From Shewanella oneidensis MR-1 (lineage in GTDB: Bacteria > Pseudomonadota > Gammaproteobacteria > Enterobacterales > Shewanellaceae), in NCBI RefSeq assembly GCF_000146165.2, contig NC_004347.2, positions 4,263,029 through 4,327,028 on the forward strand: a stretch of DNA of 64,000 nt, in the 5' to 3' direction. The translations under genes were made by a program, and so were the position numbers. Position 1 is the stretch's first letter. The number at the start of each line of letters is the position of its first letter. Shown here one piece after another: positions 1-64,000 of this stretch. Under the pieces are notes generated by a model that did not search any database, was not told the origin of the DNA, and saw only the letters and a program-made list of their open reading frames with translations.

Positions 1-100
1 CTATTACCAGCATGCCGACCACGAGTTCGATTAAGGTAAAACCCTGTTGCCGGATTGTATTTTGAGCGGCGTTTGGGGATGTATCTATCGATGTTTTCAT
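1..100 (-). CDS. mshD: MshD minor pilin, N-terminal part (runs off window)
   Basis: Only the first 33 codons are present, starting at the ATG complementary to 98-100; the rest lies beyond base 1. The peptide has a short polar leader, then [15 protein letters not shown], a type IV prepilin signal: the prepilin peptidase would cut after the Gly and N-methylate the Phe, with Glu at +5. It follows mshC by 16 bases on the same strand, the usual order in MSHA loci (mshA-C-D). It is expected to be a minor pseudopilin of the MSHA pilus. The leader, about 20 residues, is longer than those of MshA and MshC. Confidence 0.85.
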   Translation of the reverse strand, partial: MKTSIDTSPNAAQNTIRQQGFTLIELVVGMLVI

Positions 101-116
101 TGAAAACAGCCGAGGA

Positions 117-590
117 TTAATTCGCATAAATATAACCCTCGCTGGAGATGTTAATGACCAGAGTATCATTGGCAATCACTTTAATGCATGAGCCATTACA
201 AGCCAGCGAAGGTCTACCATTAATATCAAAATCAAGATTGAAACTATTTGCGCTATTGCCAGTGAGCACTAACTGTGCACCACCTTGAAAGGCTTGGGTA
301 TATAACGGATTGGGTGCCAGTGCCGCACCTGTGCAACCAGCACTATTACGGCTTGCAAACTGGCTCACCTGATAACCCGTAGTCGAAACCGCAACACGGA
401 AGCATCTGTCAGTATTATTTAACGCTTTTTGCTGAACTTGGCGCAGCTCAGCCATAAATTCATTACGTAGACTAAAGGCACTATAGGAGGACTGGCTAAA
501 TAAGCGCGGCAATACCGTCACCGACAAAATCCCAATCAGGATAATGGTGGTCACAAGTTCGACTAAGGTAAATCCAGCCTGTTTCGCCAT
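117..590 (-). CDS. mshC: MshC minor pilin (type IV prepilin)
   Basis: A small exported pilin of about 157 residues. The N-terminus MAKQAGFTLVELVTTIILIG is a classic type IV prepilin signal, with cleavage after Gly, Glu at +5 and a hydrophobic helix that anchors in the inner membrane before assembly. The remainder is a globular domain with Cys residues that could form the usual pilin disulfide. I chose the ATG at 590; a TTG one codon upstream is also open. No strong Shine-Dalgarno is visible. It lies 184 bases after the mshA stop and beyond the mshA terminator, so it may need its own promoter in the AT-rich 594-730 stretch or depend on readthrough. Confidence 0.85.
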   Translation of the reverse strand: MAKQAGFTLVELVTTIILIGILSVTVLPRLFSQSSYSAFSLRNEFMAELRQVQQKALNNTDRCFRVAVSTTGYQVSQFASRNSAGCTGAALAPNPLYTQAFQGGAQLVLTGNSANSFNLDFDINGRPSLACNGSCIKVIANDTLVINISSEGYIYAN

Positions 591-732
591 CAAAAATTAG
601 CCATTGTTGATATAAGGTTCTAGGTTCAGTTTCTACCAACTTGATTAGTAAGGCAAATATTTCGCACAACCAAGATAAATAATACGTAAATTCAATTTAT
701 TAGAACTAAAAAAATCAATAGATTATCGACCT

Positions 733-762
733 AAAAAAAAGGCCTGCTAGGCAGGCCTTTTT
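733..762 (-). terminator. Rho-independent terminator after mshA
   Basis: Read on the minus strand, an AAGGCCTGC/GCAGGCCTT stem with a very short loop is followed by a run of eight T. It starts 13 bases after the mshA stop. It would stop or attenuate transcription between the abundant major pilin and the minor pilin genes mshC/mshD. Confidence 0.85.
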
Positions 763-774
763 CCGTAATTCAAA

Positions 775-1296
<522 letters not shown>

Positions 1297-1375
1297 CTAC
1301 CCTTTTTTGAGAACCAATTAACTTAAGTAACTTAAAAACAAACTACTTAAAAGATAAACCAAATAAAACATTAAA

Positions 1376-1993
1376 TTAAGGCGTAAATGGTGTTTGAGTG
1401 AAGCTTAATACTTTACCCGTACCTGGATTATAAACCACCCCTTTAGCTCCTGTGGTAGATAAGTCAGGGGCTGGAGAGGGTACACCCGTGGTTTGGTTTA
1501 ACACTAGTGAGGCTACTTGGTGATAAACACATAAATCCAAACCACTCACGGCTGCTCCGGTAATCGAATTAGCACTGCCACCTGCGCCATCAATCACACG
1601 CACTGTATAGCGTTGATTACGCGCATCTTGAGAATACAATACGTTACGCGGTGCACTTTGCAGTACCGTATTAAATACCTGCTGACAGCTTGCATCTGTC
1701 ATGGCTGTAGCATCGGTACCCGATGTCCCCGTGGGATAACCAAAACGTGGGTCGAGGGATACTGAGGTACCGTCTAAGATCACACTGCTATTTTGGCGAC
1801 CGTCGACTTCCCATTGTGAGCGCACAAAACTCACCGCAGTCGATAAACCACCAGCCACACCGTCCACACTGGCATCTTCAGCATCGTCAGTGACATTTAA
1901 AAACCGTGGGATCGCTGTTGCCGCTAACAAACCCAAAATGACGATCACTATGACCAGTTCAATCAATGAAAAACCATTTTGCTTCGTCTTCAT
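1376..1993 (-). CDS. mshB: MshB pilin-like protein
   Basis: A prepilin-like protein of about 205 residues. I start it at the ATG at 1993, giving MKTKQNGFSLIELVIVIVIL with a seven-residue leader. The longer frame adds ten residues, MDFHQDRERL, whose coding bases include a purine-rich AGGGAGAG that works better as the ribosome-binding site of the 1993 start. Gly/Phe cleavage and Glu at +5 are present. The globular part contains paired Cys (DASCQQVF, LDLCVYH). MshB sits between mshF and mshA in the conserved MSHA order and is thought to be a minor pilin. Confidence 0.85.
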   Translation of the reverse strand: MKTKQNGFSLIELVIVIVILGLLAATAIPRFLNVTDDAEDASVDGVAGGLSTAVSFVRSQWEVDGRQNSSVILDGTSVSLDPRFGYPTGTSGTDATAMTDASCQQVFNTVLQSAPRNVLYSQDARNQRYTVRVIDGAGGSANSITGAAVSGLDLCVYHQVASLVLNQTTGVPSPAPDLSTTGAKGVVYNPGTGKVLSFTQTPFTP

Positions 1994-2069
1994 TAGTCTC
2001 TCCCTATCTTGATGAAAGTCCATTCTAACAGCTAAATCAGTTTATAAAAGCCCGTTACTTAACAATCTT

Positions 2070-2564
2070 TTAGGAATTAGTCAAAAAAATGACCCTGCCA
2101 GAGTTTAGTTGGTAACCGATGCTGTCCCCATTTTTTGAGCGATAACGGCAGCTATTATCCTTACTAAAATAGGCACCCATTAAGGTATTTTCCGCTAGCT
2201 CTTGCCCCATAAATTGTTGCCATAGCGCCTGACAACCTTGGTCATCAAGCGTATTTGGCTGCGGCCAGCCCTGTGAATTCATCATCACCAGCGTTTGGTC
2301 ATTTCTGGCACTTTGCTCATTTAATAATTCCCAATCTAGCCGCATTTGTGACGGTTTGCCAAGGGATAACCATTGGGAGCGCACCATGGTTAATACATTT
2401 AAGAAACGTGTATGCTCTAATTCCACAGTACGGGCGGCAAGCTGTGGCATGGTGGAAAAGTACTTAACTCCAATCACGGCTAAGATAATCAAGATCAGGC
2501 AAAGGCTAATTAGTCGCCCGTATACCCGTAATAGATCGCTGTCAGCCTTCTGTTGGCTCTGCAT
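2070..2564 (-). CDS. mshF: MshF, MSHA biogenesis protein
   Basis: A 164-residue protein with a short polar N-terminus and one membrane helix at about residues 15-35 (LISLCLILIILAVIGVKYF), followed by a periplasmic domain with two Cys (QGCQALW, NSCRYR) about 37 residues apart. It resembles a pseudopilin without a canonical prepilin cleavage site. Its position between mshG and mshB, 26 bases after the mshG stop, identifies it as MshF, a poorly characterised assembly factor. The identification depends mostly on synteny. Confidence 0.75.
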   Translation of the reverse strand: MQSQQKADSDLLRVYGRLISLCLILIILAVIGVKYFSTMPQLAARTVELEHTRFLNVLTMVRSQWLSLGKPSQMRLDWELLNEQSARNDQTLVMMNSQGWPQPNTLDDQGCQALWQQFMGQELAENTLMGAYFSKDNSCRYRSKNGDSIGYQLNSGRVIFLTNS

Positions 2565-2590
2565 CTATTTGATCCTGAAAACATAAAGCA

Positions 2591-3811
2591 TTACTTACCA
2601 CCTTTGACCACATTGAGCATATCCCACATGGGCAGATAAATACCCAAGGCTAATATCAATACAATAACGGCCACAATACCAATTAAGATCGGTTCTAATT
2701 TGGCGGTAAGATTTTTAAGGTCATAGTCGACCTCCCCTTCGTAGAAATCGGCAGCATCATTCAATAACTGATCAATCTGCCCGGTTTCTTCTCCTACTGC
2801 GACCATTTGCAACACCAATGGTGTAAATAACTTGCTCTGATTCGATACCCTCAGCATAGATTCGCCGGATTCGATGCCGCGGCGCATACCAACAATCTTG
2901 TCGTGCATATAGGCGTTATCCACCGCATCCGCCACAAGGCTCAGCGCCTGTGTCATCGGCACGCCCGCGCTTAACATCATCGAAAAACTGCGGCAATAAC
3001 GGGCAAGGGTCGAACGCTCAATAATCGAACCCACTGCGGGAATATGTAATTTCCACTTATCCCATTGTTTTTCACCTTTTTCCGTATGGTGCCAATAACG
3101 GATCCCAATGATGGCGCCAAGTAACATCACCAACATCAAAGGCCAATAGTTAACAAATAAGTTAGATGTGCCAATCAGCACCTTGGTCGCCCAAGGCAAA
3201 TCTGCACCGAAACGGGAAAACATTTCGGCAAATTTGGGGATCACCATGATATTTAAGATCACCATCGCCAGGCCAATCGCAATCAATACAAAGATCGGAT
3301 AACGCATCGCGGCCTTAATCCGGCGGCGAGTTTCCTGCTCACGCTCGATATAGCCCGAGAGCTGAATAAAGGCATCCTCCAACTTACCTGTGTTCTCCCC
3401 CACATGCACCATAGAAACAAACAGTGAATCAAACACATCTGGATGTTGGTTCATAGCAGATGACAACGGGCGACCTGCGGTGAGTTGCTCAGAAATATCA
3501 TTAAGCGCATCCTTCATCCGTTGGGAATGCGCGGTTTCAGATAAACCGGCAATGGCCCGCAAAATCGGGATCCCCGAACGCGTGAGTGAATACATTTGCC
3601 GAGTAAAAATTTGTAATTCATCCAAACCGACTTTACTACCAAAGAGCTGCGTCAGTGAAAATGACTTCGCGACCTTTGCCGCTTTAACTTCCAAAGGAAT
3701 AATGCCGCGGGATAACAGCATATCGGCCGCCGCACTTTCGGAGGCGGCATCGAGCTGACCCGTTACGGCTTGACCTTGTCCACTGCGTCCACGGTATTGA
3801 TAAACTGGCAT
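2591..3811 (-). CDS. mshG: MshG, inner-membrane platform protein (PilC/GspF family)
   Basis: A 406-residue polytopic protein with two GspF/PilC domains at about residues 65-190 and 270-395. Marker segments are FTRQMYSLTRSGIPILRAI and the related FSMMLSAGVPMTQALSLV, each followed by VGEETG or VGENTG. Hydrophobic helices lie near residues 170-190, 215-240 and 375-395. GspF-type proteins form the inner-membrane platform coupling the assembly ATPase to pilin extraction. It begins two bases after the mshE stop, so the two are surely cotranscribed. Length is typical of the family. Confidence 0.92.
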   Translation of the reverse strand: MPVYQYRGRSGQGQAVTGQLDAASESAAADMLLSRGIIPLEVKAAKVAKSFSLTQLFGSKVGLDELQIFTRQMYSLTRSGIPILRAIAGLSETAHSQRMKDALNDISEQLTAGRPLSSAMNQHPDVFDSLFVSMVHVGENTGKLEDAFIQLSGYIEREQETRRRIKAAMRYPIFVLIAIGLAMVILNIMVIPKFAEMFSRFGADLPWATKVLIGTSNLFVNYWPLMLVMLLGAIIGIRYWHHTEKGEKQWDKWKLHIPAVGSIIERSTLARYCRSFSMMLSAGVPMTQALSLVADAVDNAYMHDKIVGMRRGIESGESMLRVSNQSKLFTPLVLQMVAVGEETGQIDQLLNDAADFYEGEVDYDLKNLTAKLEPILIGIVAVIVLILALGIYLPMWDMLNVVKGGK

Positions 3812-3813
3812 AA

Positions 3814-5574
3814 TTAGGCCTCGACGCCTTGTTGACTAATAATATCCCGTGAGAGTGGCACTTGAGATTCACTCACATCCTCTACCAGCTTAGCCACCTC
3901 TTCAATGGTCGTCATACCCTCACTTAAATATTGCAATGCCGATTCGGCTAACGGGGTAAAGTTCGGGCTTTGTAGTGCTGCGCAGGCAAAATCCTGCGGA
4001 TTGCCAGTGCGCATGGCATCAATCATTTTTTCATCCAGTTCGAGGATTTCAAAAATACCGATACGGCCACGATAACCACTGCCATTACAGCTCTGACAAC
4101 CCGTACCAATACGGAAATTCGCATGGGTAAAATCTTGACGGCTTACGCTATTTAACCACGCTTTTTCCTGCGCAGTAGGTTGATGTTCTACGCCGCAGTT
4201 ATGGCATACACGGCGCACTAATCGCTGGGCAATAATCACCCTTAAGGCACTTGCGACTAAATAACTGGCAGCGCCCATATCGAGCAAACGCAGCGCGCTG
4301 GTTACCGCATCATTGGTGTGCAAAGTGGATAACACAAAGTGACCCGTAAGTGCGCCCCTCAGGCCAATTTCAACGGTTTCTTGGTCGCGCATCTCCCCGA
4401 CCATGATGATGTCTGGGTCTTGACGTAATGTAGTGCGCAGCACGTTCGAAAAATCAAGTCCAATCTTATGGTTAACTTGAACTTGGTTAATCCTTGGTAA
4501 TTGGTATTCGACCGGATCTTCTACCGTGATAATCTTGCGATCCGCGGTATTGAGCTCACTTAAGATGCCATACAAGGTGGTGGTTTTACCGCTACCCGTA
4601 GGGCCTGTTACCAGTAACATGCCGTGCGGACGTTTAATCTGCTTACGAATACGCGCCAAAATATGCGGCGGCATACCCGTTTCGTTTAAGGTCAGTAGTC
4701 CTGCGGATTGATCGAGCAAACGCATTACCACGGATTCACCGTGGTAAATCGGCATGGTCGACATCCGCACATCAATTTTGTGGCCCTTAATTTCCATATG
4801 GAAACGCCCGTCCTGCGGCAGACGTTTTTCAGAAATATCGAGGCCCGCCATAAGCTTAAGACGCAGAACCAAAGCTGCGGCGATATTAACCTCATTCAGT
4901 ATGGTCTCATGTAACTGACCATCGATCCGCTGACGGATCCGCAGCACCTTTTCCCCAGGTTCGATATGAATATCCGAGGCACGCATTTGCACCGCATCTT
5001 CAAAGATAGACTGGAGCAATTTAACGACAGTGGTTTCATTATCACTGTCGCTCGAAGTTAAGCTTGCCAAATCAAACATTTTATCGGCGGCGTATTCCTC
5101 TTCTAGCTTGCCAGCAATTTGTGCGATCTGGTCGGTGCGGCGATAGAGGTTATCGAAGGCTTGCAGTAACTGCTGCTCAGGCGCGACCGCGACACTGAGC
5201 TTTTTAGGCGCGATGATGGTTTCTAAGTGATCGAGCGCCTGTAAATCTGCAGGGTCGCTCATAGCAACCAGTACACTATCGCCCCTATCTTCTACCGCTA
5301 GGGCACGAAAACGCCTTGCTTGTACTTCAGGGATCAGATTGACCACCTCAGAGGGGATCGAACGTTTACTGATATCGAGTAAGGGCAGGTTGAGTTGCTG
5401 CGACAAAAATTGCAGTAGTTGAGTTTCGGTAATCGAACGCAGATCGATCAATGTTCGGCCGAGTTTATGGCCAGTCTTGCGTTGCTCACCCAAAGCCTGC
5501 TGCAACTGCTCTTCGGTAATAATGGATTCTTGAACTAACAGATCGCCCAAACGCATCTTTAATCTGGGTTTCAT
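3814..5574 (-). CDS. mshE: MshE, pilus assembly ATPase with c-di-GMP-binding N-terminus
   Basis: A 586-residue GspE/PilB-type hexameric ATPase that drives MSHA pilus extension from the cytoplasm. The N-terminal MshEN domain (about residues 8-60) has the pattern RLGDLL...L..AL..Q....KLGRTL that binds c-di-GMP in the Vibrio homologue. The ATPase core has Walker A GPTGSGKTTT, an Asp box around TVEDPVEYQ, Walker B DPDIIMVGEMRD and a His box (STLHTNDA). A zinc-type tetracysteine follows (CHNCG and CQSCNGSG). The start overlaps the mshN stop as ATGA. The c-di-GMP link is family knowledge; the motif itself is visible here. Confidence 0.93.
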   Translation of the reverse strand: MKPRLKMRLGDLLVQESIITEEQLQQALGEQRKTGHKLGRTLIDLRSITETQLLQFLSQQLNLPLLDISKRSIPSEVVNLIPEVQARRFRALAVEDRGDSVLVAMSDPADLQALDHLETIIAPKKLSVAVAPEQQLLQAFDNLYRRTDQIAQIAGKLEEEYAADKMFDLASLTSSDSDNETTVVKLLQSIFEDAVQMRASDIHIEPGEKVLRIRQRIDGQLHETILNEVNIAAALVLRLKLMAGLDISEKRLPQDGRFHMEIKGHKIDVRMSTMPIYHGESVVMRLLDQSAGLLTLNETGMPPHILARIRKQIKRPHGMLLVTGPTGSGKTTTLYGILSELNTADRKIITVEDPVEYQLPRINQVQVNHKIGLDFSNVLRTTLRQDPDIIMVGEMRDQETVEIGLRGALTGHFVLSTLHTNDAVTSALRLLDMGAASYLVASALRVIIAQRLVRRVCHNCGVEHQPTAQEKAWLNSVSRQDFTHANFRIGTGCQSCNGSGYRGRIGIFEILELDEKMIDAMRTGNPQDFACAALQSPNFTPLAESALQYLSEGMTTIEEVAKLVEDVSESQVPLSRDIISQQGVEA

Positions 5575-6860
5575 TGGCTATCTCCTAGTTGTAGTAAGCG
5601 TTGTTCAATAAAAGCCGTGGCCTGAGTTGATAAGCCGGAATAGCTTAATGCTGTGCGGTAGGCTTGGCTGGCTTGAGCGAAATGTTGTTGTGAGTCTAGT
5701 GCATAGGCCAATCCCATCCACAATTTCGCCTGCTGTGGCTCCTGCTGTAATAACTGGCGGTACGCCTGTTCTACTAATGTAAATTGGCCTTGTTTTTGGG
5801 CTAAATCCGTCTGAGCTAACCACTTTTGCCTTGCTAATACATGGCGATCAGGGATTTGTGCAAGACTCGCTAAGGCCAAGTCAGTATCGCCCATTGCGTG
5901 TTGTATCCTTGCTAATAGTAGATAAAATTCATACTCTTGCGGGTACAGTAATCGACCTTGACTGAGCACTTCAGCCGCTTGTGCTAGCTCGCCTTGGCCA
6001 TAATGTAGTGCCGCGAGTTGTTTGCGCGCCTCATGCAAGCTCGGATCTAACTTGAGCGCTTTATCATAGTAGCCCATGGCTTTGAGCAACTGACCTTGTT
6101 TTTCAGCATCGCTCGCCAGTGCCACCTGTTTTTGTGCTAATTGACTCGGTGAAAGCTTTACTTCCTTGACCGCCATTTGACCAGCCGCCTTTGATTGAAC
6201 ACCAGTAAACTCTGCCTGTTCGTTTGCAGTGGCTTTAGCTTGGCTTGGTTCAGGAGCGACTTGCGCTGTTTGATTGGAGACAGTTGCATTTGGCTCCGTT
6301 TGGTGAACTTTAGCGCGATCGATAAGGCGATTAGTATCACTCGCTTGAGCCTGCGCAACATTTGCCGAAGGAAGATTGACCGCAGAAACAGGGGCGGAAG
6401 ACTCTTTAGCCAGCGCAGGCACACTTTGTGAAGTCGCCTCGAGTGTCGCTTTGTCAGTAGGACTTGGCTGGGCAACACTGGTATCAAGCTTATCGCTGGC
6501 TTGAGTGCCCGTCGACTGCTGCGGCTTGGTTTGCACAACTTCAGTCGTTGTCGCGATAGAGGCTGTATTCGTTGTTGCCTCTATGGGCACACTTGATTGG
6601 GACGATGACTCAAGCTGATGAGTTGACGGAGTTGCAACAGTATTCGAAGGAATGATCGTCGTTTGTTGCGACCGGTAACTCGCTTGAAAGGCATACATAG
6701 ATAAGCCTCCCAGTAACAGAGATAGCAAACAAATCGCTAACCATTTACGTGACGAGCTTGTCCGACCCAGATACTGGGCTTGATTCACCGTGATATTACT
6801 CAGCGAATGCCCCTGCTGGCGCTTGTCCAGATCCTGCAGCATCTTGTTGATCACGCTCAT
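5571..6860 (-). CDS. mshN: MshN, TPR protein of MSHA biogenesis
   Basis: About 429 residues. A short cytoplasmic N-terminus (MSVINKMLQDLDKRQQ, a conserved MshN/GspB-like opening) precedes one membrane helix (WLAICLLSLLLGGLSMYAF). Then comes a long Thr/Ser/Gln/Ala-rich linker of some 180 residues and a C-terminal TPR array with units such as AMGYYDKALKLDP. I chose the ATG at 6860, which overlaps the mshM stop as ATGA and has GGGGAG upstream; six extra upstream codons are possible. It probably scaffolds the inner-membrane complex through the periplasm. Confidence 0.87.
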   Translation of the reverse strand: MSVINKMLQDLDKRQQGHSLSNITVNQAQYLGRTSSSRKWLAICLLSLLLGGLSMYAFQASYRSQQTTIIPSNTVATPSTHQLESSSQSSVPIEATTNTASIATTTEVVQTKPQQSTGTQASDKLDTSVAQPSPTDKATLEATSQSVPALAKESSAPVSAVNLPSANVAQAQASDTNRLIDRAKVHQTEPNATVSNQTAQVAPEPSQAKATANEQAEFTGVQSKAAGQMAVKEVKLSPSQLAQKQVALASDAEKQGQLLKAMGYYDKALKLDPSLHEARKQLAALHYGQGELAQAAEVLSQGRLLYPQEYEFYLLLARIQHAMGDTDLALASLAQIPDRHVLARQKWLAQTDLAQKQGQFTLVEQAYRQLLQQEPQQAKLWMGLAYALDSQQHFAQASQAYRTALSYSGLSTQATAFIEQRLLQLGDSQ

Positions 6861-7789
6861 GCGCCATCTCCCCACCACTGCAGGAAATTAGTACCCGATA
6901 GCAGCAATGCCAACATTGCAACAGCAAATACCATAAAGGCGATAGCGAAATAGGTCGACCACTTTTGTACTCTAGTCGGACTGGCATCTTCAGTATCGCA
7001 AATGGCGCCTTTCAAATGGGACATCCGCACCTGCGTTGCACCCTCACCAAAACTTAGCATAAGGGCTTTATGGGCTAATATATTGATCAATCTAGGGATC
7101 CCACGGGATGCCTGAGCGATCTTGCGGGTGATCTTTGGGCTAAACAGCGCTTGCCCCGCATGTCCAGCCACCGCTAACCGGTAACGGATATAGGCATCGG
7201 TTTCATCCCAGGTTAACGGCCGCAGATTGTAACTAAAAGTAATACGTTGTCTTAATTGCCTAAAGGCTTGGCGTTTTAATCTTTCATCCAACTCGGGCTG
7301 ACCAAATAACACCACCTGCAATAACTTACGACTTTCAGTTTCAAGATTAGTGAACAGTCGCAGGGCTTCGAGGCTTTCATCGGGCAACGCCTGCGCTTCA
7401 TCAAGCACTAACACAATGGCATGACCATGGGTACTTAAGGCGAGCAACTGCTGCTGAATAAGCCCAGTCAACTGCTGCTGATCAATTTCGCTGGTATATT
7501 TAAGGCCAAGCTCATTGGCTACCGCCCAGCGCAGCTCCGCGGGAGTTAAATAAGGATTAGGAAGATAGGCACAGTGGAATCCCTGCGGAAGTTCGTTAAT
7601 CAACTTGCGGCAGATTAAGGTTTTACCCGTCCCCACTTCCCCCGTGACTTTAATAAAACCTTCCCCGGTTTGTAGGGCGGTCTGCAGCACTTGCAATGCC
7701 TCTACGTGCGGGGATAACCCGAAAAAAAATCCGGTATTAGGGGTTAACGAAAATGGTGCTTGGCCCAGTCCAAAGTGCTTCAAGTACAT
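6857..7789 (-). CDS. mshM: MshM, AAA ATPase (ExeA-like)
   Basis: A 310-residue ATPase with the ExeA/GspA opening FGLGQAPFSLTPNTGFFF, Walker A GEVGTGKT near residue 50, Walker B VLVLDEAQALP, and an arginine-rich sensor region. It ends in a hydrophobic C-terminal segment (YFAIAFMVFAVAMLALLL) that anchors it in the inner membrane. ExeA-type proteins help insert or assemble the secretin through the cell wall, which fits its place next to mshL. It starts six bases after the mshL stop and its TGA overlaps the mshN ATG. Confidence 0.9.
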   Translation of the reverse strand: MYLKHFGLGQAPFSLTPNTGFFFGLSPHVEALQVLQTALQTGEGFIKVTGEVGTGKTLICRKLINELPQGFHCAYLPNPYLTPAELRWAVANELGLKYTSEIDQQQLTGLIQQQLLALSTHGHAIVLVLDEAQALPDESLEALRLFTNLETESRKLLQVVLFGQPELDERLKRQAFRQLRQRITFSYNLRPLTWDETDAYIRYRLAVAGHAGQALFSPKITRKIAQASRGIPRLINILAHKALMLSFGEGATQVRMSHLKGAICDTEDASPTRVQKWSTYFAIAFMVFAVAMLALLLSGTNFLQWWGDGA

Positions 7790-7795
7790 GAAAAA

Positions 7796-9478
7796 TTACT
7801 TATTTTCTGGATACCAACGGTCGAGCAACGTCTTAGAGCGCTCTAACTCAGTTTTCCAAGTATCATTACCCACCACGGTAGGCTTAAGCATAATAATTAA
7901 CTCGGTTTTCTTTTTCTGCTTGCTACGGTTTTTAAACAGTTCGCCCACGAACGGAATATCACCAAGCAGCGGCACTTGGGACACCACCTCAATATTTTCA
8001 CTCTTCATCAGTCCGCCAATCACCACCACATCGCCAGAGGCCGCGCGGATGACGGTATCAGACTCGCGGATTTCACTTTGTGCCAAAGGTAATTCTAAGG
8101 ATTCATTGCTGACTTTGATGTCCTTCGTTTGTTCTTTTACATCAATAACCGATGGGTGAACATGCAGTAATACGTTGCCGTCTTTATCGATTTGCGGAGT
8201 GACATCCAGCGCGATGCCTGAGAAAAATGGAGTCAATTCCACCTGAGGTGTAGTGACAGGTGTCGTACCAGCAACCGTGGTCGATGAAACATCGGTAACA
8301 AAATACTCATCGGTACCGACTTTAATCACCGCTTTTTGATTGTTAGATGCCGTCACCCTTGGGCTGGATAATACATCCACATCACCTTGGGTATCGAGCA
8401 GGCTTATCATGGTATTAAAATCTGAGCCTTTAATGCTCAACGATGTCACCCCACCCAGTGAGGAGGTGATTTTATCGCTTAAGCCAGTACCCGCTGATGT
8501 CCCAAAATTAATATTGGTGTTGCCTACATGACCCAGCACATTATCCCACTGAATACCCTGCTGATAACCGTCAGAAAGGGTCACTTCGAGGATTTTCGCT
8601 TCGAGGATCACTTGGCGCTGTAAATGGCTCTCGGCCGAACTTAAAAATGCACGCACTTGGCGCAGCTCATTTGGATAAGCACGAATAGTCACTAATCCCG
8701 CCTGCGGAGTCACCACCACTTGGCGGCCGCCGCCCGTGTCACCCACAATGGCGGTTAAGGTTTCTTTTAACTCGCCCCAAAAATCGGTTTTGGTACGCGA
8801 GCGAATAAAGGTGCCATTGGTGCTATCGCTGCTGTTACTGCTAGCATTACTGCCGTTGCTCGAATTGCTATTGCTATTATTTCCACCTGAGTTGCCGTTA
8901 TTCGAGTTACTATTGCCGTTATTGTTATTTGAGTTGTTATTATCGGAAATTCGGCCCGAACTTACCGAGGTTAACGACAGGCCATCACGCTCCATGTATA
9001 AGTAATTTAAAGGGAAAGTCTCAGTACGCATCCCCGCAGGGAATACCCGCAAAATACGTCCTTCACGGCTGACTTCATAACCATAAATATCTTCCACCAC
9101 TTGAATGGCTTCGCTTAGTGTCACCCCTTTTAGCGATAATGAAATAGTGCCCTGCACATCAGGGTGCACCGCCACACTAAAGGGAGTGCCCTGCACGAGA
9201 CTAGGGAAAAACACCCTCGCATCCACATCATGGGCAGAGACATCGATACGACGCTCAGTCTCCATGGGAGCAGTTAAGCCACCCATTAAAGTATTGGCAT
9301 TCAGCTCACGCTGCACCGCATCTGGCATAGTGGCTGGCGGGGGCGGCGTTGGCTGGCTCGCGGTCTGCATCGAGGCGGAAAGCGCTTCTTTTGAAGCCGT
9401 AGGTTGCGGCCTATCCGTTGTTTGGCAAGCCATAAGGCAAAGTGAGAGTAGAGGTGTGAAGTATTTAATGGCTGTCAT
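7796..9478 (-). CDS. mshL: MshL, outer-membrane secretin lipoprotein
   Basis: A 560-residue secretin (PilQ/GspD family). The signal LLSLCLMAC gives a lipobox with lipidated Cys18. An N-terminal STN-like domain (about 85-150) is followed by an N1-type domain and the C-terminal secretin domain with VEVTLSDG, VLSSPRV, the conserved PLLGDIPFVGELFKNRS and a final ELIIMLKPTVV strand. It forms the outer-membrane pore for the MSHA pilus. Residues 179-222 are almost entirely Asn, Ser and Gly, which looks like a repeat-expanded flexible linker. Start ATG at 9478, 14 bases after the mshK stop. Confidence 0.93.
   Translation of the reverse strand: MTAIKYFTPLLSLCLMACQTTDRPQPTASKEALSASMQTASQPTPPPPATMPDAVQRELNANTLMGGLTAPMETERRIDVSAHDVDARVFFPSLVQGTPFSVAVHPDVQGTISLSLKGVTLSEAIQVVEDIYGYEVSREGRILRVFPAGMRTETFPLNYLYMERDGLSLTSVSSGRISDNNNSNNNNGNSNSNNGNSGGNNSNSNSSNGSNASSNSSDSTNGTFIRSRTKTDFWGELKETLTAIVGDTGGGRQVVVTPQAGLVTIRAYPNELRQVRAFLSSAESHLQRQVILEAKILEVTLSDGYQQGIQWDNVLGHVGNTNINFGTSAGTGLSDKITSSLGGVTSLSIKGSDFNTMISLLDTQGDVDVLSSPRVTASNNQKAVIKVGTDEYFVTDVSSTTVAGTTPVTTPQVELTPFFSGIALDVTPQIDKDGNVLLHVHPSVIDVKEQTKDIKVSNESLELPLAQSEIRESDTVIRAASGDVVVIGGLMKSENIEVVSQVPLLGDIPFVGELFKNRSKQKKKTELIIMLKPTVVGNDTWKTELERSKTLLDRWYPENK
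8813..8944 (-). repeat. Asn/Ser/Gly low-complexity linker inside mshL
   Basis: About 44 codons (residues 179-222 of MshL) encode nearly only Asn, Ser and Gly, with imperfect repetition of AAT/AAC and AGC/GGC codons. Such tracts change length by slippage. It lies between the N-terminal domain and the next secretin domain. Confidence 0.85.
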
Positions 9479-9492
9479 CTGAATGTTATTCC

Positions 9493-9810
9493 CTATCTCT
9501 CTATTATTGCTTGAAATACTGCTAATTTCCGTCCGTCAGAAAGTGATACCGACGCGGGAGTAATGCGCACCACTTTGACCCCTTGGATGCTATCACCCAC
9601 GGACACAATTTTATTATTAATCACAGCGTAAGCCGTATTGCCGGAGCTGACGATGCTATTGAGTATTAAGGCTTGATGCTGATTTTGGCTCACTGCGCCT
9701 GCGCCCGAATAGCCTTTGCCGGGCAAAGTAGGATCCCGTAAGCTTTCGGCCGACACTTGTGCTGAAATACCCAGTAATGCAATGAAAATATAAGACTTAT
9801 TGAGCAACAC
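9493..9810 (-). CDS. mshK: MshK, PilP-like periplasmic protein
   Basis: A 105-residue exported protein with signal peptide LLNKSYIFIALLGISAQVSA, followed by LRDPTLPGKGY, the N-terminal segment of PilP/GspC-type homology regions. A compact beta domain comes next (ALILNSIVSSGNTAYAVINNKIVSVGD). PilP-like proteins bridge the inner-membrane PilN/PilO complex to the secretin. It overlaps the mshJ end by 14 bases and precedes mshL by 14 bases. Confidence 0.82.
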   Translation of the reverse strand: MLLNKSYIFIALLGISAQVSAESLRDPTLPGKGYSGAGAVSQNQHQALILNSIVSSGNTAYAVINNKIVSVGDSIQGVKVVRITPASVSLSDGRKLAVFQAIIER

Positions 9811-10447
9811 TGATAAAGTCCTTATTAATACTCAAGGTATAAAGTTCAATGTCGATTTTCCCTTTCGGGTAATCGGCCACTTTATAGTCGAGTCGTTTCC
9901 AGTAAAGTTTGTCAGGCATGGCCTCTACCGCTTCAACAAAACGCAACACGGAGAAATAATCCCCTTCTAAACTCATGCGGATCCCATGGCTATAGAGATT
10001 CAACTTTTTCTCATCACCCACGGCGAGCAATGGAACAGGTGCAATAGAGGTAAACTTCAGTAACTTAATTCCTTGCACCTGCCCGAGCAGATTACCCAGC
10101 AACTCTGGCATATAATCGGCGGGCACCATATCAACCATCTGCTCGTTAAGCTGCGCATCAATCTGTTGATTTTGTTGCTGTAGTAGATTTAAACGCTGAC
10201 GATAGTCCTGATTGGGATCCATCGCTAATCGCTGCTGATATAAATCAATCTGTTGCAACGACACGCTATTTTCCTGCTCTAGTGCTTCTAATTGCTGCGT
10301 GGTTGAATGCTGTTGTTTCCACAGAGATTCGATTGGCATATATGCCAGCATGCCGAGAAGCACTAAAACGGCGAGTGCTATTAATCCCCGCTCCCGCTGG
10401 CTCAGCGCATCAAACTTTTGCGCTAATTGATTAAATTGTGCTTTCAT
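9797..10447 (-). CDS. mshJ: MshJ, PilO-like protein
   Basis: 216 residues. The N-terminal cytoplasmic helix ends in SQRERGLIALAVLVLLGMLAYMPI, a single membrane span. A coiled coil rich in Gln follows (about residues 35-90), then a ferredoxin-like periplasmic domain. This is the PilO/GspM topology, a partner of PilN in the inner-membrane alignment complex. Its ATG overlaps the stop of the upstream PilN-like gene by four bases. Confidence 0.85.
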   Translation of the reverse strand: MKAQFNQLAQKFDALSQRERGLIALAVLVLLGMLAYMPIESLWKQQHSTTQQLEALEQENSVSLQQIDLYQQRLAMDPNQDYRQRLNLLQQQNQQIDAQLNEQMVDMVPADYMPELLGNLLGQVQGIKLLKFTSIAPVPLLAVGDEKKLNLYSHGIRMSLEGDYFSVLRFVEAVEAMPDKLYWKRLDYKVADYPKGKIDIELYTLSINKDFISVAQ

Positions 10448-11046
10448 CGTGCGCTCTCCTCAGGTGTCTCGCTAGTCAGCGTGAACGCCAAAGGTTTATC
10501 CTCGCCGCGATCCATCGTCATGGAAGAAAACGCCTGCCCTTTTAAGGTTTGGGTCGTTTTTAACTTGCTTACCCAAAGCGGGATGTTCTGTGGATGGTCG
10601 GCAAAACCTTCAAACATAAAGTGTTGTTCGTTAATCACAATATGATTCAGCCAAACGCTCGCATCGGACACCATGGCTAAGTCCTTCAGCACAGGTGCAA
10701 AACCTCGGCTAGTGAGGGATGAACGCAGCGCAAGTTCGCCCAACAACAATTGCTTTAACTCCAACTGCTGTGACTCAAGTGTGACCCGAGCGACTAAATC
10801 AGGGTCGGGCTTACGGTTGGCAATTTGCGTTTCGAGATCGGCTTTTTGTTGGTCGTACTGCTGTTTTAGCGCTGACGCTTGGCTTAACGCCTGTACAGAC
10901 TCAGTTAATTGCCAATAGCTAAAGCCAGCGACTGCACCGCAGACGAATAATAAGCCCGCGGTGTAACTCATTAATGTCGCGAAGGTTAAGCTCTGCTTTG
11001 GCGGTAAGAGCGCTGCAGAATATAGGTTAACTCTCGATTTTATCAC
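10444..11046 (-). CDS. PilN-like MSHA biogenesis protein (second MshI-type gene)
   Basis: 200 residues starting MIKSRVNLYSAALLPPK, the PilN-type opening whose conserved N-x-[LY] segment docks into PilM-like proteins. It continues with a membrane helix (TLMSYTAGLLFVCGAVAGFSYW), a coiled coil of Gln/Leu/Glu residues, and a small periplasmic domain. It overlaps the PilM-like gene upstream and mshJ downstream by four bases each. It is annotated as MshI or MshI2 in some genomes; the PilN role is inferred from topology and order. Confidence 0.83.
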   Translation of the reverse strand: MIKSRVNLYSAALLPPKQSLTFATLMSYTAGLLFVCGAVAGFSYWQLTESVQALSQASALKQQYDQQKADLETQIANRKPDPDLVARVTLESQQLELKQLLLGELALRSSLTSRGFAPVLKDLAMVSDASVWLNHIVINEQHFMFEGFADHPQNIPLWVSKLKTTQTLKGQAFSSMTMDRGEDKPLAFTLTSETPEESAR

Positions 11047-11921
11047 TCGGCACCCCGTGAAAGTTCACTGAAGGCTAATCCCGCCATTTTTGCGCCAACG
11101 GAGGTCTTATTCACCACATTAACAGCTTGATTAAAGTTAGCCGAAACCAACTTAGCTAAGGCATCTACCGCGCCATCGGCAAATAATTCAATTGAGTTAA
11201 CGGGAGACTGGCGCAGTTGACTCTCAAAGTAATCCATAGAGCGCTGAATTTCTAGGCTTAAGTTATCTGCCAATCCATAATTAAGCTCATCCACTTCAGC
11301 CTTATCTAATTGACTAAAGCCGCGCACACGGCGCTGCATGTATAGCTGCCCCTGTTTAACCACAGTAAGCAACAACTCCTGCCCTGGATGATGACTAACC
11401 ACCAATCTTGCCTGATTATCATCCATAAACAGATTAGTCATCGCGAGCTCTTCAATACTGATGCCTAAAATAGTGAGCCCTTGCTCATTGATGGCTTGAA
11501 CCATATTAGTCAATTTGTCTTTATCGACCACGACAACATTGAGCTTATTACTGGGTAGGGGCGACTCAAAATAATCTAAGTGGATTTGCGGCACAGGAAT
11601 CGTGACCATATCTTTAATAGACCAAATCAAGGCTTGGGATAATTCTTGACTATCGACATTTGGTTTATCGGCGACGAGTAATTGGTAGCGGCCACTACCA
11701 AGTACGATTTGCAATGCGCTGTGGGGAAAAGCGCTGGCAAGTTCGGTGAAGGCACTTTGCCATTGATCTTGTTGTAGCTCAAAAGAAAGCCACTGCTCAT
11801 CCTGACGGTCAGTGGCAGGTGCGTAGACCCAAAGCTTATCGGCACAGACATACACACCCAGTGTGATACTGGCCTGTTTGGCTTGCCAAAAGGCCAACCG
11901 AGCAAAAAGTCCTTTATCCAT
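11043..11921 (-). CDS. mshI: MshI, PilM-like actin-fold protein
   Basis: 292 residues with no signal peptide or membrane helix. The N-terminus (ASITLGVYVCADKLWVY) and the central segment with VVVVDKDKL and ISIEELAMTNLF match the PilM/FtsA-like actin fold. It is expected to be cytoplasmic and to bind the N-terminal tail of the PilN-like protein encoded immediately downstream, with a 4-base overlap. It is the first gene of the tightly packed msh run; the 238 bases upstream separate it from the csrD-like gene. Confidence 0.83.
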   Translation of the reverse strand: MDKGLFARLAFWQAKQASITLGVYVCADKLWVYAPATDRQDEQWLSFELQQDQWQSAFTELASAFPHSALQIVLGSGRYQLLVADKPNVDSQELSQALIWSIKDMVTIPVPQIHLDYFESPLPSNKLNVVVVDKDKLTNMVQAINEQGLTILGISIEELAMTNLFMDDNQARLVVSHHPGQELLLTVVKQGQLYMQRRVRGFSQLDKAEVDELNYGLADNLSLEIQRSMDYFESQLRQSPVNSIELFADGAVDALAKLVSANFNQAVNVVNKTSVGAKMAGLAFSELSRGAE

Positions 11922-12031
11922 AAAATGCCTGTCTTCCGATAAAGTTAAAGCTTGAGTGATAAGCCTGCAAATAGCACTATTTCTAAACCACGAGGAGGAT
12001 ATAAGCTCACTGCATTTGAAATGTGAAAGCT

Positions 12032-12061
12032 GTTATATCCAGCGTCATAATTTTGGCACAA
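12032..12061 (-). promoter_or_regulatory. Candidate sigma-70 promoter for the msh operon
   Basis: On the minus strand TTGTGC (12061-12056) and TATAAC (12037-12032) are separated by 18 bases, about 110 bases ahead of the mshI ATG. The -35 is imperfect, so this is tentative. Confidence 0.35.
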
Positions 12062-12159
12062 GCTAGTTTAGCCGCTAATCAGTGAATTTTATAGAGAAAT
12101 CCTACAATTCGGCCCTATTATTCCACAGGGATCACATCACTCACAGAGAGAAATATGGC

Positions 12160-14070
12160 CTATTGCAACTCTACGGGATCGCTAAAATACATGCCCTGAG
12201 CCATCCCCACCCCAAGGATTTGCAGGGTTTGCCATTCTTCAAATACTTCAACGCCTTCAGCACTCACTAGCACTTCAGTACGATATAAACCACCGATTAA
12301 ACTGCGAATAAATAATTGATTTTCAGGGCGCAAATGAATATGTCGCACGATAGAACGGTGCAATTTAATCATGTCGAAATGACACTCTCGGATATAGTAA
12401 GTGCCAACAACCTGTTGCCCTACATGGTCAACACAGAGGCGAGCCCCCATCTTACTGATCATATCGAGTTTAGGCTGCAGTTTATCTTGATGCTGGACCA
12501 CTATGTCCTCAGATACCTCAAAAATCAGTTGAGGCGTCAAATGGCGATATTCAAGCAAGGTGGTTTTAAGCCAATGCGTAAAAGCGCGGCTCATCAAAGT
12601 ATCTAGGCTAAGATTCACACTGTAGACTTGGCCTTTATGCTGTTCTTGCCCAAGCAAAACCAACACACGCTCAATCATTTGCCGCTCAATTTGCGGCATC
12701 AAACCACATTTATTAGCCATAGGGATAAACAACGTCGCCCGCACTAATGCTCCTTGATTATCCCTCGCCCGAGTAAAGATCTCTTTATGGTGCTCAACCC
12801 CGTCGGAATCCATAATCGGCTGACTGAAGGGATAAAAACGCCGCTGAACTAAAGCATTCTCTAAGAAGCTGCGCCAACGCACCGAACCCTTTGCAAACTC
12901 TTCATCAATCGCACCTTTATCATACATAAACCAATTACTGTTACCTTGTAATTGGGCTGCACGTAACGCCATATCGGCTTCATCGAGCAGCTGATTAACA
13001 TTATCCCCCGCCGTAAAGTAAGCGCAGCCTAAATGGTAAAAGTTATCCCGATTGTCAACGCCATCGGGCAAAGGTTGGCTCAAGCAGACTTTCAGCAATT
13101 TGCTCGCGAGCTGGTCGGCTTCAATCAGGGAGACATGGGGCACTACAATCGCAAATTGATTGTGGGTACGTCGCGCAAATATGCTATTGGGTAAACTTTG
13201 CAAAATGGAGTTAATGCCATTGACCGTCGCATGGAGTAGATCTTTAACAGCGCCCTCCCCTTTTGCCTGTTGTATAAAATCGAGGTCATCCATTTCTAGC
13301 AGATAAATCACCCCATGAGCGACCATGCCTTGGTCGTGACTCAAGGCATCAAGACGGTTATTTAAAAACAACCGATTACCAATACGGGTTTGTGCATCTA
13401 AAAAAGTATTGGAACGAATAAATTTATCGAAACGACCGCGTTCTTTGTGAGCATCCTGCAATTCCTCAAGCAGCTTGGTCAGCGCTCGATTGATTAACCT
13501 TGGTTTGCCATTACCGGGCGTAGCGAGGGCTTGCTCATGTTTACCCTGTAAAATCAATCGACTACGCTGTGCAAGCTCCTCAATCCCATCCAACTGTTGT
13601 GATAACCATATATGCCCGAAACGCACCAGCGCGATAACCGCCAGCAAGCCAACGCCCAAAATGAGCAGCTCATACCAACTGATACTGTAATGGTCGAAAG
13701 GTTGCGGCAAACTCAATGTCATACTGAGGCCCGACTGAGGATCAAGCAAATGGGTATACACCATGGGATTTTGAGTTTGCACATTGCCTTGATAGGCAAA
13801 TAGCACTTCGCTCTTCATGGTTAAACGAAATTCGACGGCGTTAAAGGCAAGCAACATGGGAGGCAGCCAGGATTCTAACTCCCAATCTGGCTGAGTGTGG
13901 TAATGCTCTATCAGCAAGGTTTCAAGCTCTGCCACTTTCTGCTGCTGAAACTTATAGGTCAACTGCACAAAGCTCATCATGGCGCAAAGTAAAAATACAA
14001 AGGCGATAGCGGCCAAAGACATCAACCAAAAGCTGGTTAATTTTGTTGTTAACATTCGAGTGAATTTCAT
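12160..14070 (-). CDS. csrD: CsrD-like degenerate GGDEF/EAL regulator (MshH)
   Basis: About 636 residues, started at the ATG at 14070 (MKFTRMLTTKLTSFWLMSLAA); a 24-residue upstream extension is open but unlikely. Two membrane helices (residues about 14-36 and 140-160) flank a periplasmic part. A linker, a GGDEF domain whose signature is degenerate (ARRTHNQFAI in place of GGDEF) and an EAL domain with IFTRAR in place of EALLR follow. Losing both catalytic motifs matches CsrD (MshH), which targets CsrB/CsrC RNAs for RNase E decay rather than turning over c-di-GMP. Its place directly before mshI is the known mshH position. Confidence 0.85.
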   Translation of the reverse strand: MKFTRMLTTKLTSFWLMSLAAIAFVFLLCAMMSFVQLTYKFQQQKVAELETLLIEHYHTQPDWELESWLPPMLLAFNAVEFRLTMKSEVLFAYQGNVQTQNPMVYTHLLDPQSGLSMTLSLPQPFDHYSISWYELLILGVGLLAVIALVRFGHIWLSQQLDGIEELAQRSRLILQGKHEQALATPGNGKPRLINRALTKLLEELQDAHKERGRFDKFIRSNTFLDAQTRIGNRLFLNNRLDALSHDQGMVAHGVIYLLEMDDLDFIQQAKGEGAVKDLLHATVNGINSILQSLPNSIFARRTHNQFAIVVPHVSLIEADQLASKLLKVCLSQPLPDGVDNRDNFYHLGCAYFTAGDNVNQLLDEADMALRAAQLQGNSNWFMYDKGAIDEEFAKGSVRWRSFLENALVQRRFYPFSQPIMDSDGVEHHKEIFTRARDNQGALVRATLFIPMANKCGLMPQIERQMIERVLVLLGQEQHKGQVYSVNLSLDTLMSRAFTHWLKTTLLEYRHLTPQLIFEVSEDIVVQHQDKLQPKLDMISKMGARLCVDHVGQQVVGTYYIRECHFDMIKLHRSIVRHIHLRPENQLFIRSLIGGLYRTEVLVSAEGVEVFEEWQTLQILGVGMAQGMYFSDPVELQ

Positions 14071-14240
14071 CGATCCGCTATCCTGCAGAATTATTATAAT
14101 TATCGGCGCACTCTTAACATGAGCTAAACAAATGCTACTCAAGATTATTCAGTAGCATAAGCTAAAAGGCAACCCAGGATTTATTTTCAAAGACGCTAAA
14201 AATCGCGTCAATTGCAGAAATATCATCCAAGGCTAAAACA

Positions 14241-14266
14241 AAAAAGAGGCTAATTAGCCTCTTTTT
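14241..14266 (-). terminator. Terminator after the malic enzyme gene
   Basis: A perfect 13+13 palindrome: AAAAAGAGGCTAA followed directly by its reverse complement TTAGCCTCTTTTT. It lies 19 bases past the malic enzyme stop and, being symmetric, could work in both directions. Confidence 0.85.
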
Positions 14267-14284
14267 CATTAACCGTACAGTTGC

Positions 14285-15529
14285 TTAATCCGCATATTTG
14301 GGCAAAGTGGTAATTGTCGCAACACCCGAATCAATGGCCGCCTTTGCCACAGCACGGGCCACACGAGGTAATAAACGTGGGTCCATGGGTTTTGGCAACA
14401 CATATTCAGAGCCAAAACTTAATGAACTCACCTTTGGATACGCTTTAAGGACACTTGCAGGTACCGCTTCTTTCGCTAATTCGGCAATGGCATGCACTGC
14501 GGCAATCTTCATCTCATCGTTAATACAAGATGCGCGCACATCTAATGCGCCGCGGAAAATAAACGGGAAACACAGCACGTTATTTACTTGGTTTGGATAG
14601 TCGCTGCGGCCAGTTCCCATAATCAGATCGCTACGAGTAGCATGGGCAAGCTCTGGCTTGATCTCAGGATCTGGGTTTGAGCAAGCAAAAATCACCGGTT
14701 TATCCGCCATCATGGCTACTTCTTCGGCACCAATCACATTAGGACCAGATAAACCTAAGAAAACGTCGGCGCCTTTAATCACATCTTGCAAGGTACGCTT
14801 GTCAGTCTCATTCGCAAATAAGGCTTTATATTCATTCAGATCAGTACGCCCCGAATGGATAACACCTTTGGTGTCTAGCATGTAGATGTTGGCACGGTTG
14901 GCGCCACACTTCACTAACATGGTCATACAGGCGATAGCCGCTGCGCCAGCGCCCATACACACAAAGATCGCATCGCTAATCAGTTTACCTTGAATTTCTA
15001 AGGCGTTAATCATGCCAGCAGCGGTTACGATCGCCGTACCATGCTGGTCATCGTGAAACACAGGCACATTACAACGCGCAATTAACTCACGTTCGATAAC
15101 AAAGCATTCTGGCGCTTTAATATCTTCAAGGTTAATCCCACCAAATGTGCCAGCAATGGCCGCAACTGTGTTAATAAACTCTTGCGCAGTGTTGTGAGTC
15201 ACTTCAATATCGGTCGAGTCGATATTAGCAAAGTGTTTAAACAACAGCGCCTTACCCTCCATCACAGGTTTTGAAGCCAATGGGCCTAGGTTGCCTAAGC
15301 CCAGAATCGCAGTACCGTTAGAGATAACGGCTACAGTGTTACCTTTATTTGTATAGCGATATGCATTTTCAGGATTAGCGGCAATTTCACGGACAGGCTC
15401 GGCCACACCAGGACTGTAGGCTAGTGCGAGATCGTGGCTCGTTTCAGCGGGTTTAGTGAGGCATACTGCAGTTTTACCGGGAACGGGGAATTCATGATAA
15501 TCGAGTGCTTGTTGACGAATATCTGACAT
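14285..15529 (-). CDS. NAD(P)-dependent malic enzyme (short form)
   Basis: A 414-residue malic enzyme that decarboxylates malate to pyruvate with NAD(P) reduction. Visible landmarks are [10 protein letters not shown] near residue 38, [23 protein letters not shown], the metal/substrate region [15 protein letters not shown] with the catalytic Lys, the [10 protein letters not shown] segment, a Rossmann GxGxxG-type GAGAAAIA, and [15 protein letters not shown]. It ends where the long MaeB form would continue into a phosphotransacetylase-like domain, so this is the short bacterial form. It is transcribed alone, with its own terminator. Cofactor choice (NAD or NADP) cannot be read with confidence. 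Confidence 0.92.
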
Positions 15530-16003
15530 TTTAACATCCTGAAATGCGACATTTATAAGTATGGAAGTGAAGTAAAGCCGACCGACTCAAGATCACCTCA
15601 TTTGTGGGTGATTTAAACAGTGTGGCAGGTCGCGGTAAGATACGTCAATTAGGTCACATTTTAAATAAGATCTTGAGAAATTTCGCCTTTACCAGCGAAC
15701 AACCATTCTAAGCTATGTTTTATTATCTTATGTGACCCAATAAAGGACGATTACCCGTTTAAAACTGTAGAAAACAAACGAAAATATATAATAAAACAAT
15801 GGTAAAAAGGCCATAAAAAGCCAAAAAATGTTGACTAAATTACAATAAAGACAGCTAACAGCGTTATCTTATAGTTTATTGCTATAAATAAGTCGATTTA
15901 TCGCAATGGAAACATGAAGAAAGCGATAATGATGATTTTTAATTGAAGTCGTACCAGAAAGGTAAAAAAGTACCGATTACGTGCCAGCGGAGATATGAAA
16001 TGC
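15530..16003. other. Intergenic region between malic enzyme and rpmE
   Basis: About 470 AT-rich bases without a supported gene. It must hold the malic enzyme promoter on its left side. An inverted pair TTATCGC (15898-15904) and GCGATAA (15923-15929) is visible. Short open frames here lack coding character. Confidence 0.6.
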
Positions 16004-16028
16004 AAAAAGGCGCCAGAGGCGCCTTTTT
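16004..16028 (-). terminator. Terminator after rpmE
   Basis: AAAAAGGCGCC, loop AGA, GGCGCCTTTTT: an 11-bp perfect stem with T-runs readable in either direction, 19 bases past the rpmE stop. Confidence 0.88.
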
Positions 16029-16047
16029 AGAAACATTGCGAACGCAA

Positions 16048-16260
16048 TTATTTCTTGCCAAGCATACCGAAACGCTTGTTGAATTTGTCGATACGACCGC
16101 CTGTATCAACAACTTTTTGTGTACCAGTGTAGAATGGGTGACATGCACCACAAACGTCTAAGTGCAGGTCTTTACCTACAGTAGAGTTCACTTTAATTAC
16201 GTTGCCACAAGTACAGTTTGCAGTGATTTCTGCGTATTCTGGGTGGATACCTGGTTTCAT
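16048..16260 (-). CDS. rpmE: Ribosomal protein L31, zinc-binding form
   Basis: A 70-residue L31. I start it at the ATG at 16260 ([20 protein letters not shown]), matching family length; the 19 upstream in-frame codons are leader. GAGGT sits ten bases before this ATG. Cys16, Cys18, Cys37 and Cys40 form the zinc-binding set of the C+ type, the version replaced by a Cys-free paralogue in zinc limitation. [11 protein letters not shown] is the conserved basic C-terminus. It belongs to the bacterial 50S subunit at the inter-subunit bridge. Confidence 0.95.
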
Positions 16261-16302
16261 TTGGGTTACCTCAAGTAAGGCCATGTCGCTCTTCCAACCC
16301 GA
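16261..16302 (-). promoter_or_regulatory. Possible L31 leader structure upstream of rpmE
   Basis: In the minus-strand leader, GGGTT (16302-16296 region) can pair with AACCC just before the start codon, enclosing the GAGGT ribosome-binding site. Gammaproteobacterial rpmE leaders are known to bind L31 for autoregulation. The match to that family is inferred, not aligned. Confidence 0.35.
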
Positions 16303-16435
16303 AGTCGGACACCACATGCAGTTAATAACGATATGTTAGGGCGCAGGATATTACAGTATCGCCTAAGTGGATACAAGTAGATTATCTGCGCATTTTCTCG
16401 ATAATCGATGCTTGCTAATAATTATTTCTCTGCTT

Positions 16436-17473
16436 CTATTTCCCAGTTTCTCGATCCTCAAAACTTGCCTTCGCAGCCTTTGCATCGGGATAGCGGGCGA
16501 GTATCTCGATTGATGGACAATACAAAGTCGCGTCTTTCTTTAAAGCGTTAATGCGGTTCTTAAAGAATGCCTTAGGATTGGCATCATGAATTGCCAACAT
16601 CGCGCCATACACACTCACTTGCCATTCAACAGCATAGCGATTGGAAATACGCCATAGGGTTTCGTTATGATAATCCAGAGTACATCCCCCCGAGCTGGCC
16701 GCAATCACAACGTTATTGTCGGCTGATGATGCCGCTTCTGGCATAGATTTTTGTGTTTGAGTTTCGGGCACATTACTCGAGCCAACCTTATCAGATCCAC
16801 GAGTATTCACATCCGGCGTTGCCTGTGCTGTGGCAGTTGATTTATCTGTTGTAGAGGCCTGCGGCTTTGATACCTCGGCTTCAAGCTTATCCCCTGGGAA
16901 GGTAAATCCGCTGGAACGAGGCACCACTGCCGATTCACTAGCGGCGGCAACAACAATAGGCGCCACTTCTTTTTCAGCGGTCACGAGATTAACCTCGGTC
17001 GCATTCTTGGTTGATTTAACAGCTGTGGCTTTATCATTTGCAGTCAGCGAATTAGCTTCCGTCTTTGAGGCCTTTATCGGCTTAACAACCGTTGTCTTTG
17101 CTAGCAATGTCGATGATTCGCCAGAGCCTGCATTCTCAAACAGTGGCAGGTTTTTCACCTCATACCACCGATCGACTCGATATTCGCGAACTAACAATCG
17201 CGCTTTAGGATCTGTCACATTCTCCAACCCGAACAGTAACAACATAAAACGATTCACTGGCAGCGCCATCAACTTTTCTTCCCGCGTTGACTGACGCAAT
17301 ACAAACTCCAAACGCGTCATATCCTGATCATCAGTGACCACATTAACGCGCATCTTAGGGTGGGACCCTAACTCAAACATAGGTCCATTAAAGCTAACAT
17401 GAGACACTTGAGCTAAGCAGGAAAAACTATAGCTTAAGGCTAACAATCCTAGTAACTTTAATACGTTACTCAT
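16436..17473 (-). CDS. FimV-like exported protein
   Basis: About 345 residues from the ATG at 17473 (MSNVLKLLGLLALSYSFSCLA, a signal peptide). A beta-rich N-terminal segment (MRVNVVTDDQDMTRLEFVLRQS) is followed by a Thr/Ser/Ala/Lys-rich low-complexity linker of roughly 150 residues. The C-terminal block ETLWRISNRYAVEWQVSVYGAMLAIHDANPKAF resembles the LysM-adjacent segment of FimV/HubP polar organising proteins. It is far shorter than FimV and lacks a C-terminal TPR part. It is divergent from priA across about 100 bases. A peptidoglycan-binding role is plausible but unproven. Confidence 0.65.
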   Translation of the reverse strand: MSNVLKLLGLLALSYSFSCLAQVSHVSFNGPMFELGSHPKMRVNVVTDDQDMTRLEFVLRQSTREEKLMALPVNRFMLLLFGLENVTDPKARLLVREYRVDRWYEVKNLPLFENAGSGESSTLLAKTTVVKPIKASKTEANSLTANDKATAVKSTKNATEVNLVTAEKEVAPIVVAAASESAVVPRSSGFTFPGDKLEAEVSKPQASTTDKSTATAQATPDVNTRGSDKVGSSNVPETQTQKSMPEAASSADNNVVIAASSGGCTLDYHNETLWRISNRYAVEWQVSVYGAMLAIHDANPKAFFKNRINALKKDATLYCPSIEILARYPDAKAAKASFEDRETGK

Positions 17474-17575
17474 ACATACTCCCAACCATCCCTAGACACT
17501 CCCTGATAAAGACTAGCCCTAACTCGCTGCGCTGAGTACACTAAACCTCATTTCCCTTTTAGACTCGCCCAGCAT

Positions 17576-19789
17576 ATGTCACTGTTTGTTGAAGTTGCGT
17601 TACCTGTGCCTATGCGGCAAAACTTTACTTATCGCGTAAAGACAAACGAACAAAACGATGATAGCCCCCAAGCCAAACCACAGATTGGCGTACGGGTAAA
17701 AGTGCCCTTTGGGCGGCAGCAACTTATTGGTCTCGTTACCGCCATCACCGACAGCTGCGATCTGGCGCCAACACAACTCAAATCCGTCATAGAGTTTATT
17801 GATGACGCCCCCTTATTGCCAGAATCGCTTTATAAATTAACCCTCTGGGCCGCAAGATATTACTTTTGCAGCCAAGGACAAATGCTCACGCAAGCCTTGC
17901 CGGTGGCACTGCGCAAGGGCTTAGATGCCGCACCACAAAAAATCCAATACTGGCAAATCACTACAATAGGCAGCAATATTGCGCCAGAAACATTAAAGCG
18001 CGCGCCCGCTCAAAAAAAATTACTCGAGCATTTAAAGCAAACCAGTCTCACACAGGAAGAAGTCATCAGCTTAGAGCTGAATAAGACCGCGCTCAAAACC
18101 TTAGAAGAGAAAGGCTGGATTGCCCAGCACGAAAAAATCGCGCAGCTCAATCTCGATTGGCGCAGCCAACTCGAACTCGATGAAACGCCTCACAGGCTAA
18201 ATAAAGAGCAAGCCGTCGCCGTGACGGTATTAACGCAGCAGCAAGGATACCACTGTACTCTGCTCGAAGGCATTACCGGTTCGGGTAAAACCGAAGTCTA
18301 TTTAGCCTTGCTCGAACATATTCTTAAGCAAGGTAAGCAAGCACTTATTCTTGTACCTGAAATTGGCCTCACCCCGCAAACCATCAATCGCTTTAAGCGC
18401 CGTTTTCGGGTGAATGTTGCCGTGCTGCACTCGGGTTTAACCGACAATCAGCGCCTCGAAGCCTGGCGCCAAGCCCGTTGCGGCCAAGCTGCCATTATTA
18501 TTGGCACTCGCTCCGCGTTGTTTACGCCGATGGCATTTCCTGGCGTCATCATCCTCGACGAAGAACACGACAGTAGCTTTAAACAGCAAGAAGGTGTTGG
18601 CTATCACGCCCGCGACTTAGCAGTGATGCGCGGGCATTTAGAATCGATCCCTGTGGTTTTAGGCTCAGCAACACCGTCATTAGAAAGCCTGCAAAATGCA
18701 CTCAGTGGCCGCTATCATCATCTGCAACTCGGTGAACGGGCTGGCAATGCTAAAAAAGTACGCCAAGGCATTATCGATATTAAAAACCTGCCGCTCAAAG
18801 CGGGCATGTCGGCGCCACTGATCAATGAAATCCGCAGCCATTTGGATGCCGGAAATCAAGTATTACTATTTTTAAACCGCCGCGGCTTTGCGCCAGCACT
18901 GCTCTGCCACGAGTGTGGGCACTTACATGAATGCGACCGCTGCGATGCATTTTTTACTGTGCATCAATCCTTAGGCGAGATCCGTTGCCACCACTGCGGT
19001 AATCAATATGCCATTCCAAGGCAGTGTCACAATTGCGGCAGTACCATGTTGATGGGACAAGGTATTGGTACCGAGCAGCTCGCCGAAGCACTGCAATTAG
19101 AGTTTCCAAAATATCCAGTGGTGCGTATCGATCGCGATACCACTCGCCTTAAAGGTTCACTTGAAAGCCATTTAAGTGCGATTCATAAGGGCGAGTATAA
19201 GATCCTCGTCGGTACCCAAATGCTGGCCAAGGGGCACCACTTTCCAGATGTCACCTTAGTGGGATTACTTGATGTTGATGGCGCACTCTTTAGCGCCGAT
19301 TTTAGGGCGCCAGAGCGCTTCGGCCAGCTTTATACCCAAGTCGCAGGCCGCGCAGGGCGGGCCAATAAACTCGGTACCGTACTATTGCAAACTCACCAGA
19401 GCGATAACCCGATCCTTAGGGATTTACTCCACCGAGGTTATGGTGAGTTTGCCCGCAGCCAATTAAAAGAACGGCAAATGGCGCTCTTACCACCCGCTTG
19501 GCATATGGTACTGGTGCGCGCCGAGGCCCATTCTGCCTTAGATGCTGACAATTTTCTTAATTCGTTTGCATCCTTGCTGCCCCAAGATAAAGAGTTTGAG
19601 ATTATCGGCCCTATGCCCGCGCCACTCGATCGAAAAGCAGGTAAGTTCCGCCGCCAGTTGATGTTTCAGGCCAAGCACAGACATAGGTTGCAGCAGGAGT
19701 TTGAGCGTATTTATCCGCTTGTGGAACAACTGCCCGAAGCCAAACGCTGCCGCTGGAGCTTAGATAGGGATCCGCAGGATCTGTTGTGA
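17576..19789 (+). CDS. priA: PriA, primosomal replication restart helicase
   Basis: A 737-residue superfamily 2 DNA helicase that reloads the replisome at stalled forks. The N-terminal 3'-DNA-binding domain spans about 1-110. Walker A is EGITGSGKTEVY near residue 235 and the Walker B box is LDEEHDSSF. The zinc module (residues about 440-490) shows CHECGHLHECDRCDAF and then CHHCG and CHNCG, eight Cys for two zincs. Motifs V/VI include GTQMLAKGHHFPDVTLVG and QVAGRAGR. Full length for the family. It stands alone, 111 bases ahead of argS. Confidence 0.97.
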   Translation: MSLFVEVALPVPMRQNFTYRVKTNEQNDDSPQAKPQIGVRVKVPFGRQQLIGLVTAITDSCDLAPTQLKSVIEFIDDAPLLPESLYKLTLWAARYYFCSQGQMLTQALPVALRKGLDAAPQKIQYWQITTIGSNIAPETLKRAPAQKKLLEHLKQTSLTQEEVISLELNKTALKTLEEKGWIAQHEKIAQLNLDWRSQLELDETPHRLNKEQAVAVTVLTQQQGYHCTLLEGITGSGKTEVYLALLEHILKQGKQALILVPEIGLTPQTINRFKRRFRVNVAVLHSGLTDNQRLEAWRQARCGQAAIIIGTRSALFTPMAFPGVIILDEEHDSSFKQQEGVGYHARDLAVMRGHLESIPVVLGSATPSLESLQNALSGRYHHLQLGERAGNAKKVRQGIIDIKNLPLKAGMSAPLINEIRSHLDAGNQVLLFLNRRGFAPALLCHECGHLHECDRCDAFFTVHQSLGEIRCHHCGNQYAIPRQCHNCGSTMLMGQGIGTEQLAEALQLEFPKYPVVRIDRDTTRLKGSLESHLSAIHKGEYKILVGTQMLAKGHHFPDVTLVGLLDVDGALFSADFRAPERFGQLYTQVAGRAGRANKLGTVLLQTHQSDNPILRDLLHRGYGEFARSQLKERQMALLPPAWHMVLVRAEAHSALDADNFLNSFASLLPQDKEFEIIGPMPAPLDRKAGKFRRQLMFQAKHRHRLQQEFERIYPLVEQLPEAKRCRWSLDRDPQDLL

Positions 19790-19900
19790 TTCAATAATTT
19801 GATAAAAAATCATCGGGAAGATAGCAATTAGTCATCACAAACGGCTAAAATACGCGGTTATTCCCTGTATTCACTCTTAAAGTTAGTAGCTAATTAATCC

Positions 19901-21646
19901 ATGAAATCACATATCCAATCATTACTTGAACAAACTATCGAATCCTTTAAACAACAAGGTATTTTACCTGCGGATTTTGAGGCCCGAATTCAAGTAGATC
20001 GAACCAAGGATAAGAGCCATGGTGACTTGGCAACCAACGTAGCCATGATGCTAACCAAAGCGGCGGGTAAAAATCCGCGCGAATTAGCGCAGTTGATCAT
20101 CGACAACCTTCCCGCCTCCGCTTATGTGGCAAAAGTTGAAATCGCAGGCCCAGGTTTTATCAACTTTTTCATCGATGACAGCGCACTCGCTAACCAGTTA
20201 CAAGCCGCCATTGGCGATGAGCATTTAGGGATTAAACTGCCCGCGCCACAAACTGTTGTGGTGGATTATTCCTCACCAAACCTCGCCAAAGAGATGCACG
20301 TGGGTCACCTGCGTTCAACCATCATTGGCGATAGCGTGGTTCGCACCCTCGAGTTTTTAGGTCACAAAGTCATCCGTCAAAACCATGTAGGCGACTGGGG
20401 CACCCAATTTGGTATGTTGCTGGCTTACATGGAAGAATTACGTGCAGCCAATGGCGAGCAAGCCCAATTAGAGTTATCGGATCTGGAAACCTTCTACCGC
20501 GCCGCCAAACTGCGTTTTGACGAGTCTGCCGAATTTGCTACCCGCGCCCGTCAGCTCGTGGTTGCACTGCAATCAGGTGATGAGTACTGCAACAAACTGT
20601 GGCGCGAATTTAACGATATTTCGCTAAGCCACTGCCATGAAGTGTACGAGCGTTTAGGTGTGAGTTTAACCCGCGCCGATGTCCACGGTGAAAGCGCCTA
20701 TAACGCCGATTTAGAGCAAGTCGTTAACGATTTAGCTGCCAAAGGTTTATTGACTGAAAGCAACGGCGCCAAAGTGGTATTCCAAGAAGAATTCCGCACT
20801 AAAGAAGGCGAGCCACTGCCGGTTATCATTCAAAAAGCCGATGGTGGTTACCTGTACGCCACAACCGACTTAGCAGCTATGCGTTACCGCTCAAACGTGC
20901 TCAAGGCTGACCGCGTGCTGTATTTTGTTGATTTACGCCAAGCGCTGCACTTCCAGCAAGTATTTAGCCTCGCCAAACTGGCCAAGTTTGTCCGCGAGGA
21001 TATGTCACTTGAGCACTTAGGCTTTGGCACCATGAATGGCGAAGATGGTCGTCCATTTAAAACCCGCACTGGTGGCGTGGTGAAATTAGTTGATCTGCTC
21101 GACGAAGCCAACACCCGCGCGCTGGAATTAGTTCGCAGCAAGAATCCAGATATGGATGAAGCGACACTTGCTGAAATCGCCCGCGTAGTCGGGATCAGCG
21201 CAGTGAAATATGCTGATCTGTCGAAAAACCGCACCAGCGATTACATCTTCAGCTTCGAGCAAATGCTGAGCTTTGAAGGCAATACCGCGCCTTACCTGTT
21301 GTACGCATACACTCGCGTAGCGGGCATCTTCAAGCGTGCGACCGATGTTGACTTAAGCCAAGCCAAAATCGTACTCGAACACGAAAAAGAGAAAGATCTA
21401 GGCAACAAACTGGCGCAGTTTGGTGAAATCCTAAGCCGTGTTGTCGACAAGGGCCAACCACATGTGCTCTGCGGCTACCTCTATGAATTAGCAGGTGCTT
21501 TCTCTAGCTTCTATGAGGCCTGCCCTGTGCTTGCTGCCGATAATGATGAACAAAAACACAGTCGTTTACTGCTGTCACAACTGACGGCGAGCACTCTGCA
21601 AAAAGGCCTAAATCTACTAGGTATCGAAACCCTAGAACGGATGTAA
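19901..21646 (+). CDS. argS: Arginyl-tRNA synthetase
   Basis: A 581-residue class Ia synthetase charging tRNA-Arg in the cytoplasm. The N-terminal Add-1 domain covers about 1-110. The HIGH-type signature lies in [17 protein letters not shown], and [14 protein letters not shown] is also typical. The C-terminal anticodon-binding helical domain ends LGIETLERM. ArgRS commonly lacks a canonical KMSKS, and here the equivalent region is [17 protein letters not shown]. Start ATG at 19901 gives family length. The SPOR-domain gene begins three bases after the stop, so they are likely cotranscribed. Confidence 0.97.
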
Positions 21647-21649
21647 GCC

Positions 21650-22345
21650 ATGAGCAATCGTGACTATGCCAACAGAAGACCGCAATCGGGCGCAAAACCG
21701 CGCCCCATTCGCGCGACACGAGCGAAGCCTGCGGCTAAAAAGGCCCCGCCTCGCCGTAAGCTTCCAATTCCTCTGATCCTGTTTGCCTTTGTAGCAGTAG
21801 GCAGTTTTGGGTATTTTCTGTGGAGCATTAAAGACACAGCTAAGCAGGAAGCGCCTGTTGAAGTCAAAACCGAAAAAGAGGTGAAGCCAAAAGAACCTGC
21901 AGCGCTCCTTACACCAAAGGTGAAAGAGACTGAACGCCAAGAGGTCGCCGTCGTCGCTCCGGTAGAAGAACTACCTGTTGTTGAAGCGCCGAAGAAAGAT
22001 CCTAATGCCTTGCCGCCAAAACCGAAGGAAGAATGGACCTATCTGGATGAGCTTGAAAACAAGCACGTCGAAGTGGATATTCCCGACGTTGTAGCAACCC
22101 GAGCACCCCAGCAATATCAATTACAGTGTGCCTCGTTCCGCCAAGAGTCGCAGGCGAATCAGATGAAAGCTGTGATTGCCTTCCAAGGATTAGAAGCGCA
22201 GGTAAGACAGATTGAAGGCACCTCAGGTACGTGGTACAAGGTGATTTTAGGTCCTTACGAACGTAAGCGTGATGCCGAGCGTAAACGCCATGTCTTGCAA
22301 AACGCTGGGATAAATGGCTGTCAATTGTTGCCAATACCCAAGTAA
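21650..22345 (+). CDS. FtsN-like SPOR-domain protein
   Basis: 231 residues. A basic, Arg/Ala/Pro-rich cytoplasmic N-terminus (about 40 residues) precedes a membrane helix (PLILFAFVAVGSFGYFLWSI), a Pro/Glu/Val/Lys-rich periplasmic linker, and a C-terminal SPOR domain (about 155-231, YQLQCASFRQESQANQMKA, WYKVILGPY). SPOR domains bind denuded septal peptidoglycan, and this topology is that of FtsN, an activator of septal wall synthesis. It follows argS by three bases and is closed by a terminator. It could also be another SPOR protein, but the argS neighbourhood is usual for ftsN. Confidence 0.82.
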   Translation: MSNRDYANRRPQSGAKPRPIRATRAKPAAKKAPPRRKLPIPLILFAFVAVGSFGYFLWSIKDTAKQEAPVEVKTEKEVKPKEPAALLTPKVKETERQEVAVVAPVEELPVVEAPKKDPNALPPKPKEEWTYLDELENKHVEVDIPDVVATRAPQQYQLQCASFRQESQANQMKAVIAFQGLEAQVRQIEGTSGTWYKVILGPYERKRDAERKRHVLQNAGINGCQLLPIPK

Positions 22346-22387
22346 CCTCATCTTAGGATAATCATCCCCTATCTAAAGTAGGCTACG

Positions 22388-22426
22388 AATCGCGGCGAAT
22401 GAATCATCATTCGCCGCGATTTTTTA
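22388..22426 (+). terminator. Terminator after the ftsN-like gene
   Basis: AATCGCGGCGAATGA pairs perfectly with TCATTCGCCGCGATT across an ATCA loop, followed by a T-run. It ends the argS/SPOR transcription unit. Confidence 0.9.
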
Positions 22427-22574
22427 TCTTTTTTCATTTAAACATGGCAAAAATCGCCCCTCAGCATCTAGATTTCAAACACTGCCAACATTAAATTTTC
22501 ATTTTATGAAAATAATAACTATCTATTTTTAAATAAAAAATTTATTTATTAAGAAAGGTTAATATTGCGTTTAA

Positions 22575-22588
22575 TTGACCTAAATCAA
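22575..22588. promoter_or_regulatory. Candidate FNR/EtrA site
   Basis: TTGACCTAAATCAA differs by one base from the FNR consensus TTGAT-N4-ATCAA. It lies 75 bases ahead of the 74-residue small protein in a very AT-rich promoter region, suggesting control by oxygen availability. Confidence 0.5.
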
Positions 22589-22662
22589 ACTTAGGCGTAT
22601 CCCTTAAATAACAGCAATACCTGTTGTTGACTCATCAAAAACTAACCCTAGGGTGACGTATT

Positions 22663-22887
22663 ATGAATGCATTAATAGAGATTGAAGCTTCTGAATTCAG
22701 CCAACTGTTCAAAAGCGGCGATGCCTTAAGTATCAGAATGTTTATGGAGCATGTGCACATGCCTTTAGATGTACAAGATAAAATATACCATGAGATCTCA
22801 GCGCTCGCGGAACTCGAACAAGACACAATTGCGCGCCTCATAGAAACCCATTCCCATTCTTTGATTTCCGAGCGTTTAGCCTATTAA
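22663..22887 (+). CDS. Small conserved-looking protein of unknown function
   Basis: A 74-residue acidic protein that I do not recognise. It is mostly predicted helix with no signal peptide, membrane segment or Cys, and is rich in Glu, His, Leu and Ile. A weak GGGTGA ribosome-binding site precedes the ATG by about seven bases. It stands alone between two terminators, downstream of a good FNR-type box, which supports it being a real, regulated gene. Function unknown. Confidence 0.65.
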   Translation: MNALIEIEASEFSQLFKSGDALSIRMFMEHVHMPLDVQDKIYHEISALAELEQDTIARLIETHSHSLISERLAY

Positions 22888-23002
22888 GTCAGCTTGATGC
22901 GCCATGATTTAAGCATCTGTATTGCCGCACAAGCGTTATCTATCATCACGCCAGCGCTTGCCTTAAACAGCTTTTTCCTTGTAAATAACCATGCTAAACC
23001 GT

Positions 23003-23037
23003 AAAAAAATAAGGCCAAATATCAATATTTGGCCTTA
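23003..23037 (-). terminator. Terminator of the NfeD/SPFH operon
   Basis: On the minus strand TAAGGCCAAATA, loop TTGA, TATTTGGCCTTA is followed by a run of seven T. It sits about 50 bases past the last gene of the operon. Confidence 0.88.
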
Positions 23038-23084
23038 GGTTTATCAACTGGTGATGCGATGAGACTCACTCGCTTTACTCAATT

Positions 23085-24020
23085 TCAGCGTTCTTCTTTT
23101 AAGCCGATGCTATTCATCCAGTAGTCGAAATCAACCATATTACCGGGCAACACAATACGGCTAGACTTTTGGCTTAACCCATCAAGTTGTTTAAAGTATT
23201 GCTCACCAAGCTGCATACGCAATGCATTATGGCCGCCGGGCGCGGCAATCACGCTAGCTAAACGCTCAATAGACTCCGCCGTTGCGCGCGACAACGTTAA
23301 AATTTCTTCCGCTTTACCTTCAGCCTCGTTAATACGGCGCTGCATTTCACCCTCAGAACGGTTGATAGTTTCGGCTTTAATCCCTTCGGAACGATTGATC
23401 TTACTCTGCTTATCACCCTCGCTTTTTGCCAGTAATGCGCGGCGCTCACGCTCAGCATTCACTTGCATTTCCATGGCATTTTTTACTGTCTCTGGCGGTG
23501 TGATGTTTTTAATCTCATAACGATGCACGCGGATCCCCCACATGGCACCCGCTTGATCGAGCACCTCAACCACTTTAGCTGAAATCACATCTCTTTCTTC
23601 GAAAGTCCGGTCTAAATCTAATGTACCGATCACAGAGCGCGTTGTCGTTTGCGCCAGCTGAATCGCCGCATAACGATAGTCAGTAATACCATAGCTGGCC
23701 TTAACAGGATCGGTAACAGAGATATAAATTACCCCGTCAACCTCTACATTCACTTCGTCACTTGAGAAGCACTCCTGTGGCGGAACATCGATAGTTTCTT
23801 CCTTTAAATCATGGATATAAGCCACTTTATCAACAAAGGGGATCAGTGTATGGAACCCCGCATCCAAGGTTGAGTGATATTTACCTAAACGCTCAACAAT
23901 ATAGGCCGATTTTGTCGGCACTAAACGAATCGATTGAAACAACTTAATGACGAAGATGGCAAAAATCAGCCCCCAAATAGCCATAACTGCGACATCGGTA
24001 TTCAGTGGTAAATTATCCAT
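23085..24020 (-). CDS. SPFH/stomatin-family membrane protein (QmcA-like), second copy
   Basis: 311 residues. An N-terminal membrane helix (VMAIWGLIFAIFVIKLF) precedes an SPFH/Band-7 domain with RLGKYHSTLDAGFHTLIPFVDKVA and RSVIGTLDLDRTFEERD. A long charged, Glu/Arg-rich coiled coil (about 175-250, AERERRALLAKSEGDKQ) follows. Such proteins form large membrane-bound cages or microdomain scaffolds and often work with FtsH or NfeD. Its ATG overlaps the stop of the paralogue upstream by one base (TAATG). Both copies have exactly 311 residues, so this is an old tandem duplication whose products may co-assemble. Confidence 0.88.
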   Translation of the reverse strand: MDNLPLNTDVAVMAIWGLIFAIFVIKLFQSIRLVPTKSAYIVERLGKYHSTLDAGFHTLIPFVDKVAYIHDLKEETIDVPPQECFSSDEVNVEVDGVIYISVTDPVKASYGITDYRYAAIQLAQTTTRSVIGTLDLDRTFEERDVISAKVVEVLDQAGAMWGIRVHRYEIKNITPPETVKNAMEMQVNAERERRALLAKSEGDKQSKINRSEGIKAETINRSEGEMQRRINEAEGKAEEILTLSRATAESIERLASVIAAPGGHNALRMQLGEQYFKQLDGLSQKSSRIVLPGNMVDFDYWMNSIGLKEER

Positions 24021-24955
24021 TAGCGTGCTCCTTTGCTCATTGCATTATGGCCACCCACGGTTTGAGTGACTTGCTCCATCCCTTCGAAGAAACCTTCAAG
24101 TTTTGCCATTTCAGCGGGGACAACTGACACTTGAGAATCGTTGAGGATCTTACCGAGCTGAGCGATGAACTGCTCTTTTAGCAGCATGTTCATCGCGTCG
24201 TTACCACCATTCACCGCTAACGCTTGGGAAATCATCGCCATCCCCTCAGACTTAGCCTTAGCAATAATGGCAATCTCTTGTCCCGTACCTTTAGCTTCGT
24301 TAATGCGCTTCTGTTTTTGGCCTTCGGAAATGTTAATCGCCTCTTGGCGCTCGCCCTCTGACATATTGATCATCGCGGCCTTTTCCGCATTGGCTAAGGT
24401 GATTTCGGCGCGTTTACGGCGCTCGGCTTCCATTTGTTTTTCAAGGGTATGGATCACATGGCGCGATGGCGTAATATTGCGGATCTCATAACGTAATACT
24501 TTGATCCCCCAAGGCTCAGACGCCTTATCAATCTCACGCACTATTGATTCATTTAAGTGGTCACGCTCAGAAAAGGTTTCGCTCAATGTGAGTTTACCGA
24601 TTTCAGAACGCATAGTGGTCTGCGCCAAATTCACAGCAGCTTTACGATAGTTTTCAATACCATAGCTCGCTAATTTGCCGTCCATCACCTTGAGATACAC
24701 TAGACCGTCGACTTCAAGCTGAGTGTTATCTTTAGAGATACAGCTTTGTGGCGGCACATCAAGCACTTGCTCACGGGTATCGTGGCGGTAGGCGACGCGG
24801 TCAAAAAAAGGAATTAAGAAATGAAATCCCGGTTGCAGTACGGTACGAAATTTCCCTAAACGCTCAATGACATGCACCTCACGCATAGGCACAATCAACA
24901 TCAGCTTATAGAGAATAAATAAGACAAATAAAATGACTAAGGTAAACACAAACAT
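24020..24955 (-). CDS. SPFH/stomatin-family membrane protein (QmcA-like), first copy
   Basis: 311 residues with an N-terminal membrane helix (FTLVILFVLFILYKLMLIV), an SPFH domain (ERLGKFRTVLQPGFHFLIPFFDRVAYRHD) and a coiled coil (EAERRKRAEITLANAEKAAMI). The C-terminal segment differs from its neighbour, with a Gly/Met-rich tail. It lies 17 bases after the NfeD-like gene and is translationally coupled to the second copy. NfeD plus SPFH operons are a recurrent membrane-organisation module; a physiological role here is not visible. Confidence 0.88.
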   Translation of the reverse strand: MFVFTLVILFVLFILYKLMLIVPMREVHVIERLGKFRTVLQPGFHFLIPFFDRVAYRHDTREQVLDVPPQSCISKDNTQLEVDGLVYLKVMDGKLASYGIENYRKAAVNLAQTTMRSEIGKLTLSETFSERDHLNESIVREIDKASEPWGIKVLRYEIRNITPSRHVIHTLEKQMEAERRKRAEITLANAEKAAMINMSEGERQEAINISEGQKQKRINEAKGTGQEIAIIAKAKSEGMAMISQALAVNGGNDAMNMLLKEQFIAQLGKILNDSQVSVVPAEMAKLEGFFEGMEQVTQTVGGHNAMSKGAR

Positions 24956-24972
24956 AGACTCATCCTTTAGTT

Positions 24973-25437
24973 TTAAGACGCTGCCTGATTCACAGGCTCA
25001 ACCACAAGGGCAATGTTTTCACGACAGATAATCCTGACCTCACACCCCACCGCAATGATACTACCATCCCCCAGTGCGGGCCATTCACTCCCTTGGAACT
25101 CAACTCTTCCTGTAGTTTGTCCTGGACCTATGGTTTGCTTAACGCGGGCGATTTTATTGTAGATATCAAGTTCTTCGTCAGTGTTATCCACATGGGAATC
25201 TCCACCGACAAGTTTTTGTGTGACTTGCCGAAAGGCAAGCAATAAGACAATGGCAGAAATGAACCACAGTGTCAGGCTCTGCACCAGCCCTTCCACGAGC
25301 CCAATGCCTAAGGCACCAGCCACCACTAAACAGGCCGCACCAAGAAGCACAACTATCCCGCCCGGTATCACGAGTTCGGCTAGCATCAAGATAATCCCGA
25401 TAATAGACCAGACTACAATCAGATTCGAAAACTCCAT
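24973..25437 (-). CDS. NfeD-like membrane protein
   Basis: About 154 residues from the ATG at 25437, which has a very strong GGGGGG ribosome-binding site; 25 further upstream codons are open but have no such site. Membrane helices are in LIVVWSIIGIILMLAELVI, VVLLGAACLVVAGALGIGL and LTLWFISAIVLLLAF. A C-terminal OB-fold domain (about 90-150, TTGRVEFQGSEWPALGDGSIIAVGCEVRI) is the NfeD soluble domain. It is the first gene of the NfeD/SPFH operon and its product likely partners the two SPFH proteins. This is the short type without the ClpP-like protease part. Confidence 0.88.
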   Translation of the reverse strand: MEFSNLIVVWSIIGIILMLAELVIPGGIVVLLGAACLVVAGALGIGLVEGLVQSLTLWFISAIVLLLAFRQVTQKLVGGDSHVDNTDEELDIYNKIARVKQTIGPGQTTGRVEFQGSEWPALGDGSIIAVGCEVRIICRENIALVVEPVNQAAS

Positions 25438-25726
25438 ATTCCCCCCTGAAATGAGAGCATCCTGTGCCGCACTATAGCAGCAGAACAATAGATATGCGAC
25501 ATAATATGTCAATTGTTATACGCTGATTATAAAATAACGGCAAGAGTAATCACCAAAGCTTGCTAAGAATCTGGGTAGCGTGATGGTAAAAGTGGGCCTT
25601 TTATGTTTTAAAATTAAGCATAATCAATTCAAAAAGTTAGCAAAAAACATCAACAACAAAGCATGAATTTAAAAATAATCATACAAAATCAATAAATTAA
25701 ACGCACATAAAACCACAATATGATTA

Positions 25727-25739
25727 TGTGATTTTCACA
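25727..25739. promoter_or_regulatory. Short palindrome TGTGA-TTT-TCACA
   Basis: Two CRP-type half-sites face each other with three bases between them instead of the normal six, about 20 bases upstream of the tsx -35. It may bind a CRP-like or nucleoside-responsive regulator, but the spacing argues against ordinary CRP binding. Confidence 0.3.
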
Positions 25740-25759
25740 ACAACATTCGATAAAAAACT

Positions 25760-25788
25760 TTGAACAATTGTAAATTTTTGCATATATT
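25760..25788 (+). promoter_or_regulatory. Sigma-70 promoter of the tsx-like gene
   Basis: TTGAAC, 17 bases, TATATT. Transcription would begin near 25795, giving a leader of about 125 bases. Confidence 0.6.
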
Positions 25789-25922
25789 GCCCGCACTTTT
25801 TACCTCGCTCTCTGTCGGAGCCGATTCAAGCCACTAATTCTGAGTCGCTTTGCCGTACTGTTTACCGAGCAGGAACTGAGTACAACCTTATTTAGCCTCT
25901 ACCCCTACAACAGGAAATAACA

Positions 25923-26675
25923 ATGAAAAAGACATGCCTATGTCTAGCATTAATGCTTTCACCTCAAGCATTTGCTGGTGACTTAGTACAGTGGTGGGAT
26001 TTCAGTGCAACTGCCCTTTATGGCGAAGACTACGACTTGGCTCCTTCGGACAAACAAGCCACAGTCACACTCGAAACCGCTGGTGCATGGAAATACGGTG
26101 ATTGGTTTGCTTTCCAAGATTTTATTTATTTCAAAGGCGACCACACGGGCATGGATAGCACCACCTATGGTGAAATTTCACCGCGCTTTAGTGCCAGCAA
26201 AATCCTTGGCGAGAAGATTGCCTTCGGCCCGATTACCGATCTTTCATTAGCACTCACCTATGAAGAAGGTGAAGGCCCTGTGCATAGCTTACTCTATGGC
26301 TTAGGTGTGGATGTCGCGGTTCCTTATTTTACCTATCTGAACTTCAACACCTATCGCCGTAATGGAATGAGTTCAGGCAATATCAGTGATGGCTGGCAGT
26401 TTACCCCAGTCTTTAGAATCGATATTCCAGTGGGTTCAGCCAATATTATCCTCGATGGTTTTATCGATTGGGTATTTGCCAGCGACAATGACGGCTATGA
26501 AGAAAACTTCCACTTCAACCCTCAGCTAAAATACGATTTAGGTAAGAGCCTATTTGGTGATCATAAGGCTAATAAGCTGCTGGTAGGTATTGAATACGAT
26601 TTATGGACCAATAAGTATGGCGTAAAAGGTGTCGACCAAGACACTTATTCAGTGATTGCCCAGTATCACTTTTAA
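25923..26675 (+). CDS. Tsx-like nucleoside-specific outer-membrane channel
   Basis: 250 residues with signal peptide KKTCLCLALMLSPQAFAG, then alternating amphipathic strands rich in Tyr, Trp and Phe typical of a 12-strand barrel. It begins LVQWWDFSATALYGEDYD and ends with an aromatic residue (VIAQYHF, C-terminal Phe) as barrels recognised by the BAM complex do. The pattern matches the Tsx/OmpK family that passes nucleosides across the outer membrane. Its convergent neighbour is uridine phosphorylase, which supports a nucleoside salvage role. It has its own promoter and a shared terminator. Confidence 0.85.
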   Translation: MKKTCLCLALMLSPQAFAGDLVQWWDFSATALYGEDYDLAPSDKQATVTLETAGAWKYGDWFAFQDFIYFKGDHTGMDSTTYGEISPRFSASKILGEKIAFGPITDLSLALTYEEGEGPVHSLLYGLGVDVAVPYFTYLNFNTYRRNGMSSGNISDGWQFTPVFRIDIPVGSANIILDGFIDWVFASDNDGYEENFHFNPQLKYDLGKSLFGDHKANKLLVGIEYDLWTNKYGVKGVDQDTYSVIAQYHF

Positions 26676-26712
26676 GCGCAGAATGACACGTTTTCAAGTA
26701 ACAATTTGAAAT

Positions 26713-26749
26713 ATAATAAAAAAGGTGCCAAAGGCACCTTTTTTATTAT
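26713..26749. terminator. Bidirectional terminator between tsx-like and udp
   Basis: A perfect 17-bp stem (ATAATAAAAAAGGTGCC with its reverse complement) around an AAA loop, with A and T runs on both sides, so it can end transcription from either convergent gene. Confidence 0.92.
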
Positions 26750-26789
26750 CGAGCCACTCGCTTTGCAGGGGAGTGATATCAAACCTAAA

Positions 26790-27548
26790 TTACGCGAGTA
26801 ATTTCTTAGCTGCCGCAACCACGATAGAAACCGCACTGACTTCGGTTTTCTTCATTGTCGCTTCATCAGGGATTTCTTGTTGAGTACGGTTCACAATCAC
26901 ACCCGCCACACAGGCAGCACGCCAACCTTGAGTCGCACACATAGTAAATAGTGTCGCAGACTCCATTTCATAGTTCAGCACGCCCATGTCTTGCCACTCT
27001 TTCATTGAGCCAGCAAAACGGCGAGTCACACGACCAGTCACAGTGTCATAACGCTCTTGACCGGGGTAGAAAGTATCTGAAGACGCCGTCACACCGATGT
27101 GAGGCTCGACGCCCGCATCACGGCACGCTGCAACCATAGCAGTGGTACATTCGAAGTTGGCTACCGCTGGGAACTCCATTGGTGCAAAGTGTAAACTCGC
27201 GCCATCTAAACGCACTGACGCTTGAGTCACAATCACATCACCCACATTTACATGGGGTTGAATTGCGCCTGTCGTACCTACGCGCAGGAAGGTATTCACG
27301 CCTAATTGCGCTAATTCTTCCACAGCAATCGAGGTTGATGGACCACCAATACCAGTGGAACAAATTACCACTGGCTTACCGTCAGCATAGGCTAAGTAGC
27401 TTGTGTACTCGCGGTGGCTTGCAAGGAATGTTGCATTATCCATTAACTCGGCAATACGTTTTACACGCTCAGGATCGCCTGGCACAATCGCCAACGTTGC
27501 ACCATCGAGCATCGCTTTGGTCAAACCTAAATGAAATACATCAGCCAT
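26790..27548 (-). CDS. udp: Uridine phosphorylase
   Basis: About 252 residues from the ATG at 27548, which has AAAGGGG at a good distance; a second ATG six codons upstream is open but poorly placed. The enzyme cleaves uridine with phosphate to uracil and ribose-1-phosphate. Conserved segments are [74 protein letters not shown] and [13 protein letters not shown], all matching the Udp branch of the NP-1 family. It is monocistronic and convergent with the nucleoside channel gene. Confidence 0.95.
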
Positions 27549-27960
27549 CGTGAAAACCCCTTTCATTTTTGATAGTAAAATTCTTATATAATCGACTTTA
27601 ACCTAGTATCGAAGCGGTGAAGGTTAACTTGATCACAGAATTATCGGCAAGAAGAATTGTTCATCCGTAATGTAATTACCAAACCTATTACAGCTTGATC
27701 ACAAAGATAGCAAATCTGTGATGCTTCTGTCGGCTTGTATCAATTTCGAGGAATAAAGTGTGAGTCAGATCTGACTCTATCGCCACTGCCGGCAGCACAA
27801 AAGATATATGACATTGATTTATTTAAAGTTTGCTGAAATCACGCTTTAGTATTAATCTGTAGAAGGATAAATATTGATCCAGATCACGTTTCATAGCCGT
27901 GCTCAGGGTTAGGGTTAAGACGAGACCAAAGCACGATAAAAGACGACAAGGAGTACGCCA
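27549..27960. other. Divergent intergenic region between udp and the DUF465 gene
   Basis: About 410 bases. Several CRP-type half-sites are present, namely TCACA near 27633 and 27699 and TGTGA near 27717, plus an FNR/CRP-like site at 27874. In E. coli udp is controlled by CRP and CytR, so CRP control is likely here, but none of the sites on the udp side is a full consensus match. Confidence 0.45.
27874..27887. promoter_or_regulatory. Candidate FNR/CRP-type site before the DUF465 gene
   Basis: TTGATCCAGATCAC is one base from the FNR consensus TTGAT-N4-ATCAA and also contains a CRP-like TCAC half. It lies about 75 bases before the start codon. Confidence 0.45.
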
Positions 27961-28173
27961 ATGTTTCCAGAATATCGAGATCTGATTAGCACATTAAAGA
28001 CTCAAGATGCTCATTTTCAACGTAAATTCAACGAGCACAATCAATTAGATGAGGAAATCAAACAACTGGAAAAACGAGTTGGCAGTGATTTCAATCCAGC
28101 AGTAAAAGAACTTAAGAGCAAAAAGCTCCATTTAAAAGAAGAGATCTATCAAATTCTCAAATCCCATAGCTAA
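27961..28173 (+). CDS. DUF465 (YdcH-like) small coiled-coil protein
   Basis: A 70-residue, highly charged helical protein (MFPEYRDLISTLKTQDAHFQ, then DEEIKQLEKRVG) ending in a Lys-rich helix. This is the pattern of the DUF465/YdcH family, cytoplasmic proteins of unknown function. AAGGAG lies seven bases ahead of the ATG. The left end of an IS4 element begins 23 bases past its stop, so the natural downstream region and terminator have been displaced. Confidence 0.85.
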   Translation: MFPEYRDLISTLKTQDAHFQRKFNEHNQLDEEIKQLEKRVGSDFNPAVKELKSKKLHLKEEIYQILKSHS

Positions 28174-28259
28174 GTTTTTATCGCGGGAAAAACTAAGGGC
28201 GCCTAAGCGTAATGCCGATCAGTTAAGACAGATCGCTTGACGATCTCGCTAAAAAGATC

Positions 28260-28292
28260 AAAATCCGATGACCTCATGTCATCGGATTTTTT
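28260..28292 (+). terminator. Hairpin directly before the transposase start codon
   Basis: AAAATCCGATGAC, loop CTCAT, GTCATCGGATTTT, then TT and the ATG at 28293. A terminator-type hairpin touching the start codon would stop transcripts entering from outside and leaves no room for a normal ribosome-binding site. Confidence 0.75.
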
Positions 28293-29615
28293 ATGCAACT
28301 CTCAGAAGCACTTGCTCGCACTCATATTACCCGCCTAACCGAATTCACCTGCCTCGCTGATGTGTTAGAGCCTGAGTTAATTCAATCCTGTTTAGACTCA
28401 CAAGGCGTTGCTACTCTCAGACGACGCAAATTGCCGATGGACGCGATGATTTGGGCCGTTATCGGAATGGCCTTGTTCCGAGGGGAGTCTGTTCGGTCAC
28501 TCATCAACAAACTCGACATTGTTTTGCCGCAAGAGATTGATTATGTTGCCCGTAGTGCCGTGACTCAGGCGCGTAAACGATTAGGCAGTGAGGTCGTTCG
28601 AGAAGTGTTCAGCCGTAGCGCGAATACCTGGCACGCGAGAGCCGAACACCCTCATTGGTGTGGTCTGAACCTGTATGGCGTCGATAGTGTGGTGTGGCGG
28701 ACACCCGATAGTGTTCAAAATCAAGCAGCCTTTGGACGAACCGCCAACGCTTCCGGCGAAGCGGCTTATCCGCAAATTCGCATGGTTTGCCTGATGGAGT
28801 TAAGCAGCCATTTGTTGGTCAACAGCGCCTTTGATTCGGTTGTCGAAAATGAAATGAACTTAGCCTCTCAGCTCATTTCTAGCATCCCCAATCACAATCT
28901 AACCCTATTTGACCGAGGATTTTATTCGCTCGGCCTGCTGCACGCTTGGCAGCAAGCACAACCTAATAGCCACTGGTTGTTGCCATTGAAGAAAGGCACT
29001 CAATATGAGGTGGTTAGAACGCTGGGAAAACATGACCAGTGGGTGAAACTCACCACCACGCCTCAAGCAAGAAAGAAATGGCCGCAGCTCCCTGACACCC
29101 TTGAAGCGCGCTTACTGACTAAGACGGTGAAAGGTAAGTCAGTCGCCATATTGACCTCGTTAACAGACCCAATGCGTTACCCAAGTGAAGACATCGTCGA
29201 CTTATATGCCCATCGTTGGGAAATCGAACTGGGCTACAGAGAGATGAAACAACATTTACTGGAGAGCCGTTTTACGCTCCGCAGCCAACTGCCTGAGCTG
29301 GTGTTCCAAGAGCTATGGGGGGTGCTACTGGCCTACAATCTCATTAGATACAAGATGTTACTGATGGCCAAAAGCTTACCATCGGTTCATCCCAATCAAC
29401 TGAGTTTTCGTGATGCAGCGAGTCATATCATCTTCAAGTTGACACAGTTGTCATCACAAACGCCGGGAAATGTTCCCAGAGACGTATTGGATATAGAACG
29501 CAATGCACGACAATTTAAATTGGATGGTAAACGGGAAAGGGCTTATCCAAGGATCCTTAAAATGAGCAAAAATAAGTTTCCGGTTAGATCAAAGAAAAAT
29601 GCCGTTCACTCTTAA
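28293..29615 (+). CDS. IS4-family transposase
   Basis: A 440-residue DDE transposase. The N-terminal IS4-type domain (about 15-105) is followed by a catalytic core with YGVDSVVW around the first Asp, [10 protein letters not shown] with the second Asp, and the IS4 signature Y-x2-R-x3-E-x6-K visible exactly as [15 protein letters not shown]. The reading frame is intact. Its TAA lies inside the right terminal repeat, in the loop of a hairpin. The family-specific insertion subgroup cannot be settled by eye. Confidence 0.93.
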
Positions 29616-29627
29616 GTGAACGGCATT
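29598..29627. terminator. Hairpin overlapping the transposase stop and right IS end
   Basis: AATGCCGTTCACT pairs perfectly with AGTGAACGGCATT around CTTA; the stop codon straddles the loop. A T-run follows 14 bases later, outside the stem, so termination is possible but not certain. Confidence 0.55.
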
Positions 29628-29662
29628 ACGCCTAAGCGCCCTTTTTGTTGCCATTAAGCCAA

Positions 29663-30838
29663 TTACAGATAGTAATCTTTCAGTGGCGGAAAACCATTAA
29701 AACACACTGCCGAATAGGTCGTAGTATACGCGCCGGCAGTTAACCAATACATACGATCTCCAATCGCTAAATCATTCGGCAGACCATAGCTGTAGTGTTC
29801 GTACATGATGTCGGCGCTATCGCAGGTTGGGCCAGCGATAACACATTTCTCCAACTCACCCTGTTTATGGGTGAAGATTGGGAATTTAATCGCCTCATCC
29901 ATCGTTTCAATTAACCCAGAGAATTTACCCACATCGGTAAACACCCAACGCTCTAATGCGGTGTAAGATTTTTTACTGATTAGCACCACTTCAGACACCA
30001 ATACTCCAGCATTAGAGATTAGCGAACGGCCCGGCTCCAGAATAATTTGTGGCAAGTCATCACCAAAATCTTCCTTCAGGAAGTGAGTGATTTGCTCAGC
30101 ATACACACCCAATTGATTGGTTTTATCAATATAGTTAGCAGGGAAGCCGCCACCCATGTTGATCATCTTCAGGACGATATTATGCTCATCACGTAAACGG
30201 TCGAAGATGCTCTTCACTTTACCTATCGCAGAGTCCCACGCACCGATATCACGCTGCTGTGAACCGACATGGAACGAAATTCCATAAGGTTCTAAGCCTA
30301 ATTCATTCGCCAACACTAATAACTCGTAGGCCATCTCGTTTTGGCAACCAAATTTGCGCGATAACGGCCAATCAGCAGTGTCTGTACCTTCAGTCAAAAT
30401 ACGCACATAGATACGAGAACCCGGTGCTTCCTCAGCGATCATTCGCAGATCGGCTTCAGAATCTGATGCATACATACGCACGCCACGTTCATAAAAAGCC
30501 CGCACATCTTGGCGCTTTTTAATGGTATTGCCATAGCTCACTCGGTCAGCTGTAACCCCGACATTCATGACCATATCTAGCTCATAAATCGAGGCAATAT
30601 CAAAGTTTGACCCTTTGTCTTTGAGTAACGTGAGGATCTCCGCCGCAGGGTTCGCCTTAACTGCATAATAAACATCGGCATAAGGAAAACTATTAACCAT
30701 GTCATCGTATTGTTTCGCAATGATACTGGTATCAATCACTACGAATGGAGTCGCTTTATCCTTGGCAAACTCTTCGATACGCTTGAAGGTTTGAGCATCA
30801 TAATAATCAGCAACATCAATAGATTGAAATTGGCTCAT
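29663..30838 (-). CDS. Ornithine/lysine decarboxylase, PLP fold type III
   Basis: A 391-residue decarboxylase of the alanine-racemase-fold (eukaryotic-type) family, which makes putrescine or cadaverine. The PLP lysine sits in DVYYAVKANPAAEIL. The segment SFHVGSQQRD, the phosphate-binding EPGRSLISNAG and the active-site cysteine in AGPTCDSADIM all match. It is much smaller than the fold-type-I SpeC/SpeF enzymes and lacks their domains. Ornithine versus lysine preference cannot be read from motifs. It is monocistronic, and its downstream end lies 21 bases from an inserted IS4 element. Confidence 0.9.
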   Translation of the reverse strand: MSQFQSIDVADYYDAQTFKRIEEFAKDKATPFVVIDTSIIAKQYDDMVNSFPYADVYYAVKANPAAEILTLLKDKGSNFDIASIYELDMVMNVGVTADRVSYGNTIKKRQDVRAFYERGVRMYASDSEADLRMIAEEAPGSRIYVRILTEGTDTADWPLSRKFGCQNEMAYELLVLANELGLEPYGISFHVGSQQRDIGAWDSAIGKVKSIFDRLRDEHNIVLKMINMGGGFPANYIDKTNQLGVYAEQITHFLKEDFGDDLPQIILEPGRSLISNAGVLVSEVVLISKKSYTALERWVFTDVGKFSGLIETMDEAIKFPIFTHKQGELEKCVIAGPTCDSADIMYEHYSYGLPNDLAIGDRMYWLTAGAYTTTYSAVCFNGFPPLKDYYL

Positions 30839-31242
30839 TGGGCCAGAGTCTCCTTTGGGTCAGATGGTAAAAAGTCGCTATGTGTCATAAAAACGTGCGC
30901 AGTAAACGATATTTTTTTAGTTAACGCAACGAATTTTTATGCTTAATAACTAACTTTTTATTCCACCAATTGTTAAGTTCGAATAAGCTGAAAAAAACTA
31001 TTTTTAAAACAAGTAATTATGCATAAGAGTCCCGCTAAAGAGCTTGATGTTTGTTAACGCCCAACAATGCATTGTTAAAGCGGGTAATCCTGCCTTATGC
31101 AAGGATGGATTATCGGGAAAGAGCGATAGGATGAGTCTGAAATGATAGTGAATGGAAAATCATCATCTGCACATTATGCAGGAATAAGTCGGGGATGAGC
31201 GAGGGGGAAATTCCCCCTCAAATCGGATTTACTGCAGCGGTA
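30839..31242. other. Intergenic region upstream of the decarboxylase
   Basis: About 400 AT-rich bases with no supported gene. It contains a perfect 14-base palindrome AACAATGCATTGTT (31063-31076) and, at 31201-31219, the hairpin GAGGGGGA-AAT-TCCCCCTC just past the stop of the next gene. That hairpin lacks a T-run, so it is a weak terminator candidate. Confidence 0.6.
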
Positions 31243-31731
31243 TTACTGCTGTGACTCATTTAATTTTGCTAAGGCTTGGCCTAGGGCTTCACTGGAGTCG
31301 AAGTAGGCAATTTCCTGAATATTCATATTATTCAATAAAATCATAGTTGCCATATCTTTAGAATCCGGCAGTAAACGGCTCACTTCCCCTTCCCTGTCTA
31401 ACCCAATCGCAAAGGGTAATTCTTGCATTTGCGGCACAGCAACAAACTTAGCAATCAGCGACGGCATACCGCTGATATCAGCCACATAAACTAATTGCGC
31501 AGGAAACTTATCACCCGCTAAAGAGGTGAGGGTTTCTTTGATGATATCACCGCCTTTCATACTGCGGCTAAAGAGCACCACTTTAGTTTGGTCGGTAACA
31601 CTGACCGCCCTGTCATTTTGATCTTGCAATGAAATAGGATTTATCGCGTCACCCGCCACATAACTTGCAGCCAACGCCATCATGGGAGTGAAAAGGAAGG
31701 ACAGGCACAACAACAGCTTTCTCATAAACAC
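31243..31731 (-). CDS. Exported protein, possible thioredoxin-like fold, function unknown
   Basis: 162 residues with a signal peptide (MRKLLLCLSFLFTPMMALAA) and a mature part of about 140 residues. The opening YVAGDAINPISLQDQNDRAV and the central KVVLFSRSMKGGD look like the start of a peroxiredoxin or thioredoxin-like fold, but the CxxC site is absent: the mature protein has no Cys. A redox role is therefore unlikely unless it binds a partner. Monocistronic by spacing. I do not assign a function. Confidence 0.6.
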   Translation of the reverse strand: MFMRKLLLCLSFLFTPMMALAASYVAGDAINPISLQDQNDRAVSVTDQTKVVLFSRSMKGGDIIKETLTSLAGDKFPAQLVYVADISGMPSLIAKFVAVPQMQELPFAIGLDREGEVSRLLPDSKDMATMILLNNMNIQEIAYFDSSEALGQALAKLNESQQ

Positions 31732-31961
31732 TTAGCTCCATTTTAAATACGGGCAATAGCATACCTGAGTCTCGTAACCAGCTCATTTAATCCGAGTCAT
31801 TACATGATACGCTTCACAATGCATCGCAAATACGTCTTTAATAGCAGCACTTGTTTATGGCGGGTATTGGACTTTGCGACTCTACGTCCTACTGTAAACT
31901 TGCAATTTTAGTCTGTTCCACGTTTACTGTGCTGCCAAAATATCGATAGTGACGGAATACT

Positions 31962-33506
31962 ATGTTGTTGATACTGATAATTATCGCTTTTGTTGTGCTG
32001 TTTGTTTTTTTTGCTAAATATCAAAAAAAACAAGCTCAAGCCGCAGCGCTTGCCGCAGGTGATCCTTCGGCACTACTCAATCATGGCCTAACACTGATCA
32101 ACCAAAATCAAGTAGAAACTGGCTTAGATTTTATCCATCAAGCGGTGGATAAAGGATTTGCAATTGCGGCCATTGCCCTTGCCGAATTGTATTCGGGCCG
32201 ATTTCCACAAGTGCCCGCCGATGCCAAGGCGTCCAACGATTGGTATAAAAAAGCCGCTGAATTAGATCCCCAATATTTAGCTATGCTAACACTACCTAAT
32301 TTGCTCTCATCGCAGGCGCAAACCCCCGATGAGTTAATCGCGCAGGTAGAACAGCTCAAACCCAATGCCGAAGCGGGGCAAGCCGAATTTCAATATGAGC
32401 TCGCCTACTTGTATCTAAGGCAACCTTTTCTCGATCCCGATGCGAGTCAAGCCATTTACTGGTTCGAAAAAGCCGCAGCACAAAACAAACAAGAGGCAAA
32501 TTACCACTTAGGGACACTCTACAAGGATGATGAACGCATCACCTCCGACTATAATAAAGCTCGTAAATACTTTGAAAAAGCCGTCGCCGCGGGTGATGAA
32601 TTAGCGAAGGATAACCTAGCTCATATGCTGGCTACAGGACAGGGCGGTCCGAAGGATCTCGTTCGCGCCGAGCACCTACTCAGCGAATATGCGGCTGAAG
32701 ATGATTTTCGCCAGTATTACCTAGGTAAACGTTTCCTCTATGGTGAAGATTTTGCAGTCGACTATGACAAGGCACGCCATTGGTTAGAAAAATCCAGTGC
32801 TGCTGGCAATGTCTTTGCTAAGTTGGCGCTGGCACACCTTAAGCTACTAGCCCAAAAAAATGACCAGGACTATCTACAGGCACGAACTGAGTTCGAAGCT
32901 TTGGCGCCCCAGTGGCAAGAGGAAGCCCTATTCGGCCTAGGTAAAATCTACGAAGAAGGCTTAGGAGTCTCACGCCAACCGATTAAAGCCTTAATGTATT
33001 ACCAACTGGCGGCTATGAGCCACAATACCGACTATCTCACCGCATACGATAAGCTCAGTAAACGCTTAGGAACCTTAGAGATCCGCGAAGCCCAAAGCCT
33101 GTGTAATAACTTTCTGCATCAACATCCTATCCCCAATGAGCAGCAGGCTTATTACTACCTTAACCAAGCAGAAATCTACCGCAAGGGTGACCATCCGAGT
33201 CGCGAAGGGCTGCAAACCGCCGAAACTTGGTACCGTAAATCCGCCGACTTGGGCAATCAGAATGCGATGCAAGCCTTGGTAGAAATCTATCGTCATGAAT
33301 TGATGGATAAACCCGTACAAGCCTTTATTTGGTCGAGCATACTGCTGCGCAACTTTGGCAAATACGGGATGAATAGCGATCAACTCTTGTATCAACAGCA
33401 AGCTCAATCGCGCTTAACGGAATCCGAGCTTTTGTATGCCCAGAGCGAAATCGAGCGCATTGAAGCCCTGTTAACACCTTACCTAGAAACTCATCAGTCA
33501 GTTTGA
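31962..33506 (+). CDS. Membrane-anchored Sel1/TPR repeat protein
   Basis: 514 residues. An N-terminal membrane helix (LLILIIIAFVVLFVFFA) is followed by a basic stretch and an array of Sel1-like repeats, recognised by recurring units such as AIYWFEKAAAQNKQEANYHLG, ARKYFEKAVAAGDELA and ARHWLEKSSAAGNVFAKLALA. Such solenoids are protein-interaction scaffolds; here the array would face the periplasm or the cytoplasm depending on the signal-anchor orientation. The partner is unknown. It has its own upstream region and converges on a LysR gene across a hairpin. Confidence 0.8.
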   Translation: MLLILIIIAFVVLFVFFAKYQKKQAQAAALAAGDPSALLNHGLTLINQNQVETGLDFIHQAVDKGFAIAAIALAELYSGRFPQVPADAKASNDWYKKAAELDPQYLAMLTLPNLLSSQAQTPDELIAQVEQLKPNAEAGQAEFQYELAYLYLRQPFLDPDASQAIYWFEKAAAQNKQEANYHLGTLYKDDERITSDYNKARKYFEKAVAAGDELAKDNLAHMLATGQGGPKDLVRAEHLLSEYAAEDDFRQYYLGKRFLYGEDFAVDYDKARHWLEKSSAAGNVFAKLALAHLKLLAQKNDQDYLQARTEFEALAPQWQEEALFGLGKIYEEGLGVSRQPIKALMYYQLAAMSHNTDYLTAYDKLSKRLGTLEIREAQSLCNNFLHQHPIPNEQQAYYYLNQAEIYRKGDHPSREGLQTAETWYRKSADLGNQNAMQALVEIYRHELMDKPVQAFIWSSILLRNFGKYGMNSDQLLYQQQAQSRLTESELLYAQSEIERIEALLTPYLETHQSV

Positions 33507-33527
33507 ATCTTAGTCAGTTTGAATCTT
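33496..33527. repeat. 16-bp tandem duplication spanning the stop codon
   Basis: AGTCAGTTTGAATCTT occurs twice in direct succession. The first copy contains the TGA of the Sel1 gene and the second copy repeats it downstream, so the protein is unchanged. Confidence 0.9.
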
Positions 33528-33532
33528 AGTCA

Positions 33533-33569
33533 CATAGGATTTGGCCTTTTTACTTAGCCAAATCCTATG
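33533..33569. terminator. Hairpin between the convergent Sel1 and LysR genes
   Basis: CATAGGATTTGGC and its reverse complement GCCAAATCCTATG enclose an 11-base T-rich loop. No T-run follows on either side, so termination is plausible but weak. The arms share a 10-base word with the LysR-type operator at 34455. Confidence 0.55.
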
Positions 33570-33583
33570 ATTAAGAGCGGTAT

Positions 33584-34423
33584 TTATGCGGTTGCTTGAG
33601 TTAAATACCGCAACAATTTGGCTAAGGTTGGCGCAACTGCCTGATGGGAGGGATAACACAGCCCAATACGGCGGAACATTCTCGGACCATCAAATTTAAT
33701 CTGTTTAAGCCGAGGCTCATCCTCGATTAATCCATCGGGCAGGAAGCTCACACCAAATCCCGCCAACACCAATGACATCACCAAAGATTTCGAATCTGCC
33801 TTTGCGACCAGATTCAGTGACAAATTACTGCATGCCAATAACCCTATGGTTTGCTGGTGCGCTTCACAGGGCGGACATTCAATAAAGTCATATTGGCTTA
33901 ACTCTTCGGGGCGAATACGGTTGGCCTGTGCCAGCGGATGCTCAGTCGGCACGCACAGCACATAATCCTCCTCCCAAAGCGGAAAAAACACCTCATCCTC
34001 ATGGCGTAAGCTATCTAAAGTCAAACGACAATCCGCAGTGCTTTGATAGTCCACCAGCTCTAAATCTAAATGGCTAATGGCCTGATTAATTTGCGTTAAT
34101 AGCCCAGCTAGGCGGCGTTGACTCAAATCAGGCATCACGGCTAAGCGCAACTTTTGCCGACTCGCTTTCGCCATAAACAGCGCGGGTAATTTACTCGCCT
34201 CCTCCACTAACTTTACCGCCAGAGGATAAAGATAGTGTGCACTGTCTAAGGCCTTAACGCCCTTTTTACTGCGCTCAAATAGGGGGCCGCCCAGTTCTTC
34301 CTCTAATTGCTTGAGCCCTGCAGAAAGAGAAGGTTGGCTGACATAACAACGTGTTGCCGCCGCGGTAATATTGTTTTCCTCATAAATTGCGATAAAAAAG
34401 CGCAATAAGCGTAAATCTACCAT
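33584..34423 (-). CDS. LysR-family transcriptional regulator
   Basis: 279 residues. The N-terminal winged helix-turn-helix (about 1-60, LRFFIAIYEENNITAAATRCYVSQPSLSAGLKQLEEELG) is the LysR signature, followed by a periplasmic-binding-protein-like effector domain. It is divergently transcribed from an SDR oxidoreductase with a T-N11-A palindrome between them, the standard arrangement in which the regulator controls its neighbour and itself. The effector is unknown. Confidence 0.9.
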   Translation of the reverse strand: MVDLRLLRFFIAIYEENNITAAATRCYVSQPSLSAGLKQLEEELGGPLFERSKKGVKALDSAHYLYPLAVKLVEEASKLPALFMAKASRQKLRLAVMPDLSQRRLAGLLTQINQAISHLDLELVDYQSTADCRLTLDSLRHEDEVFFPLWEEDYVLCVPTEHPLAQANRIRPEELSQYDFIECPPCEAHQQTIGLLACSNLSLNLVAKADSKSLVMSLVLAGFGVSFLPDGLIEDEPRLKQIKFDGPRMFRRIGLCYPSHQAVAPTLAKLLRYLTQATA

Positions 34424-34454
34424 CAGCCTTCACCTTGTCTGCCGAGCATATGTC

Positions 34455-34469
34455 ATAGGCAAATCCTAT
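34455..34469. promoter_or_regulatory. LysR-type operator (T-N11-A palindrome)
   Basis: ATAGG-CAAAT-CCTAT is a perfect inverted repeat with the T-N11-A spacing of LysR sites. It lies 31 bases before the LysR start and about 115 before the SDR start. Confidence 0.6.
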
Positions 34470-34583
34470 CACATCCAGTGGGAATAAGTATTTTCCAGCC
34501 TAAAAATCCCCACCTATACTGATACCCAAGCTAGATATTCAGCAATTAATCTTATTATCCGTAAGTAAAGATAGGAAACTCAA

Positions 34584-35315
34584 ATGACCAACGCTAATAA
34601 ATCCCTCGTTGTTATCACGGGCGCCTCATCCGGCATTGGCGCAGCTATCGCCAAAAGTTTTAGTGCAGCAGGACATCCGCTGTTGCTACTGGCTCGCCGC
34701 GCAGAAGCAATGCAAGCCCTTGCTTTACCAAACAGTTTATCCATCAGCGTTGATGTAACCGATGCAGACGCTATCAAGGCTGCGATTAGCCAAGCAGAAG
34801 CGCAGTTTGGCCCTGTGGGTTGCCTTATCAATAATGCTGGCGTCATGCTACTTGGGCAAATTGATACTCAAGATCCTAACGAATGGAGCCGCATGCTCAA
34901 TATCAATGTAATGGGCGTACTCAATGGTATTCACGCTGTATTAGCTGGCATGAAGGCGCACAAAAACGGCACCATTATCAATATCAGCTCGGTGGCAGGT
35001 CGTAAAACCTTTCCCAATCATGCGGCTTACTGCGCCACTAAATTTGCCGTGCATGCCTTAACCGAAAACATTCGTGAAGAAGTGGCAATGGATGACGTAC
35101 GCCTGATCACTATCGCCCCTGGCGCAGTTGAAACAGAGCTCCTAAGCCATACCACGGATGAGGCCATCAAAGCGGGTTACCATGATTGGAAAGAACAAAT
35201 GGGTGGCGTGATTGCTCCCGAAAACGTTGCTGCAGCTACATTATTTGCTTGGCAACAACCACAAAATGTTTGTGTACGTGAGATTGTATTGGCTCCCACT
35301 CGCCAACAACCTTAA
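34584..35315 (+). CDS. Short-chain dehydrogenase/reductase
   Basis: A 243-residue classical SDR with NAD(P)-binding VVITGASSGIGAAIA near residue 10, the structural NNAG in LINNAGVML, the catalytic Ser in INISSVAG and the YxxxK pair in AAYCATKFA. An Arg pair after the first strand (LLLARRAE) suggests NADP. It resembles the YdfG-like group acting on hydroxy acids or small alcohols, but the substrate cannot be inferred. Likely controlled by the divergent LysR regulator. Confidence 0.9.
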   Translation: MTNANKSLVVITGASSGIGAAIAKSFSAAGHPLLLLARRAEAMQALALPNSLSISVDVTDADAIKAAISQAEAQFGPVGCLINNAGVMLLGQIDTQDPNEWSRMLNINVMGVLNGIHAVLAGMKAHKNGTIINISSVAGRKTFPNHAAYCATKFAVHALTENIREEVAMDDVRLITIAPGAVETELLSHTTDEAIKAGYHDWKEQMGGVIAPENVAAATLFAWQQPQNVCVREIVLAPTRQQP

Positions 35316-35839
35316 TCAGTAAACGCAAGGAACAGACGGGCGATACTCTGATGTAGACGCTGCGTGCTTTTGATAGCGCGCAGTATCTACAAAAAGCCCC
35401 CTTATGGCTCAAACAAGCGTCGGCTTTGGACCCCAACATTTATTCGAAACACTAGAGTCAAAATGTGCTCGAAATAGCAGAGTAAAAATGCGCATTCATC
35501 TCGAGAAATGATTACGAACGACTACTTTAGATATAGCCAATTCTACAAAATGTTAGCTCGATCACTGTCCATTATTAGCACTTTTTCTCCCACCAGCCGC
35601 TACCTTCCGCAAAAAGTCAATTTCAACCCAAAAATAACTAATTGTTTTTAATTAGATTAATTTTACCAAACTCACCATCACATCCGTTCAATTAGATTTT
35701 TATCAATTAGATTTTTTTAATGAAAGTGACACACCTCAAATAAACAATTCACGACCTTTGATAAATTTATTCACAAGGTGGAATCAATAGCTACATTCCA
35801 TCAACAAAGTCATTCAGATGACACCTAAGAAAGGATGAG
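35316..35839. other. Intergenic region upstream of the cytochrome module
   Basis: About 520 bases, very AT-rich in its second half. It contains two copies of TCAATTAGATTTTT 15 bases apart (35688 and 35703) and the CRP-like site listed at 35725. No supported gene. Confidence 0.6.
35725..35740. promoter_or_regulatory. Candidate CRP site before the cytochrome c gene
   Basis: AGTGA-CACACC-TCAAA matches the CRP consensus TGTGA-N6-TCACA at eight of ten positions. It is 100 bases before the monoheme cytochrome gene. CRP controls many anaerobic respiration genes in Shewanella. Confidence 0.4.
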
Positions 35840-36169
35840 ATGATGAAAACTTCAACTAAGATCGCAATTGCAGCCGCGCTGATGGGTTGCTTAGCTACCC
35901 AAGCCTATGCTGCTGAAGGTGGGAATCCTAAAAAAGGTAAACACCTTTATAAAAAAGAATGTAAAGCCTGCCACAGCCAAGCAGGCGAAGGTGGAGAGCT
36001 TACCCCAATGAGCAAAACCATGAGCCAATGGGATCGTTTCTTCGATAAAGATAAGCACAAACTCAAACCCGAGGCATTCAACGGCCTCACCGAGCAAGAC
36101 CTCAAGGACATACAACAATTCCTGTATGACCATGCCGCCGACTCTGAGCAGCCGCAAACCTGCGGTTAA
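35840..36169 (+). CDS. Periplasmic monoheme cytochrome c
   Basis: 109 residues with signal peptide IAIAAALMGCLATQAYAA, one CxxCH heme site (CKACH, Cys41-His45) and several Met residues in PMSKTMSQW that could supply the sixth ligand. The small mature protein resembles cytochrome c of the class I type. It opens a three-gene set with the DUF3373 barrel and the octaheme Otr cytochrome, so it may shuttle electrons to Otr in the periplasm. AGGATGAG provides a ribosome-binding site. Confidence 0.88.
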   Translation: MMKTSTKIAIAAALMGCLATQAYAAEGGNPKKGKHLYKKECKACHSQAGEGGELTPMSKTMSQWDRFFDKDKHKLKPEAFNGLTEQDLKDIQQFLYDHAADSEQPQTCG

Positions 36170-36348
36170 TCGCTGCCAAGCCTAAAGCAAAGGGATAACC
36201 ACAGGCCTGCAACTGTAAGTTAACCCATTGATATAAAAATCAAAGCCCAATAAGAGCAACATGGGGAGCACACCTCAGGGACTCCTGTTGGGTAAATTTG
36301 GCACAGGGTCTTGAATCGGTGCCAACACAATACTCAGGGAGAAACCCT

Positions 36349-38073
36349 ATGCGTACACTCATTTCGATACTGGTTGCCAATGCGCTGTTTATGTCAGGCC
36401 AAGCCTTTGCCGCAGCCAATAACACTCAAGCAGATACTCAAAAGATGGCTGAGCTTAAACAACAGCTTACCGATATAACTGAACAACTCGATGAACTCAA
36501 TAGTCGTGTCGATAAAACCGAGCGACACACGTCATTAGATCGCCTTGAAATTACTGGTGACTTTAGAACCAAAGCCCACTCGCTGCATTACAGAGATGTG
36601 GTTTGGAACCCTGCGATTAATGTCAATTTCAATGACTTTGGTGCCAAAGCAATGTCGGGCGTTTTTGGTATGCCAAACGATCCTAACTCGCCACTCGGAA
36701 AAATGATGCAAGCCAACCCAGACCTTGCAGCCGCCTTCCAAAATGGCATGTTACAAGGCGTGATGCCCTATGTACTCGCCCCCAAAAGTGTACAGGACAT
36801 AGATAACGATATTTTTTACACCACTCGCTTGCGATTAAATCTGAAAGCCAAAGTATGGGATAACGTCAGCTTTGCTGGTCGTTTGAGCATGTATAAAAAC
36901 TGGGGCGACTCAACCGGCGTACAAGTATTTGATTCTTGGCGGTCATTCACTATGGATGGCACCAGCAGCGGCAACACCAGCGGTGACTGGCTACGGGTCG
37001 AGCGCGCCTATTTCGACTGGAAAAATATCAATGGCTCTGAGTTTTACCTCTCTATTGGTCGTCGCCCATCCACCTACGGCCCACCAAGCCACTACCGCGA
37101 AAACGAACTGCGCGGCGGCACGCCTTCAGGCCATTTAGTCAACTTTAACTTTGACGGTGCCACATTAGGTTACAACCTAGGGGAACTCACTGGAATTGAA
37201 GGACAAATAGTACGCTTCTGCTATGGCCAAGGCTTTGAATCCCAATGGGGTAATGGCGAAATGTTTGGCGATATCGTCACCAAAGATACTCACCTCGGCG
37301 GCTTTAATATCGATGCCATTAACGATGGCACTAACTTCCTGCAATTTACCCTGTTTGGTGCCAAAGACGTGAACGACGGCTTTAAGGGCACAATGGCTTT
37401 CCCAACCCAACTGGCGGGCATTTTTGCCCCCACCATGTACCAAGATATGCAAAAGTTCGACAACTTTAACTTTGTCACCCGAGTGCAACCTAGCGGCGTA
37501 ATTGGTGATATGTACCTCGGCGGTATTGGCTTTGCGCGTGAGGAGGCTAACGATATCAAATGGTTTGCCTCACTAGGCTGGACACGCGCTGAGCCTAATG
37601 GCAATGCTGGTATGTTTGGCGGCATGTTATCCGACGCCGTATTTGAAGCCGAGTTAAATAGCACTGGCACTGAAATCATCATGGTGCCTAAAACCAGCGA
37701 TGATACCGATACCAAAGACGGCTATGGCATCTATGTGGGCATTCAAATCCCCGCCCCCTACGGCAAATTCGGTTTGGAATATAACTATGGTTCCGAATAT
37801 TGGACGCCCTTTACCCAAGCCCAAGATGACCCTATCGGCAGCAAGTTAGCCACCCGTGGACACGTCGGCGAAGCCTATTACATCTTTGATATCAATCCAA
37901 AAATGTTTATCAAGCTGGCCGGACTCTATTACGACTATGAATACACAGGCAGCGGTACGCCAGTGGGTGCCCCTCAAAAAATTGATGATGTGTTAGCGGG
38001 CTCAGCCTACTCAATGCTGCCGGTAGTGGATAAGGCCTTTGATGTTAACGCCTCACTGACCATTAACTTCTAA
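36349..38073 (+). CDS. DUF3373 outer-membrane barrel protein
   Basis: About 574 residues from the ATG at 36349, which is preceded by AGGGAG and gives a signal peptide (LISILVANALFMSGQAFAA); the 17 codons upstream are not needed. A short coiled coil follows (residues about 30-60, LKQQLTDITEQLDELNSRVD), then a long region of amphipathic strands rich in Tyr, Trp, Phe and Gly ending in LTINF, a C-terminal Phe barrel signal. This matches DUF3373 porin-like proteins often found beside multiheme cytochromes. It could pass substrate to the periplasmic reductase, but that is inference. Confidence 0.8.
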   Translation: MRTLISILVANALFMSGQAFAAANNTQADTQKMAELKQQLTDITEQLDELNSRVDKTERHTSLDRLEITGDFRTKAHSLHYRDVVWNPAINVNFNDFGAKAMSGVFGMPNDPNSPLGKMMQANPDLAAAFQNGMLQGVMPYVLAPKSVQDIDNDIFYTTRLRLNLKAKVWDNVSFAGRLSMYKNWGDSTGVQVFDSWRSFTMDGTSSGNTSGDWLRVERAYFDWKNINGSEFYLSIGRRPSTYGPPSHYRENELRGGTPSGHLVNFNFDGATLGYNLGELTGIEGQIVRFCYGQGFESQWGNGEMFGDIVTKDTHLGGFNIDAINDGTNFLQFTLFGAKDVNDGFKGTMAFPTQLAGIFAPTMYQDMQKFDNFNFVTRVQPSGVIGDMYLGGIGFAREEANDIKWFASLGWTRAEPNGNAGMFGGMLSDAVFEAELNSTGTEIIMVPKTSDDTDTKDGYGIYVGIQIPAPYGKFGLEYNYGSEYWTPFTQAQDDPIGSKLATRGHVGEAYYIFDINPKMFIKLAGLYYDYEYTGSGTPVGAPQKIDDVLAGSAYSMLPVVDKAFDVNASLTINF

Positions 38074-38130
38074 TCCGTCATTGATCATTGCTATCAGCCT
38101 ACGGCATCGCTGGGGGCAGGAGTACCAAAA

Positions 38131-39516
38131 ATGAAACAACTTCTCTTTATCGCCTTAGCGGGTATGGCACTGCAAGCGCAAGCCGCCAATCCCCATAAAG
38201 ACGTGCTCAAAGGGCCCTTCACCACAGGTTCTGAGGTGACAACTCAGTGCTTAACCTGCCACGAAGAACAAGCCACAGATATGATGAAAACCTCCCACTG
38301 GACATGGGAGTTAGAACAAAAGCTACCCGATAGAACCGTGGTTCGGGGTAAGAAAAACAGTATTAATAACTTCTGTGTCGCCATATCCAGCAACGAGCCT
38401 CGCTGTACTAGCTGTCACGCTGGCTATGGTTGGAAGGACAATACCTTTGACTTTAAAGATAAAACTAAAGTTGACTGCTTAATTTGTCACGACACTACTG
38501 GCACCTATGTAAAAGATCCTGCGGGCGCTGGCGAACCTATGGCTAAGCTCGATCTAGCGAAGATAGCCCAAAATGTCGGAGCGCCAGTGCGGGATAACTG
38601 CGGTAGCTGCCACTTCTACGGCGGCGGTGGTGATGCGGTCAAACACGGCGATCTCGACTCTTCCATGGCCTATCCCGATAAAGCAACCGATGTTCACATG
38701 GACAGTGATGGCAATAACTTCCAATGCCAAAACTGCCATACCACTGAAAAACATCAAATATCAGGTAATGCCATGGGCGTATCACCAGGTGGTATCGACC
38801 ATATCGGTTGTGAAAACTGCCACGATAGCGCGCCGCACAGCAACAAAAAGCTCAATACCCATACCGCCACCGTGGCTTGCCAAACCTGCCATATTCCCTT
38901 CTTTGCTAAGAATGAACCCACCAAGATGCAGTGGGATTGGTCAACTGCGGGGGATGATAAGCCTGAAACTGTTGATCAATATGGCAAACATACTTACCAG
39001 AAGAAAAAAGGTAACTTCGTTTGGGAAAAAATGGTTAAGCCTCAATACGCTTGGTATAACGGCACTGCAAACGCATATATGGCTGGGGACAAAATGGACT
39101 CGAATGTCGTCACTAAACTGACCTACCCCATGGGCGACATTAACGATGCCAAAGCCAAAATTTATCCCTTTAAGGTCCATACTGGTAAGCAAATTTACGA
39201 TAAAAAGCTCAACATTTTTATCACGCCAAAAACCTATGGCAAAGGCGGATATTGGAGCGAGTTTGATTGGAATTTAGCGGCGAAACTGGGTATGGAAGCT
39301 AACCCAACCATGTTGGAAAAAGGCATCAAATACAGCGGTGAATATGACTTTGCAGCCACTGAAATGTGGTGGCGTATCAACCACATGGTGTCACCTAAAG
39401 AGCAAGCGCTTAACTGTAATGATTGCCACAACAAAGGCACACGCCTCGACTGGCAAGCTTTAGGATATCAAGGCGACCCAATGAAAAACAAACAAGGCCC
39501 TAAACATAAGCAATAA
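38131..39516 (+). CDS. otr: Octaheme tetrathionate reductase (Otr)
   Basis: 461 residues with signal peptide LLFIALAGMALQAQA and exactly eight CxxCH heme sites, at about residues 40, 92, 116, 157, 199, 227, 250 and 429. This number, spacing and length fit Otr of Shewanella, a periplasmic octaheme cytochrome that reduces tetrathionate and, in vitro, nitrite and hydroxylamine. The known enzyme has a Lys in place of a His at its active-site heme; I cannot assign that residue securely here. It follows the DUF3373 gene by 57 bases and ends at a strong terminator. Confidence 0.92.
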   Translation: MKQLLFIALAGMALQAQAANPHKDVLKGPFTTGSEVTTQCLTCHEEQATDMMKTSHWTWELEQKLPDRTVVRGKKNSINNFCVAISSNEPRCTSCHAGYGWKDNTFDFKDKTKVDCLICHDTTGTYVKDPAGAGEPMAKLDLAKIAQNVGAPVRDNCGSCHFYGGGGDAVKHGDLDSSMAYPDKATDVHMDSDGNNFQCQNCHTTEKHQISGNAMGVSPGGIDHIGCENCHDSAPHSNKKLNTHTATVACQTCHIPFFAKNEPTKMQWDWSTAGDDKPETVDQYGKHTYQKKKGNFVWEKMVKPQYAWYNGTANAYMAGDKMDSNVVTKLTYPMGDINDAKAKIYPFKVHTGKQIYDKKLNIFITPKTYGKGGYWSEFDWNLAAKLGMEANPTMLEKGIKYSGEYDFAATEMWWRINHMVSPKEQALNCNDCHNKGTRLDWQALGYQGDPMKNKQGPKHKQ

Positions 39517-39580
39517 CCATGTTGACTCGCCTAAAGCCTAATCGAGGCCAACGCGAGTATCGCTCCCCCTGCAAACCTTT

Positions 39581-39618
39581 GAGAGCTTAGAATCCCGTTG
39601 GCTAAGCTCTCTTTTTTT
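39581..39618 (+). terminator. Terminator after otr
   Basis: GAGAGCTTAG, an 11-base loop, CTAAGCTCTC and a run of seven T, 65 bases past the otr stop. Confidence 0.9.
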
Positions 39619-39749
39619 ATCTAACAAGCTAACCTCAACTCGGGTTAACAGATAGGTAAATACAATCTACAAAATGAGTTAACCTCAACTTGTGCTTTGC
39701 GATGATAACAAGACAAATTTACGCATCGCACGGCGATAGTTTACAAGCA

Positions 39750-41252
39750 TTAAGCAAGAGTAAATTTGAAAAAATCTTCCGCAGCCAATGGTTTAGAGTA
39801 ATAGTAACCTTGGATAAGTTTAACCCCTAATTCACCTAAATATCCTTGCTGTTCAACCGTCTCCACCCCCTCCGCAATAACATGCAACTTAGACTCGTTT
39901 GCAAACGAGATAATGGCATCTAAGGTTTTGCCATTAAAGTTATGGGATTGACCAATGGTATCGACAAACATCTTATCTATCTTCAATGTACTGATCCCTA
40001 GATGCTGAACATAGCTAAAACAGCCATAGCCCGTGCCAGCATCATCCAACTTAAGATCAATACCCAGCGCATAAATCTTATCGAGTGTCTGGCGAGCTAG
40101 CGTCATATCCTTAATTGGGAGTCGCTCGGTGATTTCTAAAGACAACCTGTGATGCCCCAGCATTCCTGATTCGACAATCTCTTGTAATTGATGATAAAAA
40201 TCATCATTTTCAAGATGAGCAGGCACAATGTTGATACTAAAAAATAACGGCGGGGATTGCCCCCCTAGCAGTTGAATATCATTAATGACCTTGTTCAACA
40301 TACTCGTCGTCATGGGAAGAATGTGTCCCCTCGCTTCAGCAAAGGGAATAAACTGATTGGGTGGGATCATCCGATTATCATGCCGAAGCCAGCGCACCAG
40401 CACTTCTGCCCCCACAGGCATTCCCGTACTACTATCGACAATAGGCTGATAATAGGGAATAAACTCCCCCCGCTGAATGCCCCGTTTTATTTGACTATCA
40501 AGGGAAATTTGATGGTTGTTCCAGCGCCAATACACTAAGCACGCCAACAAACCTAAGACAATCCCGGTTGCCACACTGACCCGCCAACCTAGCTGTGAAT
40601 ATTGTTCAAGGAAAACACGATTCCCCGATAGCTCAAAGGTCGCATGGTAGTAGGGATTTTGCTCTTGAACGACATGGTAAACCACAGGTTCATCAGCAAA
40701 ATTATCAAATCCAAACTCAATATAAGGATCTGAATCTAAGCTCACCTTGTACTCAAGACATCGCTCGCAATCCACTGGAACAAAATACCTCGGCCTAAGG
40801 GGAGTGATACTGGCAATGTAATCAATCCCCTCCATGTGACGCATTAAAAATAATTCGTGACTTGTCTGAGTATTATGGCTTGCCACCGCAATACTTAAAT
40901 TCTCTCTCACCTTATGGGCTTTCAATGCCGTTAAATCATGGGGTATTACGCCAGACTGACAGAGCACTTGGTTATCTTTATAAATCGCCAGCCAGCGGAC
41001 AAAGCTGGAATCAAAGGTTTTCTGTTTCAATAGGCTTTCTAATTCTGCGGTACAAGTCACACCTGGGTCTAAGCGCGGCATTTCAAGTATTTGTTCTGCT
41101 GACTCAGTAATATACATCTGAAATTTACTTGCAAGCATCTCAGAATCACGCGCGATAACGCTATTAGCAATGATGCGATCCACGCCCTTCACCAGCACCA
41201 ATCCGAGTGCAAACACGACGAGAAAAATGATGATGTACTTTATTTTGCCCAT
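39750..41252 (-). CDS. CSS-domain EAL c-di-GMP phosphodiesterase
   Basis: A 500-residue inner-membrane enzyme. Membrane helices at about 5-22 and 225-245 bracket a periplasmic CSS-type sensor with Cys67 and Cys98 (the latter in LCQSG), which in this family form a redox-sensitive disulfide. The cytoplasmic EAL domain (about 255-500) keeps its catalytic residues: EVLVRW, NIVPAHL, LEITERLP, LKLDDAGTGYGC, LKIDKMF and IAEGVET. Active hydrolysis of c-di-GMP is therefore likely. It is divergent from the adhesin export operon, so it may tune adhesin production or release locally; this is inference from position. Confidence 0.88.
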   Translation of the reverse strand: MGKIKYIIIFLVVFALGLVLVKGVDRIIANSVIARDSEMLASKFQMYITESAEQILEMPRLDPGVTCTAELESLLKQKTFDSSFVRWLAIYKDNQVLCQSGVIPHDLTALKAHKVRENLSIAVASHNTQTSHELFLMRHMEGIDYIASITPLRPRYFVPVDCERCLEYKVSLDSDPYIEFGFDNFADEPVVYHVVQEQNPYYHATFELSGNRVFLEQYSQLGWRVSVATGIVLGLLACLVYWRWNNHQISLDSQIKRGIQRGEFIPYYQPIVDSSTGMPVGAEVLVRWLRHDNRMIPPNQFIPFAEARGHILPMTTSMLNKVINDIQLLGGQSPPLFFSINIVPAHLENDDFYHQLQEIVESGMLGHHRLSLEITERLPIKDMTLARQTLDKIYALGIDLKLDDAGTGYGCFSYVQHLGISTLKIDKMFVDTIGQSHNFNGKTLDAIISFANESKLHVIAEGVETVEQQGYLGELGVKLIQGYYYSKPLAAEDFFKFTLA

Positions 41253-41433
41253 AATTTACTCATACACAACTATCGCCCCAAATAATGATTAAGCTGCCTT
41301 ACAACACTGAAAACACCTGAACAGCAACTAACATAAAGCAAACATAATGTTAACAACAAAGCAGAGTAAAAACATTAAAAGTTAAACTAAATAAGCAATA
41401 AAATTCATTTGCTTGGTGTTGTACACTACAAAT

Positions 41434-41464
41434 TGTTAATGATAGTGTTAATTAAGATGTTAAT
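41434..41464. repeat. Three TGTTAAT repeats at exact 12-base spacing
   Basis: TGTTAAT begins at 41434, 41446 and 41458, a strict 12-base period. A related TGTTAAC lies at 41348. The array is in the divergent region between the EAL gene and the export operon and could be an operator for cooperative binding. Confidence 0.7.
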
Positions 41465-41515
41465 GCGGTTTTTGATTTTCGTGATGAATGTAATGCTATT
41501 TAAGGTGTACGAAAC

Positions 41516-43165
41516 ATGATTGAGTCTTTACGTCTATTGGCACAACACAAATCATTTACCGAGCTTTTGCTTTCATCTACCCTGATTAATGTGCTGTCAC
41601 TGGCATTACCGTTCACAATGTTACAAATATATGATCGGATTTTGCCCAATGAAGCTTACGGCACCGCCAGTGTATTAGCGATTGGCGTTGGAATCGCCAT
41701 ATTACTAGAACTAGTACTACGCTATACACGCAGCTGGTTACTTGCCCTCAACGCGTCGAACTATGAGCTACAAACCACAGCTCAATTTGTCGATCGACTG
41801 ATGAAGGCGGATTACCACCACGTAGAGCAATTAGGATCAGGTAAAATACTCCACGGTATCACCAGCATTGCTACCATGCGGGAGATTTACTCAGGGCAAG
41901 CTGCTGTCGCCTTAATGGATTTTCCATTTGTTATCATATTTTTAGCCTTAGTAGCCTATATTGGCGGACCATTAGTCTTTATCCCAATATTGGTTTGGGG
42001 GATAGCTGGCATTGGCGTGTGGCAAATAGGCAAAAAACTCTCCGTCGCCACCCGAGAACTCGCCATCAGTGACGATGAACGAACCCGCTTACTCATTTTA
42101 GTGTTATCAGGCTTAACGACGGCAAAATCCCTCGCGTTGGAATCGCGAATTACTTATGCCTACAAAAAAATCAACTACCAAAGGTTAGCGCAGCAAAATG
42201 AGGTTGATTGGCTATCATCCCAGTTACAAGAATGGATTCAGGGGGCTTCGCAGGCTACCACACTGGCACTGGTGCTGATTGGCTGTTTTGAAGTATTAAA
42301 TGGCGATCTAACAACGGGGGGATTAGCGGCATGTTCAATCCTTGCAGGCAGAGCCGTCGCGCCCTTAAGTGCAATTGGCAGTTTAAAAGCGAAGTTTGTT
42401 ACCGCTCAGTCTGCGATGCAAGATGTTAACGAAATCATAGCCTCCCCTCCAGAGTCCTTGAATGGTACTCAGGTTTACCAGCAAAAATTACCTTCAGGCC
42501 CCATTCAATTTGAGCAGGTATCAGCACAACAAACAGGGGCAAAACTTAAGCAAATTAACCTAACAATCCCCGCGGGTAGCCTTGTCACTGTAACCTCAAA
42601 TCCACTCACACATGCCAGTTTATTGTTAAGTACCGTGGGCGGCTATCATCAGGTGACAGAGGGTGCCATCAAGATTGATTCTATCCCATTAACTGAACAT
42701 GACCCGCTGGAGTATCGCCAATCCATTAGCTATGTGTCGCCATGGGCTACGTTACTTGCGGGCTCCATTTTGGATAATCTGACTCTGTTTCGCCATGAGC
42801 GGGAAGCCTATGCCATGGTTCTCGCAGACAAACTGGGCTTATCTGCCACGATTGCGCAGTTACCTGCGGGTTATCAAACCTTAGTGGGTAATAATGACAG
42901 CCAAATGCTCAATAAGGGGGCTATCAAGCTCATCGCCATTGTCAGAGCGCTTGCCCAATCCCCTTCGATACTGTTACTCGACGAGCCTATGGTCTCCCTC
43001 GATGCAGACTCTCAGCAACGCCTACTCGCTTTGTTACTCGAACTCAAAAACCACATCACCCTGATTGTGGCCTCCTATTTTACGGAAATTGCAGCGATCA
43101 GTGACTATCGCATCCATATTTCATCGCAAGGGGACGCAACTATGTCGTCAAATGGGGAGCTTTAA
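41516..43165 (+). CDS. Type I secretion ABC half-transporter with degenerate ATP site
   Basis: 549 residues: a six-helix membrane domain (about 15-290) with the type I secretion opening FTELLLSSTLINVLSLALPFTML, fused to a nucleotide-binding domain (about 320-545). That domain is damaged: the Walker A position reads VTSNPLTHASLL with no GxxGxGK[ST], the ABC signature reads LNKGAIKL, and the H-loop His is replaced (IVASYF). Walker B (ILLLDEP) and the D-loop region (SLDAD) remain. It lacks the N-terminal C39-like domain. It is two bases from the second ABC gene, with which it must form a heterodimer. Confidence 0.88.
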   Translation: MIESLRLLAQHKSFTELLLSSTLINVLSLALPFTMLQIYDRILPNEAYGTASVLAIGVGIAILLELVLRYTRSWLLALNASNYELQTTAQFVDRLMKADYHHVEQLGSGKILHGITSIATMREIYSGQAAVALMDFPFVIIFLALVAYIGGPLVFIPILVWGIAGIGVWQIGKKLSVATRELAISDDERTRLLILVLSGLTTAKSLALESRITYAYKKINYQRLAQQNEVDWLSSQLQEWIQGASQATTLALVLIGCFEVLNGDLTTGGLAACSILAGRAVAPLSAIGSLKAKFVTAQSAMQDVNEIIASPPESLNGTQVYQQKLPSGPIQFEQVSAQQTGAKLKQINLTIPAGSLVTVTSNPLTHASLLLSTVGGYHQVTEGAIKIDSIPLTEHDPLEYRQSISYVSPWATLLAGSILDNLTLFRHEREAYAMVLADKLGLSATIAQLPAGYQTLVGNNDSQMLNKGAIKLIAIVRALAQSPSILLLDEPMVSLDADSQQRLLALLLELKNHITLIVASYFTEIAAISDYRIHISSQGDATMSSNGEL

Positions 43166-43167
43166 CA

Positions 43168-45252
43168 ATGCATAACCAAGCGCAGTCTGTCCCAAACTTA
43201 AAATCCCTATTAGTCACACTATTTACTCAACTCGGACTTAATGCCCAAGCCAAGAATATTGAACGCAGCGCATTAGTGGATGATGCGAGTTATTTAGATG
43301 CGTATGTCTTATTTAAAAAACATCATGTTGTGGCCGATTTACGCTCTATTGATCCCGAGACGCTCAGCCATACAATCTATCCTTTCCTTATCCTACCTGA
43401 AGAGGGAGAGCCGCAGATAGGACGGCGCAACCAGCACACCTTTGAATATTTAGGCCCACACAATCAATGGCAGCCAATCACACTCCCTTCTGATGGAAAA
43501 GTATTTATTATTAACAGCCTGCCTTCCCTCAATCAAAAAAGGAGTCGCTTTGCCAGCCAGTTTAAGCAGCAAAAAAAGTGGTTCAAACCCGTTTTTTTAT
43601 TAAGCCTCGTAGCCAGCTTAACCGGATTAGCGATACCGCTTTTTACCATGGCGGTATACGACAGAGTAATAGGAGGACAAGCCCCCAATATTTTACCTGG
43701 TATCGCAATTGGTGCATTCCTTGCTTTAAGCATTTTTATTTCTAGCCGATTGCTGCGGGCCAAAGTGCTGGCCAGCGCAAGCAATAAATTGGCGCGAGAT
43801 CTGTCAGCCGTATCCTTTAATCAACTCCTCAGTATGCCCTTGATGATGTTATCCCGAGTTGGACTATCAAATCATTTGGCACGACTTCGTAACGCCGAAA
43901 AGGTGAGAGGATTACTGTCAGGCCCTAGCGGGGGTGGGCTGATTGATTTGCCCTTTACGATCGTGGCGCTTATTGCCATCACAGTTCTCAGTGGTTGGCT
44001 GGTATTAGTACCACTTTGTATGTTGATTCTGTTTTACCTAGTGATGAAAGCCCTAAACCGTTATACCCAAGCCACCAGCCCAACCATCAGCAATGACTAC
44101 CAAAACAGCCTCAATGAACTAGCCAAGAATGTATTAGAGCTGAAAACCGCAGGGGAAACCGAAGGCTGGTACGCAGATTTTATCCGTCGTTGCCGCGAGC
44201 ACTGCCGACAACAATTTATATATGCCAAACGTAATGGACTTAATGCGGCAGTAGCCCATGCCATGGGGCTAATAACAGCCCTAGTTACCGTGTTTTGTGG
44301 CATTTTTTTAGTGTTAAATCAGAGCATTTCACCCGGCGCTTTAATCGCCTGTGGAATGTTGATTTGGCGCATCACAGGCCCCGCCCAATTAGCCTTTTCT
44401 TCGGCGCCTAAAATTAACATGATAAACAGCACTGTCACCCAGTTTGATCGTTTTATGGAGGTGACGACCGAATTTAATCAACTCCGCCTCGATGGGCCTA
44501 ACTTAAATAAAGCGCCTGCACTCAACTTTAAGCATGTCACCCTTCGTTACACTGCTGAAGCAGAACCTGCACTCTCTGGCGTCACATTTGATGTTGAAGC
44601 AGGAGAAACTGTCGCCATTATCGGCCCTAATGGCAGTGGTAAAAGCACCTTATTGCTGACAGCCGTAGGCGTGATTGATACCCAAGCCGGCTTTGTCACT
44701 TTAGATGGCAAAAACCTGAAACAATTTGATCCTGAAGCCTTACGCCAATGGGCCGCATTCAGCCCGACCCACACCGAACTACTGCCGGGATCGTTAGCAG
44801 ATAACTTACGTCTGGCTAAACCCGATGCCACCGATGAGGAGTTGTGCCAAGCACTGTATGAGGCAGGTGGAGACGCTTTAAAAGAGGTGCTCGGTGGCGA
44901 TTTACATCGCAGTTTATCCGCACAGGGAGCCAATATGTTTTCGGTGGTAGGGAGTGGCTATATCAGCCTAGCTCGTGCCCTATTAAAAAAATCGCCTTTG
45001 CTTGTCATGGATGAACCTATCGCCAACCGTAATCCTTTTGCGAAAAAAACCTTTATCGAAACCTTAACCAAGTTAAAGGGCAAAACCACTATTTTATTTA
45101 CTAGCCATGATCAAGAACTGATCCAGCACGCTGATAAGGTCGTTATCTTAGATAAAGGCTCTGTGGTTTATGCAGGTCCGATCCCAAACAAACCCGCAGC
45201 AAGCGATGAAAACCAATCAATGGCTAGCATGGAGACCACACACAATGAATGA
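43168..45252 (+). CDS. Type I secretion ABC transporter, ATP-binding partner
   Basis: 694 residues. An N-terminal domain of about 130 residues resembles the catalytically dead C39-peptidase-like domain of adhesin/toxin exporters. A six-helix membrane domain (about 140-420, FLLSLVASLTGLAIPLFTMAVYDRV) and an ATPase domain follow. Walker A is intact (IIGPNGSGKST), Walker B is LLVMDEP and the H-loop His is present (FTSHDQE), but the signature is aberrant (VVGSGYISLARALL in place of LSGGQ) and the D-loop reads IANRNP. With the first half-transporter it would have at most one working, and atypical, ATP site. Confidence 0.88.
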   Translation: MHNQAQSVPNLKSLLVTLFTQLGLNAQAKNIERSALVDDASYLDAYVLFKKHHVVADLRSIDPETLSHTIYPFLILPEEGEPQIGRRNQHTFEYLGPHNQWQPITLPSDGKVFIINSLPSLNQKRSRFASQFKQQKKWFKPVFLLSLVASLTGLAIPLFTMAVYDRVIGGQAPNILPGIAIGAFLALSIFISSRLLRAKVLASASNKLARDLSAVSFNQLLSMPLMMLSRVGLSNHLARLRNAEKVRGLLSGPSGGGLIDLPFTIVALIAITVLSGWLVLVPLCMLILFYLVMKALNRYTQATSPTISNDYQNSLNELAKNVLELKTAGETEGWYADFIRRCREHCRQQFIYAKRNGLNAAVAHAMGLITALVTVFCGIFLVLNQSISPGALIACGMLIWRITGPAQLAFSSAPKINMINSTVTQFDRFMEVTTEFNQLRLDGPNLNKAPALNFKHVTLRYTAEAEPALSGVTFDVEAGETVAIIGPNGSGKSTLLLTAVGVIDTQAGFVTLDGKNLKQFDPEALRQWAAFSPTHTELLPGSLADNLRLAKPDATDEELCQALYEAGGDALKEVLGGDLHRSLSAQGANMFSVVGSGYISLARALLKKSPLLVMDEPIANRNPFAKKTFIETLTKLKGKTTILFTSHDQELIQHADKVVILDKGSVVYAGPIPNKPAASDENQSMASMETTHNE

Positions 45253-46570
45253 TCGTCAACTTAACCATCGTTCTTTGCCAGAACACGAGTTCACTCAAGC
45301 CATTGAAGCACCTGCAGAAAAGCGCATCATCAAACAAATCACCTACTTTATTGCGGGTTCAGTGTTCATTATGTTTGTGTGGTCACTGTTCACTAATATT
45401 GAAGAAATTGCCAAAGCGAAAGGTCAAGTTATCCCCCTTGGACATCAACAAGTGATTCAGAGTTTTTCAGGGGGAACCTTAGCCTCTATCTTGGTCTCTG
45501 AGGGAGATTTAGTGAAAAAAGGCGATGTTCTCGCCAACTTTATCGCCATCGATAGCCAAGCTGCCGCTGAAGAACTGGAAAGTAAACAAGCTAATCTGGT
45601 GCTCAAAATTGAACGTTACAGTGCTTTTATCGAATCCAGAGAGGCCAACTTTGCTAGCTACCTTGAAAGTCATCCCAATCTTGTGAAAGGACATATTAGT
45701 GATCTCGAACGGATGAATAACGAAAAACAAGCCATCATTCAATCTTCCCTCGCGGAAATCGCGAAATCGAAAGCCGAGTTGGCAAGTCTTGATCAAGAAA
45801 TTCCGCCACTGAAACATCAAATCACTTCAGCCCAACAAACCATCAATATGATGGAGTCGATCAAAGAATCACAGGCAGTCTCTAAGCTCACTATGCTGGA
45901 ATCGCAACAAAAATTAGACTCCTACATACGTGAACTAAAAAGTATGGAAGGTAAACAACAGGTATTGGCAAGGGATATTGAAAATCTTCAACGGCAGTTG
46001 GAGCAAAAACAAGCCACATTGCTAAAAGAGGTTGGTGAAGCTCGCACAGATGCACAAGCTGAATTATTAGGGATTACCGCACGTTTAAAATCCTCCGATT
46101 CGCAGGTACAACAAAACACCATAACCTCTCCTGTTGATGGCATTATTCAATCCATTCCGAACACCTCATCAGGGAGTGTGATTCAACCAGGTGGCACAGT
46201 TGCGGTGATTGTTCCCACCACGCCGACAGCCCTACTTGAGGCCAAACTCTCCCCTCGGGATATTGGCTTTGTCAGTGTGGGACAAAAAGCGCGCATAAAA
46301 ATTGATGCCTTTGATTACAGTCGCTATGGGGCACTTGATGGTATCGTCAAACGCATCTCCCCAAGCACTGATGCTGATGAAAAAGGCGGTGTCTTTTATA
46401 AAGTACAAATCTCGATTGATAAGCCCTACTTTGGCGATCAACCCGATAAGCTTGAACTGATCCCCGGTATGACAGGTGAAGCGGATATTGTCACTGGGGA
46501 TAAAACCGTCTTCCAATACCTGTGGAAACCCGTATTTACCAATGTGACAGAAGCCTTTGGTGAACGCTAG
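45245..46570 (+). CDS. HlyD-family membrane fusion protein
   Basis: About 441 residues from the ATG at 45245, which overlaps the ABC gene end by eight bases; the longer frame adds 25 unlikely residues. A cytoplasmic tail and one membrane helix (TYFIAGSVFIMFVWSLFT) are followed by the lipoyl half-motif (IEEIAKAKGQVIPLGHQQVIQS), a long coiled coil (about 95-300) and the second lipoyl/beta-barrel part (TITSPVDGIIQSIPNTSSGS). It is the periplasmic adaptor joining the ABC pair to a TolC-type outer-membrane channel, which is not encoded in this window. Confidence 0.92.
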   Translation: MNDRQLNHRSLPEHEFTQAIEAPAEKRIIKQITYFIAGSVFIMFVWSLFTNIEEIAKAKGQVIPLGHQQVIQSFSGGTLASILVSEGDLVKKGDVLANFIAIDSQAAAEELESKQANLVLKIERYSAFIESREANFASYLESHPNLVKGHISDLERMNNEKQAIIQSSLAEIAKSKAELASLDQEIPPLKHQITSAQQTINMMESIKESQAVSKLTMLESQQKLDSYIRELKSMEGKQQVLARDIENLQRQLEQKQATLLKEVGEARTDAQAELLGITARLKSSDSQVQQNTITSPVDGIIQSIPNTSSGSVIQPGGTVAVIVPTTPTALLEAKLSPRDIGFVSVGQKARIKIDAFDYSRYGALDGIVKRISPSTDADEKGGVFYKVQISIDKPYFGDQPDKLELIPGMTGEADIVTGDKTVFQYLWKPVFTNVTEAFGER

Positions 46571-46582
46571 GGAGCACGAACT

Positions 46583-49500
46583 ATGAGCCCAAAAAAACCA
46601 TTAACGCTCTCAACCGCAAAACGTAAAAGTCGCATTTCAGCAAAACTCGCCAAAAAGTCTGAAATTGCCGCTAAAAAACTCGATAAAGATGTCGCCAAGC
46701 TCAAGGTAAAGGAATTTAGAGAGGGTGAAGTCCAAAGCACTGCAACCCCAGATATTGTGGCAAGCAAGTCTTGGCGCTTACCCTCGCACGCAGCAACGCA
46801 GCTTGTTAATACCGAAGAATCGACAGAGCAAAAGCCTGATTCGCAATCCGCTACGGTAGACATTGATAACCGTCATTTAACAGCCCAGTCAGCTAGCTCT
46901 AGCACAGACTCGGAAAAAACCTTGTCAGAACTGCCGCAGCAAGCGGATGAAACGCAAACCAAAAATGCCCCTAAGTTCCAAGATTATGGCTCGAGTGAAT
47001 CAACCCATTTAGGGCAAGGTCCACATTTTGACGACACACAATTGCCCCTTGTTACCCTCAGCCAACTCCCTGAAATTGGACATGTTAAGCAGCAGATTGA
47101 ACCGGCAGCATTAACGGTATCAATGGCAAGAACCACATTAACTCAAATTGTGCGCCCCCAAATCATTAGCACTGAACAGCACAACCCACTCACCATTGAC
47201 GAACAAGCCGGCCATCAATCGGTTAAAGAAGATGCCCCAGTCGCGAGCGCCTCTGGAAAACTGCATGCCCATGGGGGAACAGTAACCCCACTCCAATGGA
47301 CTGTCGCAGTTAATCAAGGTCAATTTGGTCGCCTTGATATCGATCCAACAACGGGCGAATGGCATTACCAACTCGATAATAATGCACTTAGCACTGATGC
47401 ATTAGCCGAAGGTGAGCATCAAACCGAACAATTTACTATTACCGTCAGCAGCCCCAATGGCGAACAAGTAAACACTGTCATCATCATCGATGTCGAAGGC
47501 AGTAACGATCTGCCCCAAATTTTAGGGTCGCACCTCGCCAGCATTAATGCGGCGGACTCCTTGCCTGCTGTTACAGGGCAGCTTCACAGTATCGATCCAG
47601 ATCATAACGATGCAGTTTCTTGGGCTGTACTTGACGGGCAAGGTCAATATGGCCAACTGAGTATCAATCCACTCACGGGCCAATGGCAATACCAACTGAA
47701 CACCCATGCAACCGCCACGCTTGCTCTAGTCTCTGGCCAACAAGTGACGGAAACCTTTACCGTCACCGCAACAGATCAATCAGGCCATCCTGTTAGCCAA
47801 CAAGTCAGTATTCAAGTGAATGGCGCTGATAATGTCGCCATCATTCAGGGCGAGATAATAGGTTTAGTGACGGAAGATACTCAGGCGAACAACGGTCAAT
47901 TAACAGTATCAGGCCAATTAAGCATCCAAGATCCAGATAGGGATCAAACCCATTTTTCGGCAGGCTCATTACAGGGACAATATGGTTATCTCACGATCGA
48001 TGTAAACGGCCATTGGATCTACAGCGCCGATAACTCACTGGCCACCGTTCAAAGCCTTAAATCGGGTGAGCATCTTACTGATACTTTTACCATCCACAGC
48101 GCCGATGGTACCGCGCAAAACATCACAGTCACGATTAACGGGACCGATGATAAGGCCGAAATATCAGGTACAACCTCGGCCTCACTCACCGAAGATGACA
48201 ACATTCATCAAGGCATGCTTAGGGCTAATGGCAACCTTGCCATTACAGATAACGACCACGAACCACACTTATTTACAGCGACCGAGCAATATGGTCAGTT
48301 TGGTACCCTCATCATTGATGAATTAGGCCACTGGACCTATACCGCAGATAACTCGCAGACGGCAATTCAAGCACTCAAAACCGGAGAATCCATCACTGAT
48401 ACCCTTGTGGTACAAACCCAAGATGGCACACAGCAAACCATCTCCATCAGCATTCATGGTACCGATGATCACTCTGTGATTATGGGCACATCAGTGATGA
48501 GAGTGTTTGAAGACAAACGCCTTTCTCAAGGACAACTCCATACAGACGGTCAACTCTGGGTAAGCAATCCCGATACCGGGCGAGCAGGATTTGCAGCTGA
48601 ACAACTCCAAGGTCAATTCGGCATATTATCCATCAACACCCATGGCCATTGGACCTACACAGCAGACAACAACAATCCCAGCATACAAGCCCTCAAGCAT
48701 GGTGAATCCTTAACTGAAACCCTGTTTGTACAAGCCTTGGATGGAACAACCCAAAAGATCGCGATTCTGATCAAAGGTGCTGATGATAAAGCAATTATCG
48801 GTGGAACCGACACCGCAACGCTTGTCGAGGATCAATCTCCCCAGCATGGGCAATTACAGGCACATGGCACACTCACCATTACCGACCCCGATGCAGGCCA
48901 AGCCCAGTTCACTGCGCTAACCGATGTGGCTGGCAGCAACGGCTACGGACACTTTAGCCTTGATTCCTCAGGGGTATGGACTTACAACGCTGACAACACG
49001 CAGACTGCCGTTCAGCAACTCAAGACTGGCGAGAGCCTCACCGATACCTTGACCGTCACCAGCGCCGACCGCACTAGCCACACAGTGACTGTCACGATAC
49101 AGGGCTGCAATGACGCGCCCGTGCTAGTTGGGCAAACGCAAAGTGTGACGGAAGACGGCACACAACTCAGCGGCAAAATGATTGCCACCGATGTTGATGC
49201 GGGCGACACGCAAACCTTCAGCCTTGTCAACGCCATTGACGGCTTCACGCTCAACGCGGATGGTAGCTACAACTTTGACCCAAGCCATGCCAGCTACCAG
49301 CATCTGACCGCCGGTCAGACGCAAGACGTGGTGATTGCGATCACGGTGACCGACAGCACTGGCGCGACCAGCTATCAAAACCTCACAATATCAGTCACGG
49401 GTGCCAACGACGGTGCAGTAATTGGTGGCGTCAATATCGGCGCAGTGAGCGAAGACAACACGCTCACCGCCAGCGGAAAACTCACCATCAGCGACGTGGA

Positions 49501-52500
49501 CTCAACCCAAGCCGGATTTATTGCGCAAAATAATCTCGCCGCAACGCATGGCTGTTTCACGCTCAGCGCAAGCGGCGACTGGACGTATGCGCTCGACAAC
49601 AGCAACGCTGCAGTTCAGGCCCTAAAAACCGGCGAATCACTCACAGATACAGTCACCATAAACAGCATTGACGGTACGCAACACACTATTGCCGTTACGA
49701 TTAACGGTAGCAACGATGGCGCTATCATTGCAGGTGTAGATACAGCGACGGCCACGGAAGATGCCAATGTCATCGCAGGGAACATCGAAGCCTGTGGTCA
49801 ACTCACGATTTCTGATCCCGATGCTGGCCAATCCCACTTCACCGCCCAAACGGATGTGGCCGGCAGCAGCGGCTACGGACAATTCAGCCTGAACAGCACT
49901 GGCGCCTGGACCTACAGCGCCGACAACACCCAAGCAGCTATCCAGCAGCTCAAGGCCGGCGACAGCCTCACCGATACCTTGACCATCACCAGCGCCGACG
50001 GCACGATCCACACGTTAACCGTGACCATCCAGGGCACCAACGATGCACCAGTGCTCGCGGCCCAAAGCCAAGCCGTCACTGAAGACGGCACCCAGCTCAG
50101 CGGCCATATGGTCGCGACCGATGCCGATGCCGGTGATAACTTGAGCTTCAGCATCGCTCAGCCGGTTGATGGTTTCACCCTCAACGCGGACGGCAGCTAC
50201 AGCTTCGATCCAAGCCATGCCAGTTATCAGCATCTGGCGGCTGGCCAGACGCAGACTATCACCATTCCAGTTACTGTGACCGATGTGGCTGGCGCGACCA
50301 GTACACGGGACTTGGTTATCAAGCTCAACGGCAGCAACGACGGCGCCGTGATTACAGGAACAGATGTCGCTGCAGTCACAGAAGACCAAACCGCAGGTAG
50401 TGGCCACTTCTTGCAGGTCACTGGCACACTCACGGTAGCCGACGTGGATGCCGGCGAAGCGGTGTTTCAGGCGACTTCGACCAAAAGTCAGTTGGGCGAC
50501 TTCATTCTGCATAGCGACGGCAGTTGGATGTATCAAGCTGACAATACCAACACCGCCGTACAAGCGCTCAAAGCAGGTCAACAGACCACCGACAGTTTCA
50601 CCGTACTCAGCACGGATGGCACGGCGCACACCATTACCATCACGATAACCGGCAGCAACGATGCCCCCACAGTGGCACATGCGCTGACCACAACCACCGC
50701 CACCGAAGACTCGGCCTTCAGCTTCAGCATCCCTACGGGCACCTTTGCCGATATCGATGCCGGCGATACATTGACCTTGAGCGCAGGCAGCTTGCCGGCC
50801 TGGTTACACTTCGATGCGGCCACCGGCACCTTCTCGGGTACGCCCACCAACGGCGATGTCGGCACCATGCAAGTGACTATCACTGCCACCGATGCCAACG
50901 GTGCACAAGTCAGTACCACCTTCGCGCTCACGGTGGCCAACACTAACGACGCCCCCACACTCAACCCCATTGCGACAGTGCACGCAACAGAAGATGGCGC
51001 GCAGGTCACTGGTCAGTTCACCGCTACCGACCCCGACAGCGGCGATACGCTCATCTATAGTATTGCGCAGCCGGTGAATGGCTTCACCCTCAACGCCGAT
51101 GGCAGCTACAGCTTTGACCCTAGTCACACCAGCTACCAGCAATTAGCGGCGGGCCAGACTCAGGATGTGCTCATCCCCATCACCGTGACAGACAGCGCGG
51201 GCGCGACCAGCACGCAAAACCTGACGATCACCGTCACCGGTAGTAATGACGGCGCCGTCATCAGCGGTACCGACTCCGGCTCGGTGATCGAAGATCAGCA
51301 GGTCAGTGCCACGCATATCCTGAGCTGCGGCGGCAAGCTGGCTGTCACCGATGTCGATACTGGGGAAGCGACGTTTGCCGTCCAGCACGGCACAGGGGCG
51401 AACGGCTATGGCAGCTTCGTGCTCGGCCCATCGGGCACCTGGACCTATAGCGCCGACAACACGCAGGCAGCGATCCAGCAACTGAAGGCCGGTGAAACAC
51501 TTACCGACACCTTCACCGTCAGCAGCACAGACGGTACAACTCATACCGTGACCGTCACGATCCAGGGCAGCAACGATGCCCCGGTGCTTGCGGCGCAAAC
51601 GAAGGCTGTCACTGAAGACGGCGCCCTGCTCACAGGCAAGATGGTCGCCACCGATGCAGACGCCGGAGACACACAAGTTTTCAGTACGGCCCAGACTGTC
51701 GATGGTTTCACGCTCAATGCTGACGGCAGCTATAAATTCGATCCATCCCATGCCAGCTACCAGCACTTGGCCGCCGGTCAAACGCAAGACATGGTCATCC
51801 CCGTCACGGTGACCGACAACGCGGGCGCAACCAGCACCCAGAACTTGACTATCACCGTTACCGGCACGAACGACGCCGCCGTGGTGAGCGGTCGAGTTGC
51901 CAATGCGGTCAATGAAGACGGCGTGGTGTCTACCGGCGGACTACTCAGAGCGAGCGGCCTGCTCACGGTTGTCGATCCTGATGCAGGCGAAGCCGTCTTC
52001 GTGGCGCAAACTGGCGTGGCCGGTGCTGGCCACTACGGCAGTTTCAGCATCGATGCGAGCGGCCATTACAGCTACACCGCCGACAACAGCCAAACGGCCA
52101 TCCAGCAACTCAAGGCTGGCGAGACATTGGCCGACCGTTTCACCGTGACGACTGCTGACGGCACGCAGCAGGTTGTCACCATCACCATCAAGGGTGCTGA
52201 AGACAGGCCGGTGCTGCAAGCCCAGACCCATGCCGTCACCGAAGATGGCGCGCGACTGACCGGTCAGATGCTGGCCACCGATGTCGATGCTGGCGATACC
52301 CAGCGTTTCTCAGTCGCTCACCCAGTTGCGGGCTTTGTTCTCAACCCTGACGGCAGCTTCAGCTTTAACCCAGCGCACGCGTCCTACCAGCATCTAGCTG
52401 CGGGCCAGACACAAGACATCGTCATCCCCGTCACGGTCATCGACAGCGCAGGGGGAGTCAGCACGCAGAACCTCACCATCACCGTCACCGGCGTCAACGA

Positions 52501-55500
52501 CCGCGCCGTGATCAGCGGCGTCAGCAATGGCAGGATCACCGAGGATCAAGGCGTCAGCGCCACTCACACTCTGAGCTGTGGCGGTAAGCTTGATGTGACG
52601 GATGTCGACACCGGTGAGGCTGCTTTCGCCGTCCAGCATGGCGCTGGTGCAAACGGTTACGGTAACTTCGTGCTCGACCCATCGGGAAACTGGACTTACA
52701 GCGCAGACAACACCCAAAGCGCAATCCAGCAACTGAAGGCCGGCGAGACGCTTACGGGCACCTTTACCGTCAGCAGCACGGACGGCACGACCCATACCGT
52801 GACCGTCACCATTCAGGGCACAAACGACGCACCGGTACTGGCGGCGCAGACGCAGGCCGTCACAGAAGACGGCACCTTGTTGCAAGGCCGCATGGTCGCC
52901 ACTGATGTGGATGCAAACGACACAAAAACCTTCAGCAGCGCTCAGTCGGTCGATGGCTTCACGCTGAACGCGGATGGTAGTTACAGCTTTGATCCAAGCC
53001 ACGCAAGCTACCAGCATCTGGCGGCAGGCCAAACCCAAACCCTGACGATCCCGGTGACGGTGACGGACAGCGAGGGAGCTACATCAACGCAGAACCTGAC
53101 GATCAGGCTGACCGGCACTAATGACGCGCCCCACATCAGTGGCGCCGATGTTGGTCGGGTCGTCGAAGACCAAACCCTGTCCGTCAGCGGCAAGTTGGCG
53201 ATCAGCGATGCAGACGACGGCCAAGCTCACTTCATCGCCCAGACAGCCACGACGGGCAGCTATGGCAGCCTGACGATCGGCGAAGATGGGCAGTGGCAGT
53301 ATCAGCTCGACAACACCAAGCCCGAAGTTCAGGCACTCAAGAGCACCGAGACCGCCACCGACACCTTCACGGTGCACAGTGCTGACGGCAGCAGCCACAA
53401 CATCACCATCACCATCCAAGGGCAACGCGATAACGTCGTCATTGGCGGCGTGGATGTCGGCGTGGTTAAGGAAGACGTGTCGGCGGTCACCGGAGGGCAT
53501 CTGGTGGCCACCGGCGAAAGCGCCGAGTTCGTCCCCTTGCAGCAGCACACCACGCTGGGCAATTTCGCGATGGATGCCAGTGGCGCCTGGACCTACACAC
53601 TGGACAACAGCCACGCTAGCACGCAGGCACTGAAGGCCGGTGAAACGGCCACAGACACGGTCAGCATCACCCACACCGACGGCACCACCCACACCGTCAC
53701 CATCACGGTCATGGGCACCAACGATGCACCGGTGCTCACCGCGCAAAGCCAAGCAGTGACCGAAGACAGTACGCTGCTCACTGGCCAGATAACTGCCTCC
53801 GATGTGGATAGAGGCGACACACAAATCTTCAGCCTCGCCCACGCCGTCGATGGCTTCACGCTCAACACAGACGGCCGCTACAGCTTCGATCCTGCACATG
53901 GCAGCTATCAGCACCTGGCCACCGGTCAGACGCAAACCCTGACCATCCCGATCATCGTCACGGACAGCGTGGGTGCCAGCAGCACCGCAAACCTGACGAT
54001 CACCCTGACGGGTACGAATGACGGTGCGACCATCGGCGGTGTCAGCACCGGCACAGCCAGCGAAGACAGCACCCTGCTCACCACCGGCCAGCTGACCATT
54101 GCCGATGCCGACGATGGCGAAGCGCACTTTGTCGCGCAGCCCCACATCCAGGGCCTGCATGGCAGCTTCAGCCTCAGCGAAGACGGGCAGTGGCGCTACA
54201 GCGCCGACAGCAGCCAGGCGGCGGTCCAGCAGCTCAAGGCCGGCGACAGCCTGAGCGAGCACTTCACCGTGCACAGCGCCGACGGCACAGCCCACACCGT
54301 CACCGTCACCCTGCAAGGCACGAACGACGCGCCGGTGCTGCAGGCCCAGCACCAATCCGTCAGCGAAGACGCCAGCCTGCTGCAAGGCCAGATGGTGGCC
54401 AGCGATGTGGATCACGGCGACACGCAGACCTTCAGCATCGCTCAGGCGGTGGATGGCTTCACGCTCAATGCCGACGGCAGCTACAGCTTCGATCCGAGCA
54501 ATGCCGCCTACCAGCACCTCACCGCTGGCCAGACCGAGGATCTGGTGATCCCGGTCACCGTCACCGACAGCGCCGGGGCCAGCCACACGCAGAACCTGAC
54601 GATCACCATCACCGGTACCAATGACGGCGCCGTGATCGGTGGTGCCTTCACCGGCGCGGTGACCGAGGACCAGTCCGTCCAGTCCGGTCAGCTGCAGGCC
54701 TCGGGCCAGCTGACCATCACCGACGCCGACAGCGGCGAAAGCCACTTCATCCCGCAGACCGATGTGCTCGGCAGTGATGGCCTCGGCCGCTTCAGCCTGG
54801 ACGCCCAGGGCCAATGGAGCTACAGCGCCGACAACAGCCAGAAGGCCATCCAGCAGCTGGCCGCCGGCGCCACCCTGAACGATTCCTTCACGGTGCAAGG
54901 GGCCGATGGCGCCCAGCACACCGTGACGGTGACGCTGACCGGTACCAATGACGCGCCGCAGTTCCATCTGCAGGTGGCGCCGGACTACCACCCCGAGGTG
55001 GAATCTAGCGATGTCCTGCCCCTGGTCATCAACAACATCGGCAGCAGCCGGATCGCGCAGTACCTGGACATTCAGCAGATCCTGCAAGGCCAGGCCCCCA
55101 TCGGCGCCTATGCCAACACCTGCGTCACGGTGAGCTTGGGCGGCCTGGCCCTGATCGGGCCGGACGGGCAGGCGGCCCAGGTCTTCGCGGCCGGGCAGGA
55201 GTTCAAGCTGCAGACCTTGGTGGACTGGCAGCAGCAGGGCCCTGGCCACGAGTTCCGCGTGTTCGGCCCCAAGGGCACGACCGAGCTGGACCTCAGCCTC
55301 CACGATGCCGGCGACCCGAACCACATTACCGGGCCGCACGGCCAGGCCAGCCTCTACGTCAATCAGGTCATGATCTGGCCGCCTTTCCACGCCTGGCAGG
55401 CCAGTGCCGGTAGTGGTACCGGGACGGCCACCGACAGCGGCCTGCTGACCGCCACCGAAGGCGGCCCCGCCTTGAGCGGCCAGTTCCACGCCAGCGATAT

Positions 55501-58500
55501 CGATGTGGGCGACACTCTGGCCTTCAGCCTGGGGCACCCGGTGGACGGCTTCACGCTGAACGCCGATGACAGCTACAGCTTTGACCCGGCCCACCCGAGC
55601 TACCAGCACCTGGCCGCCGGCCAGAGGGAGACGCTGAGCATCCCCATCACCGTGACCGACAGCGCAGGGGCCAGCACGACGCAGACCCTGAGCATCCTAT
55701 TGAGGGGCGCCAACGACGCCGCCACCTTTGGCGGGGTCGAGACCGGCGCCACGCAGGAAGACCGGTCCGATGCACTGAGCGGCCAGCTCACGGTGGCCGA
55801 TGCCGACGATGGCGAGGCCCACTTCATCGCGCAAAGCGGCACGGCGGGCAGCTATGGGCAATTCAGCCTTGATGAAAACGGCCAGTGGCACTACCAGATC
55901 GACAACAGCAAGCCCGAGGTGCAGGCCCTGCGCGACGGCCAGAACGTCACCGACAGCTTCACCGTGCGCAGCGCCGACGGTACGGCGCACACGGTCAACA
56001 TCAGCATCGCCGGCAAGAACGATTCAGCGGTCATCACCGGTGAGGACCACCAGACCCTGACCGAGGACCAGAACGTCAGCGGCGGCCAGCTCATCGCCCA
56101 CGGCCAGCTGCATGCCAGCACGCCTGACGCCGGCGGCGACCAGTTCACGCCCCTCTCAGACCTGGCTGGCAAGTTCGGCCACCTCTCGCTGGGTGCGGAC
56201 GGCAGTTGGGTCTACAAGGCCGACAACAACAGCCCCGCTGTGCAGGCCCTGCACGCCGGGCAAAGCGCCACCGAAAGCTTCACCGTGCACAGCGTTGACG
56301 GCACGGCCCACACCCTGAGCCTGAGCATCCAGGGCGCGGACGAGCCCCGGCACGACATCTGGTCCAGCATCGTCAGCACCATTAAGAGCAATTGGGCGCC
56401 TTACAACCTGATCGGCCACGCCATCGATGCCGGGGATGTTGGCGCCCTTGGCTCCATGAGGTTGGCCTTCACCAGCGGCAACCCTAGCGTGGTGGATGCC
56501 AACGGCCATGTGCTGGCCAGCGGCAGCAGTCTCGGCGCGTTCGGCCACGACATCAGCATGGGCCAGGTGGTGGACCTGCTGAAGAGCCACCCGGGCGCCC
56601 GGCTGGTGCTGGACGGCAACGTCGGCGGCAGCAGTGGCTTCTATCTGCACGACAGCGGCGACGTGATGGAGCTGCACTTCCGCGGCCTGTCCCACTACAA
56701 CCAGGCCAACAGCCCCATGGGCCAGCTGCCCATCGACGGCCTGCCCACCCCCTTGAGCGCGGCGGGGACCGTGCCCGATGTCAGCGACTTGACCATCTCG
56801 GTCACCGACATCAGCGTCGATCACGCGAGCCAGCTGCAGACCAGCGGCCAGCTCAACATCAGCGACGCGGATGCCGGCGAAAACCACTTCAACGCGCAGA
56901 AGGATGTGGCCGGGACCTACGGCAGCTTCAGCATCGACGCCAGCGGCCACTGGGTCTACAGCGTGGACAACGGCCAGGCGGCGGTGCAAAACCTGCAGGC
57001 TGGCGCCCAGCTGACCGACAGCTTCATGGTGACCAGTGCCGACGGCAGCAGCCATGTGATCTCGGTGGCGGTCTACGGCAAGAACGACGCCCCGGTGCTG
57101 TTCGCGCAAAGTCAGTCGGTGAGTGAAGACGGCGCCCTGCTCAGCGGCCAGATGCACGCCAGCGACGTGGATGCGGGCGACACCCTGAGCTTCCGCATCG
57201 ACCAGGCGGTGGCCGGCTTCACACTGAACGCCGACGGCAGCTACAGCTTCGACCCGTCCAACGCGGCCTATCAGCATCTGGCCGCCGGCCAGACGCAGAC
57301 GCTCGTGATCCCGGTGTTCGTCACCGACCACATGGGCGCGAGCTCGGTGCAGGACCTGACCATCACCCTCACCGGCGCCAACGACGGCCCGCAGGTGCTT
57401 CACGCCACGGCGGCCACGGCCGGCGACCTGGGCGCGGTCAACGAAGACACGCCGCGCGTGTTCACCGAAGCCGAGCTGCTGCAAGCCGTGGGCGCGACCG
57501 ACCCCGACGACGGCGGCAGCCTGCACATCGTCGCCGGCTCGTTGACCTCATCGCACGGCACGTTCACCGGCGATGCCGCCCACGGCTTCACCTTCACCCC
57601 GACGGCGAATTTCAGCGGCCAGGACATCGACCTGCAGTTCAGCGTGACAGATGGCAGCGCCACCCGCGAGGCCCATGTGCAGCTGGACATCACACCTGTC
57701 GCTGATGCACCGCTGCGGGTGACGGCGCCGACTATCACCACCGATTTCGACAGCATCTCCTTGCCCGGTGTTGGCTGGACGCAGACTGACCCGTCCCCGA
57801 CGGGCTGGCACACGGACGAGAGTAGCGGCGTGGAAATCGGCCAGGAGCGGCTTTACGGCGGCAGCGGCAACAATCAGATACTGAGTCTGACCGCCAGCTG
57901 GGGCAGCAATATCTACCGCGAACTTCCCACCCAAGCCGGTGAGGCAGTGCACTTGGGCTTTGATCTCTCGGCTCGTCCCGGTTTTGCGGTGACGCCCCTC
58001 GAGGTTCTGTGGGAAGGCAAGGTGATCGACACCATCACCCCGGTGGCGGGCAGCTATTCCATGCTGCACCATGACTACGATCTGCTCGCCAACGGCAGCA
58101 ATTCGCGGCTGGAGCTACGCGCCAGCGGGCAGGGGGAAGCGCGCGTCCTTATCGACAACATACAGATCGGCCCGCCCGAGCATGTGTTACTGGGCGATCA
58201 CGACACGCTGCTCAAGCCTTACTTAGGCTTTCAGCTCGCCGACACCGATGGCAGCGAAACGCTGAGTTATGGGATTCATGGCTTGCCGGTGGGTTTCACA
58301 CTCACCGATGGAACGCACAGCGCCATCGTCAGCAGCGCCGGTCAAGTGATTGAGACCGCTGGCTGGAACCAGGACACCCTGGCCGTGCGTGCGCCGCAGG
58401 GCTTCCAGGGTACAGTCAGCATCCAGGTAACGGCCCATGCCGAAGAGGGCAGCAATCACCAGACGGCCAATGCGGCCGACTTGACCCTGGAGCTTCGTCT

Positions 58501-61500
58501 CGTGCCGGTCAGCCATGCGGCTGTGATCAGTGGGGAAAACGCCATCACCTTGACCGAGGATCAGCAGGTCGATGCTCTGGGTTTCCTCGAGCATTTTGGC
58601 CAGTTGAATGTCAGCGATCCCGATGCCGGTGAGGCTAAATTCGTTGCCCAGAATGCGGTGAACACGCAGTACGGACGCTACACCATTGGCGGGGACGGTT
58701 ATTGGCTCTATGAGGCGGACAACAAATTGCCCGCCATCCAGCAGCTCAAGACCGGCGAATCCCTGACCGACAGCTTCACCGTGCACAGCATCGACGGTAC
58801 ACCGCAGACCATCACCGTGACTATCCAGGGCCAGGATGATGTCGCTGCCTTTGTGCCGCAGGCTCAAGCAGCGCAGGTCGACTCGGCCGACGTTTACACC
58901 CAGATTAGCGTGCAGCTGCTGGACAGCCAGCACCGCGAGTTCGAATTCATGGGCGAGGTGCTGCTAGCCAATACCGACCCGCGCAACTACATCGATGCTG
59001 AAATGTCGTTCACCAACACAGGGGTGGCGCTGCGTGCGCCCGACGGCAGTTTGTCCAAGGTCTACCACGCGGAGGGGGGCATGACCACCGTGCCGGTGAT
59101 GGACCTGAGAGCTTGGCACAACAAGGGCCAGGGCTATGAGGTGGTGCTGGTGGACGCCACCGGTATGCCGGTCAATGTCTTCCCCCACGACGCCGGCGAC
59201 CCCGACAAGTTGTCGGGCTTCAACCAGTACGTGACCGGTTTCAGCGGGCCCTTCAATGCGGCCGTCGTGCTGTACCCGGACATGCAGGCGGCCAGCAGCG
59301 GCGGCGCGGTGCAAGGCGGCGCCTTCGTGCCGGCCATCGCCCCGCTGCTGTATGACGCTGCGCATGTGCTGGAAGACAATGGCCAGCAGATCTCCGGCTT
59401 CATCGAGGTGCAGGACGCCGACAAGGGCCAGTCGTCCATGCAGGCGATGACCGACCACCACGCGGCGCACGGTACCTTCAGCATCGACGTCAACGGCGAC
59501 TGGGTCTACCAGCTCGACAGCCGCCGCCCCGATGTGCAGGCGCTCAAAGCCGGCGAAACCCTGCTCGAAACCATCACAGTGCACAGTGCCGACGGCACCC
59601 CGCATGAGGTCAACATCACCATTCACGGTCAGAACGACGGCGCGGTGATCAGCGGTGCCGACACCGGCCAGCTGGTGGAAGATCAGAACGTCAGTGCCGC
59701 CAGCACCCTCGAGGCTCACGGCCAGTTGACAGTGACGGACGCAGATGCCGGCGAAGCCGCCTTCGTAGCGCAGAACGCCGTGGCCACGCAGTTCGGCCAC
59801 ATCAGCATCGACGCCAGCGGTGCCTGGCGTTATGAAGTCGACAACAACAAAGCCGATGTGCAAGCCCTCAAGGCTGGCGAGAGTCTTACCGAGCATCTCA
59901 CCGTTAGCAGCGTTGACGGCACCACCCATGTGCTGACGGTGACTGTGCAGGGCAGCAACGATGCGCCAGTGCTGCAAGCGCAAAGCCAGTCAGTCACCGA
60001 GGACGGCAGCCTGCTGCGCGGCCAGATGGTGGCGCAGGACGCGGATCACGGCGATGTGCTGCGCTTCACCACCCATGCTGCGGTGGGGGGCTTCGCGCTC
60101 AACGCCGACGGCAGCTACAGCTTCGACCCTAGCCACCATGACTATCAGGGCTTGACCGCTGGCCAGGTGCGCGACATCGACATTCCAATCGTCGTCACCG
60201 ACAGCGCCGGGGCCAGCTCTATCCAGATGCTTAGCATCCACATCACTGGCCGCAACGACAGCACCTTCATCTACGGCGTGGACAGCGGTAATGTGCAAGC
60301 CGGTGTGCACCCCCAGACCTCGGGCGATCTGCACGCCAGCGATGACGATGCCGGCCAGAGCGGCTTCCAGGCCGGCACGGTCAAGGGCAGCTTCGGCAGC
60401 CTGAGCATCGATGCCCAGGGCCATTGGACCTATCAAGTGGATGGGCATGACAGCTTCGTCCAGCACCTGCTGCCCAACTCCTACATCACCGAACAGCTGA
60501 CGGTGCACAGCGTGGATGGCACGGCCCATGACATCGAGATTGAGGTCAGCGGCGCGCCAGCCGGCAGCCAACTGAGCGCCCCAGCGGACAGCGCCAATGT
60601 CCAGCATGTGGCCCTGCCGCAGGTCTGGGGGGCAGTGCAGGGGCAGCCTGTGGCCGGTCATGATGTGTTTGCTGGCATCTTGGCTGCAGTCCGCGCTGGA
60701 GGCTACCAGTATCAGGGTCTTGCCGACGAGCTGGATAAAGGCAGTTTAGCTGCTGTGGGGAATATGGATCTGAGTATCACTGGGGTGCATGCACAAGTGG
60801 TCGACAAGTTCGGGCAGGTGGTACAAAGCATTTCGCCCACCGCCGAGAATGCCGCCACTCTGCATATGAGCGATGTACTACTCTGGCACGCGCAAGGCCA
60901 CAGCATCATTGCTACTAGCGATAGCGGATTCGATTCCACGCGGATGTGGCTGCATAACACTGGCGATATGCACAATATCCAAGTGATCTTGCCCAACGGC
61001 ACCGGCTTCAATGGTTGGGTGGGAGAGTATTCCCTCGGTGAACTATCATTAAGCCCGGCCATTGCCTACCCCGCCCCCCCTGCCAGCGACGAGCAGGACG
61101 ATGAGCCAATTCAAATATTGAACTTCAATGAGGTGATACGAAACGAAGATAGCATGCAGTCCATGACAGCGGCAGGAGTAAAGGCCGGTGATGAAGCCGT
61201 AATAGGTAATAACGACTACCCTCTCCCTTTGAATGCTGCCACGGAATATAAAGGGAATCTCAACGAGCTTTCGTTATCATCCAGTCATGGTACTAGTGGG
61301 ACAACTCCTCTCACTACAACGGATGCACACTTTGCAGCCCAAGCTTCACCGGTTGATCACTACCTGCAAATGTTAGGACTTAGCCCAACAGCAGTGAACC
61401 TATCTCCTTCTGTGCCAGTGGAGTTATTGCCATCGCTATCCTCAAGCGATCACTTCAATGATATTGATGCACCGATGTACGCTATCCCTGAGGTGAACCA

Positions 61501-61645
61501 TTTTGAAAACCCATTATTAGATAATGACAAGGAGCAACATAAAGATCGTCATTTCGACCTATTTGATGTAACAGAACTTCACACGAATCCGAATGACGAT
61601 GACCTATTACATTCAGCACTCAACGACATGCACAACCAAATGTAA
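46583..61645 (+). CDS. Giant VCBS-repeat adhesin, type I secretion substrate
   Basis: A 5020-residue, surface-bound or secreted adhesin, the last gene of the export operon, 12 bases after the HlyD-type gene. GGGAGC precedes the ATG. The first 30 or so residues are Lys/Ser-rich without a signal peptide, as expected for type I export. From about residue 205 the protein is an array of roughly 35 VCBS/cadherin-like repeats of near 100 residues, with TEDG or TEDQ starts and GTNDAPV ends. A He_PIG/cadherin-like unit lies at about 1363-1461, a jelly-roll-like domain at about 3721-3864, and four copies of an unrecognised domain follow or interrupt the array. I find no RTX nonapeptides. The last 190 residues are acidic and AT-rich in coding, unlike the GC-rich middle. 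Large DNA repeats make its length prone to change. Confidence 0.92.
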   Translation: MSPKKPLTLSTAKRKSRISAKLAKKSEIAAKKLDKDVAKLKVKEFREGEVQSTATPDIVASKSWRLPSHAATQLVNTEESTEQKPDSQSATVDIDNRHLTAQSASSSTDSEKTLSELPQQADETQTKNAPKFQDYGSSESTHLGQGPHFDDTQLPLVTLSQLPEIGHVKQQIEPAALTVSMARTTLTQIVRPQIISTEQHNPLTIDEQAGHQSVKEDAPVASASGKLHAHGGTVTPLQWTVAVNQGQFGRLDIDPTTGEWHYQLDNNALSTDALAEGEHQTEQFTITVSSPNGEQVNTVIIIDVEGSNDLPQILGSHLASINAADSLPAVTGQLHSIDPDHNDAVSWAVLDGQGQYGQLSINPLTGQWQYQLNTHATATLALVSGQQVTETFTVTATDQSGHPVSQQVSIQVNGADNVAIIQGEIIGLVTEDTQANNGQLTVSGQLSIQDPDRDQTHFSAGSLQGQYGYLTIDVNGHWIYSADNSLATVQSLKSGEHLTDTFTIHSADGTAQNITVTINGTDDKAEISGTTSASLTEDDNIHQGMLRANGNLAITDNDHEPHLFTATEQYGQFGTLIIDELGHWTYTADNSQTAIQALKTGESITDTLVVQTQDGTQQTISISIHGTDDHSVIMGTSVMRVFEDKRLSQGQLHTDGQLWVSNPDTGRAGFAAEQLQGQFGILSINTHGHWTYTADNNNPSIQALKHGESLTETLFVQALDGTTQKIAILIKGADDKAIIGGTDTATLVEDQSPQHGQLQAHGTLTITDPDAGQAQFTALTDVAGSNGYGHFSLDSSGVWTYNADNTQTAVQQLKTGESLTDTLTVTSADRTSHTVTVTIQGCNDAPVLVGQTQSVTEDGTQLSGKMIATDVDAGDTQTFSLVNAIDGFTLNADGSYNFDPSHASYQHLTAGQTQDVVIAITVTDSTGATSYQNLTISVTGANDGAVIGGVNIGAVSEDNTLTASGKLTISDVDSTQAGFIAQNNLAATHGCFTLSASGDWTYALDNSNAAVQALKTGESLTDTVTINSIDGTQHTIAVTINGSNDGAIIAGVDTATATEDANVIAGNIEACGQLTISDPDAGQSHFTAQTDVAGSSGYGQFSLNSTGAWTYSADNTQAAIQQLKAGDSLTDTLTITSADGTIHTLTVTIQGTNDAPVLAAQSQAVTEDGTQLSGHMVATDADAGDNLSFSIAQPVDGFTLNADGSYSFDPSHASYQHLAAGQTQTITIPVTVTDVAGATSTRDLVIKLNGSNDGAVITGTDVAAVTEDQTAGSGHFLQVTGTLTVADVDAGEAVFQATSTKSQLGDFILHSDGSWMYQADNTNTAVQALKAGQQTTDSFTVLSTDGTAHTITITITGSNDAPTVAHALTTTTATEDSAFSFSIPTGTFADIDAGDTLTLSAGSLPAWLHFDAATGTFSGTPTNGDVGTMQVTITATDANGAQVSTTFALTVANTNDAPTLNPIATVHATEDGAQVTGQFTATDPDSGDTLIYSIAQPVNGFTLNADGSYSFDPSHTSYQQLAAGQTQDVLIPITVTDSAGATSTQNLTITVTGSNDGAVISGTDSGSVIEDQQVSATHILSCGGKLAVTDVDTGEATFAVQHGTGANGYGSFVLGPSGTWTYSADNTQAAIQQLKAGETLTDTFTVSSTDGTTHTVTVTIQGSNDAPVLAAQTKAVTEDGALLTGKMVATDADAGDTQVFSTAQTVDGFTLNADGSYKFDPSHASYQHLAAGQTQDMVIPVTVTDNAGATSTQNLTITVTGTNDAAVVSGRVANAVNEDGVVSTGGLLRASGLLTVVDPDAGEAVFVAQTGVAGAGHYGSFSIDASGHYSYTADNSQTAIQQLKAGETLADRFTVTTADGTQQVVTITIKGAEDRPVLQAQTHAVTEDGARLTGQMLATDVDAGDTQRFSVAHPVAGFVLNPDGSFSFNPAHASYQHLAAGQTQDIVIPVTVIDSAGGVSTQNLTITVTGVNDRAVISGVSNGRITEDQGVSATHTLSCGGKLDVTDVDTGEAAFAVQHGAGANGYGNFVLDPSGNWTYSADNTQSAIQQLKAGETLTGTFTVSSTDGTTHTVTVTIQGTNDAPVLAAQTQAVTEDGTLLQGRMVATDVDANDTKTFSSAQSVDGFTLNADGSYSFDPSHASYQHLAAGQTQTLTIPVTVTDSEGATSTQNLTIRLTGTNDAPHISGADVGRVVEDQTLSVSGKLAISDADDGQAHFIAQTATTGSYGSLTIGEDGQWQYQLDNTKPEVQALKSTETATDTFTVHSADGSSHNITITIQGQRDNVVIGGVDVGVVKEDVSAVTGGHLVATGESAEFVPLQQHTTLGNFAMDASGAWTYTLDNSHASTQALKAGETATDTVSITHTDGTTHTVTITVMGTNDAPVLTAQSQAVTEDSTLLTGQITASDVDRGDTQIFSLAHAVDGFTLNTDGRYSFDPAHGSYQHLATGQTQTLTIPIIVTDSVGASSTANLTITLTGTNDGATIGGVSTGTASEDSTLLTTGQLTIADADDGEAHFVAQPHIQGLHGSFSLSEDGQWRYSADSSQAAVQQLKAGDSLSEHFTVHSADGTAHTVTVTLQGTNDAPVLQAQHQSVSEDASLLQGQMVASDVDHGDTQTFSIAQAVDGFTLNADGSYSFDPSNAAYQHLTAGQTEDLVIPVTVTDSAGASHTQNLTITITGTNDGAVIGGAFTGAVTEDQSVQSGQLQASGQLTITDADSGESHFIPQTDVLGSDGLGRFSLDAQGQWSYSADNSQKAIQQLAAGATLNDSFTVQGADGAQHTVTVTLTGTNDAPQFHLQVAPDYHPEVESSDVLPLVINNIGSSRIAQYLDIQQILQGQAPIGAYANTCVTVSLGGLALIGPDGQAAQVFAAGQEFKLQTLVDWQQQGPGHEFRVFGPKGTTELDLSLHDAGDPNHITGPHGQASLYVNQVMIWPPFHAWQASAGSGTGTATDSGLLTATEGGPALSGQFHASDIDVGDTLAFSLGHPVDGFTLNADDSYSFDPAHPSYQHLAAGQRETLSIPITVTDSAGASTTQTLSILLRGANDAATFGGVETGATQEDRSDALSGQLTVADADDGEAHFIAQSGTAGSYGQFSLDENGQWHYQIDNSKPEVQALRDGQNVTDSFTVRSADGTAHTVNISIAGKNDSAVITGEDHQTLTEDQNVSGGQLIAHGQLHASTPDAGGDQFTPLSDLAGKFGHLSLGADGSWVYKADNNSPAVQALHAGQSATESFTVHSVDGTAHTLSLSIQGADEPRHDIWSSIVSTIKSNWAPYNLIGHAIDAGDVGALGSMRLAFTSGNPSVVDANGHVLASGSSLGAFGHDISMGQVVDLLKSHPGARLVLDGNVGGSSGFYLHDSGDVMELHFRGLSHYNQANSPMGQLPIDGLPTPLSAAGTVPDVSDLTISVTDISVDHASQLQTSGQLNISDADAGENHFNAQKDVAGTYGSFSIDASGHWVYSVDNGQAAVQNLQAGAQLTDSFMVTSADGSSHVISVAVYGKNDAPVLFAQSQSVSEDGALLSGQMHASDVDAGDTLSFRIDQAVAGFTLNADGSYSFDPSNAAYQHLAAGQTQTLVIPVFVTDHMGASSVQDLTITLTGANDGPQVLHATAATAGDLGAVNEDTPRVFTEAELLQAVGATDPDDGGSLHIVAGSLTSSHGTFTGDAAHGFTFTPTANFSGQDIDLQFSVTDGSATREAHVQLDITPVADAPLRVTAPTITTDFDSISLPGVGWTQTDPSPTGWHTDESSGVEIGQERLYGGSGNNQILSLTASWGSNIYRELPTQAGEAVHLGFDLSARPGFAVTPLEVLWEGKVIDTITPVAGSYSMLHHDYDLLANGSNSRLELRASGQGEARVLIDNIQIGPPEHVLLGDHDTLLKPYLGFQLADTDGSETLSYGIHGLPVGFTLTDGTHSAIVSSAGQVIETAGWNQDTLAVRAPQGFQGTVSIQVTAHAEEGSNHQTANAADLTLELRLVPVSHAAVISGENAITLTEDQQVDALGFLEHFGQLNVSDPDAGEAKFVAQNAVNTQYGRYTIGGDGYWLYEADNKLPAIQQLKTGESLTDSFTVHSIDGTPQTITVTIQGQDDVAAFVPQAQAAQVDSADVYTQISVQLLDSQHREFEFMGEVLLANTDPRNYIDAEMSFTNTGVALRAPDGSLSKVYHAEGGMTTVPVMDLRAWHNKGQGYEVVLVDATGMPVNVFPHDAGDPDKLSGFNQYVTGFSGPFNAAVVLYPDMQAASSGGAVQGGAFVPAIAPLLYDAAHVLEDNGQQISGFIEVQDADKGQSSMQAMTDHHAAHGTFSIDVNGDWVYQLDSRRPDVQALKAGETLLETITVHSADGTPHEVNITIHGQNDGAVISGADTGQLVEDQNVSAASTLEAHGQLTVTDADAGEAAFVAQNAVATQFGHISIDASGAWRYEVDNNKADVQALKAGESLTEHLTVSSVDGTTHVLTVTVQGSNDAPVLQAQSQSVTEDGSLLRGQMVAQDADHGDVLRFTTHAAVGGFALNADGSYSFDPSHHDYQGLTAGQVRDIDIPIVVTDSAGASSIQMLSIHITGRNDSTFIYGVDSGNVQAGVHPQTSGDLHASDDDAGQSGFQAGTVKGSFGSLSIDAQGHWTYQVDGHDSFVQHLLPNSYITEQLTVHSVDGTAHDIEIEVSGAPAGSQLSAPADSANVQHVALPQVWGAVQGQPVAGHDVFAGILAAVRAGGYQYQGLADELDKGSLAAVGNMDLSITGVHAQVVDKFGQVVQSISPTAENAATLHMSDVLLWHAQGHSIIATSDSGFDSTRMWLHNTGDMHNIQVILPNGTGFNGWVGEYSLGELSLSPAIAYPAPPASDEQDDEPIQILNFNEVIRNEDSMQSMTAAGVKAGDEAVIGNNDYPLPLNAATEYKGNLNELSLSSSHGTSGTTPLTTTDAHFAAQASPVDHYLQMLGLSPTAVNLSPSVPVELLPSLSSSDHFNDIDAPMYAIPEVNHFENPLLDNDKEQHKDRHFDLFDVTELHTNPNDDDLLHSALNDMHNQM
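54958..55400 (+). other. Unrecognised adhesin domain, copy A
   Basis: Residues about 2792-2940. Key segments are IGPDGQAAQVF, LVDWQQQGPGHEFRVFG and LSLHDAGDPNHI. It is clearly not a VCBS unit and is followed by a Gly/Ala/Thr-rich linker. It shares order and motifs with copies B, C and D. Confidence 0.6.
56340..56790 (+). other. Unrecognised adhesin domain, copy B
   Basis: Residues about 3253-3403. Key segments are VVDANGHVLASG, MGQVVDLLKSHPGARLVLDG and FYLHDSGDVMEL. It is inserted between two VCBS units. Confidence 0.6.
57745..58175 (+). other. Jelly-roll-like (carbohydrate-binding type) domain in the adhesin
   Basis: Residues about 3721-3864. The segments GWHTDESSGVEIGQERLYGG, NQILSLTASWGSNIYRELP and VHLGFDLSARPG follow the pattern of the beta-sandwich lectin-like domain common in type I secreted adhesins. 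A ligand-binding role is inferred. Confidence 0.6.
58855..59300 (+). other. Unrecognised adhesin domain, copy C
   Basis: Residues about 4091-4239. Key segments are LRAPDGSLSKVY, VMDLRAWHNKGQGYEVVLVD and VFPHDAGDPDKL. It is nearest to copy A in its HDAGDP motif. Confidence 0.6.
60580..61065 (+). other. Unrecognised adhesin domain, copy D
   Basis: Residues about 4666-4828. Key segments are VVDKFGQVVQSI, MSDVLLWHAQGHSIIATSD and MWLHNTGDMHNI. It is the last domain before the AT-rich C-terminal tail. Confidence 0.6.
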
Positions 61646-61692
61646 TCAGGGGGCGAGAGTACCTAACATTCAATCCCTTAGCAGAGCATAAC

Positions 61693-61728
61693 TTTAGCGC
61701 AATAGACCCTAGGGTCTATTCCGCTAAA
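61693..61728. repeat. 36-base near-perfect palindrome after the adhesin gene
   Basis: TTTAGCG-C-AATAGACCCT meets its reverse complement AGGGTCTATT-C-CGCTAAA, with a single C:C mismatch and no loop. No T-run follows. It could be a cruciform, a protein-binding site or a terminator of unusual form. Confidence 0.8.
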
Positions 61729-61891
61729 AGTCCATCGCTGACATTTAGGCCAAGGCACCATCCGTTCGGTAGCCAAAATGTCTCTTCGCTTAAAAAAACT
61801 GCAGAAAATCGTTCCCTATTCCCCCCTGAAGTCCTTAAAAATCTGGCATTTATTTTGCGTAGTGAGGCTATGTTCAATTGTGGTAACCTCT

Positions 61892-63052
61892 ATGACCGCG
61901 GGCAAAACCCCAACCCATTTTACGACTCAACCGCTAAACCGTGTACTCGGTGAAACCAGTGGCGCCTTTGCTGACTTAGGCACGTTTTTACCGCTAGTGT
62001 TAGGGCTTATCGCCCTGAATCAGTTTTCACCCCAAGGGATATTTTTAGGCTTTGGCGTATTCGCGATATTAAGTGCGTTATTTTACCGCCGCCCTATGCC
62101 AGTCCAACCCATGAAAGTCATCGCCGCCCTCGTTATCGCCCAAGGCTTAACCCCAGGCATGTTGCAGGCTAGCGCCATGTTGATGGGCATTATCCTGTTA
62201 ATCTTGGCCTTTAGCGGCGCCATCACTTGGCTTGCCAAGCAATTATCCCAAGCCGTCAGTGTGGGGATTCAATTGGCGATTGGTCTGCAATTGATGTGGA
62301 TGGGCGCTAAGATGATGAGCGATTTTTGGTTGCTCGGACTCGGCGCGTTTGCCTTGCTATTTGCGAGTAAATTCTTGCCATTACGCTACCTTGCCATGCC
62401 ACTCGTTATCGCAGCAGGCATGATCTGGCAAGCCAATAGCCAAACCGATATGGCTACCAGTCTGAGCATTCCCGCCTTGAGTGCATCTTTACATCTGGCT
62501 TGGCCGACATTAAATGAATGGAGTTCGGCCGCGATTTTGCTGGTGTTACCGCAACTGGCACTCACCTTAACCAATGCGGTGATTGCAACCTCGGTGATGG
62601 CGCAGGAAAAATTCCCTGAAGATGCCGCCAAACTTACCCCTAAAAACTTAGCGATTAGTTCTGGGCTGGCGAATCTATTACTCGCGCCTTTTGGCGCTGC
62701 AGCCATGTGTCACGGTGCGGGAGGGCTGGCAGTGCAGTATCACTTTGGCGCCCGAACTCACCTTGCGCCACTGATTTTTGGCGGCACTTGTCTTGTCATC
62801 GCCCTGTTTTGGGATAGCCAAATGGCGTGGTTGCTCGGGCTTATTCCTGTAGCGATTCTCGGCAGCTTACTTTCGATTGGCGGATTGCAATTAGCCTGGT
62901 CAAAACGCCTGATCGACGGCAAGCCCTTCTGTATCTTTGTAATCTTATCTACCGCAGTGACCTGCCTTGCCATTAACGCCGCGGCTGGGCTTGCCGTGGG
63001 GATTATTCTAGAGCAAGGTCGCCGCACTTGGGCCATGCTCGCGATGCGTTAA
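61892..63052 (+). CDS. Sulfate/molybdate-type permease (MOT1-like)
   Basis: About 386 residues from the ATG at 61892; a frame opening 38 codons earlier lacks typical membrane-protein composition there. Some ten hydrophobic helices fill the sequence. The segment ETSGAFADLGTFLPLVLGLI, then RRPMPVQPMKVIAALVI, resembles the SulP-related MOT1 molybdate transporter family, as does GAAAMCHGAGGLAVQYHFGA later on. It has no STAS domain. It is monocistronic and closed by a convergent hairpin terminator. Molybdate is the likeliest substrate, sulfate an alternative. Confidence 0.82.
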   Translation: MTAGKTPTHFTTQPLNRVLGETSGAFADLGTFLPLVLGLIALNQFSPQGIFLGFGVFAILSALFYRRPMPVQPMKVIAALVIAQGLTPGMLQASAMLMGIILLILAFSGAITWLAKQLSQAVSVGIQLAIGLQLMWMGAKMMSDFWLLGLGAFALLFASKFLPLRYLAMPLVIAAGMIWQANSQTDMATSLSIPALSASLHLAWPTLNEWSSAAILLVLPQLALTLTNAVIATSVMAQEKFPEDAAKLTPKNLAISSGLANLLLAPFGAAAMCHGAGGLAVQYHFGARTHLAPLIFGGTCLVIALFWDSQMAWLLGLIPVAILGSLLSIGGLQLAWSKRLIDGKPFCIFVILSTAVTCLAINAAAGLAVGIILEQGRRTWAMLAMR

Positions 63053-63077
63053 GCGCCAATATCTGCAAGAAAGTAAG

Positions 63078-63107
63078 AAACACAGCACATCCATGCGCTG
63101 TGTTTTT
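63078..63107. terminator. Terminator between the convergent permease and deacetylase genes
   Basis: AAACACAGC, a ten-base loop, GCTGTGTTT, continuing into a T-run in the plus direction. It serves the permease and could also stop the minus-strand gene, whose stop is at 63113. Confidence 0.8.
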
Positions 63108-63112
63108 ATCCC

Positions 63113-63967
63113 TTAAAATGTTCTCGCAGGATTGGTTGGCGTATCCTTTTGCGCCAGCGCCCATTTAGCTATCGCATCCTTACGCATAAAACCCACTTTT
63201 GAGTGTTCTTTCGCGTATTGAATAAACTTGTCTAAGGCATTGGCAAGACCTGGCGTGCCACCAATTCTATCGTGCACACTAATCGACATCATCCGCCGCT
63301 GGGATACGCCTTCTTGATAGAGCATATCGAATTCATCTTTAAGCTCCTGTAAAAAGTCGGCGGCAGTCATCGCAGTGTTACCACCAAAGCGACCTATATC
63401 ATTGTTACGCAAGGTATAAGGCACCACGGCAAATGGCTTACCTTGTACCGGAGTAATCGACGGTTCATCCCGCGATAAGTCATCAATATGATAGATAAAG
63501 CCTAGGTCCTGCAGGATATTTAAGGTTTGGGTGCTATGGCGCATCCAAAACGCATTAAACCCAATGGGACGCTGGCCGGTGATCTTCTCTAAGGTGTTGA
63601 TACTCTCAATATAAGAGGCGCGCTCCTGCGCTGGCGACATGCTGAATTGTGGCGTCCATGTTTGTCCATGGCCAGCAATCTCATGGCCTTCATCCGCGAC
63701 TTGTTTGGCAAGTTGTGGATGTAACTCAGCAGCGCGGCCCACCATATGGGATGTCACCTGAATGTGGTGCTTACGCCATAAACGCAGCAAACGCGGTATT
63801 CCCTCATTCATCCCGTAGTCGTACCAACTGGGGGTAATGGTATCCGGATAACCCTGCTCCATTGGTGGAAATGGCCCTTCAGCGTTTTTATCCTGCGCGC
63901 CAGCCTCAAACTGCATGGATATCGAGATCACCAGTTGCTCGCCATTAGGCCAAAAACGGTTATTCAT
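63113..63967 (-). CDS. Polysaccharide deacetylase-family protein (PuuE-like)
   Basis: 284 residues with the NodB-type barrel pattern. The metal-binding HxxxH motif is present in GHEIAGHGQTW, and the C-terminal SISVHDRIGG fits the last motif. The first motif, normally TFDD, here reads ISMQFE, as in the PuuE-like subgroup related to cofactor-independent allantoinase. So it may act on a small amide or purine breakdown product rather than on chitin. No signal peptide, so cytoplasmic. TAGGAGG precedes the ATG at a good distance. Confidence 0.82.
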   Translation of the reverse strand: MNNRFWPNGEQLVISISMQFEAGAQDKNAEGPFPPMEQGYPDTITPSWYDYGMNEGIPRLLRLWRKHHIQVTSHMVGRAAELHPQLAKQVADEGHEIAGHGQTWTPQFSMSPAQERASYIESINTLEKITGQRPIGFNAFWMRHSTQTLNILQDLGFIYHIDDLSRDEPSITPVQGKPFAVVPYTLRNNDIGRFGGNTAMTAADFLQELKDEFDMLYQEGVSQRRMMSISVHDRIGGTPGLANALDKFIQYAKEHSKVGFMRKDAIAKWALAQKDTPTNPARTF

Positions 63968-64000
63968 ACTGCCTCCTACCGAAGTTTGTGTCTTATCATC

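Follow-up and report, generated by a model that had tools for sequence, protein, structure and literature searches.

Four segments scattered through a giant surface protein of Shewanella oneidensis MR-1 are, judged by profile searches, copies of one undescribed domain family. The protein, probably used for adhesion, is encoded in the window, the 64,000-nucleotide stretch of DNA analysed here, and carries tandem extender domains whose count was made with a VCBS profile built in this analysis (E <= 1e-3). The features discussed below are collected in Table 1.

Table 1. Features of the window bearing on the adhesin and its domain copies
Feature	Position (nt)	Strand	Basis
P0002, ABC exporter subunit without Walker A	41516..43165	+	Pfam ABC_membrane + ABC_tran
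P0003, ABC exporter subunit, intact Walker A	43168..45252	+	Pfam; GPNGSGKS at residue 486
P0004, HlyD-type membrane fusion protein	45170..46570	+	Pfam HlyD_3, E 1.8e-20
P0001, VCBS adhesin gene	46583..61645	+	ORF, 5020 residues, 33 VCBS-like units; TIGR01965 + Cadherin_4 matches
Shewanella-type N-terminal part, residues 1-782	46583..48927	+	common to relative G098
Domain copy 1, alpha class, residues 2791-2938	54953..55396	+	HDAGDP at 2907; profile extents
Domain copy 2, beta class, residues 3253-3389	56339..56749	+	HDSGDV at 3356; start = end of preceding VCBS unit, end = profile match
Non-VCBS block between copies 2 and 3, 378 residues	57380..58513	+	no VCBS unit called
Domain copy 3, gamma class, residues 4091-4236	58853..59290	+	HDAGDP at 4202; profile match
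Domain copy 4, epsilon class, residues 4678-4826	60614..61060	+	HNTGDM at 4791; profile match
Shewanella-type C-terminal tail	60998..61645	+	G098 alignment block resumes at nt 60998

Homology and conservation of the domain copies

The four copies are ~130-150 residues long, and each holds a short motif of the form H..GD at the place given in a first-pass annotation of this DNA (residues 2907, 3356, 4202 and 4791). The pattern matches four times in the whole adhesin, always within a domain copy. Taken alone the motif is weak evidence, since shuffles of the residues gave a mean of 1.56 matches and at least four in 71 of 1000; the narrower H[DN][AST]GD, a pattern fitted to the finding, reached four in 0 of 1000. 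The decisive test was whether an HMM made without one class recovers that class, with E scaled to 100,000 sequences and with sequences that carried 5-8 flanking residues. Alpha was recovered at a best E of 1.4e-11, gamma at 1e-17 and epsilon at 7.7e-13, each by an HMM lacking that class, and the class of copy 2 at 4e-6 by an HMM lacking both beta and beta2. The best true decoys among the matches listed stood at E 230, 280 and 3.7 for the classes of copies 1, 2 and 4; for that of copy 3 all three matches listed were true copies, so there is no decoy value. Some rows labelled as non-domain in this test proved to be true copies that had slipped past the duplicate filter. Homology of the four segments was accepted on this recovery of left-out classes, and the earlier proposal of four divergent copies of one domain is borne out.

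Across 23 clusters of the family two glycines are invariant (23/23), and the motif His is kept in 20, with Asn in 2 and Tyr in 1. The retained His, followed in most clusters by D/N-x-G-D/N, is what would recommend a metal-dependent catalytic or binding site on His and Asp; the first-pass annotation had taken the conserved Asp, His and Gly to suggest a metal- or ligand-binding module. But the first motif Asp is Asn in 11 clusters and the second in 6, and with His lost in 3 as well that site now looks improbable, weakened by the D/N swaps. Given the invariance of the glycines and the replacement pattern of His and Asp, the motif is better explained as a turn, or at the most as a calcium-type site tolerating Asn. 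That glycines are the best conserved residues points to a preserved fold more than to a common site of binding. Secondary structure, a rough Chou-Fasman estimate, was given no weight.

Library searches and distribution of the family

The family, unrecognised in the first reading, answers to no name in the libraries searched. Queried with the four copies, Pfam returned nothing at E <= 10, and with 22 members eight Pfam families matched one member each (best E 0.049). In NCBIfam, VCBS excepted, families matched at most two of these members, with a best value of 0.0063; that value belongs to acylphosphatase models, whose matches are far below the cut-off where cut-offs are shown. PHROGs gave no convincing match (best E 0.003). 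Against PDB sequences the best values were 0.061 for the family profile and 0.39 for the gamma profile, and copies 1, 2 and 4 searched singly found none at E <= 1. No PA14 carbohydrate-binding module, peptide-binding domain or vWFA chain appeared among the PDB matches listed, as far as such entries are in the searched set. Nor did the literature searches list a paper recognised as describing the family. The domain stretches thus form an annotation gap in the libraries searched.

Searches further afield were likewise negative. Among 7701 candidates, no stand-alone protein of about domain size matched at E <= 0.01. Gamma-class patterns gave 11 matches in contigs of species genomes, from which the window's own and near genomes were possibly excluded, and 44 in viral contigs, no relative being among either set. 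Plasmids held no match to copy 3 at E <= 1e-5, and phages none to copy 4 at E <= 0.01. Several weak genome matches were judged to be chance: one in G179 (58 positions, E 5e-4), lying in an ORF read as secretin-like, and short pieces in G017, G123 and G066 (E 0.009 to 0.085) in ORFs of 358-649 residues.

The VCBS family itself needs separate treatment, as the domain might be a degenerate VCBS or cadherin unit. An unguarded iterative search did drift into VCBS units in its fourth round, and four of the 22 members touched TIGR01965 (best E 0.0013), several members having carried VCBS flanks. Yet none of the four copies contains a unit called by the VCBS model, hhalign gave a profile-profile probability of 0.3% over 11 columns, and an early-round model, itself built from many of the scored copies, gave the copies 126-173 bits and the others listed <6 bits. 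On the profile comparison and the early-round model a VCBS origin was rejected, and we hold it to be very improbable.

As a separate family, the domain is found in Shewanella, Aeromonas, Pseudomonas/Aquipseudomonas, Roseateles and Chitinibacter. Its relatives carry 1 to 6 copies per protein and up to six classes in one protein, and the classes are strongly diverged. Counting the window's own, 15 protein records were found for the gamma class and 11 for the epsilon class, three of the latter new. Window copies 2-4 have dN/dS of 0.23-0.60 against relatives of the same class, compared with 0.05 for P0002; the domain copies evolve faster than this exporter subunit. For residues 1-200 of the adhesin dN/dS is also 0.41, from few changes.

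Placement in the stalk and apparent exchange between lineages

All four copies lie in the C-terminal 45% of the adhesin, which has a VCBS stalk, and copies lie past 55% of the chain both here and in 8/8 relatives showing a 177-205-residue N-terminal segment. The VCBS unit preceding each copy is complete, spanning model positions 1-106, 1-105, 2-106 and 2-105 of 106. After copy 1 the VCBS model calls no unit before residue 3045; residues 2935-3044, read by eye, are of a second cadherin-like type, and in P0010 and P0011 a VCBS unit is called directly at the position equivalent to that after copy 1. The units following copies 2 and 3 begin at model positions 12 and 9, and no unit lies downstream of copy 4. 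None of the four copies is inside a VCBS unit, so the description of them as standing between units is good for the window. It does not extend to the family: the delta class, absent from the window protein, splits a VCBS unit in 9/9 relatives tested, the VCBS pieces stopping at model 83-90 and restarting at 82-83 in all nine. Split domains have reportedly been surveyed by Graham et al. in 2024.

This placement bears on the idea that the domains serve as structural spacers or hinges, fixing angles along the stalk without binding anything. Invariant glycines and a D/N-rich turn would suit such parts, as would a position between units; the few copies per protein, their place toward the C-terminal end, the strong divergence of the classes and the delta class within a unit speak against them, and on balance spacers seem unlikely.

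The tip-encoding region looks open to exchange. The alignment with G098 forms a single block from nt 45000 to 48927 at 95.8% nucleotide identity and resumes at nt 60998 at 90.0% DNA identity, with no block >88% in between; residues 1-782 and 4806-5020 match this close Shewanella relative, whose tip differs in between (37-60% identity over copies 3 and 4). For S. cutis, copy 3 shows 37% identity and copy 4 shows 60%, and proteins of A. sobria, Aquipseudomonas, Pseudomonas and Roseateles reach 77-98% in the copies they have. Residues 2601 to 4800 were compared at the protein level in 22 steps; the closest of A. sobria, Aquipseudomonas and Pseudomonas SL4 has 85-100 identities per 100 residues in 21 of these and 79 in the remaining one. 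Residues 1-200 find no match in P0008, P0017, P0018 or P0022, which keep their own N-terminal segment. On the other side, mid-gene pieces are also common to other congeners: near copy 2, G172 has 79-93% DNA identity, and G008 has <=87% in the stalk. Relationships in the domain-bearing region are unlike those at either end of the gene, and the tip-encoding part seems to have passed between water bacteria that are distantly related. GC by itself was rejected as a sign of recent import; GC-rich gene interiors occur in 3/3 relatives examined, so composition neither dates the exchange nor gives its source. Within Shewanella, a closely similar N-terminus (82-100% identity) is confined to the four domain-bearing genomes, the remaining 16 of 20 having 29-40%, so that the domain has been met there in one close group and not in diverse frames.

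Diverged classes, and domain relationships unlike those of the gene ends, could also be expected if the domains bound each other on adjacent cells, with the classes as self-recognition tags. The same versions recur at high identity across genera, which would blur such recognition, and we give this idea little credence.

Proposed function and comparison with known adhesins

Type I secretion genes, for two ABC proteins and an HlyD protein, adjoin the adhesin gene; GxxGxGK[ST] was sought in P0002 and found no match. Of 148 genomes, 36 have the Shewanella-type tail, probably the secretion signal; within the genus these are exactly the 36 in which P0002 has a match. RTX nonapeptide repeats (GGxGx[DN]) are not a feature of the adhesin, with 1 match in 5020 residues. 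The LapA-type N-terminal cleavage site is of the AAG type, and no AAG occurs within the first 250 residues of P0001. A possible second tip module is the 378-residue block: a 230-residue piece had no Pfam match, NCBIfam choice_anch_C reached no better than E 0.052, far below its cut-off, and residues 3677-3977 are 99% identical to both A. sobria proteins.

The account toward which we lean is that the family is a new tip module, probably ligand-binding. The ABC pair and HlyD would most likely export the adhesin, VCBS/cadherin units would form a calcium-stiffened stalk, and the domains and the 378-residue block, displayed on that stalk, would act as a set of different binding modules. That the domains may bind ligands, that their classes may bind different things and that the tip would point outward are all inferred. 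More tentative, with less than an even chance, is a bolder proposal: a new recognition family with its own fold, in six diverged classes so far, recombined between Gammaproteobacteria and Betaproteobacteria into resident secretion-and-anchor frames. If true, swapping the central part of a single giant gene would let a lineage change its adhesion target. Descriptions of ligand-binding modules in giant adhesins are, to our knowledge, few, and a new family with six distinguishable classes on frames with different tips would help to match the tip of an adhesin with the surface to which aquatic bacteria attach.

Compared with known adhesin modules, the domain resembles no solved chain convincingly in sequence and occurs in one protein as up to six related classes; VCBS repeats (TIGR01965) and Cadherin_4 are its neighbours in the same protein, yet lack profile similarity to it. 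The MARTX-type atypical T1SS, in the excerpted account of PMC3034196, likewise has two ABC subunit genes, for RtxB and RtxE, and a HlyD homologue. Unlike that system, the likely substrate here is a VCBS adhesin; the lack of Walker A in one ABC protein is an observation on P0002. In other adhesins, according to excerpts of PMC12077191, ligand-binding domains project from split domains, whereas the window's copies sit between units; the delta class, inserted in a VCBS unit, is the similar case. Giant adhesins with Ig-like extenders, as far as those excerpts and others from PMC10865825 describe them, likewise carry small modules toward their outer end.

A domain family in the adhesin

Four segments of the giant adhesin (copies 1 to 4, residues 2791-2938, 3253-3389, 4091-4236 and 4678-4826) had been read in the first-pass annotation as copies of one unrecognised domain, and a motif search of the protein located the four motifs at the positions given there. 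The H..GD motifs alone are little proof of a family, since shuffled adhesin sequences carry 1.56 on average and reach at least four in 71 of 1000 shuffles; the case for the family does not depend on them. A first set of 67 copies (47 unique) came from the window protein, 15 protein records (one of them of the window's own protein) and loci of congeners. Because an unguarded iterative search drifted into VCBS units at the fourth round, copies were defined by an early-round model, with which they score 126-173 bits and all else among the matches listed falls below 6 bits. They form five linked groups, one of which was divided into beta and beta2, giving six classes (alpha 8, beta 7, beta2 5, gamma 12, delta 7, epsilon 8).

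When models built without a class were searched for that class (E-values scaled to 100,000 sequences), every class was recovered, with best E-values of 1.4e-11 for alpha, 1e-17 for gamma, 6.4e-14 for delta and 7.7e-13 for epsilon; a model lacking both beta and beta2 found them at 4e-6 and 2.2e-5, the worst beta2 copy at 0.17. The best decoys among the rows listed stood at 230 (alpha), 280 (beta and beta2), 20 (delta) and 3.7 (epsilon); the top delta and epsilon rows were true copies that the duplicate filter had let through, as were all three rows listed for gamma, which therefore has no decoy figure. The four segments are thus homologous copies of one domain.

Pfam gave no match to the four window copies at E<=10, bearing out the first reading. 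In scans of 22 members, eight Pfam families matched one member each (best E 0.049), NCBIfam families other than VCBS matched at most two (best E 0.0063) and NCBIfam VCBS matched four (best E 0.0013); several of these members included VCBS flanks, and the matches are not assignable to flanked or unflanked members. The best E was 0.003 in PHROGs and, against PDB sequences, 0.061 with a 22-row profile and 0.39 with a gamma profile; copies 1, 2 and 4 searched singly against PDB sequences found nothing at E<=1. Identity of the domain with a VCBS unit was rejected (profile-profile probability 0.3%).

An enlarged set, with a second search and three copies from the relative G172, held 73 copies (56 unique) from 20 proteins, among which the window protein counts twice, P0007 being a shortened record of it. 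Clustered at 80% identity, the copies give 23 clusters, and the sole positions kept in all of them are two glycines (4155 and 4184 of copy 3). The position of His 4202 is His in 20 clusters, Asn in two and Tyr in one; the position after it is divided between Asp (12 clusters) and Asn (11), and the final motif position holds Asp in 17 clusters and Asn in six, with a preceding Gly in 21. A metal site of conserved Asp and His, as first suggested, fits this variation poorly, which makes a strict Asp/His metal centre unlikely; the motif could be a turn or a calcium-type site tolerant of Asn.

The adhesin gene and its surroundings

The genome containing the 64-kb window is 5.13 Mb in two contigs. 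Pfam and NCBIfam name the adhesin VCBS/cadherin-like, and a profile built in this analysis finds 33 VCBS-like units. Two ABC exporter proteins and one HlyD protein are encoded upstream; the distribution of Walker A motifs between P0002 and P0003 suggests a heteromeric exporter.

Features of the adhesin locus and of one relative's adhesin
Feature	Coordinates	Strand	Remarks
DUF3373 protein; multihaem cytochrome with MtrC-like domain	36298-39516		upstream
CSS-EAL protein	39750-41252	-	adjoins secretion operon
ABC subunit P0002	41516-43165	+	Walker A absent
ABC subunit P0003	43168-45252	+	Walker A present
Giant adhesin gene	46583-61645	+	ORF, 5020 residues
Long antisense open frames against GC-rich repeats	53084-55609, 56156-57526, 58964-59983	-	
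Non-VCBS block	57380-58513		378 residues, between copies 2 and 3
C-terminal tail	61100-61642		
G172 adhesin (L026/L027)	C18:45699-67236	-	two overlapping frames, 3630 and 3562 residues

The CSS-EAL protein, a probable c-di-GMP phosphodiesterase, has a 98.6% identical counterpart in G098, and its matches in G172 are short fragments only. The antisense frames are judged by-products of composition, and the split G172 adhesin is possibly a frameshift or assembly error. The non-VCBS block may be an additional tip module; A. sobria has a 99% identical counterpart of its residues 3677-3977, and the S. xiamenensis and Roseateles proteins have no match to them.

The first-pass placement of the copies between VCBS units holds for the window, where a complete unit precedes each copy, but not for the family as a whole. 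The window adhesin has no delta copy; in nine of nine relatives (P0008-P0011, P0017, P0018, P0022-P0024; the G172 delta copy is outside this set) this class lies inside a VCBS unit, which reaches model position 83-90 before delta and resumes after it from 82-83 of 106, the short second pieces scoring 1e-5 to 1e-6 (weakest 6.9e-5). Residues 4352-4458 of the window adhesin form an unbroken unit (model 1-106) that by eye resembles the delta-split unit; this state could also come from loss through recombination.

A probably exchanged tip and its frame

Window and G098 DNA match in two blocks, one spanning nt 45000 to residue 782 with 95.8% identity, the other reaching from residue 4806 past the gene's end with 90.0%; between these residues no block exceeds 88% (E<=1e-20). 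Comparison in 300-base steps, which took in other congeners as well, showed parts of the middle to be shared with G172 (79-93% around copy 2) and G008 (up to 87% in the stalk). Residues 2601-4800 were compared in 22 consecutive 100-residue steps; whichever of A. sobria, Aquipseudomonas or Pseudomonas SL4 matched best had 85-100 identities in 21 steps and 79 in one. Copies 1-3 are 97/89%, 98/98% and 91/91% identical in two A. sobria proteins (copy 4, 87%, in the one reaching that far), copies 1-4 are 95, 95, 90 and 77% identical in Aquipseudomonas and 94, 94, 85 and 86% in Pseudomonas SL4, and copies 1-3 are 92, 98 and 77% identical in Roseateles, where copy 4 is absent. Two A. veronii proteins (copy 3, 51%; copy 4, 57%) are more distant; S. 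cutis has 37% and 60%.

The ends of the protein are related otherwise, and the tip has probably been exchanged between lineages. Residues 1-200 are 94% identical to S. cutis P0024. The N-terminus has no match in the relatives' proteins P0008, P0017, P0018 and P0022, all with the start preserved (the comparison is fair only for records with a start, and those of A. sobria, Pseudomonas SL4 and Roseateles seem truncated). The tail has no match at E<=1e-5 in the non-Shewanella records whose copies are compared above, one A. sobria record stopping before its end. Four S. xiamenensis proteins argue against an assembly artefact, since they join a Shewanella frame to this tip. Their N-terminus is 80-81% identical in the three that keep a start, and the tail is 37% identical in each of the four; copy 1 is 96-98% identical in three and missing from the other, and copies 2, 3 and 4 are at 67%, 84% and 73-74%. 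Third-position GC is 0.44 in the anchor, 0.73 in the stalk, 0.83 in the tip and 0.44 in the tail; since the adhesins of G098, G008 and G172 have GC-rich interiors as well, GC by itself is not enough to show recent import.

Of 148 genomes of the family, counting the window's own, 37 contain a P0002 match, 36 of them within the genus and one distant (36% identity), and the tail occurs in the same 36. Twenty have a match to the N-terminal 200 residues, close (82-100%) in G000, G098, G008 and G172 and at 29-40% in the rest, and the domain reaches convincing scores in those four only; three further weak pieces were judged chance. The frame is therefore widespread though diverged, and this tip was observed in the genus in a single close group only, the four genomes of which differ strongly from one another in it. 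In a sample of 369 genomes of the class, the domain search returned the own genome and one chance match.

Proposed function and known systems

The adhesin would be exported through the ABC pair and HlyD protein and its N-terminus retained afterwards. The tail, sharing its 36 genomes with P0002, is possibly a signal dedicated to secretion and free of RTX repeats. Calcium would stiffen the VCBS stalk, as is reported for repeats of RTX adhesins (PMC7493085), and several diverged modules, presumably binding, would lie close to the outer end. For copies 2-4 against same-class relatives dN/dS is 0.23-0.60 (dS >1 in three of four pairs), against 0.05 for P0002 and 0.41, from few changes, for the N-terminal 200 residues; selection on the copies looks purifying, yet looser than on the exporter.

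MARTX systems apparently also require two ABC proteins, like the P0002/P0003 pair (PMC3034196). In other giant adhesins, ligand-binding domains are recognised by their emergence from split domains (PMC12077191, PMC10865825); the delta class in relatives of the window adhesin lies inside a VCBS unit, while the window adhesin's own four copies do not.
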